Shown piece after piece: positions 1 to 64,000 of a DNA stretch of 64,000 bases. Location of the stretch: positions 186,001 through 250,000 of the forward strand of contig JANYHT010000029.1 in NCBI GenBank assembly GCA_025358925.1, given 5' to 3'. Below the pieces are notes generated by a model. The model was not told where the DNA came from. It searched no databases and saw only the letters and a program-made list of their open reading frames with translations. Source of the DNA: Gemmatimonadaceae bacterium (GTDB lineage Bacteria; Gemmatimonadota; Gemmatimonadetes; Gemmatimonadales; Gemmatimonadaceae). A program made the translations under genes and the position numbers. Every line of letters begins with the position of its first letter. Within the stretch, counting starts at the first letter, position 1.

Positions 1-1364
1 ATACTGGTGGACACATATTGTCGGCGCACACCGATTTCTGGATCGGTACCATTGCAATACGCCGCAATTGCCGTGTCAAAGTCACGCGCAGTAAATACTG
101 TTTGCGCAAACACGGCCGATTCAAGCGTGACCACGCGCAGGTTAATACCAATCACGCGCAGTTGCGCGCGCAGCAGGTCGCCGTACGTCGATTGGCCCGG
201 CAATACCTTGAAATTGATAACGAAAGGCGTACCCTCCGCGATGCCGGGCACATGACGTGCCGTACGAACGGCATCGCCACTGCGCACCCAGCCCACGCTG
301 TCGAGCAACGCTGTTGCCCGTGCGGTGTCGTAGGCCGGAATCGGGAGCCCTGACGCGTACGCAAACGGAATTTGCGAGGAGATCGGCGCATCGGCGGCGC
401 GTCCTTCCCCAAATAAGACGCGATCAAGAAACTGCGCCCGATTCACGGCATGCGCAACGGCGCGCCGGCTGCGCACATCGCGAAACCAAGGACGGTCAAG
501 ATTAAAGCCCATCGTAATAATGCAATTGCCACCGCCAGCGCTGACGGAACCTGGCATCAGCCGCACCCGTGCGTCTCGCGCCAAACGTGCCCGTTCTGGT
601 CCGGGCACAGTAAACAGCCAATCCACTTCGCCCGCCTCGAGTGCGATGACGCGCGTGCCAGCGTCAGGGATAATGCGCAATACCAATTGTTGAATAGCGG
701 GAGCGCCGCCGAAGTATGCACGATTTGCAGCGTACCGAATTTCTCCGTTTGTTTGATAGGACACAAAACGAAACGGCCCCGTACCGACGGGTGCAAGGTT
801 AGCGGGATTACGCAACGGATCTCGGCCGACGAATAAATGTCGCGGCATGATCGGCGCCTCGTCGACATCAAGCTGTTGTAGTAACGGCGCGTACGGATGA
901 CGAAATACAAAATCTACGGTTGAGTCATCGACGGCAGTTACGCGCAACAGCGCGGGTGCCATAGAGGCGCGAGTGCGCGCGTGAAAGCGCAGCAACAGAC
1001 TGTCGAACGTGAACTTCACATCGGCCGACGTAAACGGTTGATCATCGTGCCAACGCACGCCCTGCCGCAAATGAAACCGATAGCGCGCACCCTCTGCGAA
1101 CACCTCCCAACGCGTCGCCAGCGCGGGTCGTGGCGCCAGCGCGCTGTCGAGCGTGAGCAGTCCATCGTATAGCAACGCCGCCGCCGTGTGCACACCGCCG
1201 TTGGTGGTAATCGCAGGATTGAGATGTCCTGGATCGCCTTCGATTGCGGCGACGAGTGTATTCGCGTCGTGCACGTGACGCTCGCCAACGCATGCGGTCA
1301 ATGCAGCCAGTATCGTGGCGACGAGGAACGTACTGAGCAAGGCGCACGCGCGATCACACCTCAC
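1..1364 (-). CDS. ABC importer solute-binding lipoprotein, family 5 (partial, C-terminus off the left edge)
   Basis: Reading the minus strand from a GTG at 1364 gives an uninterrupted frame to the left window edge. It starts with a hydrophobic signal and a lipobox-like LTAC, then the family-5 binding-protein pattern: LNPAITTNGG, a YDGLLTLD segment, LRQGVRWHDDQPFTSADV, PVGTGPFRF, and a VINFKVLPGQ region. These are typical of DppA/OppA/NikA proteins, which deliver peptides or nickel chelates to an inner-membrane permease. The GTG overlaps the stop of the upstream permease gene by 4 bp (GTGA), so it is co-translated. It is the second binding protein of this operon. The ligand cannot be told from sequence; nickel is attractive because a hydrogenase locus is divergent from the operon. 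Confidence 0.85.
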   Translation of the reverse strand, partial: MRCDRACALLSTFLVATILAALTACVGERHVHDANTLVAAIEGDPGHLNPAITTNGGVHTAAALLYDGLLTLDSALAPRPALATRWEVFAEGARYRFHLRQGVRWHDDQPFTSADVKFTFDSLLLRFHARTRASMAPALLRVTAVDDSTVDFVFRHPYAPLLQQLDVDEAPIMPRHLFVGRDPLRNPANLAPVGTGPFRFVSYQTNGEIRYAANRAYFGGAPAIQQLVLRIIPDAGTRVIALEAGEVDWLFTVPGPERARLARDARVRLMPGSVSAGGGNCIITMGFNLDRPWFRDVRSRRAVAHAVNRAQFLDRVLFGEGRAADAPISSQIPFAYASGLPIPAYDTARATALLDSVGWVRSGDAVRTARHVPGIAEGTPFVINFKVLPGQSTYGDLLRAQLRVIGINLRVVTLESAVFAQTVFTARDFDTAIAAYCNGTDPEIGVRRQYVSTS

Positions 1365-2203
1365 GTGCCAACGCCCCGAAGTTTCGACGCCTGCTCCGAT
1401 TCCAGCGCATCGCGCAGTCCATCGCCTACCAGATTGAACCCAAGGACGGTGAGCATGACCGCGAGTCCGGGCAGCAGGACTAACCGCGGTGCGTCGAAGA
1501 AGTGCACGCGTGCATCGCTGAGCATAGTGCCCCACTCCGGGGTTGGGGGTTGCGCTCCAAGACCAAGAAAACTCAAGCCGGAAATAGCCAACACCAGCTC
1601 TCCCATCTCCAGTGATGCGAGCACGGCGACGGCGGGCAACACACTTGGCAGAATATGACGCGACACGATGGCCGTGTGCGATACGCCAAGTGCTCGAGCA
1701 GCATCGACAAATGGACGCTCGCGAAGCGCGAGTACCAGTCCGCGTACTACGCGCGCGTACCCCACCCACCAGATGCTTGATAGGCCGAGCATCATGCCAG
1801 TCAGTCCAGGACCAACCATCCCAATAATCGCGAGCGCTAACAGCAAGCTTGGAACTGCAAGTAGCGCATCGACTATGCGCATGAGCACGTCGTCCACGAC
1901 GCCACCGAGGTAGCCCGCGAGCGCACCAACGCTGACGCCAACAGACAGTACGAGCAGGGTGGCAACAGACACAAGGCCAAGAGACCATCGCGCGCCGTAT
2001 AACAATCGGCTGAGGATATCCCGACCAAGATCGTCAGTGCCCAACAGAAATCGCACGCTGGGTGGTGCAAAGGCGCGCGCGGGGTCGATGAGGCGCGGAT
2101 CGTATGGTGCAAGCCACGGCGCGCCCAGTGCGACACACACCAGCGCGGCGATGATCGCGACGCCGGTCCACATCGAGCGGCTCGTGACGCTGTGTCGTGT
2201 CAC
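1361..2203 (-). CDS. ABC importer permease, DppC/NikC type
   Basis: This 280-residue inner-membrane protein belongs to the dipeptide/oligopeptide/nickel permease family. It has the N-terminal helix and the LGTDDLGRDILSRLLYGAR block typical of DppC/OppC/NikC, about six hydrophobic segments, and the EAA loop that contacts the ATPase (DAARALGVSHTAIVSRHILP). It starts at a GTG overlapping the stop of the DppB-like gene by 4 bp and ends in a 4-bp overlap with the next binding protein. It should pair with the DppB-like subunit to form the channel. No ATPase subunit is visible in the window; it may lie beyond the left edge. Confidence 0.93.
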   Translation of the reverse strand: MTRHSVTSRSMWTGVAIIAALVCVALGAPWLAPYDPRLIDPARAFAPPSVRFLLGTDDLGRDILSRLLYGARWSLGLVSVATLLVLSVGVSVGALAGYLGGVVDDVLMRIVDALLAVPSLLLALAIIGMVGPGLTGMMLGLSSIWWVGYARVVRGLVLALRERPFVDAARALGVSHTAIVSRHILPSVLPAVAVLASLEMGELVLAISGLSFLGLGAQPPTPEWGTMLSDARVHFFDAPRLVLLPGLAVMLTVLGFNLVGDGLRDALESEQASKLRGVGT

Positions 2204-3159
2204 GCACGCTCCATCGGCAACGCCCCAAGACGCATTCGCGGATCGAACGCACCGTATGACAGATCCACCAACAGATTTATCATGATGAAGACGGTGGCAA
2301 CGAGCAGCATGAAGCCTTGGATGGCCGGATAGTCGCGGTCAGAGATCGCCGCGACCGCCGCCAAGCCGACGCCGGGCCACGCGAACACCGTCTCGATGAT
2401 CACTGCCTCGCTCAGCACGCGACCGAAGCGCAGCGCGCTGACCGTGACGACGGGATTGAGTGCGTTGCGCAGCGCGTGTCGAACGATCGCTGACCACGTG
2501 GAAACACCTTTTGCACGCGCCGTCCGCATATACTCGGCGTTCAACTCATCGAGTAATGTCGCGCGCAGCAGTCGCGAAAGCCCGGCCGCGCTGACGAGGC
2601 CCAGCGTCAGCGCGGGAAGCAGTACGTGCCGCATTCCGCCGGCGCCAGCCGCCGGTAGGACGCGAAACCACACAGCAAATATCAGTATGAGCGCGTAGGC
2701 GACGAGATAGCCCGGTGTCGATACGCCCACGAGGGCAGCGACACGCACAACGTGATCGGTAACGAGGCCTCGTCGCGCGGCCGACAGCAGCGCGACTGGA
2801 AGTGCGATGATGAAACTCACTATCGTCGCGGCTGCCGCTAAGAGGAGTGACGCAACGAGACGCGTTCGCAACTCCGCGAACACGGGCTGCCCCGTGCGAA
2901 ACGACGTGCCGAAATCGCCACGCACGGCGGCTGTCAGCCACCGCACGTACCGCCGCACCGGCGGCTGATCAAGTCCGAGCTCCGTGCGCAACGCCAGCAC
3001 ATCAACCACCGACGGCGCCTCGCCATTGCGTCGCAGCAATATCATCTGCGCCGGATCGCCCGGAGCCAGCGATCCTAGCGCAAACGCAAGCACTGACACG
3101 AACAACCAGATTGCCACGGCACCGAGGATTCGACGTAGGAACGCGCGCGCCGATGTCAT
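2200..3159 (-). CDS. ABC importer permease, DppB/NikB type
   Basis: A 319-residue integral membrane permease of the DppB/OppB/NikB family. It shows the N-terminal transmembrane helix followed by LAPGDPAQMILLRRNGEAPS, a periplasmic GTSFRTGQPV block, and the cytoplasmic EAA-type loop (MRTARAKGVSTWSAIVRHAL). The start ATG overlaps the stop of the upstream binding-protein gene (ATGA), and the stop overlaps the GTG of the DppC-like gene. This order, binding protein - DppB - DppC, is standard for the family. Substrate is unknown from sequence; peptide or chelated nickel are the main options. Confidence 0.93.
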   Translation of the reverse strand: MTSARAFLRRILGAVAIWLFVSVLAFALGSLAPGDPAQMILLRRNGEAPSVVDVLALRTELGLDQPPVRRYVRWLTAAVRGDFGTSFRTGQPVFAELRTRLVASLLLAAAATIVSFIIALPVALLSAARRGLVTDHVVRVAALVGVSTPGYLVAYALILIFAVWFRVLPAAGAGGMRHVLLPALTLGLVSAAGLSRLLRATLLDELNAEYMRTARAKGVSTWSAIVRHALRNALNPVVTVSALRFGRVLSEAVIIETVFAWPGVGLAAVAAISDRDYPAIQGFMLLVATVFIMINLLVDLSYGAFDPRMRLGALPMERA

Positions 3160-4649
3160 GGGGCGATCCGTACGTCAACCCAACTTTGGTGGAGACGCGA
3201 CGGATGCGGGACAAATCCGTGCACATAATCACGCAATGCATAGACGCGCCCGATGCCCGCCAGCGGTATTGCGCCAACTTCAACATCTACTAACTGGTGC
3301 ATCGCATCCGCTGCTGCGCGGCGCACCGAATCCGCGTCGTCGGCCTGCAGCGACCGCTCCACCAAGGTATCGAAATATGCGCTCGCGTGAGTGAACTGCG
3401 CTGATCGTGTATCGGAATGCGAATACCAGCGTAGCGCTAATAAAAACGCGGGATTTGCATCGTTCTGATTCGGTAATTCGATATCGAGGTCGAAGGCACC
3501 ACTGTTGACGCGGCTCTCAAACGCCGCAGCATCGAGTAGCTCAATTCGCACGATCAGACCTACCCGAGCGAGCGCCGCCTGCACGTATTCAGCGACGACG
3601 CGATCCGCCCCACCGGGCTGGATGATTAACGTCAGGATTCGGCGACCGCGGCCGACAAGGCGCTTTGCTCCCAGTGTGTCGTGCGGCACCCCAACAACCA
3701 ATGACGCAAATTCGCGAAGCACACTTGGTGGATTCAACGTCTGTATAAACAGGGCGCTTGAGACCGATCCACCCAGCACATGGTCGACAAGCGCTCGGCG
3801 ATCAATCGCCGCCGCCACGGCGCGCCGAAGTGCACTGTCGGCGAGCTGATCGTACGGGGCGGCGCCGTGACGATTGATATACATGACCAAGACAGCGCCT
3901 GGTGACGCGCTGACAACGCGTACGCCTGCCGTGTGTGCAAGCGACGCGGCACTACCGCGTCCTACGTCGTAGATCAGGTCAACGTCGCCCGCACGCAGCG
4001 CGAGCACACGCGCGTTTTCGTCAGGAATGAAGCGAAAGACGATCGTATCGAGCGTCGGCCGAACGCCGTGAGCACGCTCATTGCGCACCACTGTGAAGTG
4101 ATCGTAGGGCACGTACTCCGCAAGCCGAAACGCACCACTGCAGAGTGGACGTCGCGCCGGCTCGCCGCGCGGAGACATCACACCATACGTAGGATGAACA
4201 AGCTGCTCAGCCAATCGGTGATTTGGACGGGTTGATCGAACTTCGATCGTCGTGTCGTCGATAATCCGAACGGAGGATTCGGCGAGAAAGCTGTAGCCAA
4301 GCTTAAGGCGCGCCGCATGCGCGAGGGTATAGCGCACGGCATCGCCGCCGACCGGTGTTCCGTCCGAAAACGCCTGACGAGGACGGAGCGTCAACCGCAC
4401 GCCATCTGGACGCAACGGCTCCCACTTCGTCGCCAATCCTGGCGCTACCTGAAATTCAGGCGAAAGCGTCACCAGCGTTTCACACAATCCTGCGTTCAGC
4501 GGATAGCGACCCAATCGCTCGCGGTTCAGGGCTAGTGGTGCCTCATCCGCACCGAAGCCGACGATTAACGTGCGATTCGTCCTGTGTCGCTCGCCATTGT
4601 CGTTGCACGCGGCGAACGTTACCAACATTAGCGAGAGAAGGAGGCGCAT
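3156..4649 (-). CDS. ABC importer solute-binding lipoprotein, family 5
   Basis: A 497-residue exported lipoprotein: signal peptide with lipobox TFAAC (Cys at about residue 15), then a family-5 solute-binding fold with LNAGLCETLVTLSPEFQVAP near the N-terminus and LALRAGDVDLIYDVG in the middle, a pattern shared by DppA, OppA and NikA. It is the first gene of the importer operon and is transcribed away from the hydrogenase locus, separated by only about 60 bp. An AGGAG-like run is not obvious before the ATG. The LNAGLCETL opening resembles nickel-binding members more than peptide-binding ones, but this is weak evidence. Confidence 0.88.
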   Translation of the reverse strand: MRLLLSLMLVTFAACNDNGERHRTNRTLIVGFGADEAPLALNRERLGRYPLNAGLCETLVTLSPEFQVAPGLATKWEPLRPDGVRLTLRPRQAFSDGTPVGGDAVRYTLAHAARLKLGYSFLAESSVRIIDDTTIEVRSTRPNHRLAEQLVHPTYGVMSPRGEPARRPLCSGAFRLAEYVPYDHFTVVRNERAHGVRPTLDTIVFRFIPDENARVLALRAGDVDLIYDVGRGSAASLAHTAGVRVVSASPGAVLVMYINRHGAAPYDQLADSALRRAVAAAIDRRALVDHVLGGSVSSALFIQTLNPPSVLREFASLVVGVPHDTLGAKRLVGRGRRILTLIIQPGGADRVVAEYVQAALARVGLIVRIELLDAAAFESRVNSGAFDLDIELPNQNDANPAFLLALRWYSHSDTRSAQFTHASAYFDTLVERSLQADDADSVRRAAADAMHQLVDVEVGAIPLAGIGRVYALRDYVHGFVPHPSRLHQSWVDVRIAP

Positions 4650-4709
4650 TGCGCAAACTGGACCTTGCCTCGGCGCGGCGTAAGACGTGAACGCGACAGG
4701 AGAGTGCAG
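4650..4709. promoter_or_regulatory. Divergent promoter region between importer operon and hydrogenase locus
   Basis: The start codons of the importer operon (ATG at 4649, minus) and the HxlR-type regulator (GTG at 4710, plus) are only about 60 bp apart, so both promoters and any shared operator must sit here or inside the 5' ends of the two genes. The AGGAGA at 4698-4703 is the likely ribosome binding site of the regulator. I could not recognise a convincing -35/-10 pair. The arrangement suggests that one regulator could control both transcription units. Confidence 0.45.
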
Positions 4710-5081
4710 GTGCCGGACAGCTCACAAAAACTGACGCCATCAGAGATCCCGTCCTGCGGATGCGCCGAACCTGGCGCAGCAAACGCATCAACGTGCTACT
4801 GCGGGGTGGACGATCTCATGCGCATCATTCGGCGCCGATACTCACTGGTCGTGATGAATGCGATTCACGGTCGAGGGCGTGTGCGCTATCACGATATTGC
4901 CGCGGTCCTGCCAAGCATCAGTAGTTCGACGCTGTCGGAGACGCTGCGCGCGCTCGAGGCAACGCATTTGCTTGAACGGCGGCAAGAAGCCGCTGAACGA
5001 CCGTACATGGTGTATTTCCTCACATCGTCAGGTGTCACCCTACTCAATCGGTTGCGCCAACTCCTCGGGGAGATCGCATAA
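4710..5081 (+). CDS. HxlR-family winged-helix regulator at the head of the hydrogenase locus
   Basis: About 123 residues. The core VDDLMRIIRRRYSLVVMNAI, then SSSTLSETLRALEATHLLER, matches the winged-helix HxlR (MarR-related) family, which binds DNA as a dimer. The N-terminal extension carries four cysteines as C-x-C and C-x-C pairs (SCGCAEP and TCYCG); in HxlR/YodB-type proteins such cysteines can sense redox stress or metals. I chose the GTG at 4710 because AGGAG lies 7 nt upstream; a longer in-frame version from 4665 lacks this. The gene sits just before hypF and is divergent from the importer operon, so it is a candidate local regulator of both. Confidence 0.8.
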   Translation: MPDSSQKLTPSEIPSCGCAEPGAANASTCYCGVDDLMRIIRRRYSLVVMNAIHGRGRVRYHDIAAVLPSISSSTLSETLRALEATHLLERRQEAAERPYMVYFLTSSGVTLLNRLRQLLGEIA

Positions 5082-5205
5082 TGAACGCGCTGGCAGTCGA
5101 CGCTTCGGCAAACCGAAGTGAATTTGCCAGAGATTGCGCCACGCGATAGCGTCGCTATGTGGCTAGGCGCTTTCGCTCGCCACGGTCTTCTTGAGGTCGC
5201 TAGGC

Positions 5206-7512
5206 ATGCTCGAACGCCGGTTGATCGAGGTCGAAGGCACGGTGCAAGGCGTAGGGTTTCGACCCTACGTGCATCGGCTGGCGGCCGCGCGCAATTTGCG
5301 CGGGTTCGTACGAAATGACGCGGGCCGCGTGATGATTGATATTGAAGGCGAACTCGCGACAGTTGATGCCTTTTGTCGAGATCTCACGCTTGCGCCGCCA
5401 CCGCTGTCCGCAATTTCTCTCGTGCACGTCAAGCGCGCCGTGCCGATGCGCCGTCGCGCCTTTCAGATTCTCCCTAGCGGGACGAATGTAGGCGAAAGCG
5501 CGGCGGCCGCCGTTCCGCCGGATGTTGCCACGTGCGACGCGTGTGTGTCCGAATTGTTTGATGTGCACAACCGACGCTTTGGACACGCGTTCATTTCCTG
5601 CACAGACTGTGGTCCGCGATTCACCGCGATTCGCGAAGTGCCATATGATCGTGAACGCACCAACATGGCGCCGTTTGCACCGTGCACTGTTTGTCGCGCC
5701 GAGTACGAAACTTCGAGTGATCGTCGCTTCCACGCGGAGGCGATCGCGTGCCCGCGGTGTGGACCTGTGCTTGTGGCGCGGCGGGTGAATGACGACAACG
5801 TACAGGCCATTGGAGCAGCGGCGATCACGCTCGCAGCGGCGACCCTTCGGCGCGGTGGTATTGTCGCCCTTAAAGCGTTGGGCGGATTCCATCTTGCGTG
5901 CAGCGCGCTGGACGCGTTTGCAATCGCGCGGCTTCGGGAGCGAAAGCATCGTCCTGCAAAGCCGTTGGCCGTTATGGTGCGCGACGTTGCCGCAGCCACT
6001 GCGCTGTGCGACGTGTCCGTGGTTGAACAGTCGGCACTGACCGCATCGGCCCGCCCGGTGCTACTGCTCCGAGCGCGTGATAGTGCAGCGGTGGCAGCAT
6101 TGGTTGCGCCGCACACGGCGACGCTTGGACTTATGCTCCCTTCAACGCCGCTGCATCATCTCCTGCTCGCCGCGTTTAACGGTCCACTGGTGATGACGAG
6201 CGGTAACCGCAGTGATGAACCCGTTGCCATCACGGACGCGGATGCACATTCAATGTTAGAGGACGTCGCGGACGTATTCCTGACGCATGATCGAGCGATC
6301 GTCGCCCGCTGCGACGACAGCATCGTTCGCGTCATCGCTGGCGAACCGCGGGTGCTCAGGCGTGCACGCGGCTATGTGCCGAACATCATCGCCTTGCCAT
6401 TCCACGCTGCAGCGACTGTGCTTGCGGTGGGCGGTCACTTGAAGAATACAATCTGTGTCGCGCATGGCCGCTGCGCGCACCTGTCCGCGCACGTTGGAGA
6501 TCTCGGCAGCCTTGCGGCGCTGCGCGCCATGCGCGTCGCTGTGGCGAGCACGATCCATCTCGTTGGCGCGCGGCCACGCGTGATCGCACACGACTTGCAT
6601 CCAGATTATGCATCCACGCGTTTTGCGGAGTCCTTCGCGACCGACGAAGGCACCACACACCGCGTACCGGTGCAGCACCATCACGCGCATATTGCGGCGT
6701 GCGTCGCCGAACATGGCGTACGCGAGGCGGTGATTGGCGTCGTGTTTGACGGCGCAGGTCTCGGCACAGACGGCGCGATTTGGGGGGGGGAGTTTCTGGT
6801 CGTGGAAGGCGCGCATTTCACGCGATGTGGGCACCTTGCGTACGTGCCGCTTCCGGGTGGGGATGCTGCCGCACGTCATCCCTGGCGATCGGCGGCGGCA
6901 CATGTGGCGCGAGCAGATGTGAGTGGTACATCAGCCGCCAGCGCACGTCCCGCTTCGGTCGACGAACGCGAGTGGCAATTGGTGCAACAACTCGTGCAAA
7001 GACATCAGCGCACACCGCACACTTCGAGTGTTGGACGGTTGTTTGATGCCGTGGCGTCGTTGCTCAACCTCTGTCACGTCTCGCACTTCGAAGGCGAGGC
7101 GGCGATGGCGCTTGAAGCGGCGGCGGGCACGCGAGTCGCGCTGGGATATCCAATCAGTTTGAGCGCAGACCACTGTTTCACTGCCAACGCGGCACGCGTG
7201 ATCGCGGGTGTTCTTGATGATATGGAGCGCGGCCGCGATATCACAGACATTGCGGCTGCCTTTCATACCACGCTGCGGGATCTCATCGTGCTGGCTGCCG
7301 AACGAATACGGGAAGCATCAGGGATCAGTATTGTGGCACTTTCCGGCGGAGTATTCGCCAACGCGCGACTCACCGCCACCACCAACGCCGCTTTGCTCAC
7401 TCGACATTTTCGCGTTCTGATTCCGCAGCAGGTGCCGTGCAATGACGGCGGCCTTTCGTTGGGACAAGCGTTCGTCGCTGCCTGCGCACTACAGGAGCCA
7501 TTATGTGCTTAG
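5206..7512 (+). CDS. hypF: Carbamoyltransferase HypF
   Basis: HypF makes the cyanide ligands of the [NiFe] active site by transferring a carbamoyl group to the C-terminal Cys of HypE. The 768-residue protein has all expected parts in order: acylphosphatase domain (EGTVQGVGFRPYVHRLA), two zinc fingers (CDAC...CTDCGPRF and CTVC...CPRCGP), a YrdC-like domain (PLAVMVRDV), and a Kae1-like domain with the metal-binding motif VQHHHAHIAACVAEHG and a C-terminal PCNDGGLSLGQA. I prefer the ATG at 5206, with GAGG at 5193-5196, over the TTG at 5191. Its 3' end overlaps hypC by 10 bp. Confidence 0.97.
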   Translation: MLERRLIEVEGTVQGVGFRPYVHRLAAARNLRGFVRNDAGRVMIDIEGELATVDAFCRDLTLAPPPLSAISLVHVKRAVPMRRRAFQILPSGTNVGESAAAAVPPDVATCDACVSELFDVHNRRFGHAFISCTDCGPRFTAIREVPYDRERTNMAPFAPCTVCRAEYETSSDRRFHAEAIACPRCGPVLVARRVNDDNVQAIGAAAITLAAATLRRGGIVALKALGGFHLACSALDAFAIARLRERKHRPAKPLAVMVRDVAAATALCDVSVVEQSALTASARPVLLLRARDSAAVAALVAPHTATLGLMLPSTPLHHLLLAAFNGPLVMTSGNRSDEPVAITDADAHSMLEDVADVFLTHDRAIVARCDDSIVRVIAGEPRVLRRARGYVPNIIALPFHAAATVLAVGGHLKNTICVAHGRCAHLSAHVGDLGSLAALRAMRVAVASTIHLVGARPRVIAHDLHPDYASTRFAESFATDEGTTHRVPVQHHHAHIAACVAEHGVREAVIGVVFDGAGLGTDGAIWGGEFLVVEGAHFTRCGHLAYVPLPGGDAAARHPWRSAAAHVARADVSGTSAASARPASVDEREWQLVQQLVQRHQRTPHTSSVGRLFDAVASLLNLCHVSHFEGEAAMALEAAAGTRVALGYPISLSADHCFTANAARVIAGVLDDMERGRDITDIAAAFHTTLRDLIVLAAERIREASGISIVALSGGVFANARLTATTNAALLTRHFRVLIPQQVPCNDGGLSLGQAFVAACALQEPLCA

Positions 7513-7775
7513 GCGTGCCCGGACAAATCGTCGAATTTCTCGAGCCGACTCACCATCTCGCCAAGGCCGAGATTTCGGGTGTGCGTCGCGCCATTAACGT
7601 GGGGCTGCTCATTCCCGATGGACTTGAGATCGGGGACTGGGTGTTAATTCATGTCGGCTTTGCGCTCAGTAAAATTGATGAAGACGAAGCGCGTCGCACC
7701 CTCGAATTCCTCGAGCAACTCGGCTCTGATTTTGCTGAAGAGATGATTCTTATCGAGCGGAGTGATATCCAATGA
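7503..7775 (+). CDS. hypC: Hydrogenase maturation chaperone HypC
   Basis: A 90-residue HypC/HupF/HybG protein. It begins with the family signature MCLGVPGQIVEF, in which Cys2 is the residue that contacts HypD and the large-subunit precursor while the Fe(CN)2CO unit is assembled and passed on. The oligomer-binding fold continues with GDWVLIHVGFALSKID, also typical. It overlaps the end of hypF by 10 bp and the next SIS gene by 4 bp, so it is inside one transcript. Confidence 0.97.
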   Translation: MCLGVPGQIVEFLEPTHHLAKAEISGVRRAINVGLLIPDGLEIGDWVLIHVGFALSKIDEDEARRTLEFLEQLGSDFAEEMILIERSDIQ

Positions 7776-8368
7776 CGGCGGTGGTCGCGGTAGACGTGCC
7801 GGAGGACGTTCAATCAAGTGTCGCGGCGCGGCGCATCGCGGCATCAAACGAGGTCGCGGAACGATTCTTCCGCGATCACGCCGACGCCATTGCACAGACG
7901 TGCCAAGCGATGGCCGCACGGTTTGAGCGCGGCGGACGTCTGCTGATTTGTGGCGACGACGCGCAGCGCAGCGATGTCGCGCACGTTGTGGTTGAGTTTG
8001 TGCACCCGGTGGTTGTAGGAAAGCGCGCGCTCACCGCGCTTTCCCTCCCAGCCGTCGCGAACGGCGCGGCACAACGCGTGCTCTCGATCGTCCGACGCCC
8101 AGATGATATGCTGATGCTGCTGACGGCAGGTGCGCTCGACGGCCCCGCGCAGGCGCTGCTTGGGATGGCGCGCGACGCCGGTATGCTCACGCTCGCACTC
8201 ACCAGCGACGCCACGAATGCAGTGTCTCGTGCGACCGACGACCACGTCTTCGCGGTACCATCGACAGATCCGTACATCGTTCAGGAAACGCACGAGATGT
8301 TGTATCACGTTCTGTGGGAACTCGTGCACGTATTCTTTGATCATCGCCCTCGGAGTCGCAACACATGA
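7772..8368 (+). CDS. SIS-domain protein, phosphoheptose-isomerase-like (first copy)
   Basis: A 198-residue sugar isomerase (SIS) domain protein related to GmhA, which converts sedoheptulose 7-phosphate in LPS heptose synthesis. An acidic residue (VVEFVH) and a C-terminal QETHEMLYHVLWELVH helix are in the places of the GmhA catalytic Glu and His. However, the usual nucleotide/sugar-phosphate loop GNGGS is replaced by ICGDDAQRS, so isomerase activity is doubtful. It is locked between two hypC-like genes by ATGA overlaps, which points to a role in hydrogenase assembly or its control, not lipopolysaccharide synthesis. That role is unknown. Confidence 0.75.
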   Translation: MTAVVAVDVPEDVQSSVAARRIAASNEVAERFFRDHADAIAQTCQAMAARFERGGRLLICGDDAQRSDVAHVVVEFVHPVVVGKRALTALSLPAVANGAAQRVLSIVRRPDDMLMLLTAGALDGPAQALLGMARDAGMLTLALTSDATNAVSRATDDHVFAVPSTDPYIVQETHEMLYHVLWELVHVFFDHRPRSRNT

Positions 8369-8592
8369 AACGAGACGCGATTGAGTGTGCCCAACATGAC
8401 GAGCCATGTCACCTGTGCGGTGATGACGCAGTGGTGGGGCAGATACTGCAAGTAGACCTGATCAATCGGACCGCCTCCGTGCTGCTTGCCGACAGCACCG
8501 CCATTGTCGCGCTCGATTTCGTGGATGCCACGGTTGGCGATCGCGTGCTTGTGCACATGGGGTTCGCCATTGAAAAACTGGAATCAGCATGA
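8365..8592 (+). CDS. HypC-like protein lacking the N-terminal Met-Cys motif
   Basis: Seventy-five residues. The second half (GQILQVDLINRTASVLL, then GDRVLVHMGFAIEKLE) is a HypC/HupF oligomer-binding fold. The first part is not MCL-x-x-P but carries C8, H11, C15, H16 and C18 (DEPCHLCGDD), so the essential Cys2 of classic HypC is absent and a CHLC cluster takes its place. Similar short HypC-like proteins with a Cys-x-x-Cys start occur in group 1h hydrogenase operons (recalled family knowledge). It may act on a different partner or bind metal. Both ends overlap the SIS genes by 4 bp. Confidence 0.75.
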   Translation: MKRDAIECAQHDEPCHLCGDDAVVGQILQVDLINRTASVLLADSTAIVALDFVDATVGDRVLVHMGFAIEKLESA

Positions 8593-9278
8593 GCGTTGAT
8601 CGCGATTACGCGCGGGACCTGTATCCGTTTCTTTATGCGCCGAGTGATGAGTTCGCGGAGCACAGTACGGCGTTGCTCGCATCTGTGCGCAGTTCTACGC
8701 TCGCTAAATGCGCTGAGGTAACAGCGCTACGCACTGAATTGCTGATGGAATATGAAGCAGATCTCGAACGTGCCGCGGAGATGATGGCCGAACGATTTGC
8801 TCGTGGCGGAAAATTGTTGGCGTTCGGCAACGGCGGCAGTGCGACCGATGCGGATGACGCGGCGATGGATTGTCTGACACCGCTGCTCGCGGGCTGGCGT
8901 GCGTTGCCGGCGTGGTCGCTGCCAGCCGAGAGTGCGACCGTGACGGCGCTTGCGAATGATGTTGGTCCCGACCATGTGTTCACGCGACCGATCGCGGCGC
9001 TCGGTGAGCGTAACGACATCGCGTTGGGATTCTCGACCAGCGGGAGTTCGACGAATATCGTCACGGCGTTTGCCGAGGCCCGACGACGCGGCATGCTCAC
9101 GGTCGCATTCACCGGGTACGATGGTGGTGCGATCGCGCATGGCGGAAACGTGGATTTCTGTTTTATCGCGCGACGTGAGTTTGTGCCGCGTATTCAGGAG
9201 GGGCACGCAACGCTCTGGCACACTCTCTTGGAGTTGGTGCAGCAGCAACTGTCGCTCCTCGCGGAGCGTGCATCATGA
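8589..9278 (+). CDS. SIS-domain protein, phosphoheptose-isomerase-like (second copy)
   Basis: A 229-residue GmhA-like SIS protein that keeps the phosphate-binding loop LLAFGNGGSATDADDA and the second loop GFSTSGSSTNIV, but where GmhA has the catalytic Glu (HFAEEL) this protein has AAMDCL, so the normal heptose isomerase reaction may be lost. The C-terminal IQEGHATLWHTLLELV helix keeps the His. Paralogous to the SIS gene two positions upstream and closer to GmhA than that copy. Overlaps hypD by 4 bp. Why hydrogenase operons carry sugar-phosphate-binding proteins is not known to me. Confidence 0.78.
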   Translation: MSVDRDYARDLYPFLYAPSDEFAEHSTALLASVRSSTLAKCAEVTALRTELLMEYEADLERAAEMMAERFARGGKLLAFGNGGSATDADDAAMDCLTPLLAGWRALPAWSLPAESATVTALANDVGPDHVFTRPIAALGERNDIALGFSTSGSSTNIVTAFAEARRRGMLTVAFTGYDGGAIAHGGNVDFCFIARREFVPRIQEGHATLWHTLLELVQQQLSLLAERAS

Positions 9279-10420
9279 GCATGCGTTTCGTCGACGAATA
9301 CCGTGAGCCCGGTGGTATTGCCAAACTGAGCGCGGAGATTGAGCGGCTCGCGAAGGGACGACAAGTGAAGCTGATGGAGGTGTGCGGAGGCCATACGCAT
9401 GCCATCTATAAGCACGGCCTACAAGACTTGTTGCCGGAGAATGTGGAGCTCGTGCACGGCCCTGGGTGTCCCGTCTGTGTAATTCCGATGGGGCGCATCG
9501 ATGATGCGATTGCGATTGCGCATATGCCGGGTGTGATCTTCGCCACGTACGGCGACATGATGCGCGTGCCCAGTTCGACGGGAAGCTTGATTGATGCGAA
9601 GGCTGACGGCGCCGATGTGCGCTTTATCTATTCGCCACTCGACGCGCTTACCTTGGCACGGAAAAATCCAGACCGTGAGGTGGTGTTCTTCGCGGTGGGG
9701 TTTGAAACCACGGCGCCCTCAACGGCCGCGACGCTCCTTCGTGCGCGAGACGAGGGGTTAAAGAATTTTTCCGTGTTCTGCAACCACGTGACGATCATTC
9801 CGGCCATCAAGGCAATACTTGATTCGCCAGGAATGTCGTTGGACGGCTTTGTCGGTCCCGGGCACGTGGCGACGATTATTGGCGTGCGTCCGTTCGATTT
9901 TATTCCGCGCGAGTACGGACTGCCCATCGCGATAACGGGCTTCGAGCCATCGGACATCTTGCAATCGGTCGTGATGCTCTTGCGACAATTGACGGATGGT
10001 CCGGTGCGCGTGGAGAATCAGTATGCGCGTGTGGTGCGCGACGACGGCAACCGTCGAGCGCTGGAGATCCTCGCCGAAACGATGCAACTCCGACCATTTT
10101 TTGAGTGGCGTGGGCTTGGATTTATTTCGCAAAGCGCGTTGGCGATCCGTCCCGAATTTGCGCAGTTCGATGCGGAAGCGCGCTTCGCGGTGCCGAACGT
10201 TCGCGTAACTGATCCGAAAGCGTGCCAGTGTGGCGAAGTGCTGAAAGGCGCGATTAAACCGTGGCAATGTAAGGTGTTCGGAAACGCGTGTACGCCAGAA
10301 ACGCCGATCGGCTCCTGCATGGTGTCACCCGAGGGCGCGTGTGCCGCGTACTACAACTACGGTCGCTATTCACTCATGCGGCGTGGTGTCGCATCTGTGC
10401 AAGCGGCAGGTGTTCCGTGA
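9275..10420 (+). CDS. hypD: Hydrogenase maturation protein HypD
   Basis: HypD (381 residues) is the iron-sulfur scaffold on which, with HypC, the Fe(CN)2CO group is built. All family motifs are present: MEVCGGHTHAIYKHGLQDLL, GPGCPVCVIP, FAVGFETTAPSTAA, GPGHVATIIG, and the C-terminal [4Fe-4S] ligands in CQCGEVLKG, WQCKVFGNACTPETP and GSCMVSPEGACAAYY. The gene is coupled to its neighbours by ATGA overlaps on both sides, within the hyp operon. Confidence 0.98.
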   Translation: MSMRFVDEYREPGGIAKLSAEIERLAKGRQVKLMEVCGGHTHAIYKHGLQDLLPENVELVHGPGCPVCVIPMGRIDDAIAIAHMPGVIFATYGDMMRVPSSTGSLIDAKADGADVRFIYSPLDALTLARKNPDREVVFFAVGFETTAPSTAATLLRARDEGLKNFSVFCNHVTIIPAIKAILDSPGMSLDGFVGPGHVATIIGVRPFDFIPREYGLPIAITGFEPSDILQSVVMLLRQLTDGPVRVENQYARVVRDDGNRRALEILAETMQLRPFFEWRGLGFISQSALAIRPEFAQFDAEARFAVPNVRVTDPKACQCGEVLKGAIKPWQCKVFGNACTPETPIGSCMVSPEGACAAYYNYGRYSLMRRGVASVQAAGVP

Positions 10421-11523
10421 TGAGTAGTGGACGCATCGAGTTATCGCTGCCGACGCAACTCGATCGCATGGAGCGCGCACGCGTCGTGCGCGATGCAACG
10501 CCACGATTGCGCGATGAGCACGTCACGCTCAGTCACGGGAGCGGTGGTAAATCGAGTCGAGCGCTTATCGAATCGATCATTCTTCCGGCGTTTAACAACG
10601 CCTTGCTTGACGGAAGCGCGGACAGCGCGATACTACGCATGCCGAACGACAGCGAACGGATTGCGTTCACGACGGATAGCTATGTGGTGAGTCCGCTGTT
10701 TTTTCCGGGCGGTGACATCGGCAAGCTCGCTGTGAACGGCACGATTAACGATCTCGCCATGTCTGGCGCGCGGCCGCTGGCGTTGTCGGTGGGGCTCATT
10801 CTGGAAGAAGGGCTCGACATGGCCATCTTGCGTCGGGTAATTGCATCGATCGCGGCTGCGGCAGCGTTGGCCGGCGTCCCAATCGCGACGGGTGATACAA
10901 AAGTCGTACAGCGTGGGAAAGCCGACGGGCTCTTTATCAATACGAGTGGTGTCGGTGCCGTACCGAACCATTGTCGCCTTTCGATGGATCTCATCCAGCC
11001 AGGCGACGCAGTGCTCCTGAGTGGGTTCATCGGCGATCATGGCATGGCCGTAATGCTCGCACGTGAGGCCTTGGAACTGGATGCGGATATCGAAACCGAT
11101 AGCGCACCATTGCACGACCTCGTCGCGGACTTGTTAGCAGCCGCACCGGACACACGTACCATCAAAGATCCGACGCGCGGTGGTGTTGCCAGCACCCTCA
11201 ACGAAATTGCCTCGCGTACAAAACTTGCGATCAGCATTGACGAAGATCGCGTGCCCGTGCGGATCACGGTGCGTGGTGCGTGCGAGATTCTCGGGCTCGA
11301 GCCGCTGCATATCGCGAACGAAGGCAAGCTGGTGGCCATCGTCCCGCGCGTGCAAGCGGATGCAGCGTTGAGCGCATTGCGCAGACATGCGTTTGGTGCC
11401 GATGCGGCCATCATCGGTGAAATTCTGCGCGAGCCCGAAGGGATGGTGCTGTTACGTACCGGTATTGGAGGCTCACGCGTGCTGGACATGCTCGTGGGCG
11501 ATCCATTGCCGCGCATCTGTTAG
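10420..11523 (+). CDS. hypE: Hydrogenase maturation protein HypE
   Basis: HypE (367 residues) dehydrates the thiocarbamate on its C-terminal cysteine to thiocyanate using ATP. It is a PurM-like protein: VTLSHGSGGKSSRALIES near the N-terminus, GTINDLAMSGARPLALS, IATGDTKVVQRGKADGL, DPTRGGVASTLNEIA, and the invariant C-terminal PRIC. The start ATG at 10420 overlaps the hypD stop by 1 bp (TGATG context). A 31-bp gap with a strong GGAGG follows before the hydrogenase small subunit. Confidence 0.98.
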   Translation: MSSGRIELSLPTQLDRMERARVVRDATPRLRDEHVTLSHGSGGKSSRALIESIILPAFNNALLDGSADSAILRMPNDSERIAFTTDSYVVSPLFFPGGDIGKLAVNGTINDLAMSGARPLALSVGLILEEGLDMAILRRVIASIAAAAALAGVPIATGDTKVVQRGKADGLFINTSGVGAVPNHCRLSMDLIQPGDAVLLSGFIGDHGMAVMLAREALELDADIETDSAPLHDLVADLLAAAPDTRTIKDPTRGGVASTLNEIASRTKLAISIDEDRVPVRITVRGACEILGLEPLHIANEGKLVAIVPRVQADAALSALRRHAFGADAAIIGEILREPEGMVLLRTGIGGSRVLDMLVGDPLPRIC

Positions 11524-11554
11524 CGACGCACACGCAACCGGAGGTACGCACAAC

Positions 11555-12838
11555 ATGACGACGGCAACAATCGAGACACGCGCGTCCGCACCCGCAACAC
11601 TTCCCAAAGAGAAACCCGAGCGACTTCCGCTGGGCCCCCTGAAAACCATTCACGTATTTTGGATGGCGGGTATGAGTTGCGACGGTTGCACCATCACTGT
11701 TGCTGGCGCAACCAATCCAGGAATTGAAGGATTGTTGAATGGCACCGTACCCGCGATGCCAAAAGTATTGTTGCACCATCCGGTGCTTTCAGTTGAAGCC
11801 GGTGCGGAATTCATGGCATCATTTAAAAAGGCACATGACGGCACGCTAGGCGATCCGTACGTGGTGGTTTTTGAAGGGTCGGTGCCAGACGAGCGCATCG
11901 CCGCGCGCACCGGTGGTTACTGGTCGGCGATGGGCTCGGAGCTGATGCCTGGCGAAGCGGAGGGGGGCGAAACGCGCATGGTGCCAACAGCGGAATGGTT
12001 AAGCCGACTCGCGCCCGGCGCAGCTGCCATGATTGCGATTGGTACGTGCGCAACGTGGGGCGGTATTCCGTCGGCGGAAGGCAATCCAACAAACGCAATG
12101 AGCGTGATGGATTTCCTCGGCAAGGACTTCCGGAGCGCGTTCGGTCTGCCGGTCATCAACATTCCGGGATGTGCGCCACAAGGTGACAATTTCACCGAAA
12201 CAGTGTTCGCCATTTTGCTTTTCCTGCAGGGGCTTGGCCCGCTGCCCGCGTTTGACGAATTAGGACGTCCGTCTTGGTTGTACGGCGAAACGGTGCATCG
12301 CGGGTGTACGCGCGCGGGCTACTACGAAGAAGGCGTGTTCGCGAAAGAGTACGGCGATCCGGAATGTTTGGTCGAAATCGGATGCTGGGGACCGGTGGTG
12401 AATTGCAACATTGTGAAACGCGGCGCGATCAATCACATGGGTGGGTGCATGGAGGCCGGAGGTGTGTGCATTGCCTGCACGATGCCCGGTTTTCCTGACA
12501 AATTTTCGCCGTTCTACAAAGCACCACCGGGCGGAATTATTTCCACCACGATGTCGCACGGTGTGGGCGGCGTCATTCGTCGACTGCGTCGCCTGAGCAA
12601 TCGTCATGCAAGCCGCGAACATCGGTGGGATGTGAATAACGATGTGCCAAGCGGTTGGGCGCACGTTCCAGGCTCATCGATGGGGCTCAAGGTGATGGAA
12701 CTCTTCTATCAGAAGTGGCAGCACTGGGGAGCGCGTCAACCCGGACGGCGGAAGGGCGAGGAAGCATGGTTGTGGGGTGGAACGCGTCCGGGTCAACCAA
12801 GCGACTATAACGATCATAGTGTTTCGGAGGGGAAATGA
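11555..12838 (+). CDS. hhyS: [NiFe] hydrogenase small subunit, group 1h (HhyS)
   Basis: The 427-residue electron-transfer subunit, carrying three iron-sulfur clusters from the NiFe site to the acceptor. No Tat signal is present, as expected for actinobacterial-type (group 1h/5) enzymes. Cluster motifs: MAGMSCDGCTITV near residues 37-49 with Asp43 between the cysteines, GTCATWGG, NIPGCAPQGDN, HRGCTRAGYYEEG with C-x5-C-x5-C downstream, and GGVCIACTMPGFPDKF. In the structurally known R. eutropha homologue the proximal cluster is held by three Cys and one Asp; Asp43 here fits that. Start ATG at 11555 has GGAGG at 11540-11544. Confidence 0.95.
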   Translation: MTTATIETRASAPATLPKEKPERLPLGPLKTIHVFWMAGMSCDGCTITVAGATNPGIEGLLNGTVPAMPKVLLHHPVLSVEAGAEFMASFKKAHDGTLGDPYVVVFEGSVPDERIAARTGGYWSAMGSELMPGEAEGGETRMVPTAEWLSRLAPGAAAMIAIGTCATWGGIPSAEGNPTNAMSVMDFLGKDFRSAFGLPVINIPGCAPQGDNFTETVFAILLFLQGLGPLPAFDELGRPSWLYGETVHRGCTRAGYYEEGVFAKEYGDPECLVEIGCWGPVVNCNIVKRGAINHMGGCMEAGGVCIACTMPGFPDKFSPFYKAPPGGIISTTMSHGVGGVIRRLRRLSNRHASREHRWDVNNDVPSGWAHVPGSSMGLKVMELFYQKWQHWGARQPGRRKGEEAWLWGGTRPGQPSDYNDHSVSEGK

Positions 12839-13128
12839 CCGACGCCGAACTTTGGTCCGCTTGGCGCATGTGGATGGTGCTGGCCACGGTCGTCATTTTG
12901 GTTGCTGCCGTACTCCTGGTCGCCATATGGCAAACCGCGCGCGGTATTTATCGCGAGGCGCTCCGCGCACTGAGTGCCGCGGATAAAATTCGCGAAAATA
13001 CGAACCCGATTTGGGCGCTGAAGACGACGAACGAAGTGGCCACATCTATGTTAGAAACCGTGCAGCATATCGAGCAAGACGGCGGTGCGTTGGCAGCCGC
13101 TCTCCAGTCACACGCAGGCGCTCACTAA
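12835..13128 (+). CDS. Small single-pass membrane protein 1 of the hydrogenase locus
   Basis: Ninety-seven residues. One transmembrane helix (about residues 13-32), then a basic/amphipathic helix (ARGIYREALRALSAADKI), then ENTNPIWALKTTNEV and a final helix. ATGA overlap with the small-subunit stop and a GGAGGGG before the ATG show tight coupling. It is the first of five proteins with the same plan lying between the two hydrogenase subunits. I recognise no named family. The shared pattern is [NH]-T-x-x-[IL]-x-x-L-x-x-T after the first amphipathic helix. Likely a membrane anchor or quinone-access subunit, by analogy with the HucM stalk of another hydrogenase; inference only. Confidence 0.85.
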   Translation: MTDAELWSAWRMWMVLATVVILVAAVLLVAIWQTARGIYREALRALSAADKIRENTNPIWALKTTNEVATSMLETVQHIEQDGGALAAALQSHAGAH

Positions 13129-13140
13129 CTCCCTCTCACT

Positions 13141-13485
13141 ATGCAAACGTCAATTTCGATGCCCACTGCTGAGGCGATCCAAAACGTCTGGACGGTGTCG
13201 CTGGCGGTGTTTGTTGTTGTGTTGATCGTCGTCGCCACACTGTTGACGCTGATCTTGCGCACCGCTCATGACATCAAGGCTGGTGTCGCCATTATCTGGA
13301 ACGTGGGACAACGCATCGCGAATAACACCATTCAACTCGCGATGTTAGCCAAAACGAACGCCGCCTCGCAGCAGATTCTGACATCGGCGGTTGGCGTTAT
13401 TGGCGCGACCGCTGCAATCACGACGCATGCCGAGTCGTGCCCGGGTTGTCCGGCGTGCGTGCTTGGCCAGCGGTGGCAACGATGA
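13141..13485 (+). CDS. Small single-pass membrane protein 2, with C-terminal Cys-rich motif
   Basis: A 114-residue protein of the same plan as its four neighbours: transmembrane helix (about residues 21-40), amphipathic helix, then ANNTIQLAMLAKTN and a second helix. It differs by ending in ESCPGCPACVLGQ, three cysteines spaced C-x2-C-x2-C (residues 100, 103, 106), which could bind a metal or an iron-sulfur cluster or be lipidated. Overlaps the next gene by 4 bp. Function unknown; position between hydrogenase subunits suggests an accessory role in electron transfer or membrane attachment. Confidence 0.85.
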   Translation: MQTSISMPTAEAIQNVWTVSLAVFVVVLIVVATLLTLILRTAHDIKAGVAIIWNVGQRIANNTIQLAMLAKTNAASQQILTSAVGVIGATAAITTHAESCPGCPACVLGQRWQR

Positions 13486-13799
13486 ACGTCTTTACGTTGC
13501 TCATGCTGCTCTCGGTGGTGGGCGCTGCTGCGCTCTTCATCGCGCTCGCGATTTTTCTCTTCGCGATCGCTGGGCAGCTCGAAAAAATTGGCGGCGAGGA
13601 GAAGGGGTACGGGGTAGCAGCCAGCTACCTGTCAAAAATCCGCATGGGCTTACGTGCGATTGAGGTCGAGACCGGGATGATTGCACCGCAGGTCACGCAG
13701 CTCAATACCACGCTCACCAGCGTGCGTGATGGCCTGATTGTGGTTGACGCAAATCTGGGCGCACTCATTGCTGCCGTGTCGCGACAGGTGGTGCTATGA
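13482..13799 (+). CDS. Small single-pass membrane protein 3 of the hydrogenase locus
   Basis: A 105-residue protein starting at the ATG overlapping the previous stop (ATGA). The N-terminus itself is the transmembrane helix (about residues 3-30, VFTLLMLLSVVGAAALFIA), followed by GQLEKIGGEEKGYGV and a long helix with IAPQVTQLNTTLTSV, the most divergent version of the shared [NH]-T-x-x-[IL]-x-x-L motif. No known domain recognised. Coupled to both neighbours by 4-bp overlaps. Confidence 0.83.
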   Translation: MNVFTLLMLLSVVGAAALFIALAIFLFAIAGQLEKIGGEEKGYGVAASYLSKIRMGLRAIEVETGMIAPQVTQLNTTLTSVRDGLIVVDANLGALIAAVSRQVVL

Positions 13800-14098
13800 C
13801 CGAACCACTCATGCCACCCGCTTTATACGTGATTTGGTGGGTCGGGCTCATCGTGACGCTGGTCGTGTTTGTTCCTCTCTCCGTGTATTTGCTGCATCGC
13901 ACATTCATGGCATCCCGCTCCATTCGACGGTACGCCGACGAAGCGCTGACTGCCGCCGCAGGCATTGCGGGCAACACGAAATACATCCCCGCGCTCGATA
14001 GCACGATCGCCGTCGGCAGCGCGATGGTTGGCGTCGCCGGACACATCAGCGCGAAGCTCGACACGGCCGCGACCGTGCTCGCGCAACGCACGGAGTGA
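13796..14098 (+). CDS. Small single-pass membrane protein 4 of the hydrogenase locus
   Basis: A 100-residue protein with one transmembrane helix (about residues 11-33), a basic stretch (RTFMASRSIRRYADEA), then AGNTKYIPALDSTIAV carrying the shared motif, and a final helix. Same architecture as the other four proteins of the cluster, which suggests they arose by tandem duplication and could form a hetero-oligomeric membrane assembly. ATGA overlap upstream, GTGA overlap downstream. Confidence 0.83.
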   Translation: MTEPLMPPALYVIWWVGLIVTLVVFVPLSVYLLHRTFMASRSIRRYADEALTAAAGIAGNTKYIPALDSTIAVGSAMVGVAGHISAKLDTAATVLAQRTE

Positions 14099-14373
14099 AA
14101 GAAACGACCATGCTGCAAACACTCACGCTTATCACCGTCGCCCTCGTAGTCCTGGCGCTCGCAGGGTATCTCATCGCGATCGTGGTGCAACTCGCGGCCG
14201 CGAGAAAAAGCATTGCGGCCATTGCGAATGGACTTGAAGCGGTCGCGGGACACACTGCTCCACTTCCGGAAAAACTCACTACGATCAACGGCGCACTTGT
14301 GCAGTTGCTCGCGGGCCTTACAACCGCCGATCACCATCTCGGACGCGTTGCCACCATCTTCAAACTCGGCTAG
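14095..14373 (+). CDS. Small single-pass membrane protein 5 of the hydrogenase locus
   Basis: Ninety-two residues from the GTG at 14095 (GTGA overlap with the previous gene); an ATG at 14110 is an alternative giving 87 residues. Transmembrane helix (about residues 10-32), then AARKSIAAIANGLEAVAGH, the shared motif as HTAPLPEKLTTINGAL, and a last helix. Ends 3 bp before the large-subunit gene. No recognised family. Fifth and last member of the tandem set. Confidence 0.83.
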   Translation: MKETTMLQTLTLITVALVVLALAGYLIAIVVQLAAARKSIAAIANGLEAVAGHTAPLPEKLTTINGALVQLLAGLTTADHHLGRVATIFKLG

Positions 14374-14376
14374 CCC

Positions 14377-16275
14377 ATGTGCTTTAAGAACCTTCCGATC
14401 GAGTTCGACGCGCAGGGCAAAGCCTTTCTCAAAGATGGCGCGGCCAATCCGTACAGCACCGCAGTTGCGGCCCCGCCCGGTGTGCCAAAGCAGCTGGATC
14501 ACGATAAAGTGTTGGAGTTGGTCAAGCGCAACGGACACATCAAAGACGTGGATTATGATCCCGTCACACGCGTCGCTGGCGCACTGGCGTTTCACACCGT
14601 GACCGATGTCCGTGAACGCAAAGTGTTGGAGGCTCGATCCGTCGCCACGCTGTTTCGTGGGTACGAAGTGATCATGATTGGCCGAGACCCACGCGATGCG
14701 ATTTACATCACCAGCCGCGCGTGTGGCGTGTGTGGCGGCGTGCACTCCACATGCTCCGCACTCGCTATCGAAATGGCTATCGGCTGTCAGCCGCCGCCGT
14801 TGGGCGTACTCATTCGTAACATCGCGTTAGCGCTCGAGTTTCTGTACGATCACCCGCTACATCTGCACTTGCTGGCTGGTCCCGATTACTCGGCGGCAAT
14901 CGTTGAGGGCACCAACCCTGGTCTGCTTGATCGTGCGCGCACGACGCCAGCGAAATACGCAGAAGTGCATGGATATCGCACGATGTTTGACCTCATGACG
15001 GATCTCAATCCGTTAAGCGGTAACCTGTATCTCGAAGCGCTTGGTATGACACGCGTTGCGCGTGAAGCGTACGTGCTGATTTGTGGCAAGTATCCGCATC
15101 CGCAAACCATCGTGCCCGGCGGCATGAGCTCGACCATCAACCTCACGGTGATGAACGAGATGTACGTGCGCTTAAGTCAGTTTTTTGACTACGGCAAAAA
15201 GATTGCGCGCATTTGGGATGACATTACCGAGTTTTTTTACGACGCAGATCCGAAGTACAAACTGGTCGGCTCGCGGCGCGCGAACATGATCGACACTGGC
15301 ATCTTCGACGTTCCAGAGGCGTACGACACGACGTACAAAAATTGCACGTCGTGGGGCGACAAACGCTGGGCAACACCAGGAGCCATTGTTGACGGCGTGT
15401 TAGTGACGACCGATTTGCAGAAGATCAACATGGGCATCGAAGAGTTTGTCGAACATTCGTATTACGATGAGTGGACCGGCAGCGGACAAACGTCACACTT
15501 CCCCACCGATCCAGCAGGACATCCGCTGTCGCCATATCACCCGTGGAACAAGGTCACAAAGCCGAAGCCGGGTGCCCAGAGTTGGAAAGAGAAATACACA
15601 TGGGACACGGCACCGCGCTGGGATCGGTTGGGTATGGAAGCGGGTTGCTACGCGCGCATGTGGAATACGGCTGTCGCCCAGAAACACCCGGAAAATCCAT
15701 TCATCGAAGCCACGGGACACTCACTCAAAGTGCGCTTACCACGTGGCAAGCTTCCCGAGACAGAAATCGAATGGCATGTGCCCGACGTGTGGAACGCGTT
15801 CGAGCGCAACCGCTCACGGGCGTACTGTGTCGGGTACACGGCAATGATCGCGATGAACAACTGGATGGCCGCGATGGATCGTCTGAAAGACGGCGATACA
15901 AAAACGTCCACAAAGTTTGACATGCCCAAGCGCGGTGAGCAAATGGGTGTTGGCTTTTGGGGTGCAGGACGCGGCTATCTCACGCATCACCTCGTGCTCG
16001 ACCGTGGCGCGGTCTCGAACTACCAAATTGTCACGCCCTCCACATGGAACGCGTCGCCGACTGATCGTTGGGGACAACCGGGGCCGTACGAAGAGGCGGT
16101 GATGAACACGCCGCTGTTGGAGGAGTCGACCGATCCGGCAAAGTTTCGCGGCATTGATATTCTGCGTGCGATTCGAAGCTTCGATCCCTGCATGCCGTGT
16201 ACCACGCACATTCAGTCGGAAGCAGGAATGATTACGCGCGAAGTCAACACGTGCGCGTGCGGGTTAGACGACTAG
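14377..16275 (+). CDS. hhyL: [NiFe] hydrogenase large subunit, group 1h (HhyL)
   Basis: The 632-residue catalytic subunit. The four active-site cysteines lie in the L1 motif SRACGVCGGVHSTCSALAIE (about residues 112-131) and the L2 motif FDPCMPCTTHI near the C-terminus. The N-terminal IEFDAQGKAFLKDG, RVAGALAFHTV and ATLFRGYEVIMIGRDPRDA blocks match actinobacterial-type high-affinity enzymes able to oxidise atmospheric H2 (family knowledge). After L2 come about 21 residues ending NTCACGLDD, which in this class include an extra Cys-x-Cys and may be cleaved during maturation. The first residues MCFKNLP also carry a Cys2. Confidence 0.96.
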   Translation: MCFKNLPIEFDAQGKAFLKDGAANPYSTAVAAPPGVPKQLDHDKVLELVKRNGHIKDVDYDPVTRVAGALAFHTVTDVRERKVLEARSVATLFRGYEVIMIGRDPRDAIYITSRACGVCGGVHSTCSALAIEMAIGCQPPPLGVLIRNIALALEFLYDHPLHLHLLAGPDYSAAIVEGTNPGLLDRARTTPAKYAEVHGYRTMFDLMTDLNPLSGNLYLEALGMTRVAREAYVLICGKYPHPQTIVPGGMSSTINLTVMNEMYVRLSQFFDYGKKIARIWDDITEFFYDADPKYKLVGSRRANMIDTGIFDVPEAYDTTYKNCTSWGDKRWATPGAIVDGVLVTTDLQKINMGIEEFVEHSYYDEWTGSGQTSHFPTDPAGHPLSPYHPWNKVTKPKPGAQSWKEKYTWDTAPRWDRLGMEAGCYARMWNTAVAQKHPENPFIEATGHSLKVRLPRGKLPETEIEWHVPDVWNAFERNRSRAYCVGYTAMIAMNNWMAAMDRLKDGDTKTSTKFDMPKRGEQMGVGFWGAGRGYLTHHLVLDRGAVSNYQIVTPSTWNASPTDRWGQPGPYEEAVMNTPLLEESTDPAKFRGIDILRAIRSFDPCMPCTTHIQSEAGMITREVNTCACGLDD

Positions 16276-16279
16276 CGCG

Positions 16280-16897
16280 ATGACAAGCACGTTCGTGACG
16301 AGTTCGTCAACCACGCCGTTACATGCCATGCGAGTGGTGATCGGCGGCGTGGGCTATCGCAATCTCCGCGACCACTCGCTTGGCATCGTCATGAGCGACG
16401 AGCTGGAGGCACTGGCACGGCCGCCGGCGCTGCTCGTCGAAGATTTGTGCTACGGACCCGTGGCCGTCGCACAGTGGTTTCTCGATGAAGCACTGTCGTC
16501 GCCAATCACCCGCGCAATCTTCATCACGGCCATTAGTCGCGATGATGGTCGCCCGCCAGGCACGATCTGCGCCTATCGATGGGATCATACGCTCCCATCG
16601 ACGGACGAAATTCAGCGATGCGTCGTTGACGCTGTCACGGGTGTCATTTTTCTCGATAACACCCTCATCGTCGTCGAGTGGATGCAGGCGCTGCCCAGCG
16701 AAACCATCGTGATTGAGGTTGAACCGTTGGAGCATGCCTTCGGTGATGAGATGAGCCCAGGTGTCGTTGCGGCGTACGCGGAAGTGCGACGCTTGGCACT
16801 ACATTTTGCGACCGATCATGCCGCAGGATTGGCACTGCCGGTACATGGGCTTGGCGGTGGATGGATGCCGAACACGTCGTCGCTGTTCAGCGCGTGA
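16280..16897 (+). CDS. Hydrogenase maturation-protease-like protein, non-canonical
   Basis: A 205-residue protein whose N-terminal part, VVIGGVGYRNLRDHSLGIV and LLVEDLCYGPVAVAQWFLDE, resembles the HupD/HyaD/HybD fold. The canonical GxGNxxxxDDGxG nickel-sensing motif is changed: no Asn-x3-Asp-Asp/Glu pair is present. Such proteins accompany group 1h hydrogenases (recalled from comparable operons). A catalytically altered protease, a chaperone, or a protease with a different metal site are all possible. It starts 4 bp after the large subunit, so it is co-transcribed. The ATG is followed by a non-conserved 14-residue stretch; an ATG at 16328 is an alternative start. Confidence 0.75.
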   Translation: MTSTFVTSSSTTPLHAMRVVIGGVGYRNLRDHSLGIVMSDELEALARPPALLVEDLCYGPVAVAQWFLDEALSSPITRAIFITAISRDDGRPPGTICAYRWDHTLPSTDEIQRCVVDAVTGVIFLDNTLIVVEWMQALPSETIVIEVEPLEHAFGDEMSPGVVAAYAEVRRLALHFATDHAAGLALPVHGLGGGWMPNTSSLFSA

Positions 16898-17823
16898 TGG
16901 CCGAGCATGACGCGCCGCTCGGCGACGTAGGCACCGACGTCGAAACGACTGATCTGCTGCTCGAGGTCGAAGCAATCATCGAACGGCTAACTGCGCATCC
17001 AGATCCGTCGGTTGGTGCGAGTGTTGCTGTGTTGCTGGAACGAATCGATACCGTCCATCGCACTGCACTAACGCATCTGATGGGCGCCATTCAATCCATG
17101 GCGGGCGACGCGTTCATCAATCGCCTGACGGGTGATGCGGCGATTCGGCTGCTCCTCATGTCGTATGATTTGCTTGCCGTGGATCGACGCACGCTTGCGG
17201 AAGAAGCGCTGGATGCGGTGCGCAGTCATCTTCATGCGCACGGCACCGATGTTGAACTTGTCGACGTACTCGGTGGAGTGATCGCCGTCCGCATTCATGG
17301 GGTCGACCCATCCGATGCAGCGTATGCGGGAATTGTGCAGGACATCAACGAAGCGCTTCGTGTCGGCCTGTTAGGCTTCCAAGAACTTGAGGTGCGCGTT
17401 GGCAAAGGCGCGCGGCCCGTATCAGCGGAATCGCAATTCTTTCCGATTGCATCGCTGCAGCGCGCGTTTCGACCGGTGTATCGCGATGTGTGTCGTGCGG
17501 ATGATCTGGCATCAGGCACAATGCGCGGAGTGATCGTTGACGGTGAAGCGGTGTTAGTGGTGCGCGTGGCGGAGGAGTACTTTGCGCTGCGAAACGCGTG
17601 CGGAGAAAGTCCGCTTCCGCTGGACTACAGTACACTCACGGGCGTTTCGCTGAAGTGTAGTTGGCACGGGTGCGTGTATGATGTACGCACGGGGCATCGT
17701 TTGGATCGGGCCGATGCAACGCGCGAAGACGCCATCAGTGTCCTGCCGGTGCGCGTTACCGAAGGCGTCGTGCAAGTGGTGGTAGGAACGACGCAGGCGA
17801 CACCAGCGGTCGTGCCCAGATGA
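16894..17823 (+). CDS. NifU-like/Rieske-like protein of the hydrogenase locus
   Basis: About 309 residues. The middle resembles the NifU C-terminal fold (AEEALDAVRSHLHAHGTDVELVD region, without the usual Cys-x-x-Cys). The C-terminal 100 residues follow a Rieske fold: RNACGESPLPLD, LKCSWHGCVYDVRTG. The second ligand loop is normal (C-x-x-H, codons 17656-17667), but the first, usually Cys-x-His, is CGE (Cys at 17599). An extra Cys follows the His (WHGC). Rieske-type proteins of group 1h operons are thought to accept electrons from the small subunit. Start chosen for the GTGA overlap; ATG 16897 and 16861 are alternatives. Confidence 0.82.
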   Translation: MMAEHDAPLGDVGTDVETTDLLLEVEAIIERLTAHPDPSVGASVAVLLERIDTVHRTALTHLMGAIQSMAGDAFINRLTGDAAIRLLLMSYDLLAVDRRTLAEEALDAVRSHLHAHGTDVELVDVLGGVIAVRIHGVDPSDAAYAGIVQDINEALRVGLLGFQELEVRVGKGARPVSAESQFFPIASLQRAFRPVYRDVCRADDLASGTMRGVIVDGEAVLVVRVAEEYFALRNACGESPLPLDYSTLTGVSLKCSWHGCVYDVRTGHRLDRADATREDAISVLPVRVTEGVVQVVVGTTQATPAVVPR

Positions 17824-18269
17824 CGCGTACACTCATCGCCGGTTTTGGCAATGTGTTGCGCGGCGACGACGGGTTTGGCGTTGCCGTCTTGCAGCGGCTC
17901 GCCGAACGCGGCACCGCGAGCGATACGGTGGAGCTGCTCGACGTCGGCACCGGTGGCATACGACTCGCGCAGGAACTTATTACTCCGTACGATCGACTCA
18001 TCATTATTGACGCAACGACGCGAGGTGGCGTGCCGGGATCCGTGTATACGCTCGTCGTCGATGGCGTGCGCAGTACGAACGAGATCGACATGCATACCAC
18101 CGTGCCGTCGCGCGCACTCGAAGTGGCGCAAGCCCTCGGACCACTGCCGCCACAGATTTATATGGTTGGTTGCGAGCCTGCGATCGTTGACGAGTGGACG
18201 ATGGAGTTGAGTCCTGCGGTCGCGAGTGCGGTTGACCGGGCCGTCCGTGAGATCGAGCAACTATTGTGA
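17820..18269 (+). CDS. Hydrogenase maturation protease, HupD/HyaD family
   Basis: A 149-residue endopeptidase of the HyaD/HybD/HupD family that cuts off the large-subunit C-terminal tail after nickel has been inserted. It carries the signature IAGFGNVLRGDDGFGVAVLQ with acidic residues at 16-17 in the place of the metal-binding Glu16 of HybD, then LLDVGTGGIRLAQELI, and IDMHTTVPS supplying the metal-binding His. This canonical copy, not the 16280 gene, is the better candidate for processing HhyL. ATGA overlap upstream, GTGA overlap downstream. Confidence 0.93.
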   Translation: MTRTLIAGFGNVLRGDDGFGVAVLQRLAERGTASDTVELLDVGTGGIRLAQELITPYDRLIIIDATTRGGVPGSVYTLVVDGVRSTNEIDMHTTVPSRALEVAQALGPLPPQIYMVGCEPAIVDEWTMELSPAVASAVDRAVREIEQLL

Positions 18270-18646
18270 CGGATAGCAACGGAGGAGACGCGATCGCACG
18301 CGAGGATGAGTTGCTCGAACTGTTGTATTGGTTCGAGGGCGAAGGGTTTGGAGGCGTGGCATCGCTCGCGAGTATCACCAGATTCACGTCGATTGCAGAA
18401 GCCGTAGTGCAGAGCACGCTGCAGCGGCTGATGACGCGCGGCGACGTGATCCTCGACAGCGCCGCGGGCGGCGAGTATCGTCTCACGGAGCCTGGACGTC
18501 GCGAGGCGGCCCAACGCTTCGCCGCCGAGTTTGCGCCCATGCTCAGTCAGGGGCATGGCGAGTGTAGCGATCCGAATTGCGATTGCCATACGAGCGAGGG
18601 TGGCGCGGCCGAGTGCCACGCCCGACACCACGATCACAAGCATTGA
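18266..18646 (+). CDS. Winged-helix protein with Cys/His-rich metal-binding tail
   Basis: A 126-residue protein. The first 90 residues look like a winged-helix DNA-binding domain (ELLYWFEGEGFGGVAS, VVQSTLQRLMTRGDV, YRLTEPGRREAAQRF). The tail, about residues 95-126, is dense in Cys and His (GECSDPNCDCHTSEG and ECHARHHDHKH), a good nickel or zinc site. HypA, which normally brings nickel, is missing here, so this protein could be a nickel sensor or a nickel carrier. It starts at a GTG overlapping the preceding protease stop by 4 bp. I recognise no named family. Confidence 0.75.
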   Translation: MTDSNGGDAIAREDELLELLYWFEGEGFGGVASLASITRFTSIAEAVVQSTLQRLMTRGDVILDSAAGGEYRLTEPGRREAAQRFAAEFAPMLSQGHGECSDPNCDCHTSEGGAAECHARHHDHKH

Positions 18647-18703
18647 GTTCGTCAGCGCGTCACACACAGCACACGCGCACTTAACGATCAACGGGGCCAC
18701 GGT

Positions 18704-19495
18704 ATGCGCATCGCGATTGCTGGAAAGGGCGGTACGGGAAAGACCACGATTTCTGGCACACTCGCGCGCGCACTCGCGCGGCGGACAGATCGCGAAGTGC
18801 TCGCGATCGATGCAGATACCAATCCCAATCTCGCAAGCGTCCTCGGGATCTCGCGTGAGCGGGCGGAAGAAATTGTCACCATGCCGCGAAATTTGATGGA
18901 GCGCCGCACGTTGGAGGACGGCTCCGTGAAGCAGTTTTTCACCGCGAATGCGCAAGCGGTGGTTGAGGAGTTTGGCGTGGTAGGACCCGATGGTGTTCGG
19001 CTGATGGTCATGGGGAAAGTGGGGCACGCGGGCTCAGGATGTTTATGCGGCGCCCACGCATCGGTGCGTGGATTTCTCGGTGAAATTGCATCGCGTGATG
19101 ACAATGATCGACATGTTATTGTCGACATGGAGGCGGGACTTGAGCACTTGAGCCGTGGAACCGGTCGTCATGTGTCGCGCATCGTTGCCGTACTTGAGCC
19201 GTATTACCGCTCGATGGAAACAGCGCGCAATGTAGTCTCGTTGGCGCATGATCTCGGGATTACCGATGTGGTGGTCGTCGCGAATAAAGTGCGTGACGAT
19301 GGTGATCGGGCAGCTATTGCCGATTTTTGTCGGGCACACCAGATGGTGCTTGTCGGTGAAGTGCCGTTCGACAGCGAGCTCGCGGCCGCAGAACGCAGTG
19401 GTGGTGCGCCCATTGATGTTGCGCCAAACTCGCCGGCGGTGAAGGCCATCGAAGCGCTCGTTGCAACGTTATTGAGTGACGACGTCGCCCACTAA
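18704..19495 (+). CDS. CooC-like P-loop ATPase, nickel-insertion type
   Basis: A 263-residue MinD/Mrp-superfamily ATPase: deviant Walker A GKGGTGKTTISG at residues 7-18, IDADTNPNLAS, and a Walker B region VIVDMEAGLEHL. In the middle is GHAGSGCLCGAHASV, the Cys-x-Cys that in CooC of carbon monoxide dehydrogenase systems binds nickel at the dimer interface. No carbon monoxide dehydrogenase genes are nearby, so here it probably serves the hydrogenase, in place of the GTPase HypB that is not found in the window. It is the last gene of the plus-strand locus, 57 bp after the winged-helix gene. Confidence 0.88.
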   Translation: MRIAIAGKGGTGKTTISGTLARALARRTDREVLAIDADTNPNLASVLGISRERAEEIVTMPRNLMERRTLEDGSVKQFFTANAQAVVEEFGVVGPDGVRLMVMGKVGHAGSGCLCGAHASVRGFLGEIASRDDNDRHVIVDMEAGLEHLSRGTGRHVSRIVAVLEPYYRSMETARNVVSLAHDLGITDVVVVANKVRDDGDRAAIADFCRAHQMVLVGEVPFDSELAAAERSGGAPIDVAPNSPAVKAIEALVATLLSDDVAH

Positions 19496-19498
19496 CCG

Positions 19499-19867
19499 CT
19501 ACCGGTTCCGGCGAGCCGACCAACGTGCTTCGAGGATATACAGTCTCGAATTCACGTCGCTGATCAGGATATAGTCGCGCGGCGGTATCGTGTCTGCGGT
19601 GCCGGGCAACGAGTATAACGCGACGCTCACAACATACGCTTTCGTTGGCCGCACGCCCGTTGGGTCGACAACATCGGGCGGGGCGAATGACGCAACTTCG
19701 CGCGGCCGACCGAGTGCAATGTTGAGCACGCGCACGCCGTCCGAATTCCATGGCACCACTGCAAAGTCACCATGCACGGCGGCCCGTTGAGGCGACAGCA
19801 CCCCAAGGTCTCTTGGCGGAAAGTGCCGTGAATTTGGTGCGAACGCAGGCGCCGGGGCGGCCATCAT
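19499..19867 (-). pseudogene. Remnant of an LVIVD-repeat/propeller protein (C-terminal part only)
   Basis: The 122-residue frame reads like the last blade of a secreted LVIVD/NHL-type propeller: FAVVPWNSDGVRVLNI, VVDPTGVRPTKAYVVSVAL, PPRDYILISDVNSRLYILE. The family is several hundred residues long, so most of the protein, including the signal sequence, is missing. The frame begins at the palindrome of the divergent ArsR gene, so any upstream part has been lost or replaced. Convergent with the CooC-like gene (4-bp gap). It may be expressed as a short protein, but decay is the simpler reading. Confidence 0.6.
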
Positions 19868-19889
19868 TACTTAGGTCCTGACCTAAGTA
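19868..19889. promoter_or_regulatory. Perfect palindrome, probable ArsR operator
   Basis: TACTTAGGTC, 2-bp spacer, GACCTAAGTA: 10-bp perfect arms at 19868-19877 and 19880-19889. It lies 24 bp before the ArsR start and at the start of the opposing LVIVD remnant. ArsR proteins repress their own operons through such imperfect or perfect palindromes, so autoregulation is likely. Confidence 0.65.
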
Positions 19890-19912
19890 TTAACATCCAC
19901 AATATTGTTACG

Positions 19913-20152
19913 ATGTCTACGTCGACGAACGCCGTGAATGCCGTCTTTCGCGCCTTATCCGATCCGACGCGTCGTCGGGTGATCGAACGTTTAGATCAGA
20001 GTGCCGCCTCGGTGAACGAATTGGCGGCACCCTTCGACATGGCACTGCCATCATTCGTGCAACACTTGAGCGTGCTTGAATCATGTGGGCTGGTACGGTC
20101 AAAAAAAATCGGGCGCGTGCGGACGTACCGATTGGCACCGAGCACTGGTTAG
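19913..20152 (+). CDS. ArsR-family repressor, C-terminus lost by a frameshift
   Basis: The winged-helix part is complete: [47 protein letters not shown]. It stops at a TAG at 20150-20152 after 79 residues. In another frame the sequence continues as [20 protein letters not shown] to a TGA at 20230-20232, exactly the C-terminal helix expected for ArsR partners of SRPBCC proteins, and that TGA would overlap the next ATG (ATGA). So a net one-base loss near 20135-20150 has truncated the gene; a sequencing error is also possible. Metal-binding cysteines are absent; this subtype does not use metal. Confidence 0.85.
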
Positions 20153-20228
20153 AAAAGCAGCGGTCGCTCTGGGAGCGTCGGCTCGAGCAACTGGATGTCT
20201 ATCTCATGACCTTAAAGGAGCAGTCCCA

Positions 20229-20714
20229 ATGAGCGATCAAACACACGCGCACGCCGATCCATCACTCACGCTCGTGCTCGAACGCATCGTCGACGTTCCT
20301 CGCGAACTCGTTTGGGCGGCGTGGACCAATCCTGTCCACATCGTCAAGTGGTTCGCACCAGCGCCCTGGGTCACGACCGAGTGCCAGATCGATTTACAAC
20401 CCGGTGGCATGTTCCGCACGGTCATGCGCTCGCCGGACGGCGCGCTGTTTCCGAACATTGGCTGCATCCTCGACATCGTGCCCAACGAACGGCTGATATG
20501 GACTGATGCGCTGCTGCCCGGATACGGTCCGTCGACGACACCATTCATGACGGCCATAATCACGCTCGAATCAGTCGGCGAAAAAACACGGTACGTCGCG
20601 ACGGCGATTCATAGCGACCACGCCGGACGAAAAAAGCACGAGGACATGGGCTTTCAGTTTGGCTGGGCGACGGCACTCGACCAGTTGGTGGCGTATATGA
20701 AAACAGCACCCTGA
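20229..20714 (+). CDS. SRPBCC (AHSA1/ATPase-activator-like) protein
   Basis: A 161-residue START/Bet v1-like protein: [65 protein letters not shown], and a C-terminal [17 protein letters not shown]. These AHSA1-domain proteins are commonly encoded right after a small ArsR regulator, as here; their ligands are mostly unknown. The ATG at 20229 overlaps the restored-frame stop of the ArsR gene, so both belong to one operon under the upstream palindrome. Confidence 0.92.
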
Positions 20715-20750
20715 CGCGACCCACGTCGTCGCGCGTCATCTAGTCTTTTT
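20712..20750 (+). terminator. Possible Rho-independent terminator after the SRPBCC gene
   Basis: TGACGCGAC (20712-20720), a 7-base loop, then GTCGCG-C-GTCA (20728-20738) form a 10-bp stem with one bulged C, followed by TTTTT at 20746-20750. The stem starts at the SRPBCC stop codon and reaches the 3' end of the convergent permease gene. The T-run is eight bases away from the stem, so it is not a textbook terminator. Confidence 0.4.
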
Positions 20751-22089
20751 CAGCGCGCCATCGAATCAATCGATACACCGGCCACGACAACGCGACCAGC
20801 GCGAGCGCGCGCATACTGTTGGATCGGTCACTGACGAGTGATGCAACCATGAACGCGACTGATCCCGCAACGGCAAGCCCCGGAACGACAGGATACCACG
20901 GCACACGAAACGGTCGCGGAGTGAGCGGTTCGCGAATACGCAGCACAAAGAGTGTGGAGAACGTCATGGCGTAATTGGCCACGAAGAGAAACGCCAACAG
21001 CGCAAGCACGCTGTCAAACGTGTTGGTCACAATAAACAGCAGTGCCAATGCGGCACTCGCGAAGTGCGCTGGCACCGGTGTGCCACCCGCGTTGACGCGC
21101 TGGAACATCTTCGGAAATAGTTTTGCGCGACTCATCGCGTACGGCACACGGGACGCCATCAACTGCAACGCGTTGACGGTCGCGATGAGCGACACCAACA
21201 TTACCAAGCGCAAAACGGTATCACCTTTCGGTCCAAATAGTCGCACCGCCGCGCTGGCGGCCACGAACGGATCGCCCGCCATTTCGCGAATGGGGATCAC
21301 GCGCAGAAACGCGGCGTTGAGCAACAAGTACATGACCATCACAAGCAACACCCCACCGATCATCGTGCGCGGAATCGCGCGTCCGGGATCTTGAATTTCT
21401 TCCGCAAAATACACCGGACCAGTCCAGCCATCGTACGTGTAAATCACCGACTGCAGCGCGACAATCACTGCACCCGCCAATGCGACACCGCTGGGCATTC
21501 CCGCGCTCGCGATCGACGGCGCAGCATTCGGAATGTGATGCCCACTCATCACGAGCGCGACGATGGCCAACGTGACAAGGGACAGTGCTTTGAGCAAACT
21601 GGTATAACGTTGCGCGGCATCTCCAAATCGAATGCCGCGCCATTGCAGCACCGCAAACAGTACCACCACACTCGACGCGATCATCGCCGCATGACCAACA
21701 AACGCAGCGATGAGCGGCCCGACATATTCTCCAAACACAATCGCCACCGCGGCTACGCTACCGGACGTGGAGAGCCAGTCGGTCCAGCCAGTGACGAACC
21801 CTGCGTACGGACCCAATGCATAATGCACCAACGGAAACTGCCCACCAGACAGCGGGCGCATCGCCGACAACTCGGCCACCGTGAGCGCACCAAGCAATGC
21901 GTAGATCGCCCCGACGGCCCACACGGCCATGAACAGCGGCACCGAAGGCACGCGCGCGGCAACTTCGCCCGGCGTGCGTAAAATGCCCATCCCGATCGTG
22001 TTGCCAACAAGCACGGCTAACCCGAACGCCACGCCGAGGACTTGGAGGAGGCGACCGGACGGTGGAGCGTTGGATCGCGCGTCGTTCAT
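20740..22089 (-). CDS. APC-superfamily amino acid permease
   Basis: A 449-residue membrane protein of the amino acid-polyamine-organocation superfamily, with about twelve hydrophobic segments. The first helix has the typical unwound substrate motif VGNTIGMGILRTPG, followed by LLGALTVAELSAMRPLSGG, and IYTYDGWTGPVYFAEEIQDP in TM6-7. These are features of the YfnA/LAT-type antiporters or symporters of amino acids. The exact substrate is not visible. It is a single gene, convergent with SRPBCC and followed by the toxin gene in the same direction. Confidence 0.92.
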   Translation of the reverse strand: MNDARSNAPPSGRLLQVLGVAFGLAVLVGNTIGMGILRTPGEVAARVPSVPLFMAVWAVGAIYALLGALTVAELSAMRPLSGGQFPLVHYALGPYAGFVTGWTDWLSTSGSVAAVAIVFGEYVGPLIAAFVGHAAMIASSVVVLFAVLQWRGIRFGDAAQRYTSLLKALSLVTLAIVALVMSGHHIPNAAPSIASAGMPSGVALAGAVIVALQSVIYTYDGWTGPVYFAEEIQDPGRAIPRTMIGGVLLVMVMYLLLNAAFLRVIPIREMAGDPFVAASAAVRLFGPKGDTVLRLVMLVSLIATVNALQLMASRVPYAMSRAKLFPKMFQRVNAGGTPVPAHFASAALALLFIVTNTFDSVLALLAFLFVANYAMTFSTLFVLRIREPLTPRPFRVPWYPVVPGLAVAGSVAFMVASLVSDRSNSMRALALVALSWPVYRLIRWRAEKD

Positions 22090-22122
22090 TGAAGCTCACT
22101 GGAGGAATGTTTTTTAAACCAA

Positions 22123-22521
22123 CTATCGCGGCGCGGTGAATCCTTTCTCTCGCAACAACACGCGATCAAACGTTGCGACACTCTCGCACATCGCCGCGCG
22201 GGCATGTTCGCGGATGAGATAGTCGGCGAAATCTCCCTTGCCCGATTCGTATGAATCGAGCGCGCGAATCAGTCGGTCGGTCGCGGAAAACATAAGATGA
22301 CGCGCACGAAATAATTCGCGAAGCACTGCCGCAATTTTCGTTCGTGCCACGCGGTAACTGACGCCTAACACCCACACGGTTTCGCAGACCACAATATCGG
22401 AAATGAATAGCGCTTCGTGATGCGCAATCGCGCGCTCAATGAGCGCCGCTGCCGCCGCGCTCTGCTTAACGTCGTCCTCGACCAAGTAGCGTATGAGCAC
22501 GTTGGTGTCGAGCGCGATCAC
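22123..22521 (-). CDS. vapC: PIN-domain toxin, VapC type
   Basis: A 132-residue PIN-domain ribonuclease. The acidic residues expected for Mg2+ coordination are in place: MIALDTNVLIRYLVEDD at the N-terminus, VCETVWVLGVSY, and KGDFADYLIREHARA, with a further Asp in SVATFDRVL near the end. VapC toxins cut tRNA or rRNA and are held inactive by the antitoxin encoded upstream. Overlaps the antitoxin gene by 4 bp, standard for these modules. Confidence 0.93.
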   Translation of the reverse strand: MIALDTNVLIRYLVEDDVKQSAAAAALIERAIAHHEALFISDIVVCETVWVLGVSYRVARTKIAAVLRELFRARHLMFSATDRLIRALDSYESGKGDFADYLIREHARAAMCESVATFDRVLLREKGFTAPR

Positions 22522-22757
22522 GTACCCACTGCTCCGCGTTGCACGGCGGCCTGCATTTGTTCGATAGTCACATGACGGCCACCCGATTTCAGCACGCCGC
22601 GCAACGACGTCAGGTCGACGGTATCCGCTTCCACGCTGACGGTACCGTCATCGTGAATGACAAAGCGCATCCGATCGCCGGGACCAAGCGCGAGCACGTC
22701 GCGCACGGCCTTTGGCACGGTGATTTGGCTTTTGGTCGTGAGTTTGCTTGTTGTCAT
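22518..22757 (-). CDS. vapB: AbrB/MazE-type antitoxin of the VapC module
   Basis: A 79-residue swapped-hairpin AbrB protein: LTTKSQITVPKAVRDVLALG, then DRMRFVIHDDGTVSVEAD. The N-terminal half binds DNA and the C-terminal half (LTSLRGVLKSGGRHVTIEQM) neutralises the toxin. It lies directly downstream of a repeat-rich region that is the likely operator. Confidence 0.92.
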   Translation of the reverse strand: MTTSKLTTKSQITVPKAVRDVLALGPGDRMRFVIHDDGTVSVEADTVDLTSLRGVLKSGGRHVTIEQMQAAVQRGAVGT

Positions 22758-22795
22758 CCTTACTTATGATAAAATTCCTTACTTATAGTAAGGAA
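22758..22795. promoter_or_regulatory. Operator-like repeats upstream of the VapBC module
   Basis: CCTTACTTAT occurs twice (22758-22767 and 22777-22786), and the second copy is part of a perfect inverted repeat TTCCTTAC-ttata-GTAAGGAA (22775-22782 and 22788-22795). The spacing of 19 bp between copies places them on about the same face of DNA. Being next to the antitoxin ATG, this is the expected autoregulation site; the AT-rich centre could also hold the -10 element. Confidence 0.6.
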
Positions 22796-22940
22796 GCGAA
22801 CGTGCGCTTGTCAAATTAACGCCTCCCGACCCGCTGTTGGAACGCCTCCGGTCCCTGCGCTCAACTTCCTGCGACATTGTGACTTGACTCCGCTTTTGCT
22901 TGGCAGCACGTTCACAAATGTGATCGTAAACCCACCAGCC

Positions 22941-23306
22941 ATGAATCCGTACGTCATCTTTCTGTTGTACCTGTCTTCGATCCTCGCGTTCGTTGGGCTC
23001 GTCCTTGGTCTGAACCGACTCTTTGGACCGAAACCGCACAACAGTGCCATCAAACTCGAGCCATTCGAGTGCGGCGTGATGGCCAACGACGTCATCAACG
23101 TGAAAGCCGTTTCGATTAAATACTACGGCGTAGCAATTCTGTTTATTCTGTTCGACCTCGAGGCCATGTTCCTGTTCATTTGGGCCTTGGGGGCGCAGCC
23201 ACTCACAGGATTTCTGCTCTTCACGTTCTTCCTTTTTGTCTTTCTGCTGGTCCTCAGCCTGCTGTACGTGTACAAAGCGCGGCTTCTGGAAGCAGTTACG
23301 GAGTAG
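22941..23306 (+). CDS. nuoA: NADH-quinone oxidoreductase subunit A
   Basis: A 121-residue membrane subunit of complex I with three helices. The conserved loop FECGVMANDVINVKAVSIKYY between helices 1 and 2 and LFILFDLEAMFLFIWAL in helix 2 are diagnostic. It opens the 14-gene nuo operon. I prefer the ATG at 22941; a longer frame from a TTG at 22884 adds 19 residues not seen in the family. No promoter was convincing in the 140 bp upstream, which it shares with the divergent VapBC operator. Confidence 0.95.
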   Translation: MNPYVIFLLYLSSILAFVGLVLGLNRLFGPKPHNSAIKLEPFECGVMANDVINVKAVSIKYYGVAILFILFDLEAMFLFIWALGAQPLTGFLLFTFFLFVFLLVLSLLYVYKARLLEAVTE

Positions 23307-23308
23307 CG

Positions 23309-23827
23309 ATGTACGGGAAGCCTCTCCCAGTAGTCTCCGTGCCGCGTCAACCCGCGGGCACGTTTGAATATCTGACAACGAAAAAGGACGAACTGGTAGG
23401 ATGGGCGCGCAAGTTTTCGCTCTTTCCATATCCGTTCGTCACGGCGTGTTGCGCGATGGAATTCATGGCCGTGAGTGCGTCGGCGTACGACACCGATCGC
23501 TTTGGTGCGGCACTTCCACGCTTTTCGCCACGCCAAGCCGATTTGCTCATGATCGTCGGCACCGTCACGCAAAAGCAGGCGCCCATCTTGCTCAAAGTGT
23601 ACGAGCAGATGTGCGAGCCGAAATGGGTCATGGCCTTCGGTGTCTGCGCGACGAGCGGTGGCTTCTATCAGAATTACGCGTCGCTGCCGGGCATCGATAA
23701 AATCATTCCAGTCGACATCTACATTCCCGGTTGCCCCCCGCGTCCGGAGATGGTGATCGACGGTATCATGAAATTGCAGGACATCATCGCGCGCGGAAAA
23801 CATCCCATCATCAACGATAAGTTTTGA
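23309..23827 (+). CDS. nuoB: NADH-quinone oxidoreductase subunit B
   Basis: A 172-residue peripheral-arm subunit holding cluster N2, the last Fe-S cluster before quinone. Ligands are visible: the tandem cysteines of TACCAMEFMA, Cys in MAFGVCATSGG, and Cys in DIYIPGCPPRPE. Start ATG at 23309 lies 2 bp after nuoA. It ends in a 1-bp overlap with nuoC (TGATG). Confidence 0.97.
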   Translation: MYGKPLPVVSVPRQPAGTFEYLTTKKDELVGWARKFSLFPYPFVTACCAMEFMAVSASAYDTDRFGAALPRFSPRQADLLMIVGTVTQKQAPILLKVYEQMCEPKWVMAFGVCATSGGFYQNYASLPGIDKIIPVDIYIPGCPPRPEMVIDGIMKLQDIIARGKHPIINDKF

Positions 23828-24303
23828 TGGTGTCGACGCCCATCCTCGATGCACTGCACACCGCACTGTCCGCCAATGGCGCGCGCACGGCGCAATCGCA
23901 CGGTGTATTCGTCTGCGAGCTCGAATCGGAGTATCTATTCGCAGCCGCAACGCAACTCAAGTCGGTTTTTGCGTTTGACGTATTCCTCGACGTCACCGCG
24001 GTTGACTGGCCCAACCACGCGTTGCGCTTCGAAGTGGTCTACCACTTCTATTCCACGACGCACAAAATACGTGTGCGGCTTAAAACACGTGTCTCCGAAG
24101 CCACTCCCCATGTACCAACGCTGCGACCACTCTACGGGTCAGCGGGCTACATGGAGCGCGAATGCCACGATATGTACGGCATCATGTTTGACGGCAACGA
24201 CGACCTGCGTCCCATCCTGCTGTACGAGGGTTTTCACGGACACCCGCTGCGCAAAGACTATCCGAAGCAGCTCGAGCAACCACTCGTACGCTATCGGTTT
24301 TAG
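23827..24303 (+). CDS. nuoC: NADH-quinone oxidoreductase subunit C
   Basis: The 30-kDa-type subunit, 158 residues, with the signature ERECHDMYGIMFDGNDDLRP and the C-terminal LRKDYPKQ. It is separate from nuoD here, unlike the fused nuoCD of E. coli. ATG 23827 overlaps the nuoB stop. Confidence 0.96.
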   Translation: MVSTPILDALHTALSANGARTAQSHGVFVCELESEYLFAAATQLKSVFAFDVFLDVTAVDWPNHALRFEVVYHFYSTTHKIRVRLKTRVSEATPHVPTLRPLYGSAGYMERECHDMYGIMFDGNDDLRPILLYEGFHGHPLRKDYPKQLEQPLVRYRF

Positions 24304-24306
24304 TCG

Positions 24307-25530
24307 ATGACCGACCAACTCACGATTCCGAATCCGGTACGGTCAGCGTTCGTCACGCACGAGCGCGAAGGTTCGGTGATTGTCAATATCGGACCATCGC
24401 ACCCGGCCACACACGGCACCGTACAAATCATCGCAGAGCTCGACGGCGAGCGCGTGCTGCGTACTGATGTACACTGCGGCTACTTGCACCGCGGATTCGA
24501 AAAGGAATGCGAAGATCACACGTGGCACAATCTCATTCCCTACGTAGACCGACTCAACTACTGCTCGGCGCTGATCAACGACTTCGCCTACTGCGACGCC
24601 GTCGAACAATTGATGAGTATCGATATCACACCGCGTTGCAAGTATTTGCGCACGCTGCTTTCGGAGTATTCGCGTCTCACGGATCATCTCACGTGCGTCG
24701 CCGCGAGCCTCATGGAGTTAGGCGCGATGACCGCGTTCTTATATCTGGTGATGATCCGCGACTACATGTACGAACATCTCGCGGCCCTGACGGGCGCCCG
24801 CGTGACGTATTCCTACGGACGCATTGGTGGGCTTGCCGATGACTTGCCGGCAGGATGGCTCACACGTCTCGCCGAAATTCTCGATCAATACGCCGACTTT
24901 GTCGGACGCGTACACGGGCTCGTGGATCGTAATCGCATCTTCATTGATCGCATGCGCAACGTTGGCGTGATCAGTACCGCCGACGCATTGAACTGGGGCT
25001 TCACCGGACCCATTCTGCGTTCCACCGGCGTACCACGCGACCTGCGCAAAGACACACCATACCTCGCATACGCCGAGTTGGATTTTCAAGTGCCGGTGGG
25101 CATTAACGGCGACAACTACGATCGCTACTTCGTCCGCATGCGGGAGATGGACGAGTCGGTCCACATGATGCGCCAGCTTATGGATCTGCTACCGGACGGC
25201 CCTATCAACGTCGACGATCGGCGTTGCGTGTTTCCGCCGAAAGCACTCGTGTACAACGAAATCGAATCACTGATCAACCACTTCAAACTGGTGATGGAAG
25301 GACCTTCCGTTCCACCAGGCGACATCTACACCGCGCACGAAGCACCCAACGGCGAACTCGGATTTTATATCGTCAGCGTTGGCGGTGGCGTACCGCACAA
25401 AGTGCACGTGCGCAGCCCCAGCTTCGTCCATATGGGTGGGGTACACCTCATGCTCAACGGCGGTCAACTCGCTGATGTCGTCACAACATTTGGTTCCGTG
25501 AACATGATCGGCGGGGAGTGTGATCGATGA
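24307..25530 (+). CDS. nuoD: NADH-quinone oxidoreductase subunit D
   Basis: The 49-kDa-type subunit, 407 residues, which forms the quinone pocket with NuoB and is evolutionarily related to the large subunit of [NiFe] hydrogenases. Seen: NIGPSHPATHGTVQIIAELDGE, HRGFEKECEDHTW, RLDYCSAL-like LNYCSALINDFAYC, and near the C-terminus VHVRSPSFVHMGGV. It lacks the NiFe cysteines, as normal. Follows nuoC after 3 bp and overlaps nuoE by 4 bp. Confidence 0.97.
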   Translation: MTDQLTIPNPVRSAFVTHEREGSVIVNIGPSHPATHGTVQIIAELDGERVLRTDVHCGYLHRGFEKECEDHTWHNLIPYVDRLNYCSALINDFAYCDAVEQLMSIDITPRCKYLRTLLSEYSRLTDHLTCVAASLMELGAMTAFLYLVMIRDYMYEHLAALTGARVTYSYGRIGGLADDLPAGWLTRLAEILDQYADFVGRVHGLVDRNRIFIDRMRNVGVISTADALNWGFTGPILRSTGVPRDLRKDTPYLAYAELDFQVPVGINGDNYDRYFVRMREMDESVHMMRQLMDLLPDGPINVDDRRCVFPPKALVYNEIESLINHFKLVMEGPSVPPGDIYTAHEAPNGELGFYIVSVGGGVPHKVHVRSPSFVHMGGVHLMLNGGQLADVVTTFGSVNMIGGECDR

Positions 25531-26018
25531 AACACCTCATCCCCGAGTTCAACGAGATGCGCAAACGCTATCCACCCGACTTCGAATCGTCGCTCGTCAT
25601 CCCATGCGTGCGACGCATTCAGGAGGATCGCGGCTACGTGGCCGACAGCGATATTGACGAACTCGTGGAATATTTAGGCGTACCACGCATTCAGATCGAA
25701 GAAGTGCTCGCCTTCTATACAATGCTTCGTCGCGCACCCATCGGTCGCTACCATCTGCAGGTGTGCCACAATGTGTCATGCTCGATGCGTGGTGCCGAAC
25801 GACTCGTCGCACAGCTCACACGCACATTGGGAATCGCACCGGGGGAAACCACGCCGGACGGCCGGTACACGCTGTCCACCGTAGAGTGTCTCGCCTCGTG
25901 CGGCACCGCACCGATGATGATGATCAACGACACGTACTACGAGAATTTGGATCTCACGACCGTAGACGACCTGATCGCGCAGGTCACGTCAGCCTCCACC
26001 GTCGAGCGTGCCACGTGA
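25527..26018 (+). CDS. nuoE: NADH-quinone oxidoreductase subunit E
   Basis: The 24-kDa-type subunit, 163 residues, with a thioredoxin-like fold holding the [2Fe-2S] cluster N1a. Ligands: CHNVSCSMRGAE (two Cys) and VECLASCGTAPMM (two Cys). ATGA overlap upstream, GTGA overlap with nuoF. Confidence 0.96.
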   Translation: MKHLIPEFNEMRKRYPPDFESSLVIPCVRRIQEDRGYVADSDIDELVEYLGVPRIQIEEVLAFYTMLRRAPIGRYHLQVCHNVSCSMRGAERLVAQLTRTLGIAPGETTPDGRYTLSTVECLASCGTAPMMMINDTYYENLDLTTVDDLIAQVTSASTVERAT

Positions 26019-27310
26019 CCGGCAAAAAGTTATTCATGGACTTCGCGATCACGGCCACGTCACACACGTTGGCCGAGTATCAGGCACGTGGTGGATACGA
26101 GGCGTTGGCGAAGGTATTGCGTGAGATGAAACCGGAGGAGGTCACGAAGGAAGTCTCTGCGTCCGGTCTCCTCGGCCACGGCGGTGCAGCGTTTCCAGCG
26201 GGTCGGAAGTGGGGCGTCATCAAGCTGAACGACGGACAGCCGCACTATCTATGTATGAATGCGGATGAAGGCGAACCCGGCACGTTTAAAGATCGCTGGC
26301 TCATGGAGCACACGCCGCACTTGGTGTTGGAGTCGATGCTGATTGGTTCGTACGCGTTGCAAGGTCGGCACTCATTCATCTACATTCGCGGCGAGTTTGA
26401 TCTGTCGTACCGTCGTTTGGCCGACGCCTTGGAAGAGGCGTACGCCGATGGATTGTTTGGAGAGAATATTCTCGGTAGCGGGTTCTCGTGCGACTTGGTG
26501 ATCTATCGCGGTGCCGGTTCGTACGTGTGCGGTGAGGCGTCGGCGATGTTGACGTCCCTTGAAGGAAAAAAAGGGTACCCGCGCAATCGGCCACCGCGAC
26601 TTACGGTGCAGGGGCTGTATAAGCGTCCCACCGTCGTGAACAATGTGGAGACGCTGGCCAACGTGCCCTACATTGTGAAGCATGGTGCGGCAGCATTTCG
26701 CGCGGTTGGTACAGCTAAAAGCCCGGGCACGCAGCTCATTTCCATTTCAGGACATATCAACAAGCCCGGCGTGTATGAGGTGGAGTATGGCTATCCATTT
26801 GCAAAGTTTTTGTTCGACGATTGCGGCGGCATACTGCACGGCCAGCAACTTAAGTGCGTGATCCCAGGCGGCATCTCTACGAAGGTGCTCACGGCTGAGG
26901 ATATCGCGCCGCTCGTGCTCGATCACGCATCGCTTGTTGACGCCGGCTCGCAGCTTGGCTCACAGGGTATGATTGTGGTCGCCGAAGGCACGTGTATGGT
27001 GCGTCTGCTGCAGGTGATGCTGCGTTTTTATCATCACGAGTCCTGTGGTCAATGCACCCCGTGCAGAGAAGGGATGGGGTGGCTGGAGAAAATCAGTACA
27101 CGCGTGGTCGCCGGCGGTGGCGTGCCTGAGGACATTGCGCGGCTGTATCAAATTTCGCGTGCAAACGATGGGACAACGATTTGCGGACTAGGGGACGCTG
27201 CTGGTTACGCGACCGTTGGCATCCTCGACAAGTATCGCCACGAGTTTGACTTTTACATCGAGCACAAGCGTTCGATGTTTGATGGCCGACTGGAGGTAGC
27301 CGCCGCATGA
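26015..27310 (+). CDS. nuoF: NADH-quinone oxidoreductase subunit F
   Basis: The 51-kDa-type subunit, 431 residues, which oxidises NADH with FMN and passes electrons to cluster N3. Motifs: LLGHGGAAFPAGRKWG, NADEGEPGTFKDRWLME, GAGSYVCGEASAMLTSLEG, and the cluster ligands ESCGQCTPCREG with a further Cys in GTTICGLGDAAG. I use the GTG at 26015 (GTGA overlap with nuoE); ATG 26036 is possible. Confidence 0.96.
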   Translation: MTGKKLFMDFAITATSHTLAEYQARGGYEALAKVLREMKPEEVTKEVSASGLLGHGGAAFPAGRKWGVIKLNDGQPHYLCMNADEGEPGTFKDRWLMEHTPHLVLESMLIGSYALQGRHSFIYIRGEFDLSYRRLADALEEAYADGLFGENILGSGFSCDLVIYRGAGSYVCGEASAMLTSLEGKKGYPRNRPPRLTVQGLYKRPTVVNNVETLANVPYIVKHGAAAFRAVGTAKSPGTQLISISGHINKPGVYEVEYGYPFAKFLFDDCGGILHGQQLKCVIPGGISTKVLTAEDIAPLVLDHASLVDAGSQLGSQGMIVVAEGTCMVRLLQVMLRFYHHESCGQCTPCREGMGWLEKISTRVVAGGGVPEDIARLYQISRANDGTTICGLGDAAGYATVGILDKYRHEFDFYIEHKRSMFDGRLEVAAA

Positions 27311-28767
27311 TTGATTTTTTCATCGACGGTGTAGCCGTGCAGGCTGAAAATGGGCACACGGTGATGCAGGCGGCCGTAGCGGCTGGCATCAACATTCCGT
27401 CGTTCTGTTGGCACCCGCAATTGTCCGTGCCGGGCAACTGTCGCATTTGTATGGTGGAGGTTGAGGCCGACGGTGGCGCGTGGTTTGATATCTCGTGCAA
27501 CATGCCGGTCGTAAGTGGCATGCGCGTGCTGACCGATTCGGAAAAGGTGAAAGAGCTGCGCAAGGATACGATGCAGTTCATCACGCTCAACCATCCCGTT
27601 GACTGCGGTATTTGCAACAAGTCGGGCGAGTGCTTGTTGCAGGATCATCATTTCGCGTACAACGGGATGCCCTCGCTATCGCGAGATCCAAAAACACACG
27701 CCACAAAGTTTTATCCGTTGTCCGAGCGCATCATGCTGGACAACGAACGGTGCATCATGTGTTCGCGGTGCGTGCGTTTCACTGCCGAAATTTCAAAATC
27801 GAATGCGCTGGGTGTTGAGAATCGCGGTGATCATTCGCTGATTCGTCCCGCGGCCGATGTGAACTTCGATGATGACGTATACTCGGACAATGTGATCGAC
27901 ATCTGTCCTGTTGGTGCGCTGCTGTCGCGTGAATTGCTCGATCACGCCCGCGTGTGGTACCTCAAGGCCACGCCCTCGGTGTGTCCGGGGTGTGAGCGCG
28001 GGTGCAGTATCAACATTTGGCATCGTAAAGCAGAGTGGAAACTCAACGCGCTTGATCCGCGACTCAATACGCGCATTGATCGCATCACACCTCTCGACAA
28101 TCCAGCGGTCAATGGGCCGTGGGTGTGCAACAAGGCACGTGATTTAAGTCGCATCTTCGAGCGCGCGCGCGCGACGCAGCCGATGGTGCAGGGCGCCGCA
28201 ACATCGTTGTCGGAGGCCATCGCGGCGGCAGCGGAGCTGATTGCAAACGCACAGCACCCGGTGGCGTTCGTCTCCAGTTGGGGCTCAAACGAAGAGCTCG
28301 CGGCATTTCACACGACGTTCGACTCCACATTTACCAGTTTTGTGAAAGCGGATTGGACGGTGCAACCAGGTGAGCGCATTGCCGACGATGTACTCATCAA
28401 GCCTGACAAAAATCCCAACACTTTTTTTGCGCGCACGATGTTTTCACCGATGCCAGATGATGCGTCGGTGGCTGTCCCGGTTGATACAGACGTGCTCTTG
28501 GTCTGGGGTGACGGTGTAGCGCTCGATGCGGTACCGGCAACAACGCGGGTGATCCTGCTCACGTCGTATGACTTGCCGGGCCATAGTCGCGCCGACGTGC
28601 TACTTCCGATCAGTGTGCAAACGGAACGGAGTGGTCACTACACCAACTTCGCTGGTGTGGTCACCGCGTTTGCGCAGTGTTTTCCAAAGCATGCAAATGT
28701 ATCGGATGCGGCCATTTTGTTTGAAGCCATCTATGCAGCCTCGTCTCACGTTGTGGGAGCGCGATAG
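27307..28767 (+). CDS. nuoG: NADH-quinone oxidoreductase subunit G, short form
   Basis: The 75-kDa-type subunit, 486 residues, shorter than the 700-900 residues common in the family; the molybdopterin-like C-terminal domain is much reduced. Fe-S ligands are present: PSFCWHPQLSVPGNCRICMVEV, HPVDCGICNKSGECLLQDH, CIMCSRCVRF, DICPVGAL, plus a VCPGCERGCSI set for a further cluster. Ends TAGTG, overlapping nuoH by 1 bp. Confidence 0.95.
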   Translation: MIDFFIDGVAVQAENGHTVMQAAVAAGINIPSFCWHPQLSVPGNCRICMVEVEADGGAWFDISCNMPVVSGMRVLTDSEKVKELRKDTMQFITLNHPVDCGICNKSGECLLQDHHFAYNGMPSLSRDPKTHATKFYPLSERIMLDNERCIMCSRCVRFTAEISKSNALGVENRGDHSLIRPAADVNFDDDVYSDNVIDICPVGALLSRELLDHARVWYLKATPSVCPGCERGCSINIWHRKAEWKLNALDPRLNTRIDRITPLDNPAVNGPWVCNKARDLSRIFERARATQPMVQGAATSLSEAIAAAAELIANAQHPVAFVSSWGSNEELAAFHTTFDSTFTSFVKADWTVQPGERIADDVLIKPDKNPNTFFARTMFSPMPDDASVAVPVDTDVLLVWGDGVALDAVPATTRVILLTSYDLPGHSRADVLLPISVQTERSGHYTNFAGVVTAFAQCFPKHANVSDAAILFEAIYAASSHVVGAR

Positions 28768-29915
28768 TGCTGCCAGATCTCGCGATCTCCCTACTGTTTA
28801 TCGTCGGGTCGATTGTCATGCTGATGAGCTTTGGTGGTTTGCTCACGTGGGTGGAGCGCAAGCAAGCAGCCGTGATGTCCGATCGCATCGGTGCCAATCG
28901 TGCGTATATCCGGGTGCCATTCACGCAAATCAAACTGGTGTGGATGGGACTGTTTCACGGCATGGCTGACGGCTTGAAGATGCTGATGAAGGAGGATTTC
29001 AAGCCACGTACGTACGACCAGTTGGCGTATACATTGGCGCCGTATGTCGTGTTTGCGCCGGTACTGTTGGTGTTCGCGGTGATTCCGTTTGGCGGCGTAC
29101 TCGATCCCGGCAAGCTGATTCCATCCTTGGCAACGTGGTTTGGTGGACGCACGTATCCAATGCAGATCGCCAATCTCGATGCTGGCCTCTTGGTGATCTT
29201 CGCGTTTAGCGGCCTTACCATTTTGGGAACCATGCTTGCCGGGTGGTCGTCCAATAACAAGTTTTCGCTGTTGGGCGGTGTCCGCGCGGGTTCGCAAATG
29301 ATCTCCTATGAACTGGTGATGGGACTCACCGTCATGGGATTGATTCTGGTGTTTGGCACCGTCGATCTGCGTCGCATGGTCACGCAGCAATCGGGCATGA
29401 TTTGGGGCGTGTTGCCAGCGTGGGGCGTGTTCTATCAGCCGGTTGCAGCAGTGCTCTTCCTCACAGCAGCGATCGCTGAAAACAAGCGTATTCCGTTTGA
29501 CTTACCGGAAGCCGAATCGGAGTTGGTGGCGGGGTATTACACGGAGTACAGCGCCATGAAAATGGGGCTGTTCATGTTCGCGGAGTTTATTGAGATCGCC
29601 ATTGTTGGCGCGCTGTTTACCACGTTGTTCTTGGGTGGATATAATTTGCCATTCATGAACGATGCGGGCTTTGCATTGCCGGGCGGTCATCTCATCGAAA
29701 TGCGACACGGCGTTGTGGTGCTTACGCAGTTACTCGTCTTCCTCGCGAAAGTGTTTCTGATGTGCGTGTTCCAGATTCAGATCCGCTGGTCGCTGCCCCG
29801 TTTTCGGTATGATCAGATGCTGTCGTTCGCGTGGAAGCTGCTCTTGCCCCTTACGCTGCTGAATTTGTCCATCACGGCTGTTCTCGTCTGGCTACGCCAA
29901 GGAGCCACGTCGTGA
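28767..29915 (+). CDS. nuoH: NADH-quinone oxidoreductase subunit H
   Basis: The ND1-like subunit, 382 residues and eight or more helices, forming the quinone entry channel. Diagnostic: LLTWVERKQAAVMSDRIGAN, MADGLKMLMKEDF, RIPFDLPEAESELVAGYYTE. Starts at a GTG overlapping the nuoG stop by 1 bp; overlaps nuoI by 4 bp. Confidence 0.97.
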   Translation: MLPDLAISLLFIVGSIVMLMSFGGLLTWVERKQAAVMSDRIGANRAYIRVPFTQIKLVWMGLFHGMADGLKMLMKEDFKPRTYDQLAYTLAPYVVFAPVLLVFAVIPFGGVLDPGKLIPSLATWFGGRTYPMQIANLDAGLLVIFAFSGLTILGTMLAGWSSNNKFSLLGGVRAGSQMISYELVMGLTVMGLILVFGTVDLRRMVTQQSGMIWGVLPAWGVFYQPVAAVLFLTAAIAENKRIPFDLPEAESELVAGYYTEYSAMKMGLFMFAEFIEIAIVGALFTTLFLGGYNLPFMNDAGFALPGGHLIEMRHGVVVLTQLLVFLAKVFLMCVFQIQIRWSLPRFRYDQMLSFAWKLLLPLTLLNLSITAVLVWLRQGATS

Positions 29916-30529
29916 CGCCGAAGCAATTGCCGCAATACGATACGAAGGCGCACGTGCGCAAAGCATACTGGAACGAACCAACGATGTCGTGGTGGGAGCG
30001 CGCATACCTCCCTGAAATACTACGCGGATTGTCGATTACGACGGGCATTTTTCTGCGCAACATGTCGCGCTGGATTACCGGCCGCAAAGGCGCGCTCACC
30101 ACGTACTATCCTGAAGAGAAGCGTGCCGACTACGCACCGCGTAATCGTGGCAAACACATTCTCACGCAACGCCCAGACGGTACGCCGCAGTGCATTGCGT
30201 GCAACATGTGCGCGACGGTCTGCCCCGCCAAGGTGATCGAAATTGAGGCTGGCTTTGACGCGTCCGATCCGGCGCATCCCAAGTTCCCGATCCGGTTCGA
30301 AATCGACTATTCGCGTTGCGTTTTTTGTGGACTGTGCGTTGAAGCGTGCCCGGAAGACGCAATTCGCATGGAACCGGATACACCAGCACTTGCGTCGACC
30401 GATCGCTTTGACATGTGGCTCACGATGGATGAAATGCTGACGTGGAATCCGCATCGCGACGTGTTAAAGCCGTATCCACCCAAAGGCGGCTTGTCGCTAC
30501 CGCGAGGCGACGTATCCTCGACTCACTAG
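29912..30529 (+). CDS. nuoI: NADH-quinone oxidoreductase subunit I
   Basis: The 23-kDa-type ferredoxin subunit, 205 residues, carrying clusters N6a and N6b. Two [4Fe-4S] motifs: CIACNMCATVCPAKVIEIE and CVFCGLCVEACPEDAIRME, each C-x2-C-x2-C-x3-C-P. It starts at a GTG overlapping the nuoH stop. Its 3' end lies in the upstream region of nuoJ (see that entry). Confidence 0.96.
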   Translation: MTPKQLPQYDTKAHVRKAYWNEPTMSWWERAYLPEILRGLSITTGIFLRNMSRWITGRKGALTTYYPEEKRADYAPRNRGKHILTQRPDGTPQCIACNMCATVCPAKVIEIEAGFDASDPAHPKFPIRFEIDYSRCVFCGLCVEACPEDAIRMEPDTPALASTDRFDMWLTMDEMLTWNPHRDVLKPYPPKGGLSLPRGDVSSTH

Positions 30530-31026
30530 TCCTCGCGCTGTTTGGCGGACTGGCGCTATTGGGCGCTCTCCTCATGCTAGTGCTGCGAGAACCCATGCGC
30601 GTCGCACTCGCCCTCATCACCACCATGGTCTCACTCGGCGCCATCTATGGTCTGCTGGGCGTACACTTCATCGCCGCATTTCAAGTACTGATTTATGTCG
30701 GTGCGGTGATGGTGTTCATGGTCTATGTGATCATGCTGCTGGAAGTCCGCGAGGCGGCTGGTAATCAGCGGTACTCTCGCTTGCTCATTCCTGGAGCGTT
30801 AGCGTTTGCGATGCTCGTTGGAGTGCTTGGGATCAGTGTGTGGCATACGTTTGGCGCGAGCGCAGTGTCGACGGGTGCGGAGGGGGCGGTGTACGGCATG
30901 TCGACATTTTCGGCAACGTTTTTGCGCGACTATTGGCTGCCGTTTGAACTCACCACCGTATTGTTGGTGGCAGCAATCGTTGCAGCGTTGGCGGTGATTA
31001 AGGTGAGTCGGAAGGCGCATGGATAA
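30442..31026 (+). CDS. nuoJ: NADH-quinone oxidoreductase subunit J
   Basis: An ND6-like membrane subunit with LALLGALLMLVLREPMRVAL, FIAAFQVLIYVGAVMVFMVYVIMLL and a C-terminal helix near LLVAAIVAALAVIKV. The five-helix plan is complete. The start is odd: the only standard start codon before the first helix is the GTG at 30442, 88 bp inside nuoI. The family-like N-terminus begins near LDSLVLALFGG at about 30517, where an ATC at 30514 preceded by GAGG (30504-30507) could serve. Overlaps nuoK by 8 bp. Confidence 0.9.
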   Translation: MESASRRVKAVSTQRRLVATARRRILDSLVLALFGGLALLGALLMLVLREPMRVALALITTMVSLGAIYGLLGVHFIAAFQVLIYVGAVMVFMVYVIMLLEVREAAGNQRYSRLLIPGALAFAMLVGVLGISVWHTFGASAVSTGAEGAVYGMSTFSATFLRDYWLPFELTTVLLVAAIVAALAVIKVSRKAHG

Positions 31027-31321
31027 ACATCAGCTGCTCCTCTGGCTCGCCATTGCGCTCTTTTCGCTTGGGTTGCTCGGTGTCATCGTGCGGCGCAACG
31101 CCCTCATCATGTTGATGTGCATGGAACTGATGCTCAACGGTGTGAATCTAAGTTTGATCACGTTCTTACATCAAAACGGCGCTGCCGCTGGCGGCGTGCT
31201 GGTCTTTCTTGTGTTCGTGGTGGCGACTGCAGAGATCGCGATTGCCATTCCCATTGTGCTGCTGCTGGTGCGTCGCAAGCGCAGTCTAGATCTCGATGCT
31301 TTCTCCGATCTGCAGGGATAG
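31019..31321 (+). CDS. nuoK: NADH-quinone oxidoreductase subunit K
   Basis: A 100-residue ND4L-like subunit with three helices. The acidic residues of the proton channel are present in MLMCMELMLNGVNLSLI and VVATAEIAIAIPIVLLL. The ATG overlaps the end of nuoJ by 8 bp. Confidence 0.97.
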   Translation: MDKHQLLLWLAIALFSLGLLGVIVRRNALIMLMCMELMLNGVNLSLITFLHQNGAAAGGVLVFLVFVVATAEIAIAIPIVLLLVRRKRSLDLDAFSDLQG

Positions 31322-31327
31322 GCAACG

Positions 31328-33223
31328 ATGACTCACGCGCTCTTGTTAATCGCGCTACTCCCGTTACTCGGCTTCCTGGTGAATGGCGTATTCGCCACGC
31401 AGCTCGGCGGCAATCGTGTTGGGAAGACCTTTGTGACCGTGGTGGCATGTGGAATGCCGCTGCTGTCATTCGCGCTGACCATCGTCAGCTTTTTGCAACT
31501 CCGGTCAGGCGGGTATGCACCGATTGTTGAGAGTGCCTATCGCTGGGCGTTCATTGATGGTCGGTCATTCGACATTGCGTTTTATTTTGATCGCCTGAGC
31601 GCGATCATGACCCTTGTCGTGACAGGCGTCGGGTCGGCTATTCACGTGTACTCGACAGGGTACATGAAGGACGACAAGAGTTACGGGCGCTTCTTCTCGT
31701 ACTTAAATCTCTTTTTGTTTTTCATGCTGCTATTGGTGCTCGGTCGCTCGATGCTGGTATTGTTTGTCGGCTGGGAAGGCGTGGGGCTCGCCTCGTACCT
31801 GCTGATTGGGTTTTGGTTTGACGATCTCGCCAACGCGCGTGCCGGGAAAAAAGCGTTCATTACCAATCGCATTGGTGACGCTGGATTTTTGCTCGGCATG
31901 TTTGTGTTGTATCAAGCGTTTGGCACGCTGGATATGGATGTCATCAACGCGGCGTTCAACAGCGCGACATTGCCCCTTGTCTCTGCCAGTCTTGTAGGGA
32001 TGCTGTTGTTCATCGGCGCTACGGGAAAATCGGCGCAAATACCGCTTTTTGTGTGGCTACCAGACGCGATGGCGGGTCCAACGCCGGTGTCCGCCTTGAT
32101 TCACGCCGCCACAATGGTCACGGCCGGCGTGTATCTCGTGGCGCGTATGTCTGGCGTGTACACCCACGCGCCGGAAGCGTCACATGTCATTGCTGTGATT
32201 GGCTTGGCCACGGCGTTCTTTGCGGCGACAATCGCGCTTGTCCAAACCGATATTAAAAAGGTGCTGGCGTATTCCACTATATCGCAGCTCGGCTTCATGT
32301 TTCTCGCGCTTGGCGTTGGTGCGTACGGCGCTGCGATCTTTCACGTCGTCACGCATGCCTTCTTTAAAGCGTGTCTGTTTCTGGGCGCGGGCAGCGTGAT
32401 TCACGCGATGTCCGGCGAGCAAGATGTGCGCAAGATGGGTGGGTTGGCGCGAAAAATTCCGCTTACCTTTGGCACCTTCGCCGTCGCTACGGCGGCGATC
32501 GCTGGCATTCCGCCACTCGCAGGATTTTTCTCGAAGGATGAGATCCTCTGGTACGCATTTGCGAGCAGTCGCGGCGGGTCGCCGTGGCTATGGAGCGTTG
32601 CTGCCTTCACGGCGTTGCTGACCGCATTCTACATGTTTCGCCTGTTGTGGCTCACGTTTCTTGGCACGTCTCGCGTGGATCACGATGTGGCCCATCATAT
32701 TCACGAGTCACCGTCGTCAATGACCGGCGTCTTGGTTGTACTCGCGGTGCTTTCGGCTGTTGGGGGCGTGTTGGCGCTCTCGCATTTTCTCGAGCCGCAA
32801 CTCGCACTGCCATTCGTGAGCGAAGAGTTGCATCACCTTGAGACGCCGCTGGTGATTGTCTCCGTCGCGCTAGCGCTGCTTGGACTGGCAGGAGCCGCGT
32901 ATGTCTTCGGTGGCCCGCCATCGCGCGCCGAGTCGTTGCGCGTACGGTTTGGTGGTGTTCATCGGTTGTTCACGGCCAAATATTACGTAGACGAATTGTA
33001 CGATCGCGTTTTTGCCAAGCCGTTGTTGTGGATCTCCGAGCATGTCTTTCTGCGCTTTGGTGATCGCACCGTGCTGGACGGGGCACTCAACGGCCTCGCA
33101 TCGCTTGGTCAACAAGCGGCCGGCGCGCTCAGTCGCGTGCAGTCAGGCAGCTTGCATCGCTATGCATTGTTTGTGATGGTCGGTATCGTGAGCGCATTGC
33201 TGTGGAGTTGGGCGCATGCGTGA
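31328..33223 (+). CDS. nuoL: NADH-quinone oxidoreductase subunit L
   Basis: The distal antiporter-like subunit, 631 residues, with FVGWEGVGLASYLLIGFWF, WLPDAMAGPTPVSALIHAAT, KKVLAYSTISQLGFMFLALG, and the C-terminal lateral helix region (FGGVHRLFTAKYYVDELYD). Standard length. 6 bp after nuoK and overlapping nuoM by 8 bp. Confidence 0.97.
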   Translation: MTHALLLIALLPLLGFLVNGVFATQLGGNRVGKTFVTVVACGMPLLSFALTIVSFLQLRSGGYAPIVESAYRWAFIDGRSFDIAFYFDRLSAIMTLVVTGVGSAIHVYSTGYMKDDKSYGRFFSYLNLFLFFMLLLVLGRSMLVLFVGWEGVGLASYLLIGFWFDDLANARAGKKAFITNRIGDAGFLLGMFVLYQAFGTLDMDVINAAFNSATLPLVSASLVGMLLFIGATGKSAQIPLFVWLPDAMAGPTPVSALIHAATMVTAGVYLVARMSGVYTHAPEASHVIAVIGLATAFFAATIALVQTDIKKVLAYSTISQLGFMFLALGVGAYGAAIFHVVTHAFFKACLFLGAGSVIHAMSGEQDVRKMGGLARKIPLTFGTFAVATAAIAGIPPLAGFFSKDEILWYAFASSRGGSPWLWSVAAFTALLTAFYMFRLLWLTFLGTSRVDHDVAHHIHESPSSMTGVLVVLAVLSAVGGVLALSHFLEPQLALPFVSEELHHLETPLVIVSVALALLGLAGAAYVFGGPPSRAESLRVRFGGVHRLFTAKYYVDELYDRVFAKPLLWISEHVFLRFGDRTVLDGALNGLASLGQQAAGALSRVQSGSLHRYALFVMVGIVSALLWSWAHA

Positions 33224-34769
33224 GTCGATCGTACTGAATGTCATCCTGTTCCTGCCGTTAATCGGCATGGCGTTGCTGATGCTCATTCCGGCTACCAGCC
33301 CGCAACGAACGCGTCAATTCGCCTTGGGTTTGCTAACGGTACAATTCGCGCTGACGGCGTGGCTGTACACGCACTTTGTAAGTGGCACGGCCAGTCTGCA
33401 GTTTGAAACGCGTGTGCCTTGGATTGCCGCGTGGGGCGTTTCGTATCATATCGGACTCGACGGCGTGAATGTGTTGTTGGTGTTGCTCACGGCGTTTCTT
33501 GGACCGCTCGTTGTTGCCGGCGCATTCAGCGCAATTCAAAAAGATGTAAAGCTTTTCTACGCGATGGTGTTCCTCATTCAATTCGCGATGATGGGCTCGT
33601 TCCTCGCGCAGGATCTTTTCCTGTTTTATTTGTTTTGGGAAGCGATGCTTATCCCGATGTTCTTGCTCATTGGTATTTGGGGTGGAGAACGTCGCATTTA
33701 CGCGACGATCAAGTTTGTTTTGTATACGGCGTTCGGCAGCATTCTCATGTTGGCTGCGATGATTTACTTGGTGATTGCGCTGCAGCACACGTCGGGAGTG
33801 ATGTCGTTTGCATTCACCGACCTGTACACGGCGCGACTTCCATTGCGCGCGCAAACACTGCTGTTCGGCGCGTTCGCGCTGGCCTTCGCAATTAAAGTCC
33901 CGATGGTGCCGTTCCATACGTGGCTACCGGACGCGCACGTAGAAGCACCGACGGCTGGCTCGGTAATTCTGGCCGGCGTGATGCTTAAGATGGGAACGTA
34001 CGGTTTTATGAAGCTCGGCTTCCCTCTGTTTCCTGACGCCGCGCAGCTGTACACGCCGGTGCTGATGACCCTCGCCGTGATCAGCATTATTTACGGCGCG
34101 TGTCTCGCCCTTGTGCAAAACGATATCAAGAAGATTATCGCATATTCATCCATCAGTCATTTGGGTTACGTGATGCTTGGGCTGCTGAGCGTCGATGTGA
34201 TCGGCATTCAAGGTGCCGTCATACAAATGGTGAGTCACGGCCTCGTTGCGGCGGGACTATTCCTGCTGGTGGGGATGATCTACGAACGCTGTCACACGCG
34301 CGATCTCTGCGCGTATGGCGGATTAGCGAAGTTGCTTCCTGTATACTCGGTATTTTTTATGTTGTTCACGCTCGCGTCCGTGGGGCTGCCCACCACCAGC
34401 GGATTTACCGGAGAGTTCCTGGTCTTGCTCGGCGCATATCGCGCCGCCTGGCCGTTGCACTTAAATGGCGCCTCATATTCGCTCGTGCTCGCCGCAAGCG
34501 CCGTTGCCGGCGTAGTGCTCGGCGCACTCTATATGCTCCGCTTTGCGCTGGGTTTTCTATTTGGCGCGGAACGCGCGCCACATCAACCACTGAGCGATCT
34601 CAACACGCGCGAACGCGCCATACTCGGCATCATTGTAGTCGCGGTGTTTGCACTCGGCCTTTTTCCGGATAGCGCACTCCGTAACACAGAAGCCTCAGCG
34701 AAGGCGTATCAACAGTTGGTGATCACGTCGCGACTGCCGACCAGTCCGACATCGCCGAGTGTCCCATGA
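33216..34769 (+). CDS. nuoM: NADH-quinone oxidoreductase subunit M
   Basis: Second antiporter-like proton channel, 517 residues: FYLFWEAMLIPMFLLIGIWG, FHTWLPDAHVEAPTAGSVIL, KKIIAYSSISHLGYVMLG, GFTGEFLVLLGAYRA. Overlaps nuoN by 4 bp. Confidence 0.97.
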   Translation: MRESIVLNVILFLPLIGMALLMLIPATSPQRTRQFALGLLTVQFALTAWLYTHFVSGTASLQFETRVPWIAAWGVSYHIGLDGVNVLLVLLTAFLGPLVVAGAFSAIQKDVKLFYAMVFLIQFAMMGSFLAQDLFLFYLFWEAMLIPMFLLIGIWGGERRIYATIKFVLYTAFGSILMLAAMIYLVIALQHTSGVMSFAFTDLYTARLPLRAQTLLFGAFALAFAIKVPMVPFHTWLPDAHVEAPTAGSVILAGVMLKMGTYGFMKLGFPLFPDAAQLYTPVLMTLAVISIIYGACLALVQNDIKKIIAYSSISHLGYVMLGLLSVDVIGIQGAVIQMVSHGLVAAGLFLLVGMIYERCHTRDLCAYGGLAKLLPVYSVFFMLFTLASVGLPTTSGFTGEFLVLLGAYRAAWPLHLNGASYSLVLAASAVAGVVLGALYMLRFALGFLFGAERAPHQPLSDLNTRERAILGIIVVAVFALGLFPDSALRNTEASAKAYQQLVITSRLPTSPTSPSVP

Positions 34770-36175
34770 ATAGTCAGTTGACGTTAATGGCGATGCTTCC
34801 GGAGCACCTCCTGCTCGTTGGGATTGTGCTTATGCTCGGCGTGGAGATTGCTGGCAGGTGGTCGCGCGCTGCATTGTTGCTCGCGGTTGCTGTCGTTGCG
34901 GCCGCCGCAGGAAGTGCGGTGTGGCTGTACGCGAACGGTTTCAGCGGTGCGCCGTTCATTGGACAGTTTTCCGTCGCGCCTGCAACACTCCTTGCAAAAG
35001 CAGTTGTGCTGATGCTTGCGATACCCGTGTTACTGATGTCGCGCGACGATTTTCATGGCGGCGAATTTCCTGCTCTGCTATTGTCGTCATTGTACGGCGT
35101 GTGTCTGCTCATTTCGGCCGACAGCTATTTGACCATGTTCCTTGGTCTTGAGTTGATGTCGTTGCCCGTATATGCGCTCATTCTCCTTGCGTATCGCCGA
35201 CCTGAAAGTGCCGAAGCCGCGCTCAAGTACCTCGTGCTTGGCGGGACGGCGACGGCGATGTTTCTGATGGGCGTGTCGTTATTGTATGGTGCCAGTGGTT
35301 CGCTTGAGATCTCGACGTTTGCAACGGCGCTCGGGGCGACAGATCTAATGTCGCGTGCTGCTGTGGTGTTGGTGCTCTTGGCGTTCTTTCTCAAGGCCGC
35401 GATTGTGCCGTTTCACGCGTGGGCACCCGATGCATATGAGGGCGCCAGTGTGACCGTCACCGCATACATGGCCACGATCGTGAAAGCCGGTGTTCTCTTG
35501 GCCATTGTGCGCTTGTTCGCAGCGGCGCCGGTGGTATCTCCTGTTTCGGAGCTGTTGGCGATCTTCCCGCTCGTCTCGATTGTATGGGGGAACTTGGCAG
35601 CCATGCGACAGCGCTCGTTCCGTCGCATGATTGCCTACTCGTCCATCGCGCACGCTGGATACTTGTTTTACGCGTTGCTTGGCGATGGTGCCGGACGTTT
35701 GCAGGCTGTCACGTTTTATGTACTCGCGTATGGCATTCTCAATGTATTGGCGTTTGCCGCTTTACCTGCAGACGACATTGATGAAGACCGTGATCAGCTA
35801 GAGCGTATAAGGGGTTTGTATCATCGCAATCCGTTCGCCGCAATTATGATCGGTATTGCGATGCTTTCGCTGGCAGGCATTCCGCCGTTGCCGGGATTCG
35901 TTGCAAAGTTTTTGATATTTAAGAACGTACTCGCGGCGGGGTACACCACGTATGCGGTGCTTGGACTCATTGGCAGTTACGTTGGTATCTATTTTTATCT
36001 CAGGGTTATCCAACTCATGTTCATGAGCCAGGAGACATCAACGGTGCGCTCGGAAGCGTCGACGGCATTCGTCAGCCGAACAACACGCGCGTACGCGCAC
36101 AGCGCGAGTCTCATATGCTTGGCGGCGACGCTGTTACTGTCCATCCTTCCGGGTTGGGTGTTGGCGCGCTTCTGA
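34766..36175 (+). CDS. nuoN: NADH-quinone oxidoreductase subunit N
   Basis: Third antiporter-like channel, 469 residues: LGLELMSLPVYALILLAYRR, FHAWAPDAYEGASVTVTAYM, FRRMIAYSSIAHAGYLFYAL, GIPPLPGFVAKFLIFKNVL. Last gene of the nuo operon; it ends 14 bp from the convergent cyclic-nucleotide-binding gene and no terminator is visible between them. Confidence 0.97.
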   Translation: MNSQLTLMAMLPEHLLLVGIVLMLGVEIAGRWSRAALLLAVAVVAAAAGSAVWLYANGFSGAPFIGQFSVAPATLLAKAVVLMLAIPVLLMSRDDFHGGEFPALLLSSLYGVCLLISADSYLTMFLGLELMSLPVYALILLAYRRPESAEAALKYLVLGGTATAMFLMGVSLLYGASGSLEISTFATALGATDLMSRAAVVLVLLAFFLKAAIVPFHAWAPDAYEGASVTVTAYMATIVKAGVLLAIVRLFAAAPVVSPVSELLAIFPLVSIVWGNLAAMRQRSFRRMIAYSSIAHAGYLFYALLGDGAGRLQAVTFYVLAYGILNVLAFAALPADDIDEDRDQLERIRGLYHRNPFAAIMIGIAMLSLAGIPPLPGFVAKFLIFKNVLAAGYTTYAVLGLIGSYVGIYFYLRVIQLMFMSQETSTVRSEASTAFVSRTTRAYAHSASLICLAATLLLSILPGWVLARF

Positions 36176-36189
36176 TACCAACGCGCCTG

Positions 36190-36672
36190 CTACGTACCCG
36201 CGCGTTTCGATTCCGGCGCGTAAAGATCGAGAAGTTGCTCGCGTGTTGCGTTCAGGCGTTCAGACACCACACCGAGCAAACGCATCGTAAACGCCAGTCC
36301 GAAGGCGGCATCGTGTTTGAAGGTTTCGAGTAATTCGACGCCGTCAAACACCAACACGTCCACGCGATCGAGCGCGCGAGCCTGCAAGACTTTGCCTTTT
36401 CCAGCGAGTATGGCCGACCAGCCAAACTCGTCGCCCGCATACAATGTCTGAATGCGTAATCGGCTACCGCGAGTGCTGATTTCGAGCGCCACCATGCCGT
36501 GCACGAGCAGATAGAATTCGCGACTGTGATCGCCTTCCGGAAAAATGACACAACCCGTGTCAAAACACATTTCACGTGCCATGAGCGTCAGCTTCTCGAT
36601 ATGGTGCGGCTCGAGACCGGCGACGAAAGGGTGCGCCTCCACGACCTGGTGGAGCGCGTCTGGAATGGTCAC
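36190..36672 (-). CDS. Small cyclic-nucleotide-binding-domain protein
   Basis: A 160-residue Crp-type cNMP-binding jellyroll without a DNA-binding domain: CVIFPEGDHSREFYLLVHG, LRIQTLYAGDEFGWSAILAG, ARALDRVDVLVFDGVELLE. The phosphate-binding cassette (FGWSAIL followed by ARA) is altered from the FGE-x-A-L-x-x-x-x-R-A consensus, so ligand affinity is unclear. It overlaps the oxidoreductase beta gene by 4 bp (ATGA), which suggests it regulates or attaches to that enzyme, for example as an allosteric subunit; inference. Confidence 0.85.
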   Translation of the reverse strand: MTIPDALHQVVEAHPFVAGLEPHHIEKLTLMAREMCFDTGCVIFPEGDHSREFYLLVHGMVALEISTRGSRLRIQTLYAGDEFGWSAILAGKGKVLQARALDRVDVLVFDGVELLETFKHDAAFGLAFTMRLLGVVSERLNATREQLLDLYAPESKRAGT

Positions 36673-37724
36673 TGGTACCGCTCCATGAGCGTTTGGAGTG
36701 CCGCATTACCCGGACACAGTTGTTCATACGGCACGTCTACCAGCGGTGTACTCACAGTTTTGGCTACGGCATGCATGTCCTTCCCGCTTTCGTCGATGAA
36801 TAACAATCCCGTTGCCACTTCATGACGCAATTGGCACGCCCGCACATGCGCGTATGCCTCTTCGCGATTCGTTGCGTCATATCCATCGTGTGTTTTGCGA
36901 AAACGCACAGTGCTGCCGTCATGCATCGTGACAACGGAGATCGCTGCGTCAGTGACCGGAGCAACAATCTCACGACGCAGCGGCACGAAATCCGCCGCTG
37001 AAATTTCCACTTCGTGCTCGCGTGTGAATTTGTAGCTCTTGGTGGAACCTTCGTGATCGTTAAAGGTGACGCAGGGCGAAATGACATCGATCAGTGCGAG
37101 TCCATTATGCGAGAGACCAGCTTTCAAAATGGGCACGAGCTGCGCTTTATCACCGGAAAAGCTACGCGCGACAAACGTGGCGCCTAACGTGAGCGCTAAC
37201 AACACCGGATCGATGGGCGGTTGGACGTTCATCTCACCCTTCTTCGATGTGGAGCCAATGTCGGCTGACGCAGAAAACTGTCCTTTCGTGAGCCCGTACA
37301 CACCATTGTTGTCGATCACGTACAGCATGCGCACGTTGCGACGTATCGCGTGCGACAGTTGACCAAGTCCAATCGAGAGCGAGTCGCCGTCTCCGGAAAT
37401 GCCGATGTACGTCAGATCACGATTCGCCGCGTTGGCACCCGACGTGACCGACGGCATGCGACCGTGGACACTATTGAAGCCGTGTGATTGTTTCATGAAG
37501 TACGCGGTCGTTTTCGACGAGCAACCGATGCCGCTCATCTTGGCTGCGCGATGCGGAGGAAGCGCCAGCTCCCAGAACGATTGCACCAGCGCCGCAGTGA
37601 CGGAATCGTGGCCACAGCCCGCGCACAGGGTGGACATCGCACCTTCGTAATCGCGAACGGTGTAGCCGAGCGCGTTCTTGTGCAGCCCCGGATGCCGAAT
37701 GGGCGGCTTTGCAATGGAGGTCAT
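36669..37724 (-). CDS. korB: 2-oxoacid:ferredoxin oxidoreductase, beta subunit
   Basis: A 351-residue thiamine-pyrophosphate subunit of a KorAB/ForAB-type enzyme that decarboxylates 2-oxoacids (2-oxoglutarate or pyruvate) to the CoA thioester with reduction of ferredoxin. Motifs: CAGCGHDSVTAALVQSF and GIGCSSKTTAYFM for Fe-S ligands, and the TPP site GISGDGDSLSIGLGQLSHA with IDNNGVYGLTKGQFSAS. Overlaps the alpha gene by 4 bp. The 2-oxoglutarate specificity is the usual case but not proven here. Confidence 0.92.
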   Translation of the reverse strand: MTSIAKPPIRHPGLHKNALGYTVRDYEGAMSTLCAGCGHDSVTAALVQSFWELALPPHRAAKMSGIGCSSKTTAYFMKQSHGFNSVHGRMPSVTSGANAANRDLTYIGISGDGDSLSIGLGQLSHAIRRNVRMLYVIDNNGVYGLTKGQFSASADIGSTSKKGEMNVQPPIDPVLLALTLGATFVARSFSGDKAQLVPILKAGLSHNGLALIDVISPCVTFNDHEGSTKSYKFTREHEVEISAADFVPLRREIVAPVTDAAISVVTMHDGSTVRFRKTHDGYDATNREEAYAHVRACQLRHEVATGLLFIDESGKDMHAVAKTVSTPLVDVPYEQLCPGNAALQTLMERYQ

Positions 37725-39520
37725 GCCGGCACCTGCGTGAGATGATGTGTGACTGCGGTGACGACGACGTTTGCCGTGAGTGGCATGCCGCCATAGTCCA
37801 ACACCGAGGTCATGGCATCGCGTGGGACGCCAGTTTCAATCGCGAGCATCGCGCGAAGCTGCGCGTCGCGATTTTGTTCGACCACAAAGACCGTGTGATG
37901 TGTATCTAGGAATTCCTTGACGGACGCGCTGAACGGGAACGACTTGATGCGCATGTAGTCGGCCACAATGCCTTGCTCACGCAAGCGATCAATCGCTTCG
38001 AGGACAGCCGAGTGACATCCACCGATGGAGACGATTCCCACGTCGGCACCCGGTTGCAGATGAAAGTCGGGCGTTGGAACAACCGTTGCGGCCGTGGCAA
38101 ACTTTCGCGCTAACCGATCTACCACTTCCTGATACGCGTCGGAATCTTCCGTGTAGGCGCCATGCTTGTCGTGCCCAGAGCCACGTACGAAATACGCACC
38201 GTTGGGATGCACACCCGGCAGCGTGCGCGCAGCAATGCCATCACCATCGACGTCTAGATACCGCGAGAACTTTTTTACACCGGCCAGCTCTTCGGCGTTC
38301 AAGACCTTGCCGCGGTCAGGACGATAGCTGTCATCCCACGTAAGGCGTTTGCACATCCAGTCGTTCATTCCGATATCGAGATCGCTGGCCACAAACACCG
38401 GCGTTTGAAACCGCTCAGCTAAATCAAAAGCAGTCACGCTCACGTAAAAACATTCTTCGGGACTGCACGGAAAAAGAATGATGTGCTTTGTGTCGCCGTG
38501 TGATGCGTACGCGAGCGACAGCAAGTCACCTTGTTGCGTGCGCGTTGGCATACCGGTTGCCGGCCCCGTGCGCTGAACATCGTAAAACACTGCGGGAATT
38601 TCTGTGTAATACGCGAGTCCGATAAACTCTTGCATCAGCGAGATGCCCGGACCCGACGTGTTGGTGAACGATCGCGCACCCGCCCATCCCGCACCAATCG
38701 CGATGCCTGCGGCCGAAAGTTCGTCTTCCGCTTGAATGATGCAGTAGCGCGCCAATCCAGTTTCTGGTTCGACGCGAAATTTCTCGCAGAAGCCTTTAAA
38801 CGCTTCCATCAATGATGTGGAGGGCGTGATTGGATACCACGCACCGACCGTTGCGCCAGCGTAGACCGCACCAAGCGCAGCGGCCGTATTGCCATCAATG
38901 ATGATGGAGCCCTTCGTTTCATCCATTCTCTGCAGATGAAACGACAACGGGCATTGGAAATTTGTCTTCGCGTAGTCGTAACCCAACTTAATCGCGGTGT
39001 TATTGGCGTCGAGCAGCTTCTTTTTCTTCGAGAACTTTTCGAGCAACATCTGACCGACGATATCCATGTCGAAGTCCAGCAGCGCCGCCAGCGCTCCGAC
39101 GTACACAATGTTGCGCAGCAGCGTGCGATCCCGATCGCCTTCAAATGTTTCGACGCACATGCGGCCAAACGGAATGCCCAGGATCGTGATGCCTTCGCGC
39201 ACGAGCTCTGGTTCCAGCGGCCATGACGAATCGTACAGTAAGTAGCCGCCGGGGCGTACGGTTGCAACATCCTTCGCATACGTGCTCGGATTGAGTGCTA
39301 CGACAAGGTCAACATGCTGCGGTCGCGCCGTGTAGCCGTCTTTGCTAACGCGTATTTCGTAAAAGGTTGGCAGTCCTTGAATGTTGGACGGGAAAATATT
39401 TTTGCCCGTCACCGGAATGCCCATGCGAAAGATGGCTTGCATCAACAGACTATTCGCGCTGGCTGAACCCGTGCCGTTGACGGTGGCAATCTTAAAAGCA
39501 AAGTCGTTGATGCTACTCAT
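37721..39520 (-). CDS. korA: 2-oxoacid:ferredoxin oxidoreductase, fused gamma-alpha subunit
   Basis: About 600 residues. The N-terminal gamma-like domain (IATVNGTGSASANSLLMQAI, IFPSNIQGLPTFYEIRVS) is followed by the PFOR alpha domain (GAWYPITPSTSLMEAFKGF, AEDELSAAGIAIGAGWAGAR, SFTNTSGPGISLMQEF) and a C-terminal domain II (GIVADYMRIKSFPFSASVKE). Start at the ATG 39518-39520, overlapping the flavoprotein stop (ATGA); a longer frame upstream would run into that gene. Confidence 0.93.
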   Translation of the reverse strand: MSSINDFAFKIATVNGTGSASANSLLMQAIFRMGIPVTGKNIFPSNIQGLPTFYEIRVSKDGYTARPQHVDLVVALNPSTYAKDVATVRPGGYLLYDSSWPLEPELVREGITILGIPFGRMCVETFEGDRDRTLLRNIVYVGALAALLDFDMDIVGQMLLEKFSKKKKLLDANNTAIKLGYDYAKTNFQCPLSFHLQRMDETKGSIIIDGNTAAALGAVYAGATVGAWYPITPSTSLMEAFKGFCEKFRVEPETGLARYCIIQAEDELSAAGIAIGAGWAGARSFTNTSGPGISLMQEFIGLAYYTEIPAVFYDVQRTGPATGMPTRTQQGDLLSLAYASHGDTKHIILFPCSPEECFYVSVTAFDLAERFQTPVFVASDLDIGMNDWMCKRLTWDDSYRPDRGKVLNAEELAGVKKFSRYLDVDGDGIAARTLPGVHPNGAYFVRGSGHDKHGAYTEDSDAYQEVVDRLARKFATAATVVPTPDFHLQPGADVGIVSIGGCHSAVLEAIDRLREQGIVADYMRIKSFPFSASVKEFLDTHHTVFVVEQNRDAQLRAMLAIETGVPRDAMTSVLDYGGMPLTANVVVTAVTHHLTQVPA

Positions 39521-41325
39521 ACAAGCACCGGGATAGTGGTACCAGAAGGACCGAACGCGTACGGCAGCACCAACGCAAACTTCTGCATATCCCACGCAGC
39601 GGTTGGACACCGTTCGGCGCACAGACCGCAGTGTAAACAGATGTCTTCGTCTTTCACCATCACGCGCTTCGTTTGCGGTAACGCGTCAGAGACATAGATG
39701 TCTTGCGTCAGATTTTCCGCTGGCGCAGAAAGTCGCGTGCGCAATTCCGTTTCCGAGTCGGCCGCAGGTGCGATGGTGAGGCAGTTCACGGGACACACGT
39801 CAACGCAGGCATCGCACTCGATGCACAGCGTCGCCGAGAAGTGGGTTTCGACGTCGCAGTTGAGACAGCGTTCTACTTCGGTTGCGGTCTGTTCAGGCGT
39901 GAAACCCAACTCCACTTCCTCACTCACACTCGCGAATCGCTTCACGAGCTCGGCGTGTGTCATTTGTGCGCGCGTGGATGGGTTGAAATCGTTGCTATAT
40001 GCCCACGCGTGCATACCCATCTTGGTACTCGCTAAATGCATGCCCTGCGGTGGGCGCTCTTCGACCGATTGCCCCTGACAGTGTTGATGAATGGAAATTG
40101 CGGCTTGGTGTCCGTGCTCAACCGCCCAGATGATGTTTTGGGGCCCCCATGCGGAGTCCCCACCGAAAAACACGCCGGAACGAGAGCATTCGAATGTGGT
40201 TTTGTCGACGACTGGCATTGCCCATTCGTTAAACGTAACGCCAATGTCACGCTCAATCCACGGAAACGCGTTGTCCTGACCGATCGCGAGGATGACTTCG
40301 TCGCACGGCATGATGATCGTGTCGACCACGGTGCTGCGCTGCTTGCCGTTGGACTCGCTCCACTCGACGCGTTCGAATTCCATGCCGACCAGCTTGCCGT
40401 TGTCGATGACAAAGCGTTTTGGCGCGTGGTTCTCCACGATGTGAATGCCTTCTTCTTCCGCGTCTTCCAATTCCCACGGCGACGCCTTGAAGTGCGGACG
40501 CGAGCGTCGCGCAACAACGGTGGTTTCGATGCCACCGAGTCGCCGCGACGTTCGGCAGCAGTCCATCGCCGTGTTGCCAACACCGATGATGAGTACTTTT
40601 GCACCGATCTTTTCGATGTGACCAAAGTGGACGGAGCCCAGCCATTCGATGCCGATATGAATCTGTGATTTCGCGGCGTCGTCCCAACGACCAGGAATGT
40701 CGAGCTCTTTCCCTTTCGGTGCGCCGCTGCCAACGAAGACAGCGTCGTAACCTTCGTTGAGCAATGACTTCATGCTGTCTACGGGTGTGCCGTATCGCAC
40801 CTCGGCGCCCATGTCGATGATGCATTGGGTCTCTTCATTCAACACATGTTCCGGCAAGCGAAACGATGGAATGTTGAAGCGCATGAGACCGCCAGCACTC
40901 GAATTCTTTTCGTAAATCACCACCTCGTAGCCCATCGGCAAGAGGTCGTTGGCCACCGTGAGTGACGCAGGGCCAGCGCCGACCAACGCGATACGTTTTC
41001 CGTTGCGAACGGCGGGCGCTTTGGGCAAGTAGTCCGTAACGTCATCGCGCAAATCGGCGGCGACGCGTTTTAGTCGACAGATCGCCACTGGTTTCCCATC
41101 GACGCGACCGCGGCGACAGGCGGGTTCGCAGGGTCGGTCGCACGTTCGTCCCAAAATTCCCGGAAAAACGTTCGATTCGCGGTTGAGCAGGTACGACTCG
41201 GTGTATCGTCCCTGAGCGATCAGTCGGAGGTATTCGGGCACGTTAGTGTGCGCCGGACACGCCCATTGGCAGTCAACGACCTTGTGATAATGGCGCGGAC
41301 TGGTGACGTCGGTGTGCAACGACAT
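39517..41325 (-). CDS. GltD-like FAD/NAD(P) oxidoreductase with ferredoxin domains
   Basis: A 602-residue protein. Its N-terminus (CQWACPAHTNVPEYLRLI, CDRPCEPACRR) is the Fe-S domain of GltD-like proteins, followed by an FAD site (IALVGAGPASLTVANDLL) and an NAD(P) site (VLIIGVGNTAMDCCRTSRRL). The C-terminus has two [4Fe-4S] ferredoxin motifs (CIECDACVDVCPVNCLTI and CLHCGLCAERCPTAAWDM) after a CLNCDVETHF. It can thus pass electrons between ferredoxin and NAD(P)H. First gene of the operon with korA, korB and the cNMP-binding gene, all joined by 4-bp overlaps, so it is likely the ferredoxin:NAD(P) partner of that enzyme. Confidence 0.9.
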   Translation of the reverse strand: MSLHTDVTSPRHYHKVVDCQWACPAHTNVPEYLRLIAQGRYTESYLLNRESNVFPGILGRTCDRPCEPACRRGRVDGKPVAICRLKRVAADLRDDVTDYLPKAPAVRNGKRIALVGAGPASLTVANDLLPMGYEVVIYEKNSSAGGLMRFNIPSFRLPEHVLNEETQCIIDMGAEVRYGTPVDSMKSLLNEGYDAVFVGSGAPKGKELDIPGRWDDAAKSQIHIGIEWLGSVHFGHIEKIGAKVLIIGVGNTAMDCCRTSRRLGGIETTVVARRSRPHFKASPWELEDAEEEGIHIVENHAPKRFVIDNGKLVGMEFERVEWSESNGKQRSTVVDTIIMPCDEVILAIGQDNAFPWIERDIGVTFNEWAMPVVDKTTFECSRSGVFFGGDSAWGPQNIIWAVEHGHQAAISIHQHCQGQSVEERPPQGMHLASTKMGMHAWAYSNDFNPSTRAQMTHAELVKRFASVSEEVELGFTPEQTATEVERCLNCDVETHFSATLCIECDACVDVCPVNCLTIAPAADSETELRTRLSAPAENLTQDIYVSDALPQTKRVMVKDEDICLHCGLCAERCPTAAWDMQKFALVLPYAFGPSGTTIPVLV

Positions 41326-41633
41326 GCGGTTGGCCCCTTCTTGGCGAGTTCAACTCAGATGTTGGGGGCGGGAACATGGAGTGGCAAGAAGGAAAATGGG
41401 ATTACGCGAATCTGAGCCGGGCATTTAACAGATGCGTCGCGCGCATACTTCCGTTGAACGTTTTTGATTCACAAACATGCGATGATACTGGCCGGTTGAT
41501 ATGCCACGCGAAATCTCATCGTTCAAATTCGCGTAATTCGCGTAATTCGCGGCCAGTAGTGGCCGTTCGCTGTTGGAAGCCTCGCCGTTTTTACACGCGG
41601 TTGCTTTTTCAAGCCAACCGAAAAACGCGAAAC
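41326..41633. other. 308-bp intergenic region between the Kor operon and the cytochrome c gene
   Basis: No gene is convincing here. It should hold the promoter of the minus-strand Kor operon (upstream of 41325) and the end of the cytochrome c operon. A 9-bp tandem repeat lies at 41526-41552. An imperfect hairpin, CGGTTGGCTT paired with AAGCAACCG on the minus strand (about 41597-41621), could slow transcription downstream of the cytochrome c gene, but no T-run follows on that strand. Confidence 0.45.
41526..41552. repeat. Three tandem copies of a 9-bp unit
   Basis: AATTCGCGT, AATTCGCGT and AATTCGCGG in direct succession. The unit length, nearly one helical turn, and the position about 200 bp upstream of the flavoprotein start could fit a regulatory array or simple slippage; neither can be decided. 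Confidence 0.7.
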
Positions 41634-43031
41634 CTACGGGACCACCTTTCGCGGCAACGTCGCCTTGCGCGCCGCCACCAGTTTATCAAACTCCGCCTGT
41701 TCGAGGTACGTGACGTCAATCCAGTTGTGCGCCATCTCGTCTACGGTACGATCTCCCCATCCAATCCATTGACCCGGATCCGGATTGTTGAGATTAGCGG
41801 CTGTATTGTCGTGCCACGCCGTGAATGCGAGGGTCGTACCCTTGGGCAGTAACGGTGCCACCTCCGTGGCGTACACATAGTTGATGTGCCACTGCCACTG
41901 GAAGTTGCTCACTTGACTGAGCACTTCTTTGCGGCCGTCGGGATAAATCGCTTCGAGCGACATCGCCTTCCCGCGCATATGCATGTGCGGCTGAAAGTTT
42001 TCGAGTCTCGCCGGCGCTTGGAGCACGTAGAAATTTTGCGTGACTGTTTTTTCATTGGGCGGGATGTCAAGCTCTGAACCACGTGACACGTCAAACATGC
42101 GCAACACCGTGCGATGCTGTGGGACGTAGCCCTTCGGATAGAAATACACAGCAAGTTCGACTTGACTGTCTTTAAACTCTTCACCAATCGCGTGCATGTG
42201 TACTTCCCATCGAATGCGCGAGTTGGGCAACATCAACTTGCCCGCGTCTTCAGGAAAAATCTGACCCGTTTTGCCAACGGCCCATTCCATGAACAGTCCG
42301 GCATTGGACTGATGATCATGTGCTGAACTTGCGAGGCCGGTTACGCCATCTTCGTCTTGCAACAAGTACGCGAGCACATGATGCACAATTTTTCGATCGT
42401 TGGCACGCACGGGCTTCACCTCGATCGCACGCACCCAACGCGCCTCCTTCAATCCCGTTTCTACAACGGGTCGATACCATTTATCCTGTGTGTGCGGAGC
42501 CAGCGTGTAGGGTTTTGAACGAATAATAAGATCGGGCTGACCTAATTTTTCAGCAAGCTGCCATCGATTTGGATCAGGAAACGTGATCGCAGGCGGCAGG
42601 TCTCTCGGATCGCCCATCGGTGTGCCCGCATCGACCCAATCGACAATCGCCGCGACCTGTGCATCGGTCAAACTCCGATCATCCTTGAACTGTTGAATAC
42701 CGATGGTGCGATCAATGTGCCACGGCGGCATGAGTCGATCAGAAACTTTGGCGCGGATGCGACGCGCATATTTTTTCGCGTCGTCGTACGTGAGAAGTGA
42801 GATCGGCGCAATCGACCCGGGCTGATGACATGTCTGACATTTCTGCTGCATAATGGGTGCGACATCGCGCGCATAGGTCACGTCTTTGTGTACGACGTAG
42901 ATCGGTGCAAGCGGATTCTGTGCCGCTGCCGTTGTATTCAACATCGCTGCACACAACGCGAGCACCACGCCGCGAATGCGGCTCGAGAAACAGGGATACT
43001 GCACGCGCGGCCTCGAATCGTTAAAAGTCAT
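41634..43031 (-). CDS. Exported cytochrome c / copper-monooxygenase-like protein
   Basis: A 465-residue protein from the ATG at 43029-43031 (ATGA overlap with the upstream gene). Signal peptide (VVLALCAAMLNTTAAAQN), then one c-type haem site CQTCHQPG followed by LMPPWH as likely Met ligand region, then a region with His-rich motifs HHVLAYLL, EVHMHAIGEE, FQPHMHMRGKAM and AWHDNTAANLNNPDP resembling the two copper domains of type II ascorbate-dependent monooxygenases. Proteins of this build are common in soil bacteria and are uncharacterised; an oxidase or monooxygenase role in the periplasm is likely. Confidence 0.82.
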   Translation of the reverse strand: MTFNDSRPRVQYPCFSSRIRGVVLALCAAMLNTTAAAQNPLAPIYVVHKDVTYARDVAPIMQQKCQTCHQPGSIAPISLLTYDDAKKYARRIRAKVSDRLMPPWHIDRTIGIQQFKDDRSLTDAQVAAIVDWVDAGTPMGDPRDLPPAITFPDPNRWQLAEKLGQPDLIIRSKPYTLAPHTQDKWYRPVVETGLKEARWVRAIEVKPVRANDRKIVHHVLAYLLQDEDGVTGLASSAHDHQSNAGLFMEWAVGKTGQIFPEDAGKLMLPNSRIRWEVHMHAIGEEFKDSQVELAVYFYPKGYVPQHRTVLRMFDVSRGSELDIPPNEKTVTQNFYVLQAPARLENFQPHMHMRGKAMSLEAIYPDGRKEVLSQVSNFQWQWHINYVYATEVAPLLPKGTTLAFTAWHDNTAANLNNPDPGQWIGWGDRTVDEMAHNWIDVTYLEQAEFDKLVAARKATLPRKVVP

Positions 43032-43861
43032 GGAGTGACCGTTACTTTGACAAAACCGTTCGTCCAGCAACACTGCGCATGTCCGGCGCTTTCAGCCGAC
43101 GTGTCATTGGCGCGCACTCGGACGACGTAATCTCCGACGCGATTGAACGTGACGGTAGTTGTACCAGTGCCACCCGTTGGGGACAGGCGCGTCGTTGCCG
43201 TGCTGAACGTCGCCTCGCCGCCGCCCTGATGCAGAAACCACGTGAGATCCACAGGCGTACCAACGCGCACGCCTGCTGCATTGGTAGCGCCGGTTTTTCC
43301 GTCGTCCTTCACAACGACGCTGAGCAGGAGCGGTTTGCCGACAGCGATACGAAGCGGTCCAACGGTCACACCCAATGGACCTTGACCTTCGGCGCTCCCG
43401 GAAAAGCTTAGCGTTGGCGGTGTATTATCGGCACTCGCTTCACCTTCGATCGCATCGATCTCCCACTCTTCGCGTAAGCTTCCGGCAATCGCAAATGTTT
43501 GCCCGCGGTCTTTCAATGTCCACACGACCTTTTTCGCACCAAAATCGGCGGGCACGACCACGGCGAACACGCCCCAGTGTCGTCGCGCAGCGAAGTGTGT
43601 CGGCTGTCCTTGATTTAGCGCTCCCGGCGCGATGAAGTTCGCGTCGCCAACGGGCACGTCGACCTGTTCTGACGAATTGCGATTGAAGTAGCCGAACGAG
43701 ATGCTGTATGTGCCGTCTCGATTGTGATACCAGCCTTCGAACACTGGCGTCACGGTTTGTCCGCTCGGACTCATGGGAGCGAGTGAACGTTGCGCGTGTG
43801 CTAAAAGCGGAGTGGTAGCAAGTGCGAGAAACAGGGCGATGCGGTTACGACGGTCAAACAC
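43028..43861 (-). CDS. Exported protein of unknown function paired with the cytochrome c gene
   Basis: A 277-residue protein with a signal peptide (IALFLALATTPLLAHAQ). The body is rich in beta strands: VFEGWYHNRDGTYSISFGYF, HFAARRHWGVFAVVVPADFG, and a C-terminal immunoglobulin-like stretch GGTGTTTVTFNRVGDYVVRV. The C-terminal CCWTNGFVKV has paired cysteines. Overlaps the cytochrome c/copper gene by 4 bp, so they are one unit; it may bind or protect the partner. No named function. Confidence 0.85.
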   Translation of the reverse strand: MFDRRNRIALFLALATTPLLAHAQRSLAPMSPSGQTVTPVFEGWYHNRDGTYSISFGYFNRNSSEQVDVPVGDANFIAPGALNQGQPTHFAARRHWGVFAVVVPADFGAKKVVWTLKDRGQTFAIAGSLREEWEIDAIEGEASADNTPPTLSFSGSAEGQGPLGVTVGPLRIAVGKPLLLSVVVKDDGKTGATNAAGVRVGTPVDLTWFLHQGGGEATFSTATTRLSPTGGTGTTTVTFNRVGDYVVRVRANDTSAESAGHAQCCWTNGFVKVTVTP

Positions 43862-43897
43862 GTCGACTCCAGCGAGGTGGGGATAAAGCTCGCCCTA

Positions 43898-44797
43898 TTA
43901 TCGCTGCTTGTGGCAAAGTTGCAAGTATTGTCGCGCGACATCCGCGACCGATGTACTGGTGATCGCGGGATACTGCCGACGAGTCGGCGCGGCGTCAAAC
44001 GCCATGTTGCGCGTATCCATCACGATGGCTCCCTGCATTTGACGAGCTAGTGTTGGATTGAATAACCGCATGAGCACGGACGCCACGCGCAAGACGGGCA
44101 GCGGCACCATGTTCACTTTTCCGCTACGGCCGGACACGGATTGAAACGTCGCGACCACCTGGTGCATGGTCAGATTTTCTGGTCCCCCAATATCGATCTG
44201 CGTGTTGCGCAACGATGGATCGCTGACAGCAAGTGCGACGAACTGAGCGACATCGGCAGCCGATACGAAATTGATGGGATTTCGTCCGCCGCCAAAGATG
44301 CGAGTTGCTCCATTGGTGAGCAGCGGCACGCCCACCAGTGCTGCCCATGTCTCCATGTACGCGGTGGGTCGCAGAATAGTCCACGCTAATGTGCTCGCGC
44401 GCAGTGCCTCCTCCGCCGCGCACTTGGCTCGAAATAACTCCATCGGGTGATCGGCTGTCGCGCCTTGAATGGACAACAGAACCACATGCTCAACACCAGC
44501 TCTGCGCGCGGCGTCGAAGAGGTGCACGTTTCCATCGCGGTCAACACTCTGCGGCGTGTATTTTCCCGTACCGGTAAAGCCATGCATCGCGGAGATTACG
44601 GTGCGCACACCCACCATTGCACGCTGGAGCGACGCAACATCGAGTACATCGCCCTCCACAATCTCCACGCCTGCCGTTTGCACGTCCTGAGCGCGCGCCG
44701 GTTCGCGTGTCAACACGCGCACAGACTGTCCGCGCTTGAGCAGGTGCTGAATGCTCAGGCGCCCGAGCGTCCCTGTGCCGCCAGCGATTAAAATCAC
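43898..44797 (-). CDS. NmrA-like NAD(P)-binding protein (atypical SDR)
   Basis: A 299-residue atypical short-chain dehydrogenase/reductase: the nucleotide motif ILIAGGTGTLGRLSIQHLL at the N-terminus, RVLTREPARAQDVQTAGV, EGDVLDVASLQRAM, and VVLLSIQGATADHP. The catalytic Tyr-x3-Lys of true SDRs is not evident, so a redox sensor or quinone reductase role is possible. Overlaps the SnoaL-like gene by 4 bp and is controlled with it. Confidence 0.88.
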   Translation of the reverse strand: MILIAGGTGTLGRLSIQHLLKRGQSVRVLTREPARAQDVQTAGVEIVEGDVLDVASLQRAMVGVRTVISAMHGFTGTGKYTPQSVDRDGNVHLFDAARRAGVEHVVLLSIQGATADHPMELFRAKCAAEEALRASTLAWTILRPTAYMETWAALVGVPLLTNGATRIFGGGRNPINFVSAADVAQFVALAVSDPSLRNTQIDIGGPENLTMHQVVATFQSVSGRSGKVNMVPLPVLRVASVLMRLFNPTLARQMQGAIVMDTRNMAFDAAPTRRQYPAITSTSVADVARQYLQLCHKQR

Positions 44798-45261
44798 GGC
44801 GCGCTACTCGGAACGACAATCTCACTCGGCCGACCAATGGTCGTGGTTGGAACGGAAGCGCCTTCTGCTGCCGACTGGACGGGTTCGATAAACAAACGCG
44901 CCCATGCAACCTTGCCATCCGTTACGCCTTGTATGGTGACGCCGCGTTGCCAGAAGATCGCGCCATCACGCCGAGTGCCTTTCCATTCCCATTCGGACCA
45001 GACCACGTTGTCCGATACGGACGAACGGATCAACGCGGCGTGGATGTCGGGAACGCCGCCAAAAATCTGTGTCCAATTGGCTCGCAACTGACCCTGTCCC
45101 TGAAAGGCGCGTTCCAAATGCGCCGGAAATTCACTAGCATAGTCCGAAGCGAAGCAATCCACGAGCGCGGCCAGATCGTGCGTGTTGATGGCCTCTTGGA
45201 TGCGAAGCACACACTGCTCCGCGACGCTATGTCCGTTGCGATTCCGCGCTGTCGTTGCCAT
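44794..45261 (-). CDS. SnoaL-like (NTF2-fold) protein
   Basis: About 155 residues from the ATG at 45261, chosen because AAGGAG lies 8-9 nt upstream; the longer frame to 45330 runs into the promoter. NTF2-like fold: LRIQEAINTHDLAALVDCFA, PDIHAALIRSSVSDN, VWSEWEWKGTRRDG, VTIQGVTDGKVAWARLFIEP. SnoaL-like proteins act as small-molecule isomerases, hydrolases or ester cyclases; which applies here is not visible. Confidence 0.87.
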   Translation of the reverse strand: MATTARNRNGHSVAEQCVLRIQEAINTHDLAALVDCFASDYASEFPAHLERAFQGQGQLRANWTQIFGGVPDIHAALIRSSVSDNVVWSEWEWKGTRRDGAIFWQRGVTIQGVTDGKVAWARLFIEPVQSAAEGASVPTTTIGRPSEIVVPSSAP

Positions 45262-45313
45262 GACGCACACTCCTTGGACATCCGGTCGTTGACATCGGTA
45301 CACAGCGAAAATA

Positions 45314-45348
45314 TATTCGCTATACATCACATCTATTCATTATATATC
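45314..45348. promoter_or_regulatory. Direct repeats in the TetR/SnoaL divergent promoter
   Basis: TATTCGCTATACATC (45314-45328) and TATTCATTATATATC (45334-45348) match at 12 of 15 positions with a 20-bp period, two helical turns. They lie in the AT-rich 90-bp gap between the divergent SnoaL/NmrA operon and the TetR gene, where the regulator is expected to bind. Confidence 0.5.
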
Positions 45349-45352
45349 AAGT

Positions 45353-46030
45353 ATGGTGAAAAAGAAGTCAACCCTTCGGAAACAGAAACGCACGTATCAG
45401 TCACGCGTCCGCACCGATAGCGCGCAGTCGACGCGCGTCCATGTTCTCAGCACCGCGCGCCGCCTCTTCGCAGAGCGAGGGTACTTTGCGACGACCATTT
45501 CCGCCATCGCCCGCACAGCAGATGTGTCCGTGGCGACAATCACCGCTGGCTTTGGTACGAAGCTCCTGTTGCTGCAAGCTGTTGCGAAATGGGACGTACG
45601 AGGAGACGAAGAGCCACAGCCGTTGTCGAAGCGAGATTGGTGGCTGGACATGATGCATGAGCATGACCCTCAAGCGCGTCTTCGACGGTACGCAGCAAAC
45701 GTCCGACAAATTCACGAACGCACGACGGACATGTTTGAAATCGTTCGAAGCGCCGCTGCTGTCGAGCCCGCGCTGGCGGCGCTACGCAAGGATTTGGGTG
45801 AATCTCACTATCAGGACGACCGCACGATGGCCGCATCGTTCGCTGGACAACAGGCGTTAGCGCCCACCGTCACCATCGACGAAGCTGCCGACCTGCTCTG
45901 GTCGCTCGGTTCCGCCGACCTCTATCGCCTGCTGGTCGTTACTCGCGGCTGGCAACCGCAGCGATACGAAGCGTGGCTCGCGATATCATGGACGCATGCC
46001 ATCCTCGCGCCTGATGGACCACCCGGATAA
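45353..46030 (+). CDS. TetR-family regulator
   Basis: A 225-residue repressor. The N-terminal helix-turn-helix is typical: RVHVLSTARRLFAERGYFAT, ISAIARTADVSVATITAGFG, KLLLLQAVAKWDV. The C-terminal ligand domain is not assignable. A lysine/arginine-rich tail precedes the HTH. Divergent from the SnoaL-NmrA operon, which it most likely controls together with itself. Confidence 0.92.
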   Translation: MVKKKSTLRKQKRTYQSRVRTDSAQSTRVHVLSTARRLFAERGYFATTISAIARTADVSVATITAGFGTKLLLLQAVAKWDVRGDEEPQPLSKRDWWLDMMHEHDPQARLRRYAANVRQIHERTTDMFEIVRSAAAVEPALAALRKDLGESHYQDDRTMAASFAGQQALAPTVTIDEAADLLWSLGSADLYRLLVVTRGWQPQRYEAWLAISWTHAILAPDGPPG

Positions 46031-46032
46031 CG

Positions 46033-46803
46033 TTACGATCGCTTGCGTTGAATGACATACAGCACGATGCCTTGCGGTGACACGATACCACAGAAGCGAC
46101 CAATGCCCGGCACGTCGTGCAGGTTGACACATAGCGTCGCACCAAGCGACACCGCAAGTCGCGCAGCCTCATCGACATCATCAACCGTGAAATACGTCAC
46201 CCAGCGCGGCGGCATCGCGCCCATCTCGGCCGAGAGCTGCATCATTCCCGCTACGTCAATGCCGTCGAGTGAAAACGTGGTATAGCTGAGGCCAAGGAAC
46301 GACTCCGACGTTGAGGCCCAACCAAACAGCTCACAGTAAAACATGTCCGCGCGTGCGTCGTCGGATGTGTAAAGTTCAGACCAACTGGGTGCGCCGTGCA
46401 CCGCACTGTCGACCATTGTTCCTTGCATGTTCTTCGCTTCCCAAATATCAAACTCGACCCCCGTCGGATCGGTACACACGGCCATGCGTCCTGCCCTCAT
46501 GATGTCAAACGCCGCCTTTGCAACTCCGCCAAGTGACGTGACTTTCGCGCATGTGGCGTCGGCATTGGCGACCTTGACCATCACACCGATCGTGGCGCGT
46601 GCGCCGGGCGGTGTGTTCGGTCCGTTAACATCGAAGATGCCGCCGATGTCAACATCGCCCACTTGTATGCGATGTCCCATGCCTGGCATCTCGACGTAGT
46701 CCCAGCCGAGGAGCGTGCGATAAAATTCGCGCGCTTCAGTTGGTTTCGGCGTGAGCATGTTGATCCAACAGAAATCGCCTGCACGCCGCGTGCCCGTGGC
46801 CAT
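46033..46803 (-). CDS. VOC (glyoxalase/bleomycin-resistance) family protein
   Basis: A 256-residue protein with two VOC modules: FCWINMLTPKPTEAREFYRT to GVEFDIWEAK, and SWSELYTSDDARADMFYCEL to PQGIVLYVIQ. Paired beta-alpha-beta modules form one metal-dependent cavity used by glyoxalases, dioxygenases and antibiotic-binding proteins. The start ATG at 46803 follows AAGGA; a longer frame to 46836 lacks this. Convergent with the TetR gene (3 bp apart). Confidence 0.88.
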   Translation of the reverse strand: MATGTRRAGDFCWINMLTPKPTEAREFYRTLLGWDYVEMPGMGHRIQVGDVDIGGIFDVNGPNTPPGARATIGVMVKVANADATCAKVTSLGGVAKAAFDIMRAGRMAVCTDPTGVEFDIWEAKNMQGTMVDSAVHGAPSWSELYTSDDARADMFYCELFGWASTSESFLGLSYTTFSLDGIDVAGMMQLSAEMGAMPPRWVTYFTVDDVDEAARLAVSLGATLCVNLHDVPGIGRFCGIVSPQGIVLYVIQRKRS

Positions 46804-46920
46804 CGTCGTGTCCTTGCGTGAATTGGTGAGATGCAATCGTCGCGCATTCTGTCGCGTACGTCAAGATTCGCGAGGACACGCCGCGTGTACTTTACGCCTC
46901 TCCACTAATCCAACCCGTTT

Positions 46921-47990
46921 GTGCGTCCCACACTTCTCGTGCTTTCGCTGCTGACCAGCGCGCTTTCGCTCGCCGCGCAGCAAGCGGCTTTGGTATATCG
47001 CTTAGGTGAGGATACTGTTGCGGTCGAGTAATACACGCGAACCGAGAATCGAATTGTTGGTGAGATGTTGCAACGCAATGGCGTTGCGTTCTCACGTATA
47101 CAGTACGACATGACCGTCGGAACGGACGGCCGTGCGATGGCAGCAACCATTCGTCGATTGCCGCCAGACGGCATGCCGTTGCTCAATACCTTTAGCGAAA
47201 CACGGTTTCGTTTAGCAAAGACTCGGTGTTTCGTGAAATCGTGTGGTCGGACAGCGTACAACGGCGTGCCTTTGCCGCATCGAAAGCGTTGGTGTCGTTT
47301 CCAACGTTTGTGTACGGACCCACAGAGTTTCTTGCCGCCATACGGCGAGTCGGCGGGGCGGTTGATTCCATTCCGGCATTGAGTCAAGGAGGGAATGTTG
47401 GATATACCGGCTTGACGCCAATGGGCGGAGATACACTTCGCTTACGCGGTGGTACCTACGCAATGCTGCTGCGCTTCGATGCAAACGCTCGTCTACTGTC
47501 GGTCGATGGGTCGAACACAACAAACAAATCTGTCGCGACACGTGAGCGCGGCGCGTTTGGTCAAGGCGGCATCGTGCTCGTGGACTATGGTCGTCCATTG
47601 GTCCGTGAGCGTTCCGTCTGGGGCGGAACACTCATACCATTCGACTCCATCTGGCGCACGAGCGCGAATGACGCAACGCATGTGTTCACGACACGCACAC
47701 TCACAATGGGAACGTTCATCGTCCCGGCGGGGATGTACACGCGGTGGGTGCAGCACACACGCACCGGCACCTTGCTGATTGTGAATAAACAGACAGGACA
47801 ATGGGGTACGGTGTATGATTCCGCCAACGACGTGGGACGCGTGCCCATGCAACTCACGCCCACGCTATCGCACATCGAGCAATTTACGATCGCAGTAAAG
47901 TCACTGGCACCAACTCGCGGTGCTCTTGAGTTTGCTTGGGGTCCGTCCGTTGCTTCAGTCTCGTTTTCGACGTCGATCCCAAAGCCGTAG
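46921..47990 (+). pseudogene. Broken DUF2911 secreted protein gene
   Basis: From the GTG at 46921 a signal-like sequence (TLLVLSLLTSALSLAAQQ) leads to YRLGEDTVAVE, interrupted by a TAA at 47029-47031 where relatives have Gln (VE-Q-YTR). The same frame resumes (YTRTENRIVGEMLQRNGVA) until about 47200-47220, then a frameshift moves to the frame of SFSKDSVFREIVWSDSVQ, which is open to 47990 and holds the DUF2911 domain (IVLVDYGRPLVRERSVWGG, PAGMYTRWVQHT). Two independent lesions make this a pseudogene; the last part could still be made from an internal ATG at 47226, without a signal peptide. Confidence 0.75.
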
Positions 47991-47999
47991 CGTCTAGCC

Positions 48000-48160
48000 G
48001 TCTCGCCAGAAGTGCTGGTGCAGTCCAAAGCGCTATTTTCAATAGCGCAAATTTCTCGAACATCACCACCGATGAGCGCGGCGTCATCCAAATTTTCAAT
48101 GTTGGCGCCGAGCGTATATTGGATTTTGAGGTAATCGAACAGTTGCTTTTAGGGCGATAG
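48000..48160 (+). pseudogene. PAS-domain fragment of a lost sensor kinase
   Basis: In one frame the sequence reads AVQSAIFNSANFSNITTDER then GVIQIFNVGAERI, close to the start of a PAS domain widespread in hybrid histidine kinases (recalled as SANFSSIATD followed by GVIQIFNVGAERM). After about 48120 the similarity stops and the frame ends at a TAG (48158-48160). There is no start codon of its own and no kinase part, so this is a short remnant left by deletion. Confidence 0.6.
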
Positions 48161-48180
48161 GTAATGCATGTACGTGGTGG

Positions 48181-48885
48181 CTAGCGCCGGACGGTAAACT
48201 GAAACGACTGCTGCACCAATTGCGGAACTTTGCGACCGCCGTACTCGGCTGGGAAAAACCGCATTCGGCCTAACGACGTACGCACGGCCGCCGAGAATAG
48301 CGTATGATCACTGTGCAGTGCAACAAATGTTGCGACGTCGGCGCGACCCAGGGTATCAACCACAAATTGCGCAAGCACGGTACCGTCGATTCCAGCCGTG
48401 CGCAACATGTCGGGATAGGTTGGACCAACCGTGCCAGGCACTGGCACGACAACTTTCTCGACTTGCATCGCAGTGTAGATGCCGTTTGTGGGCACCAGTG
48501 CGTTCGTACCGGCGTCGATTCCCGTGAACGTTCCGCCGGGACGGCCTCGTCCGCTGAAGTCGTCGATGTTGGTTGGTAGTTTGGACAGATCGATTGTCGG
48601 CAACACGTCGGGAATGTCGATGGGCGCAACGAGCTTCTGAAAACCCTTCGCCATCGGTGCGGCCGTAAAGACGTGATCGATTTTCACAGGCGGCGCGATT
48701 GGTGGTGGCGTGCGCGGGACGAAGTGGATCTCGGTGACGGGTTCGTCCGCCGTCGAAGTCACATTGGCGTTGGCGGTGACGATCACGGCGCCAGTGATGA
48801 GTGTCGCGTGGATCATGAGAGAGAGCAGTGATCCACCGGCCCGTCTTGCGTGAACGGCGCGTGACTCAAGCAATGTGTTAAACAT
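48181..48885 (-). CDS. TonB-like energy transducer
   Basis: About 234 residues, from the ATG at 48885, preceded by GGAGG; a longer frame to 48969 lacks a ribosome site. One transmembrane helix (about residues 22-42, LLSLMIHATLITGAVIVTA), a proline-rich periplasmic stretch (PRTPPPIAPP), and a C-terminal TonB domain (YPDMLRTAGIDGTVLAQFVV and VQQSFQFTVRR). TonB links the proton motive force to outer-membrane receptors. No ExbB/ExbD or receptor genes are nearby. Confidence 0.87.
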   Translation of the reverse strand: MFNTLLESRAVHARRAGGSLLSLMIHATLITGAVIVTANANVTSTADEPVTEIHFVPRTPPPIAPPVKIDHVFTAAPMAKGFQKLVAPIDIPDVLPTIDLSKLPTNIDDFSGRGRPGGTFTGIDAGTNALVPTNGIYTAMQVEKVVVPVPGTVGPTYPDMLRTAGIDGTVLAQFVVDTLGRADVATFVALHSDHTLFSAAVRTSLGRMRFFPAEYGGRKVPQLVQQSFQFTVRR

Positions 48886-49044
48886 GGCTAGCCTCCGAAG
48901 GTGATTGCGAGAGGGAGTATTGATCTCACCCGTACAATGCGAGGCCATGATGAGGCAAGCGTTGCGCAAGGATTACGGTCCGATGACGCGGAGGTGATAT
49001 GTTGATTGCGTACGGGCAAAAACAAAAACTCGGTAGATTATCTC

Positions 49045-49515
49045 ATGACCATTGCCATGCTCTCGCTCGTCCTCGCGCTTCACAACATTACGGCACCGAC
49101 TGACACACTCCACTGTGCTGTAGCCGCTGCATTTCTTCGACACGATCGGCACATGATTGCCGCTGTTGAAGTCGATACCATCAACGATTGGCGCACGGGC
49201 CTGCGCGTCAGTGGCTGTCGCATTACGGCTGCCGGTGCGACCGACGTCACGGTACAGTCGGAAGCGCTGCGTTTTTACGAGAGTCTTCGTGCCGCTAAGT
49301 GGATGCGCACACCCGATCCACGTGACGCCCCTAACGAGGCGTCATTGCGCTTTCGCTGGGAAGCCACTGACTGCCTGTTCAACGTGAATGCCCAAGCCCT
49401 GCTGAACACGGATGCAGAATTGCGCGTAAACGACACGATACGCCTCGCGCCCAATCAGACCCGATACCAAGTTTTCGTAATGTGTATGCCCGCTATGAAG
49501 GCGGCGCCGAGGTAA
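49045..49515 (+). CDS. Exported protein of unknown function
   Basis: About 156 residues from the ATG at 49045, where a signal-like helix begins (MTIAMLSLVLALHN); a longer frame from 49006 exists. The mature part has four or more cysteines (LHCAVAA, SGCRITA, TDCLFNV, VMCMPAM) that could form disulfides. No family recognised. It ends 21 bp before the PepSY gene and may be co-transcribed with it. Confidence 0.65.
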   Translation: MTIAMLSLVLALHNITAPTDTLHCAVAAAFLRHDRHMIAAVEVDTINDWRTGLRVSGCRITAAGATDVTVQSEALRFYESLRAAKWMRTPDPRDAPNEASLRFRWEATDCLFNVNAQALLNTDAELRVNDTIRLAPNQTRYQVFVMCMPAMKAAPR

Positions 49516-49536
49516 ACGTCTGCCAACCCATCGACG

Positions 49537-50652
49537 ATGAACACGCGGCAAATTCTCCTCAAGATTCATCTGCTCGTTGGCTGCATTGCGGCACCGTTCC
49601 TGTTTATTGTCGGAGCGTCGGGTGCACTAGTGGTATTCGAGGAGCCGTATACCGATGGTGTGGCAAACGCATCACTCACGCACGTGACGCCTGGTACGGC
49701 ACTCCTGTCGCTCGACGCGATGCGCGACAGCATTCGCACGGCGATCCCGGACGCAGAGGTACGTGCCATTGGCTTCCATTCAGAATTTCGCAACACATAC
49801 GCCGTGTCCGTGATTACACCCAAGGTCGTGAAGCTTCGCACGATGTACGTCGACCCGTGGCGCGGACACATCGTTGGTGATGAAACGACTGCACGGAGGC
49901 CGCTGCGCTGGGCGCACACGCTGCACACGCGACTGCTCATTGACCCTGACGGCAAGCGTATCGTGGGCTGGACAGCCGTTGCGCTCGTCATCATCTCGTT
50001 GAGCGGACTGTGGTTGTGGTGGCCCGGCAAAATTGTGACCGTGCGACGCAGCGCCAGCAACCGACGTCAAATCTTTGAACTTCACAACACACTCGGCGCA
50101 CTTTCGTGGGTATTCCTGCTGATACTCGGCGTCACTGGCGTTGTTGTTCACTGGGAAGACGGGAGCGCCGCGATGATTCGCACAATCAGCGACGCTGCGC
50201 TACCTGCCGCGCAACCGAAAGCAACGCAGACATGCGCGACGCAATCGCTCGCCTCACTGGACGTGATTCGCCGCAACATCAACGACGCAGCACCAGGCGC
50301 ATACGCGACGTCTATTCAATTCGGCGACAAACCGACCGACTACGCGATGGCGCGCATGCGCTTTCCCGAGGATAAGACACCTGCGGGGCGCACGCTGGTA
50401 CTCGCGGACCGATGCACTGGTCGTGTTGTGTGGACGCTGTCAACAAGAACCGCACCGGTACAGTATCGATTCACCCGCATGTGGAATCGATCAGTGCATA
50501 CCGGCGATCTCTGGGGTTGGCCAACGCGCATTCTTGCGCTGATAGTCGCGCTGCTGCTGCCGGTGATGGCACTCACGGGACCGCTGATCTGGTGGTCTAG
50601 GCGCGCCAACCGCGCGCGCTACAACAGCACGCCCGGTGCTGTGAGCACCTGA
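49537..50652 (+). CDS. PepSY-associated membrane protein
   Basis: A 371-residue protein with four membrane helices and a PepSY periplasmic module: IHLLVGCIAAPFLFIVGASG in helix 1, LHNTLGALSWVFLLILGVTG in helix 3, HTGDLWGWPTRILALIVALL in helix 4. Conserved His residues in helices 1, 3 and 4 match the PiuB/FecR-neighbour family of iron-regulated membrane proteins, thought to reduce iron chelates. Overlaps the convergent downstream gene by 34 bp. Confidence 0.9.
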   Translation: MNTRQILLKIHLLVGCIAAPFLFIVGASGALVVFEEPYTDGVANASLTHVTPGTALLSLDAMRDSIRTAIPDAEVRAIGFHSEFRNTYAVSVITPKVVKLRTMYVDPWRGHIVGDETTARRPLRWAHTLHTRLLIDPDGKRIVGWTAVALVIISLSGLWLWWPGKIVTVRRSASNRRQIFELHNTLGALSWVFLLILGVTGVVVHWEDGSAAMIRTISDAALPAAQPKATQTCATQSLASLDVIRRNINDAAPGAYATSIQFGDKPTDYAMARMRFPEDKTPAGRTLVLADRCTGRVVWTLSTRTAPVQYRFTRMWNRSVHTGDLWGWPTRILALIVALLLPVMALTGPLIWWSRRANRARYNSTPGAVST

Positions 50653-51461
50653 TACCGTTGCACGTATGACCATGCGAGAACTAGTACCGCCGCCGCCGAC
50701 AGAGCCGCACCACTCCACAACCACCAACGTTGCATTCGCGCGAGCTGTTCTTCGCTGAAGTCAGACACGAATAGTCGACGTCCATTTTCCGCAACTCGCA
50801 GATGACGTTCGCTGGAACCGTCTGGCGCTGTTGTCATACTCAGTTGTCCGAGTACATAGGCACTATCGCCTTCGATCGGCAGTTTTTCGTAGACACGCTT
50901 ACGCCGTGTTACGCTGCCGCTGCTGCCCCCAATGCTCGTGATGTGTGACGTCCGAGCTGTGATGCCGTTGGCGTCGATGACGACCTCGCCGCTCGCATCG
51001 CGTAACACGAACGACGACGCTGAATGTTGGCACACACTCCGCCAGCTGCGAAAGCTTGTTGTGGTTTCTACCTCGTACCATACACCCGGCGTCTTTGAAT
51101 ACGGACCGATGACCGCGTTGGTGTTGGGAAGTAGGTGCAATGTGCCTTTCAGTTCGACATAACTAAGCGGCGCGCTTGCGATCAAGGATGTGTTCATGGC
51201 CGTCATTTCGCGAAGTTCGAGCAACCCGCTCACACCTGCACACAAGTCGAGCATGCCAATCACCGCAATGACGAAGACGTACGTTGGTGGTTGCCAATCA
51301 GCAAAGTTGCGCGCGAATGCACCATTCACCACTCGGCCACGTACACTGCGCTCGCGCTGGTACCAATCTAGAGCACGCCGCCTCATGATGAACACGCAAC
51401 AGGTCGACAGCGCACGCATGCTCCTCGCCGACTGGAAGGCGCGCCGTCGCGTGTTGCCCAT
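50619..51461 (-). CDS. GIDE-like membrane protein
   Basis: About 250-280 residues; the ATG at 51461 follows the upstream stop directly, but the conserved part starts near 51386 (RALDWYQRERSVRGRVVNGA). It has an N-terminal helix, a region with SYVELKGTLHLLPN, YSKTPGVWYEVETTTSF, and a C-terminal helix (WWLWSGAALSAAAVLVLAWSY). This resembles bacterial GIDE/BAM domain proteins, related to the membrane part of a mitochondrial ubiquitin ligase but lacking the RING. Function unknown; often near lemA genes, none here. Confidence 0.65.
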   Translation of the reverse strand: MGNTRRRAFQSARSMRALSTCCVFIMRRRALDWYQRERSVRGRVVNGAFARNFADWQPPTYVFVIAVIGMLDLCAGVSGLLELREMTAMNTSLIASAPLSYVELKGTLHLLPNTNAVIGPYSKTPGVWYEVETTTSFRSWRSVCQHSASSFVLRDASGEVVIDANGITARTSHITSIGGSSGSVTRRKRVYEKLPIEGDSAYVLGQLSMTTAPDGSSERHLRVAENGRRLFVSDFSEEQLARMQRWWLWSGAALSAAAVLVLAWSYVQRYQVLTAPGVLL

Positions 51462-51791
51462 TCAACGCGCGAGGCATTCTTCCAGAATGCGATACGGTAC
51501 CGACCACTCTGCCCAGCGCGCTTGCAGAGCTGTCTGGTCAACGAACGCGGCGTCACCAACACAGGTATCCCGATGCTCAAGCAGTCGCTCCAATAGCACC
51601 GACTCAAGTAAACTGTCCGCGCCGTTGGCAAACACGGCATCCAGCCGCTTCCCGCATGCGGTTTGTTTCGGCATTTGATGGTGGTCAAATTGTTGCACAC
51701 CAACGGCAAGCGCGCCTGCGACGACCAGCGCGAACAGGATGGCAACGGTGGTGCTCATCACGCGTAGCATTCGCAGGAGAGAGGGTGACAT
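51462..51791 (-). CDS. Small exported or membrane-anchored protein, unknown
   Basis: About 109 residues. One hydrophobic segment near the N-terminus (TVAILFALVVAGALAVG) followed by a hydrophilic part with three cysteines (QTACGKRLDAVF, RDTCVGDAAF, ILEECLAR). Several in-frame ATGs (51803, 51791, 51758) and no clear ribosome site. Its stop is immediately followed by the start of the GIDE-like gene, so they are probably co-transcribed. No family recognised. Confidence 0.55.
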   Translation of the reverse strand: MSPSLLRMLRVMSTTVAILFALVVAGALAVGVQQFDHHQMPKQTACGKRLDAVFANGADSLLESVLLERLLEHRDTCVGDAAFVDQTALQARWAEWSVPYRILEECLAR

Positions 51792-51825
51792 CGTCTGCGC
51801 CAATCAACCGTGTGGCGGCGCGCCG

Positions 51826-52059
51826 ATGACGTTGTCAAAGGCGATTCGAAAGTTGGAGAAGGTTGGTGTGGTGCTGCGTGCGCCGTCGGCGTCGGATAGT
51901 CGTGCGATGGTGGTGCGACTAACGGCGCAGGGGCGCCGAATAGCGCAGAAGGCCGTGATCGCGGTGAAGCGGGCCGATGATGTGTTCTTTGGTGCGTTGA
52001 GCGCGCGAGAGTTGGCGAGCTACAAGGCATTGATGGTGGTGTTGATTGCGGGAAAGTGA
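51826..52059 (+). pseudogene. 5'-truncated MarR-family regulator
   Basis: PMTLSKAIRKLEKVGVVLRA and SDSRAMVVRLTAQGRRIAQK are the recognition helix, wing and linker of a MarR protein, and FFGALSARELASYKALM is the C-terminal helix. The first half (dimerisation helix and HTH helix 1) is missing; the upstream frame is unrelated sequence antisense to a neighbour. An ATG at 51826 could give a 77-residue protein that cannot dimerise normally. It overlaps the next gene by 4 bp (GTGA), a sign of an older intact operon. Confidence 0.65.
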
Positions 52060-53192
52060 AGTCGGTTGTTCATTATAGGGTGACGAAACGCAAATCTGAC
52101 AACTCGCTTCGCGCCGAACGCATCAATGCGTCGCCGCGATTTAATGGGCGTGTGTTTGTGAACACGCATCCTATCCGCGCGGGGCTGCGCGATGGTATTG
52201 ATCATCCCACCTTGCGCGATTTTTTGTGCGGCGGTGTGCGTCGTGTACCGTCGGGACCGTTGCCCATTGTGAATCCTGTTGCAGCGTGGTCAACGCGCGC
52301 CGAGACCGGGTTGCGCGTGACGTGGTTGGGGCACTCGACGTTGCTGGTCGAGATTGACGGTGTGCGTATCTTGACCGACCCCGTGTGGGGACAGCGTGTG
52401 TCGCCGCTCAAGTTTGCTGGGCCGAAGCGATTTCATCCGCCGCCTGCGCCACTCGCGTCGCTGCCACCGTTGGATGCGGTCATCGTGTCGCATGATCACT
52501 ATGACCATCTTGATCGCCCCACTATTCGCGCGCTCGCGAAAATGCGCGTGCCGTTTATCACGTCACTCGGTGTCGGAGCGCAATTAGAGAAATTTGGCGT
52601 GGCGCCTGAACGCATTACAGAACTTGACTGGTGGGAGTGTACGTCAGTGCGTGATGTCGCGGTGACGGCCACACCAGCGCAGCATTTTTCTGGACGTGGC
52701 ATTCGCGACCGGAACACGACAGCGTGGTCGTCAATGCATATGCAAGGTCCGACGCACTCGTTTTTTTTCGGATCTGATACGGGGCTGACGGATGAGTATG
52801 TCGAGATTGCGAAACGGTTTGGGACATTCGATATGGTGGCGCTCGAGATCGGCGCGTTTCATCCAGCGTGGGGCGACATTCACATGGGACCGGCCAACGC
52901 GCTGAAGGCGCATGCCATGTTAGGGAGCGGGATGTTGTTGCCGATTCATTGGAGCACCTTCAACCTCGCGATGCATCCGTGGGATGAGCCTGCCGAGACG
53001 TTGTTGCGTTTGGGAAGTGCGAATGGTGCATCGTTAGTGATGCCCAAACTCGGCGAAGCGGTGGAGCCGTCGCGTGCGCCAGCGATCATTCCGTGGTGGC
53101 GCGATGTGGACGCGCATCGAGTGCCAGAGCTGGTGGATGCCGCCGAGAAGGGCGACGCAAGCGTGACGTCGTTGGACTGGATGCCGGATTGA
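52056..53192 (+). CDS. Metallo-beta-lactamase-fold hydrolase, NAPE-PLD-like
   Basis: A 378-residue MBL-fold enzyme: WLGHSTLLVEIDGVRILTDP, the metal motif SHDHYDHLD (His-x-His-x-Asp-His), TPAQHFSGRG, FFGSDTGLTDEY, and HPAWGDIHMGPANAL. It matches the family of N-acyl-phosphatidylethanolamine phospholipase D-like hydrolases (UlaG/RomA relatives). The natural substrate in bacteria is unknown. Starts at a GTG overlapping the MarR remnant. Confidence 0.9.
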   Translation: MKSVVHYRVTKRKSDNSLRAERINASPRFNGRVFVNTHPIRAGLRDGIDHPTLRDFLCGGVRRVPSGPLPIVNPVAAWSTRAETGLRVTWLGHSTLLVEIDGVRILTDPVWGQRVSPLKFAGPKRFHPPPAPLASLPPLDAVIVSHDHYDHLDRPTIRALAKMRVPFITSLGVGAQLEKFGVAPERITELDWWECTSVRDVAVTATPAQHFSGRGIRDRNTTAWSSMHMQGPTHSFFFGSDTGLTDEYVEIAKRFGTFDMVALEIGAFHPAWGDIHMGPANALKAHAMLGSGMLLPIHWSTFNLAMHPWDEPAETLLRLGSANGASLVMPKLGEAVEPSRAPAIIPWWRDVDAHRVPELVDAAEKGDASVTSLDWMPD

Positions 53193-53698
53193 GCGCCGAC
53201 ACTTCAACCGCGGAGTACACGGCGGTCGTAGAGTGGACGCGTGGCGACCAAGATTTCCTCGATCATCGGTATAGCCGCGCGCATGTGCTACGCTTTGATG
53301 GTGGTGCGGAGGTAAAGGCCAGTTCGTCGCCGCATGTGGTGCGTGCGCCGATGTCGGACGCGGAAGGCGTAGATCCGGAGGAAGCGTTCATTGCGTCACT
53401 CTCGAGTTGTCACATGTTGTTCTTTTTGGATTTCGCGTCGCGAGCGAAAGTTCTGGTGGATGTTTATCGCGATGCAGCGGTTGGCGTGATGGGAAAAAAT
53501 GCGTACGGTAAAATGATGATGACGGTGGTAACGCTGCGGCCAGCGGTGGAGTTTTCCGGCCAGCGTATGCCGACAGAACACGAGGTGATGGAACTGCATC
53601 ATCGTGCGCATGCGGAGTGCTACATTGCGAATTCGGTGAAGACGGACGTGCGGTGTGAGCCGCTGCGATTTCACTTTAGGAACGCCACGGTCGGCTAA
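53189..53698 (+). CDS. OsmC-family peroxiredoxin-like protein
   Basis: A 169-residue OsmC/Ohr protein with both reactive cysteines: FIASLSSCHMLFFLDFASR and HRAHAECYIANS. This family reduces organic hydroperoxides. The start is a TTG at 53189 overlapping the upstream stop (TTGA); no ATG fits the conserved N-terminus. Forms an operon with the MBL-fold gene. Confidence 0.9.
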   Translation: MSADTSTAEYTAVVEWTRGDQDFLDHRYSRAHVLRFDGGAEVKASSSPHVVRAPMSDAEGVDPEEAFIASLSSCHMLFFLDFASRAKVLVDVYRDAAVGVMGKNAYGKMMMTVVTLRPAVEFSGQRMPTEHEVMELHHRAHAECYIANSVKTDVRCEPLRFHFRNATVG

Positions 53699-53704
53699 AG
53701 CGAC

Positions 53705-54101
53705 GTGATGTCATCCGTAGCATCCACACCGCGATATTTCGTATTGCCGATCGCGCTGCTCTTCGGCACTACGGTCAGCGCGCAAACGCCAGCGCCGAGT
53801 GCCCATCTGAGCTTCGGTGTCGACAAGATGCTGCCGATCGTGCGCGACATCGCGCGATTGACGACGGCATATCTACTACGTCCCGACACGTCGGCCAGAA
53901 GCCGCGGCCTGGTACGCGACCAACGGACTGATTGTGCAAGCCATTTATCTGAGGTCGGGGATCGCGGGACTTCGCCGCTTTGCGATGCAACATGGGGAGC
54001 CCGCAGCATTGCTGGCGCGACTACCCCAATTCGTGGAAGACATCGGTATTGACGTGAATGCATGGTGGCGCGCGGAAGCCGCGGCGGCGACGAAGCGCTA
54101 A
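53705..54101 (+). pseudogene. Frameshifted secreted protein
   Basis: An N-terminal signal peptide (YFVLPIALLFGTTVSAQ) and LSFGVDKMLPIVRDIARLTT are in one frame; from about 53870 the sensible sequence moves to another frame, PEAAAWYATNGLIVQAIYLR to PQFVEDIGIDVNAWWRAEAA, ending at a TAA (54099-54101). The two halves together would give about 130 residues, short for a peptidase-like protein, so a deletion may accompany the frameshift. The family is not certain; the tail resembles the end of peptidase MA-like proteins. Confidence 0.5.
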
Positions 54102-54301
54102 CCAACACGCGCGGACGCTTGCCTGCAGAACGTCGCGGCATCACGTACGTAAACTATGAAACGTGCAATCCTAAAATATCGTCTGCCGCGCAGAACCAAT
54201 CCCTAAACGCGTGAATGCCGTACCCATGGCGTTGACGATACTAGGTGGACGAGTCGTCGCTCACGAAGCGTCGCATTGAAGCTCACGCGGTGCGCCGGTC
54301 G

Positions 54302-54652
54302 TTAGGCGCTCTGTCCACTGCTGGATCGCAACGCGATGTAACCGTTCACGATCATCAGCAGCGCGGCGGGAAGCGATAGCAACACACCGTCACCACTGCG
54401 CACGCGCACGATCACTCCTGCGAGCATCAACAAACACAGGCCCGCTGCCGCGAAGGGCGTGACTATCGGCCATTTTATTCCGGCCACGACGCCGACGGCA
54501 CCCCAGACCTCGAGCACGCCCGTGAGCACGCGAAACTTCGCCAATCCAAACCTCTCGAAGTCGATGACCATCGACGACGAAATGAGCAAACTGATGCCGT
54601 ACACCAGAAAGACGAACGCGTCCGCGAGCACGAGTGCGGTGTAACGGGTCAT
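54302..54652 (-). CDS. DoxX-like membrane protein (second of a pair)
   Basis: 116 residues, four helices. From the ATG at 54652, which overlaps the upstream stop (ATGA): FVFLVYGISLLISSSMVIDF, KFRVLTGVLEVWGAVGVVAG, PIVTPFAAAGLCLLMLAG. DoxX-like proteins are small membrane proteins of uncertain function, sometimes part of thiosulfate:quinone oxidoreductases. The longer frame upstream is antisense-like and not used. Confidence 0.85.
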   Translation of the reverse strand: MTRYTALVLADAFVFLVYGISLLISSSMVIDFERFGLAKFRVLTGVLEVWGAVGVVAGIKWPIVTPFAAAGLCLLMLAGVIVRVRSGDGVLLSLPAALLMIVNGYIALRSSSGQSA

Positions 54653-54999
54653 CGAATACCGTAGCCCGAGGTCGCTGCGCTCACGTAGAGCGATAGCAGC
54701 AAGAGCCCGAAAGCGGGGACGTAGCGCGGCCACGCGTGGTGCACCGTGGCATGGGCGATCAACGCGCACACCATGAGCAACGACATCGACACGGCCGGAA
54801 TGAAGACCAATGTTGGGTACCAAATGCCAGTCACCAGCAGCGTAGCGAGCGAGATTTTTGTTGCGCCTACTAAGTTGCGAACAATGCTTGGTAAACGGTA
54901 CTCGTCAAATTCTTTGATGATGTTGTCCAGTCGAAAAATCCAAACGAACGCGACGGATGCGGCAATTACGAGCTGGGCGCCTGCAGTGAGGTTAATCAT
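54649..54999 (-). CDS. DoxX-like membrane protein (first of a pair)
   Basis: 116 residues, four helices: AQLVIAASVAFVWIFRLDN, SIVRNLVGATKISLATLLVT, IPAVSMSLLMVCALIAHATV, ending SLYVSAATSGYGIR. Same length and fold as the downstream copy, with which it overlaps by 4 bp. The repeated ISLATLLVTG segment is the helix-2 position of DoxX. Probably tandem duplicates forming a heteromer. Confidence 0.82.
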   Translation of the reverse strand: MINLTAGAQLVIAASVAFVWIFRLDNIIKEFDEYRLPSIVRNLVGATKISLATLLVTGIWYPTLVFIPAVSMSLLMVCALIAHATVHHAWPRYVPAFGLLLLSLYVSAATSGYGIR

Positions 55000-55176
55000 T
55001 CAGACAACCGGTAGAGGTTCCGACTCGGCGGCGTTGCGAGGTCGGTGAAGCTTTTGACTGACGTACCATGACCAGTAACGGTAGTCAGTACACCGTCGTT
55101 CCGTTTAACGTCCAAACGATGCTGGACGGCAGGACGGTGTCACTTTGCTCATGACTCGTATGCACAGGAGCATGCC

Positions 55177-55701
55177 ATGAAACAATGGGTCGCCGTCGCG
55201 ATGATTCTGCCGTTGCTGTCGGTCACACCTTTTCAACTTGGCGCGCCGCGAATCGCCGCGCGCTCCGACAAGACTGTCCTCTTCGTGTGCGAGCATGGCA
55301 CCGTGCGCAGTCTTTTAGCGAAGGTGCTCTTCGAACAGTATGCAGCAGAAGTAGGACTACGCATGCGTGCCGTGTCACGAGCAACTCGCGCCGATTCTCT
55401 CGTGCCTCTATGGATGCTACAGGGACTCGCAGCGGACCACATCGCGCTCGGCGCGTGGCATCCACAAACGCTTCGGCCCCGCGATCTCGCGAATGCGTCG
55501 TATGTGGTGTCCTTCGATATTCCAACCGCAGCGACGGCCGCTGCTCGAGCACCGCGAGCGCAGTGGGACAGTTTACCGTCCGTGAGTCGAGACTACGCAA
55601 TGGGTCGCGACGCGATCAAAGCGCGCGTTCACCAACTTGTCGATTCACTCAAACGTGCGCACGCGAGAGGCAAAGCCCCACGCTCCATCGACCAACGTTG
55701 A
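55177..55701 (+). CDS. Exported low-molecular-weight phosphatase-like protein
   Basis: A 174-residue protein. The catalytic loop of LMW protein-tyrosine phosphatases/arsenate reductases is present: VLFVCEHGTVRSLLAKVLF (Cys-x5-Arg-Ser), with GAWHPQTLRPRDLANASYVV in the place of the second helix. The acid Asp-Pro loop is not obvious. Unusually it begins with a signal peptide (VAVAMILPLLSVTPFQLG), so the enzyme would act outside the cytoplasm, which is rare for this fold. Overlaps the next gene by 4 bp (TTGA). Confidence 0.8.
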   Translation: MKQWVAVAMILPLLSVTPFQLGAPRIAARSDKTVLFVCEHGTVRSLLAKVLFEQYAAEVGLRMRAVSRATRADSLVPLWMLQGLAADHIALGAWHPQTLRPRDLANASYVVSFDIPTAATAAARAPRAQWDSLPSVSRDYAMGRDAIKARVHQLVDSLKRAHARGKAPRSIDQR

Positions 55702-56228
55702 CAATAGAATTCGAACTCGCATCGGCAATCGCAATTCTCGAACGCGCGCCCGCAACGTTCGCGACACTCTTGCGCGGACTGGGACCCGAGTGGATCGATG
55801 CAACAGAAGGCCCGGAAACGTGGAGCCCGTTTGGCATTCTCGGACACGTGATTCACGGCGAACGCACGGATTGGATCCCGCGCGCGCAGATCATTCTGGC
55901 GCAAGGTGTACAGAGGCGATTCGCACCATATGATCGATTTGCGCAGGTCCACGAAAGCACAGGAAAATCGCTCAACCATTTACTCGACGAATTTGCACAT
56001 TTGCGCAACGACAACGTGCGGACGCTCCGCAGCTGGTCGTTAACACGTCACGAGCTGTTGCTGACGGGTGAACACCCGGCGTTTGGTATCGTCACGCTGG
56101 AGCAATTGCTGGCGACATGGGTGGCGCACGATCTTGGACACGTCGCACAAGTGGCGCGCGTGATGGCAAAACAATATCGGGACGCGGTGGGGCCGTGGCG
56201 TGCGTATTTACCGATCCTTGATCGGTAA
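55698..56228 (+). CDS. DinB-family protein
   Basis: A 176-residue four-helix protein of the DinB/YfiT superfamily, whose members often bind a metal by three His and use bacillithiol or mycothiol. Visible: ILGHVIHGERTDWIPRAQII, TLEQLLATWVAHDLGHVAQV, with His residues in the expected places. Starts at a TTG overlapping the phosphatase-like stop; an upstream frame is unrelated. Confidence 0.88.
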   Translation: MTIEFELASAIAILERAPATFATLLRGLGPEWIDATEGPETWSPFGILGHVIHGERTDWIPRAQIILAQGVQRRFAPYDRFAQVHESTGKSLNHLLDEFAHLRNDNVRTLRSWSLTRHELLLTGEHPAFGIVTLEQLLATWVAHDLGHVAQVARVMAKQYRDAVGPWRAYLPILDR

Positions 56229-56364
56229 CTATGTGGTCGACCGCGATTGTCAGTCCTCTCGGGGTGTCACTGTCGCAGCTTAATGCACATGGACAAAAAC
56301 CATGACACGATGGAAATTCGCATGGGCGCATTTTGCATTTTAACGACAACGCTCAGGAGCGTAC

Positions 56365-57699
56365 GTGCTGCGAGCAGACGAACAGAACGACGATACCGCG
56401 GTTGCCAAGGATGCTCCGCCGCTAACGCGTCGCGCATTGCTCGTGAGTGCCGTGACAGCGGCAGGTGGGGCTGCAATCGCGGCGCTGCCGAACGCGCTGC
56501 CGGGGCAGCAAACCGTTTCGCGCGCAACGACGGTGCCAAATACGACGTCACTCACTGCAACACCGACCATTGTCGTGCCCGAGGACCCAACGCGCGTGCT
56601 CGGTCTCCCAACATCGGCGCAAAGTATACGCTCGCCGTTCGAAAATCCGTCGCGTATTCCAATTGGGGTTGTCTCGGGTTCGTCGCTCACACCGATCCAC
56701 CAATTGATGGGCACGATCACGCCCACCGATTTGCACTTTGAGCGGCATCACGGGGGCGTCGCAATCATCGATCCGCAAAAATATCGTCTGCTCGTACACG
56801 GCCACGTCAAACAGTCGATGATGTTTACGCTTGATGATCTCAAGTCATTGCCTTCGGTAACACGGGTACACTTTCTTGAGTGTTCTGGGAACGGGCGCGT
56901 GGGCTATAAATCGACGAAGCCCGACACCACGCCACAACAGATCGATGGCTTGTTGAGCAACGCCGAATGGACCGGCGTACCACTCAAGACGGTGCTGGCA
57001 GAGGCTGGTGGCGTTGCCAACGGAGCAAAGTGGGCGTTAGCCGAAGGTGGTGACGCGGCGTTGCTCTCGCGCTCAATTCCAGTCTCCAAATTGCTCGACG
57101 ACGCGTTACTCGTGTACGCGCAAAACGGTGAAGCACTGCGACCGGCGGCCGGGTATCCCGTGCGTTTGCTCCTCCCGGGATGGGAGGGGAACACGAACGT
57201 GAAATGGTTGCGTCGATTGGAGTTGATTCGCGAACCCAACATGTCAAAAGACGAGACTTCCAAATACACGGATCCATTGCCCAATGGTACGGCGCGCCAA
57301 TTCAGTTTTGAGATCGATGCGAAATCCACACTCACATCGCCAACGTATCCCACGCGTATCGCGCGTCGCGGTTGGATACAACTCTCGGGGATTGCGTGGA
57401 GCGGTCGCGGAAAAATTGCCGGTGTTGACGTCAGTACAGACGGCGGAAAAACGTGGATCCAAGCAGAAATACAAGGTTCGCCACAACCGAAAGCGCTCGT
57501 GCGCTTCGTGTCGTTGTGGAATTGGAATGGCCAACCCGCGATGTTGATGAGCCGAGCACACGATGAAACAGGGTACGTGCAGCCGACGGTCGACGTGTTT
57601 CGCGCAGGGCGCGGGCCGGGAACGGACTACCACTACAATCACATTCGCGCGTGGCATGTCGCCGCCGACGGTCAAGTGACGTACGGGGTGTCGTCGTGA
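56365..57699 (+). CDS. soxC: Sulfite dehydrogenase molybdenum subunit, SoxC-like
   Basis: A 444-residue sulfite-oxidase-type molybdoenzyme. Tat signal with LTRRALLVSAVTAAGGAAIA near residues 21-40, HVKQSMMFTLDDLKSLPS, and the cysteine ligand of molybdenum in THFLECSGN-type VHFLECSGNGRVG, then LPGWEGNTNVKWLRRLEL. In the Sox pathway it oxidises sulfane sulfur to sulfate together with SoxD. The GTG at 56365 is preceded by AGGAG. Overlaps soxD by 4 bp. soxAXYZB are not in the window. Confidence 0.9.
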   Translation: MLRADEQNDDTAVAKDAPPLTRRALLVSAVTAAGGAAIAALPNALPGQQTVSRATTVPNTTSLTATPTIVVPEDPTRVLGLPTSAQSIRSPFENPSRIPIGVVSGSSLTPIHQLMGTITPTDLHFERHHGGVAIIDPQKYRLLVHGHVKQSMMFTLDDLKSLPSVTRVHFLECSGNGRVGYKSTKPDTTPQQIDGLLSNAEWTGVPLKTVLAEAGGVANGAKWALAEGGDAALLSRSIPVSKLLDDALLVYAQNGEALRPAAGYPVRLLLPGWEGNTNVKWLRRLELIREPNMSKDETSKYTDPLPNGTARQFSFEIDAKSTLTSPTYPTRIARRGWIQLSGIAWSGRGKIAGVDVSTDGGKTWIQAEIQGSPQPKALVRFVSLWNWNGQPAMLMSRAHDETGYVQPTVDVFRAGRGPGTDYHYNHIRAWHVAADGQVTYGVSS

Positions 57700-58304
57700 A
57701 CGCGCGAATTATTTGCGGCATGGTGATGATCGCATCGACGTTGGCTTGTACAACGCAGGGTGATGATGCGGCCGCGCGTAGCGGAAGCGTTGGTGCGCCG
57801 CAACACGCGCCTGAGCGTTACGGTGTGGGGCGATCGGCAACGCCGACGGAGATCACTGCGTGGGACATTGATGTCAACGCGAAGGGTGAAGGACTTCCGC
57901 CCGGCGAAGGTACGGTTGCGCAGGGAGCGATGGTATTTGCGAAGTCGTGCGCGTCGTGTCATGGCGCGGCGGGTGAGGGCATCACGCCAAATCCGCGACT
58001 CGTTGGTCGTATACCAGGTGACTCGTTTCTATTTGCGACAGACTTGAAGGCGGTGAAAACGATTGGCAACTACTGGCCGTATGCGACGACGTTGTTCGAC
58101 TACATTCGTCGCGCGATGCCACAAAACGCACTCGGTACGTTGACATCGAATGAGACGTATGCGGTCATTGCGTTTTTGTTGCACGAAAACGCGATCGTGC
58201 CGACCGACGCGGTGATGAACGCGACGACGCTTCCGGCGGTGCAGATGCCGTCGCGCCATCGGTTCGTGATGGATGATCGGCAGGGCGGTGCGCGCTTCAA
58301 GTAA
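57696..58304 (+). CDS. soxD: Cytochrome c partner of the sulfite dehydrogenase, SoxD-like
   Basis: A 202-residue lipoprotein (signal with MVMIASTLACTT) carrying one c-type haem site CASCHGAAGE and a likely Met in RRAMPQNALGTL. SoxD transfers the electrons of SoxC. The GTG start overlaps the soxC stop. The C-terminus (FVMDDRQGGARFK) is like SoxD of related clusters. Confidence 0.87.
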   Translation: MNARIICGMVMIASTLACTTQGDDAAARSGSVGAPQHAPERYGVGRSATPTEITAWDIDVNAKGEGLPPGEGTVAQGAMVFAKSCASCHGAAGEGITPNPRLVGRIPGDSFLFATDLKAVKTIGNYWPYATTLFDYIRRAMPQNALGTLTSNETYAVIAFLLHENAIVPTDAVMNATTLPAVQMPSRHRFVMDDRQGGARFK

Positions 58305-58305
58305 C

Positions 58306-58915
58306 GTGCGGTTTGCGCGGCGGCGGCTCACGTGCAGCGTCCGGTGCGGCGGCTGGACCTGCCTCGCGGTTGGCAGCATACACGCGCAAACAGTGGTTGG
58401 TCGTGTGATCAGCGCGTCCGACTCAAGACGATCAGTTGTCGTGGGTGGACCAGATGCGAGGTGGGTTGGTTGGTAACGACGGGCGCTTCTTGATGTGTGG
58501 CATACCGAGACAGGGACTGATCGTGCGCGCCAAGGGCCCGAGGGGAACCGACGCGAAATTCATTCGGTTTTTCGAGGCGGACCTTTGGCATGACGTGCCG
58601 CTGCAACTAGGATCCGGCCTGCAGCACGGGACCGAGGCGACTACAGGAGCACCCTCGATTTCCAAAGCCTACGTGGAAATCCGAGTGACCGATCGCGATA
58701 GTGCACTCGTGACGAAGATGCGCGTTCAGTATCAGAACGCTCGTGGCATGAAAGCGAGCGCGATCACGGACGAAACGGGACGGGCCCTAGTGCCCGATCA
58801 GCCGCTCGGCGCGCATTCGGCGCAGATCGGTGATGGCAACTTGCCGGGGAGTCGAGCAGCACTCGTGCTCGTGGCTGGACGCAACTACCTCCAGCTCGTG
58901 CTGACGAAACCCTAA
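58306..58915 (+). pseudogene. Deleted carboxypeptidase-regulatory-like protein
   Basis: From a GTG at 58306 a signal peptide and a repeat start can be read (IHAQTVVGRVISASDSR), but at about 58430 the sense moves to another frame with LVGNDGRFLMCGIPRQGLIV, DVPLQLGSGLQHG and EIRVTDRDSALVTKMRVQYQ to a stop at 58915. Carboxypeptidase regulatory-like proteins have several such beta-sandwich repeats; here a large internal deletion plus a frameshift joined the first strand of one to the end of another. Probably not functional. Confidence 0.55.
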
Positions 58916-58925
58916 GAGCGCGCAT

Positions 58926-60164
58926 CTAGCCGATCGGTATCTCCACGCCGATCGCGCGCGCGTGGGTTGTGAAGAGCACGTCTTGCGTGTGTTGCGACAT
59001 CGCTTTGGTCATCATCGCGCGAGCGTCATCGAATTGACCATTTCTATACATCGCCCACGCCAGCAGATCTTGTCCATACACATCGTTCCGCACTATCAGG
59101 TCGCGTCGCGCACGCGCCAACACCATGGTACGCTGCGCTGCGTTTCCGTGATCGAGCAAAAACATTCCCCACGCGCGATGCATGGTTCCCGGCTGTTCTC
59201 GTGCACTCACCGTCATCGCATTGGCAAAACTGGCTGCTTGCACGCTATCACCTAACGCGACGTACGCCGCACTCACCGTACCGAGTGTTCCTGCGTCGAG
59301 TTGCAACGCAGTGGCACGTTCACCAAGGTCGACGGCACGACGCCATGCGCCGCGCGCCAACGCCACGCGAGCCAATCCGCCAAGTGCTCGCACGTCGTCT
59401 TCGTGTACAATCAACGCCTGTCGAAACGCGGAGTCGGCGGCGTTGAGCTGACCGGCGCGGAGTTCGAGTTCGCCCAGTCGATAGTGAAACCACGCCACCT
59501 GCTCGCGCGGTAAATCGTCACGAATTGAAACCCGATGAATTGCTCGCGTGAGAAATTGGCGTGCAATGTCGATACGACCAGTCAGTTCATACCATCGCGC
59601 GAGGCGCGCACCAATCGTGAATTGCTGACCGTCAAAATGAATTGCCTTGAAATGAGCCGCCGCGTCGTTGTAAGCGCCGAGTTCCAGTTCGATCTCACCC
59701 AACAACGCCAAGTGCGATGGTGCATCCGGTTCAGCGGAATCGGCTTGCGCTGCAACCACGCGTGCCTCACGAAAGGCGTGACGTGCCATAAGCACACTGG
59801 CCAGCAGTTCGTATGTGTGTCCGTTGCTCTCGACGCGGATATCAATGGACTGTCGCGCGAGTTTTTCCGCCTTCGCTAAATCGGACGCCGAACCGGTATT
59901 TCTTGATCGCGCGAAAAGTAAGCCGGCAAGTGCCGCGCGATCGAGTGCACTACCCGGGTCTTCGCGCACGCGACGCGTGTAGAACACGATGTCGTCCTCA
60001 CGAATGTGTGATTCGTTGTAAAGTATTGGGACAGCAATTGGCGCACGCAGCGCATTACCGCTGTCTGCGCGTGCCGAATGCCGGGCAATACTGATGACAT
60101 AGACACCGATCGCCGCAATCGGCACGACGAGTGTTGAAATGAGAAATCGACGGCGGTGATTCAT
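58926..60164 (-). CDS. Tetratricopeptide-repeat protein
   Basis: A 412-residue protein with an N-terminal membrane anchor (FLISTLVVPIAAIGVYVISI) followed by about eight TPR helices: SALDRAALAGLLFARSRN, TYELLASVLMARHAFREA, PSHLALLGEIELELGAYNDA, VAWFHYRLGELELRAGQLN. TPRs form protein-binding surfaces. It is the last gene of an operon with two DUF4331 genes, so it may bind their products outside the membrane. Confidence 0.88.
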   Translation of the reverse strand: MNHRRRFLISTLVVPIAAIGVYVISIARHSARADSGNALRAPIAVPILYNESHIREDDIVFYTRRVREDPGSALDRAALAGLLFARSRNTGSASDLAKAEKLARQSIDIRVESNGHTYELLASVLMARHAFREARVVAAQADSAEPDAPSHLALLGEIELELGAYNDAAAHFKAIHFDGQQFTIGARLARWYELTGRIDIARQFLTRAIHRVSIRDDLPREQVAWFHYRLGELELRAGQLNAADSAFRQALIVHEDDVRALGGLARVALARGAWRRAVDLGERATALQLDAGTLGTVSAAYVALGDSVQAASFANAMTVSAREQPGTMHRAWGMFLLDHGNAAQRTMVLARARRDLIVRNDVYGQDLLAWAMYRNGQFDDARAMMTKAMSQHTQDVLFTTHARAIGVEIPIG

Positions 60165-60233
60165 GTTGGTTTACCGTAGCCGGAAGGCGCACGCGCCCCA
60201 CGTCGCGCAACGGCGACGTGGAGCGTTGTGCAA

Positions 60234-60863
60234 TTATTGCGATGGTCCCGCGAGGTACGGAAACGTGTTCGAGAATGCTTTGTCATTCTTCGGCACGTTA
60301 TCGGTGCAGAGTGGCAATTGTCCGTTGTCGCAATAAGCGCCGGCGGACGTGATGACTTTGCCAAAAATGGCGCTCAATCCTGCATCGACGACATCATCGC
60401 TCAGGTTTCGTCCACCCCACCCGTTGGCGAGTGCCCACGATAACCAACCGGAGGTTGCCGGATTCCGAGATGACTCGACGATCAGCATGTCTGGATACAG
60501 CACTGCGCCGAGCGTGTTCGCGACTTGCGGTTGATTGCCACGAAACGCATTGATGAACGAGAGGCTCTGTGGCCCGAACTCTGCAGAATTGTACGGTTGC
60601 GTACGGTTGTATCGATCATGGTTTGCCTTCACGATCGTCACTTCACTGACCAGCGGGTTGCCGAGAAACTCAACCTGCTCGTAGACGGTATTGTCGTCGT
60701 TCTCGTCGTTGTCATCCGCATCGTCGTTCGCGTTGCGGCTTGCGTTTGCGCTGAACTGCGGACCCGCAATGTCCTGTGGCTGCTTGGAATCGCGGCAACC
60801 GGCAACAATGAGCGACGTCGCGCATATCGCGATCATCGCGCGGATAGCGTTCTTCTCCAACAT
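60234..60863 (-). CDS. DUF4331 protein, C-terminal-type lipoprotein
   Basis: 209 residues with lipobox LIVAGC (Cys near residue 22). After an Asp/Asn-rich acidic linker (NDDADDNDENDDNTVYEQ) come LGNPLVSEVTIVKANHD, VANTLGAVLYPDMLIV and GWGGRNLSDDVVDAGL, which form the C-terminal part of DUF4331 proteins. The acidic linker could bind calcium. Second gene of the pair; function of DUF4331 is unknown, although it is found with haloperoxidase-type and chlorite-reduction genes in other bacteria (recalled). Confidence 0.8.
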   Translation of the reverse strand: MLEKNAIRAMIAICATSLIVAGCRDSKQPQDIAGPQFSANASRNANDDADDNDENDDNTVYEQVEFLGNPLVSEVTIVKANHDRYNRTQPYNSAEFGPQSLSFINAFRGNQPQVANTLGAVLYPDMLIVESSRNPATSGWLSWALANGWGGRNLSDDVVDAGLSAIFGKVITSAGAYCDNGQLPLCTDNVPKNDKAFSNTFPYLAGPSQ

Positions 60864-60914
60864 ATGTCTGTGCTCCTGAGAGTCTGGGGAGTGCTAAATA
60901 ATCGGAGAAGGACT

Positions 60915-61664
60915 TCAGCTGCCGCGGACGCGACTGATGGTGCCCCACACGCCGAACCTGCCGTGCGTCGCTGGATTGGCGATCATTGACGTTGGCAATT
61001 CGATCACGATCGCCATGTCGTTGATACCGCGGAGGAAGTCGACAGCGGATCCGACGGGCCGAAACGTGAGCGGACCCTGCGTGATGGTCGAGAGCGGGCC
61101 GCCCTGTGGCTTGCGATCAGGCAGAATGCGGAAGAACGCTTCGAGGTCGATAAAAAATGGATCGTCGCGTGCGCCGGCAAACAGCTGCACATCATTCGCC
61201 GAACCGAGCACTGTGTTGGTAGAGCCTTTGAGCTGCTTACCGCCAACCAACGTATTGACAGTACCTACTGCATTCGGCTTGATCGGACCGCGCAACGTCA
61301 CTTTCTGATGGCCCGCTTTCCCGGTGAACGTGATCTGAAAGACGAGATCTTCACGCGCGTCACCAGTGTTATCGATTTTAATCTGATACAGTTCCTGATC
61401 TTTGGTGCCGAACGTAAAGCCGGGTGTTTGCGCTGGCGTAATCGGCGATGCGGTGCCGAGCACGAGCACTGTGCGCGACGGATTGCCTGGCGCCGGAAAC
61501 GCGTACACATCGTTCACGTCGAAACGCGGCGACATCTCAACGAGTGGCGTATCTTGGTGGTCTGACGCGACAAGCGAACGGACGGTGATCGCCGTGCCGG
61601 CGAGCACAACGGCGATGGTGAGGGGCACCAGTAATTTGGTGCGCGTGGTAATCCACTTCTGCAT
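60915..61664 (-). CDS. DUF4331 protein, N-terminal-type
   Basis: 249 residues from the ATG at 61664 (GGAG upstream); a longer frame to 62078 is unlikely. Signal peptide (LLVPLTIAVVLAGTAITV), then SDHQDTPLVEMSPRFDVNDV and VYAFPAPGNPSRTVLVLGTA at the N-terminus of DUF4331, and LFAGARDDPFFIDLEAFFRI. Ends 51 bp before the C-terminal-type gene, so the pair may make one functional domain in two chains. Confidence 0.82.
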   Translation of the reverse strand: MQKWITTRTKLLVPLTIAVVLAGTAITVRSLVASDHQDTPLVEMSPRFDVNDVYAFPAPGNPSRTVLVLGTASPITPAQTPGFTFGTKDQELYQIKIDNTGDAREDLVFQITFTGKAGHQKVTLRGPIKPNAVGTVNTLVGGKQLKGSTNTVLGSANDVQLFAGARDDPFFIDLEAFFRILPDRKPQGGPLSTITQGPLTFRPVGSAVDFLRGINDMAIVIELPTSMIANPATHGRFGVWGTISRVRGS

Positions 61665-62087
61665 TGCTGCTCCACGGAGGAGGGAGGGATGAAGACACCG
61701 ATGCCTTCTAGCGCTATACGCCGCCCCAAGTCGCGTGGATGTATCGGCGTCGACATCGACGCAACCGTGCAGTACTCGGCGGCCAAGAGAAGGCACGTGT
61801 AAGAAGATCATTGACGCCAACACTGATGACCATTTCCGCCGCAACACGCGGTCAACGCAACAAGTTTGAAACAAATTTAGATTGCGCAGCAAACACGTAC
61901 TTTCACGCGCGGCGAGTTTGGCTTTCGCTACGGAGAGTTGAATGACGAGGTCGCGCCTAAATTCGCGCCGCGGCGCGCGACGCGTCCAACCACCCGTGAG
62001 CCACGACCAAACGCTGGCTGTGCTCCACCGGGCGCAACAACAACGGTCGCCCATCGGACACGGAGATCTGCGCGCCAACGTCGATAG
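61665..62087. other. 423-bp intergenic region upstream of the DUF4331 operon
   Basis: I see no gene here. It should hold the promoter of the DUF4331-TPR operon (minus strand). A perfect 14-bp GC palindrome, CGCGCCG-CGGCGCG, lies at 61964-61977, downstream of the PD40 gene, and could form a hairpin but is not followed by a T-run. Confidence 0.4.
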
Positions 62088-63869
62088 TCACCGCTTCTCC
62101 GCTAAAGCCCGCCGAAACTGCTCCAGCCAATGCTGCATCACTACAATGCGCGCACCTGCGGCGACAACGGGCTCGGTGACGACAATGCGACCAGTGGTGC
62201 GATCCACATCCCACGCCGTACCCATCAGCGGCACCCGCATAAGCGTCTCGTTCGCGCCGACCGCGAATACAGGACCCAGTGTCACCCGCACCGCGTGAAT
62301 GACGTTGAAGTCGCTGCTCTGGTAGTAGATGGTGCGCCCATCTCCCGACCACCGCGCGCGCTGCCCGCCTCCGGTCGAGATCTTCCACTGACCACCAGCG
62401 TCGGTCTGGGGAAAGCGCCGCACATGAATTTCCGGTGACCTTGACTCGAGGGACGTGAACGCGGCCCACTGGCCGTCCGGCGAGATGCTGGCGTCGTACT
62501 CCCCCCACTGCGCCTGCAGATGTGGTCGAGCGGGCCCCTTTGTTACTGGATTCACGATGTGCGCACTCCCTCCGCCGGCAGTGGCCCCAAGCGTGCGCGC
62601 CGCCGTGTTGGTGGAAAACACGAGGACGGAATCCAGTGGCCAGGCACTCGCATGCTGATCACTGGACGCACGCAGCACGGTAACAGGGGGTGTACTGCGA
62701 TCCAGCGGCTGAACGAAGATATCTTCCGCGTCAGTAGTCGGCCCTTCGGCAGTGAACGCGAGCCGCGTTCCGTCTGAAGAGAAGACCGGCGAATGGCCCC
62801 CGCCGTCCTGCGTGAACCGAGCAAGTGTGCCGAGCGCGAAATCGTAGATCGACGTCTGTCGATTCGCGCCGCGGGCCGCACCAATAGTGATGGCGAGCAA
62901 GCGACCATTGGGGGAGAAGCGCGCGTAGCTCATCACCTTGGGCGACAACGGCAAAGTGTCGACCTTTCCATCGGCCTGTCGAATAAGAATTCGATATTCG
63001 GCTTCGACACCTGCGCGGTATACGAGCGTGCCGCTCCTCGTCACGATAAATGGGGCGACAGCGCCATCTGGTTGCATGTCGAGTATCACGGGTGACGGTG
63101 AACCCTCAACGGCATGTCGCTGCTGATTGAACCGGATTGTGTAGAGGCCGTTGGCCGGAGATCCGTACATCAGGTGCCCTGTTGGCAGCAACTGCGCGTC
63201 CGTCGATTCCTCGAGCACCATGAATGCCGAGTCTATTGCCAGGTCGTAGTACATCAGGCGCGCGTTCTGGCGATTGTCGACGTACAGGATGCCGCGACCG
63301 TCAGGCGTGACTCGCGGCTCTTGGGCGGCTGTAGCTCTGGTGAGCACTCGTGGAACTCCGCTCGGCGGGATGACTGCGATCACAGACTTCGTTTCGAAGG
63401 CAATGCTGCCGTCCTCACCCCAGGTCACGCGGCCGGCCAGTAGGGAGTCACCGGGGATCACCGAAATCGGCGCGCCGCCGTTAACCGGTATCTTTCGGAG
63501 GCGCCCATTCGCCTGATATAAAATCCAGTCCCCCTCCGGCGAGAATACCGGCGATTCGGCCTTCTCCATGCCCGGGAAAATTGAATACTCGCGTTGTCCC
63601 GCCTTCCGATACGCGATTCCCTCATCCGTCGAAAAAGCGAAACGCGTGCCGTCACTGGATACTGCGAATCGGCTCAAATCGGGCACGGAGTTCGGCACGT
63701 CGAGCGTGAGTTGCACGACGGGTGGCGGCGCGATGTTCCGTGTGCGCTGCCACGCGTATCCGGTGGCGGCGCATGAGACGGGGCCGCCTCCAAAGCGGTG
63801 ACGGACATTGAACGAGGGCTGGCAATCATAGTATGATTCAGTATTACTGACTACACTTCTGTATGCCAA
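62088..63869 (-). CDS. PD40/WD40-type propeller protein, probably the orphan half of a kinase
   Basis: A 593-residue frame. Repeats read FSPEGDWILYQANGRLRKIP, FSPNGRLLAITIGAARGAN, FSSDGTRLAFTAEGP, SISPDGQWAAFTS, typical of TolB-like beta-propellers. In Gemmatimonadota-type serine/threonine kinases this propeller follows a kinase domain and a membrane helix, and the segment GYAWQRTRNIAPPPVVQLTL looks like the end of such a helix. No kinase domain is present and the N-terminal part before this segment is not conserved, so this is either a truncated kinase or an anchored propeller protein. The ATG at 63869 lies inside the divergent CopG gene and is unlikely to be the real start. Confidence 0.65.
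   Translation of the reverse strand: MAYRSVVSNTESYYDCQPSFNVRHRFGGGPVSCAATGYAWQRTRNIAPPPVVQLTLDVPNSVPDLSRFAVSSDGTRFAFSTDEGIAYRKAGQREYSIFPGMEKAESPVFSPEGDWILYQANGRLRKIPVNGGAPISVIPGDSLLAGRVTWGEDGSIAFETKSVIAVIPPSGVPRVLTRATAAQEPRVTPDGRGILYVDNRQNARLMYYDLAIDSAFMVLEESTDAQLLPTGHLMYGSPANGLYTIRFNQQRHAVEGSPSPVILDMQPDGAVAPFIVTRSGTLVYRAGVEAEYRILIRQADGKVDTLPLSPKVMSYARFSPNGRLLAITIGAARGANRQTSIYDFALGTLARFTQDGGGHSPVFSSDGTRLAFTAEGPTTDAEDIFVQPLDRSTPPVTVLRASSDQHASAWPLDSVLVFSTNTAARTLGATAGGGSAHIVNPVTKGPARPHLQAQWGEYDASISPDGQWAAFTSLESRSPEIHVRRFPQTDAGGQWKISTGGGQRARWSGDGRTIYYQSSDFNVIHAVRVTLGPVFAVGANETLMRVPLMGTAWDVDRTTGRIVVTEPVVAAGARIVVMQHWLEQFRRALAEKR
63824..63838. promoter_or_regulatory. Perfect palindrome before the CopG gene
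   Basis: AATCATA-G-TATGATT, with 7-bp perfect arms, 24 bp before the CopG ATG. A second short palindrome, AGTA-T-TACT, follows at 63840-63848. Ribbon-helix-helix proteins usually autoregulate through such sites. Confidence 0.6.
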
Positions 63870-64000
63870 AACACACTCCGTACGCTCGTATCGCCATCAC
63901 GCTGCCTGCAGCTGATCTGGCAGCGGCCGATCGATTGGCCAAGCAGCGAGACCGATCGCGCAGCTGAATTATCGCTGAGGCGGTCCGACGCTACGCCGCA
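63863..64000 (+). pseudogene. CopG-type ribbon-helix-helix protein interrupted by TGA (partial at right edge)
   Basis: The ATG at 63863 opens PYARIAITLPAADLAAADRL, then LAKQRDRSRS, a TGA at 63965-63967, and in the same frame IIAEAVRRYAA up to the window edge. Relatives have Trp (RSRSWIIAEA) here, so a single TGG-to-TGA change accounts for the stop. The N-terminal strand and helix 1 are intact. An RHH protein cut at this place loses its second helix and cannot dimerise. Whether a toxin follows lies outside the window. Confidence 0.6.

What the first reader, a model, noticed from the sequence alone, without database searches (positions are those of the whole stretch)
12835..14373. Five tandem paralogous small membrane proteins between the hydrogenase small and large subunit genes
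Between hhyS and hhyL lie five genes (97, 114, 105, 100 and about 92 residues), each with one transmembrane helix, an amphipathic helix, and a shared motif approximating [NH]-T-x-x-[IL]-x-x-L-x-x-T. In most group 1h loci I know (for example mycobacteria) the two subunits are adjacent. HhySL has no Tat signal and no cytochrome b, and how it reaches the membrane and quinone is a real gap; the group 2a enzyme uses HucM to form a membrane stalk. Five tandem proteins could build a hetero-oligomeric anchor or quinone conduit. The cluster looks like an accessory module for this hydrogenase that I cannot match to a described family.
Basis: partly seen in the sequence, partly recalled or inferred. Interest (0 to 1): 0.88.

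Follow-up and report, generated by a model that had tools for sequence, protein, structure and literature searches.

The report
Membrane anchor set of group 1l hydrogenase
The five small membrane-protein genes are real and are the already published HylTM1-5 set of the group 1l hydrogenase, which scavenges hydrogen from air; the comparison here adds that the same five, in fixed order, also occur in a sister enzyme (group 1m) and look like a helical stalk tying the soluble enzyme to the membrane.

Summary
Five short genes (97, 114, 105, 100 and 87-92 aa) do lie between the hydrogenase small and large subunit genes. Each has one N-terminal transmembrane helix followed by a long amphipathic helix. 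This is not a group 1h (Hhy) locus: the small subunit has CDGC where all nine 1h-type loci compared have CDGD, and the large subunit is only about 41% identical to 1h enzymes. [quoted passage not shown] So the feature is known, here in a Gemmatimonadota genome.

New here, from sequence comparison: the five are homologous, in two classes ordered A-A-B-A-B. They are five separate orthologues (80/80 leave-one-out assignments). They co-occur with 1l/1m hydrogenases, not 1h. Clusters with group 1m hallmarks keep the set, moved to 3+2 positions flanking adjacent subunit genes. All five carry a significant heptad repeat after the membrane helix, and TM1 is predicted as one 93-residue helix.

Best reading (inferred): a heteromeric membrane-anchored coiled-coil stalk docking cytoplasmic HylSL, possibly a quinone conduit like the HucM tube. 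No complex was modelled.

The parts
5206..7512 (+). hypF, maturation carbamoyltransferase
   Evidence: Pfam HypF_C_2 5e-78
7503..7775 (+). hypC
   Evidence: Pfam HupF_HypC 7e-25
7772..8368 (+). SIS-domain-like protein
   Evidence: Pfam SIS_2 3e-4, below cut-off
8365..8592 (+). second, divergent hypC
   Evidence: Pfam HupF_HypC 5.5e-9
8589..9278 (+). SIS-domain protein
   Evidence: Pfam SIS_2 2.8e-20
9275..10420 (+). hypD
   Evidence: Pfam HypD 3e-155
10402..11523 (+). hypE-like (AIRS domains)
   Evidence: Pfam AIRS and AIRS_C, about 1e-24
11555..12838 (+). hylS, [NiFe]-hydrogenase small subunit, group 1l type: CDGC proximal-cluster motif, no Tat signal seen by eye, C-terminal extension with predicted helix about residues 376-389
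   Evidence: Pfam 3e-22; CDGC vs CDGD; invariant Y385; AF2 with modest confidence
12835..13128 (+). HylTM1 (class A), 97 aa
   Evidence: AF2 single helix 3-95, pLDDT 92.8
13141..13485 (+). HylTM2 (class A), 114 aa, with C-terminal H-A-x2-C-P-x-C-P-x-C motif
13482..13799 (+). HylTM3 (class B), 105 aa
13796..14098 (+). HylTM4 (class A), 100 aa
14110..14373 (+). HylTM5 (class B), 87 aa from ATG 14110 (GTG 14095 gives 92 aa)
14377..16275 (+). hylL, [NiFe]-hydrogenase large subunit
   Evidence: Pfam NiFeSe_Hases 3e-78; tree
16280..16897 (+). hydrogenase maturation protease-like protein
   Evidence: TIGR00072 2e-6, below cut-off; no Pfam match
16861..17823 (+). NifU-like plus Rieske fusion protein, candidate electron-transfer or Fe-S partner
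   Evidence: Pfam Rieske 2.7e-9, NifU 2.5e-5
17820..18269 (+). HycI-type hydrogenase maturation protease
   Evidence: Pfam HycI 5.6e-25
18266..18646 (+). conserved protein of the cluster, relative in the Pseudonocardia cluster
   Evidence: tblastn 1.7e-17 with L045 gene; no Pfam match
18704..19495 (+). CooC/MinD-type ATPase
   Evidence: Pfam CbiA 2e-17

Best explanation
The locus is a group 1l [NiFe]-hydrogenase cluster, and the five genes are its HylTM1-5 subunits. HylSL is cytoplasmic. Each HylTM spans the membrane once near its N-terminus and sends a continuous helix of about 60 residues into the cytoplasm. The five different helices pack, one or more copies of each, into a membrane-rooted coiled-coil bundle that docks HylSL, most plausibly at the small subunit. 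The bundle anchors the soluble enzyme and brings it to the quinone pool, perhaps with a hydrophobic interior that lets quinone reach the distal Fe-S cluster, as the HucM tube is proposed to do in Huc. Shown by sequence comparison: five separate orthologues, homology, co-occurrence, heptad periodicity, charge bias. Predicted: single long helix (TM1 only). Inferred and untested: docking to HylS, stoichiometry, barrel, quinone transport.
For: Published precedent for five HylTM in group 1l. Each profile assigns the right slot in 80/80 leave-one-out tests, so five distinct subunits are maintained. Two classes in the order A-A-B-A-B. When hylS and hylL are adjacent, five are still kept, as three upstream plus two downstream in 12 loci and as 3+2 in two further genomes. 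Co-occurrence with 1l/1m but not 1h. More Lys/Arg after than before the membrane helix in 255 of 270 proteins, 5 the other way: C-terminus cytoplasmic, the side of a hydrogenase without Tat signal. Hydrophobic period 3.4-3.5 residues after the membrane helix in all five families, p 0.004 or less. AF2: TM1 one helix 3-95, pLDDT 92.8. The profile's best solved-structure matches are designed coiled-coil bundles and barrels: pattern likeness, not kinship. HucM: coiled-coil tube, quinone carried 94 A.
Against: No complex was predicted and no interface with HylS tested. AF2 easily draws lone long helices, and pTM is only 0.45. Three haloarchaeal genomes hold a related large subunit but no detectable HylTM, so the enzyme may function without them or with undetected ones. 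HylTM have no detected sequence match to HucM, and HucM is described as peripherally associated with the membrane. The members carry no conserved cofactor ligands except the lineage-specific TM2 Cys motif. Thermomicrobia have four, not five.
Confidence: 0.55

Rival explanations
1. Anchor only: the five proteins hold HylSL at the membrane, but electrons leave through another carrier such as the NifU-Rieske protein encoded at 16861-17823, and no quinone passes through the helices.
For: The NifU-Rieske gene lies directly downstream; NifU or NifU-Rieske relatives follow most of the 1l and 1h loci examined. Mycobacterial work reports that putative Fe-S proteins are required for H2 consumption (PMC6883350, title and abstract). 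No conserved quinone-binding signature was found in HylTM.
Against: A pure anchor would hardly need five distinct, separately conserved orthologues.
Confidence: 0.3
2. The HylTM proteins are assembly or targeting factors (for maturation, oligomerisation or placement in the cell) and not stable subunits of the working enzyme.
For: They sit in a cluster rich in maturation genes and can move away from hylSL in the cluster.
Against: In 16 loci they lie between the two structural genes, a usual place for subunits; five fixed orthologues suggest a built structure.
Confidence: 0.12
3. In the Gemmatimonadota/Acidobacteriota branch, HylTM2 carries an extra metal site (H plus three C) at the membrane-distal end of the stalk that relays electrons or clamps HylSL. 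This is an addition to the main reading and not exclusive of it.
For: H-A-x2-4-C-P-x-C-P-x-C or a close variant is present in the HylTM2 proteins of that branch and in one Chloroflexota relative, L023.
Against: Absent from the other lineages; the Rubrobacter proteins stop after one Cys or lack it. The Cys may bind zinc, form disulfides or do nothing redox.
Confidence: 0.15

Closest known systems
Group 1l [NiFe]-hydrogenase (HylSL) with HylTM1-5 (Ortiz et al. 2021; described in PMC9561532)
   Same: Five short single-helix proteins between small and large subunit genes.
   Different: Nothing in the layout. The published reference sequences (for example the Bacteroidota isolate) were not reached, so direct clustering with them is untested.
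Group 1m [NiFe]-hydrogenase (HhmSL; PMC9561532)
   Same: Loci with its hallmark genes have a related large subunit (about 55% identical); the two small membrane proteins correspond to HylTM4 and HylTM5, and three more relatives lie upstream.
   Different: Subunit genes adjacent; extra TPR, BirA-like and DUF1059 genes that the window lacks.
Group 1h [NiFe]-hydrogenase (Hhy; C. necator HofKG, PDB 5AA5)
   Same: Closest solved homologue; high-affinity enzyme class.
   Different: Adjacent subunit genes, CDGD motif, DUF5947 and DUF6084 neighbours, no HylTM.
HucM of group 2a Huc
   Same: Membrane-associated coiled-coil stalk proposed to conduct quinone; a functional likeness.
   Different: One protein, four copies, peripheral; no HucM chain is among the 60 best matches of the HylTM profile in the PDB.

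Membership tests
Group 1l [NiFe]-hydrogenase cluster | Five short transmembrane proteins between small and large subunit genes | tested here: met
Group 1l [NiFe]-hydrogenase cluster | Large subunit in a clade apart from group 1h | tested here: met
   Tree with four named and five further 1h-type rows as outgroup
Group 1l [NiFe]-hydrogenase cluster | Large subunit groups with published 1l reference sequences | not tested
   No Bacteroidota 1l sequence was reached in the collections used; Solirubrobacteraceae and Acidimicrobiales, taxa reported with 1l, fall inside the same large clade
Group 1h [NiFe]-hydrogenase | Adjacent hhyS and hhyL | tested here: not met
   1539-base gap holding five genes
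Group 1h [NiFe]-hydrogenase | CDGD motif with Asp at the proximal cluster | tested here: not met
   CDGC in the window and in its relatives with the region readable; CDGD in all nine 1h-type loci
Group 1h [NiFe]-hydrogenase | DUF5947 and DUF6084 genes downstream | tested here: not met
   Present in four named 1h loci; not found by Pfam in the window cluster
Group 1m [NiFe]-hydrogenase | Adjacent subunit genes; TPR, BirA-like and DUF1059 genes | tested here: not met
HucM stalk family | Sequence homology to HucM | tested here: inconclusive
   No HucM chain among the 60 best of 76 PDB matches at E up to 1; direct alignment not done
HucM stalk family | Forms an oligomeric coiled-coil tube holding quinone | not testable with these tools
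   Only natural single chains can be folded; heptad pattern is consistent

The most novel reading that the evidence does not exclude
HylTM1-5 form an obligate hetero-oligomeric, membrane-spanning helical barrel built from two paralogous helix types. It feeds quinone to a cytoplasmic hydrogenase in groups 1l and 1m, convergent with the HucM homotetramer, and in one branch it gained an extra metal site in HylTM2.
Probability: 0.25. Interest if true: 0.82.

Novelty: new member of a known kind. Interest (0 to 1): 0.5.

Why it matters
How high-affinity hydrogenases without a membrane subunit pass electrons from air-level H2 to quinone is solved only for Huc. The HylTM set is a concrete, genetically linked candidate answer for groups 1l and 1m, which are abundant in desert and Antarctic soils. 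The finding that clusters with 1m hallmarks keep the same five relatives in other positions suggests one shared mechanism and gives a clear test.

Tried and rejected
Group 1h assignment: rejected (tree). Known Pfam or NCBIfam family for the HylTM proteins: none above cut-off; weak DUF948, DUF4381 and FtsL matches are membrane-plus-coiled-coil likeness. A 204-aa A-B fusion in L072 looked like evidence of contact, but that contig also has a broken hylS, so a frame error is likely. A HylTM hit in G084 is an RmuC-like protein by eye. Long repetitive ORFs in L062 and L089 are weak false matches. The ORF between subunits in the haloarchaeal loci is the start of hylL, not a HylTM. The founding 1l paper (Ortiz 2021) is not held. 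AF2 of HylS was of low quality in its second half. Foldseek was not run on the TM1 model because a single helix gives meaningless matches.

Full report
What is there. The five ORFs are as described, between hylS (11555-12838) and hylL (14377-16275) in a complete hydrogenase cluster from hypF (5206) to a CooC-like ATPase (19495). The genome is a 4.0 Mb assembly, and the nearest named relative is a Gemmatimonadaceae MAG, 90% identical in HylL.

Which hydrogenase. The closest solved homologues are HofG/HofK of Cupriavidus necator, PDB 5AA5, but the large subunit is only about 41% identical to C. necator, Mycobacterium, Streptomyces and Methylocystis 1h enzymes. All nine 1h-type small subunits read CDGD; the window and its relatives read CDGC. 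In a tree with the nine 1h-type rows as outgroup, the window lies in a separate clade of 72 rows, next to Gemmatimonadota and Acidobacteriota. [quoted passage not shown] 2021 (PMC9561532). The match of layout is exact. No published 1l reference sequence was available to place in the tree.

One family, five slots. Iterated profiles started from each of the five converge on one set. Profile-profile comparison gives two classes, {1,2,4} and {3,5}, each at 98-99% probability, linked by 1-5 at 93%. In 16 loci with five interposed genes, position-specific profiles assigned every protein to its right slot in leave-one-out tests, 80 of 80: five old, separately conserved subunits. In the own genome the family profile finds only these five strongly.

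Rearranged sets. In most actinobacterial loci hylS and hylL are adjacent, but the relatives are nearby: three on the opposite strand upstream and two downstream. In 12 loci both parts are visible; the slot calls read exactly 1-2-3 and 4-5 in seven, and the other five differ by calls between like-class slots (2/4, 3/5), except one near-tie in L064. Haloechinothrix (L052) and a Nocardioidaceae MAG (L059) show 3+2 only when the whole genome is searched. Two such loci carry the hallmarks given for group 1m: L073 has NifU, HycI, TPR, BPL_C and DUF1059 by Pfam, and L045 has similar ORFs. The two small membrane proteins reported for 1m therefore very probably correspond to HylTM4 and HylTM5, and 1m shares the whole set. 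I did not find this stated in the papers I could read; only one relevant paper in the library mentions group 1m. Thermomicrobia have four interposed, and Solirubrobacteraceae have five downstream.

Co-occurrence. In 298 Gemmatimonadota genomes the family passes E 1e-6 in eight. Six hold the 1l large subunit; one (G091) has a contig ending in hylS-TM1-TM2-part of TM3; one (G084) is a false match that reads like RmuC. Four genomes with only a 1h-type enzyme have none. In 115 Geodermatophilaceae, all five genomes with a near-identical large subunit have the family; the sixth positive (G380) holds a partial cluster with TM4, TM5, DUF1059, NifU and CooC-like genes; 12 genomes with only a more distant (about 40%) large subunit have none. 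Of 12 genomes with a 1l/1m-type large subunit searched whole, nine bacterial ones have the family and three haloarchaeal ones do not.

Anatomy and mechanism. 255 of 270 family members have more Lys/Arg in the 15 residues after the membrane helix than before it, so the long tail should face the cytoplasm, where a hydrogenase without Tat signal would be. AlphaFold2 on 116 sequences gives TM1 as one helix from 3 to 95 (pLDDT 92.8, pTM 0.45). After the membrane segment the hydrophobicity of the family repeats at 103-105 degrees per residue, the signature of a left-handed coiled coil (p 0.001 or less against shuffles over the post-membrane stretches tested, and p 0.004 or less in each of the five families); the membrane segment itself shows no such signal. 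The profile's best matches among solved structures are designed coiled-coil bundles and barrels. This is pattern likeness in low-complexity sequences, not kinship. About 60 residues of helix span roughly 90 A (my arithmetic at 1.5 A per residue); Huc carries quinone 94 A from the membrane through the HucM coiled-coil tube. HylS has a C-terminal extension with an invariant Tyr385 and a weakly predicted helix 376-389, a candidate docking site. A stalk that anchors HylSL is thus the best reading, and a quinone conduit a plausible further step; neither was tested.

A lineage detail. HylTM2 ends in H-A-x2-4-C-P-x-C-P-x-C (with small variants) in the Gemmatimonadota/Acidobacteriota branch and in one Chloroflexota relative; Rubrobacter proteins stop after one Cys or lack it, and the others lack it. 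It would sit at the membrane-distal end of the stalk. A metal site is possible but unproven.

Verdict. What I add is the orthology, the link to 1m, the co-occurrence counts, the coiled-coil pattern and the TM2 motif, which make the open question of how these enzymes reach quinone directly testable.

Noticed in passing
window 13420-13480 (HylTM2 C-terminus): H-A-E-S-C-P-G-C-P-A-C, a possible metal-binding motif confined to one branch of the family.
   Followed up: partly
window 16861-17823: NifU-like plus Rieske domain fusion directly downstream of the hydrogenase genes; candidate electron or Fe-S partner.
   Followed up: partly
window 22920-36175: What reads like a complex I (nuo) operon a few kilobases downstream; nuoA-D genes also follow the 1h cluster on a Mycobacterium intracellulare plasmid (L095). 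Window genes named by eye only.
   Followed up: no
window 7503-9278: Two hypC genes alternate with two SIS-domain-like genes inside the maturation operon; a SIS-domain gene is also next to hypC in the C. necator 1h cluster (L096).
   Followed up: no
L078, L079, L081: Haloarchaeal relatives (51-52% in HylL) with CDGC small subunits, an extended hylL start and no HylTM found in the genome.
   Followed up: partly
L062 and L063: Thermoleophilaceae cluster with four HylTM relatives upstream and three to five more downstream, a possible enlarged set.
   Followed up: no
window 22123-22757: What reads by eye like a PIN-domain toxin and AbrB-type antitoxin pair near the hydrogenase region.
   Followed up: no
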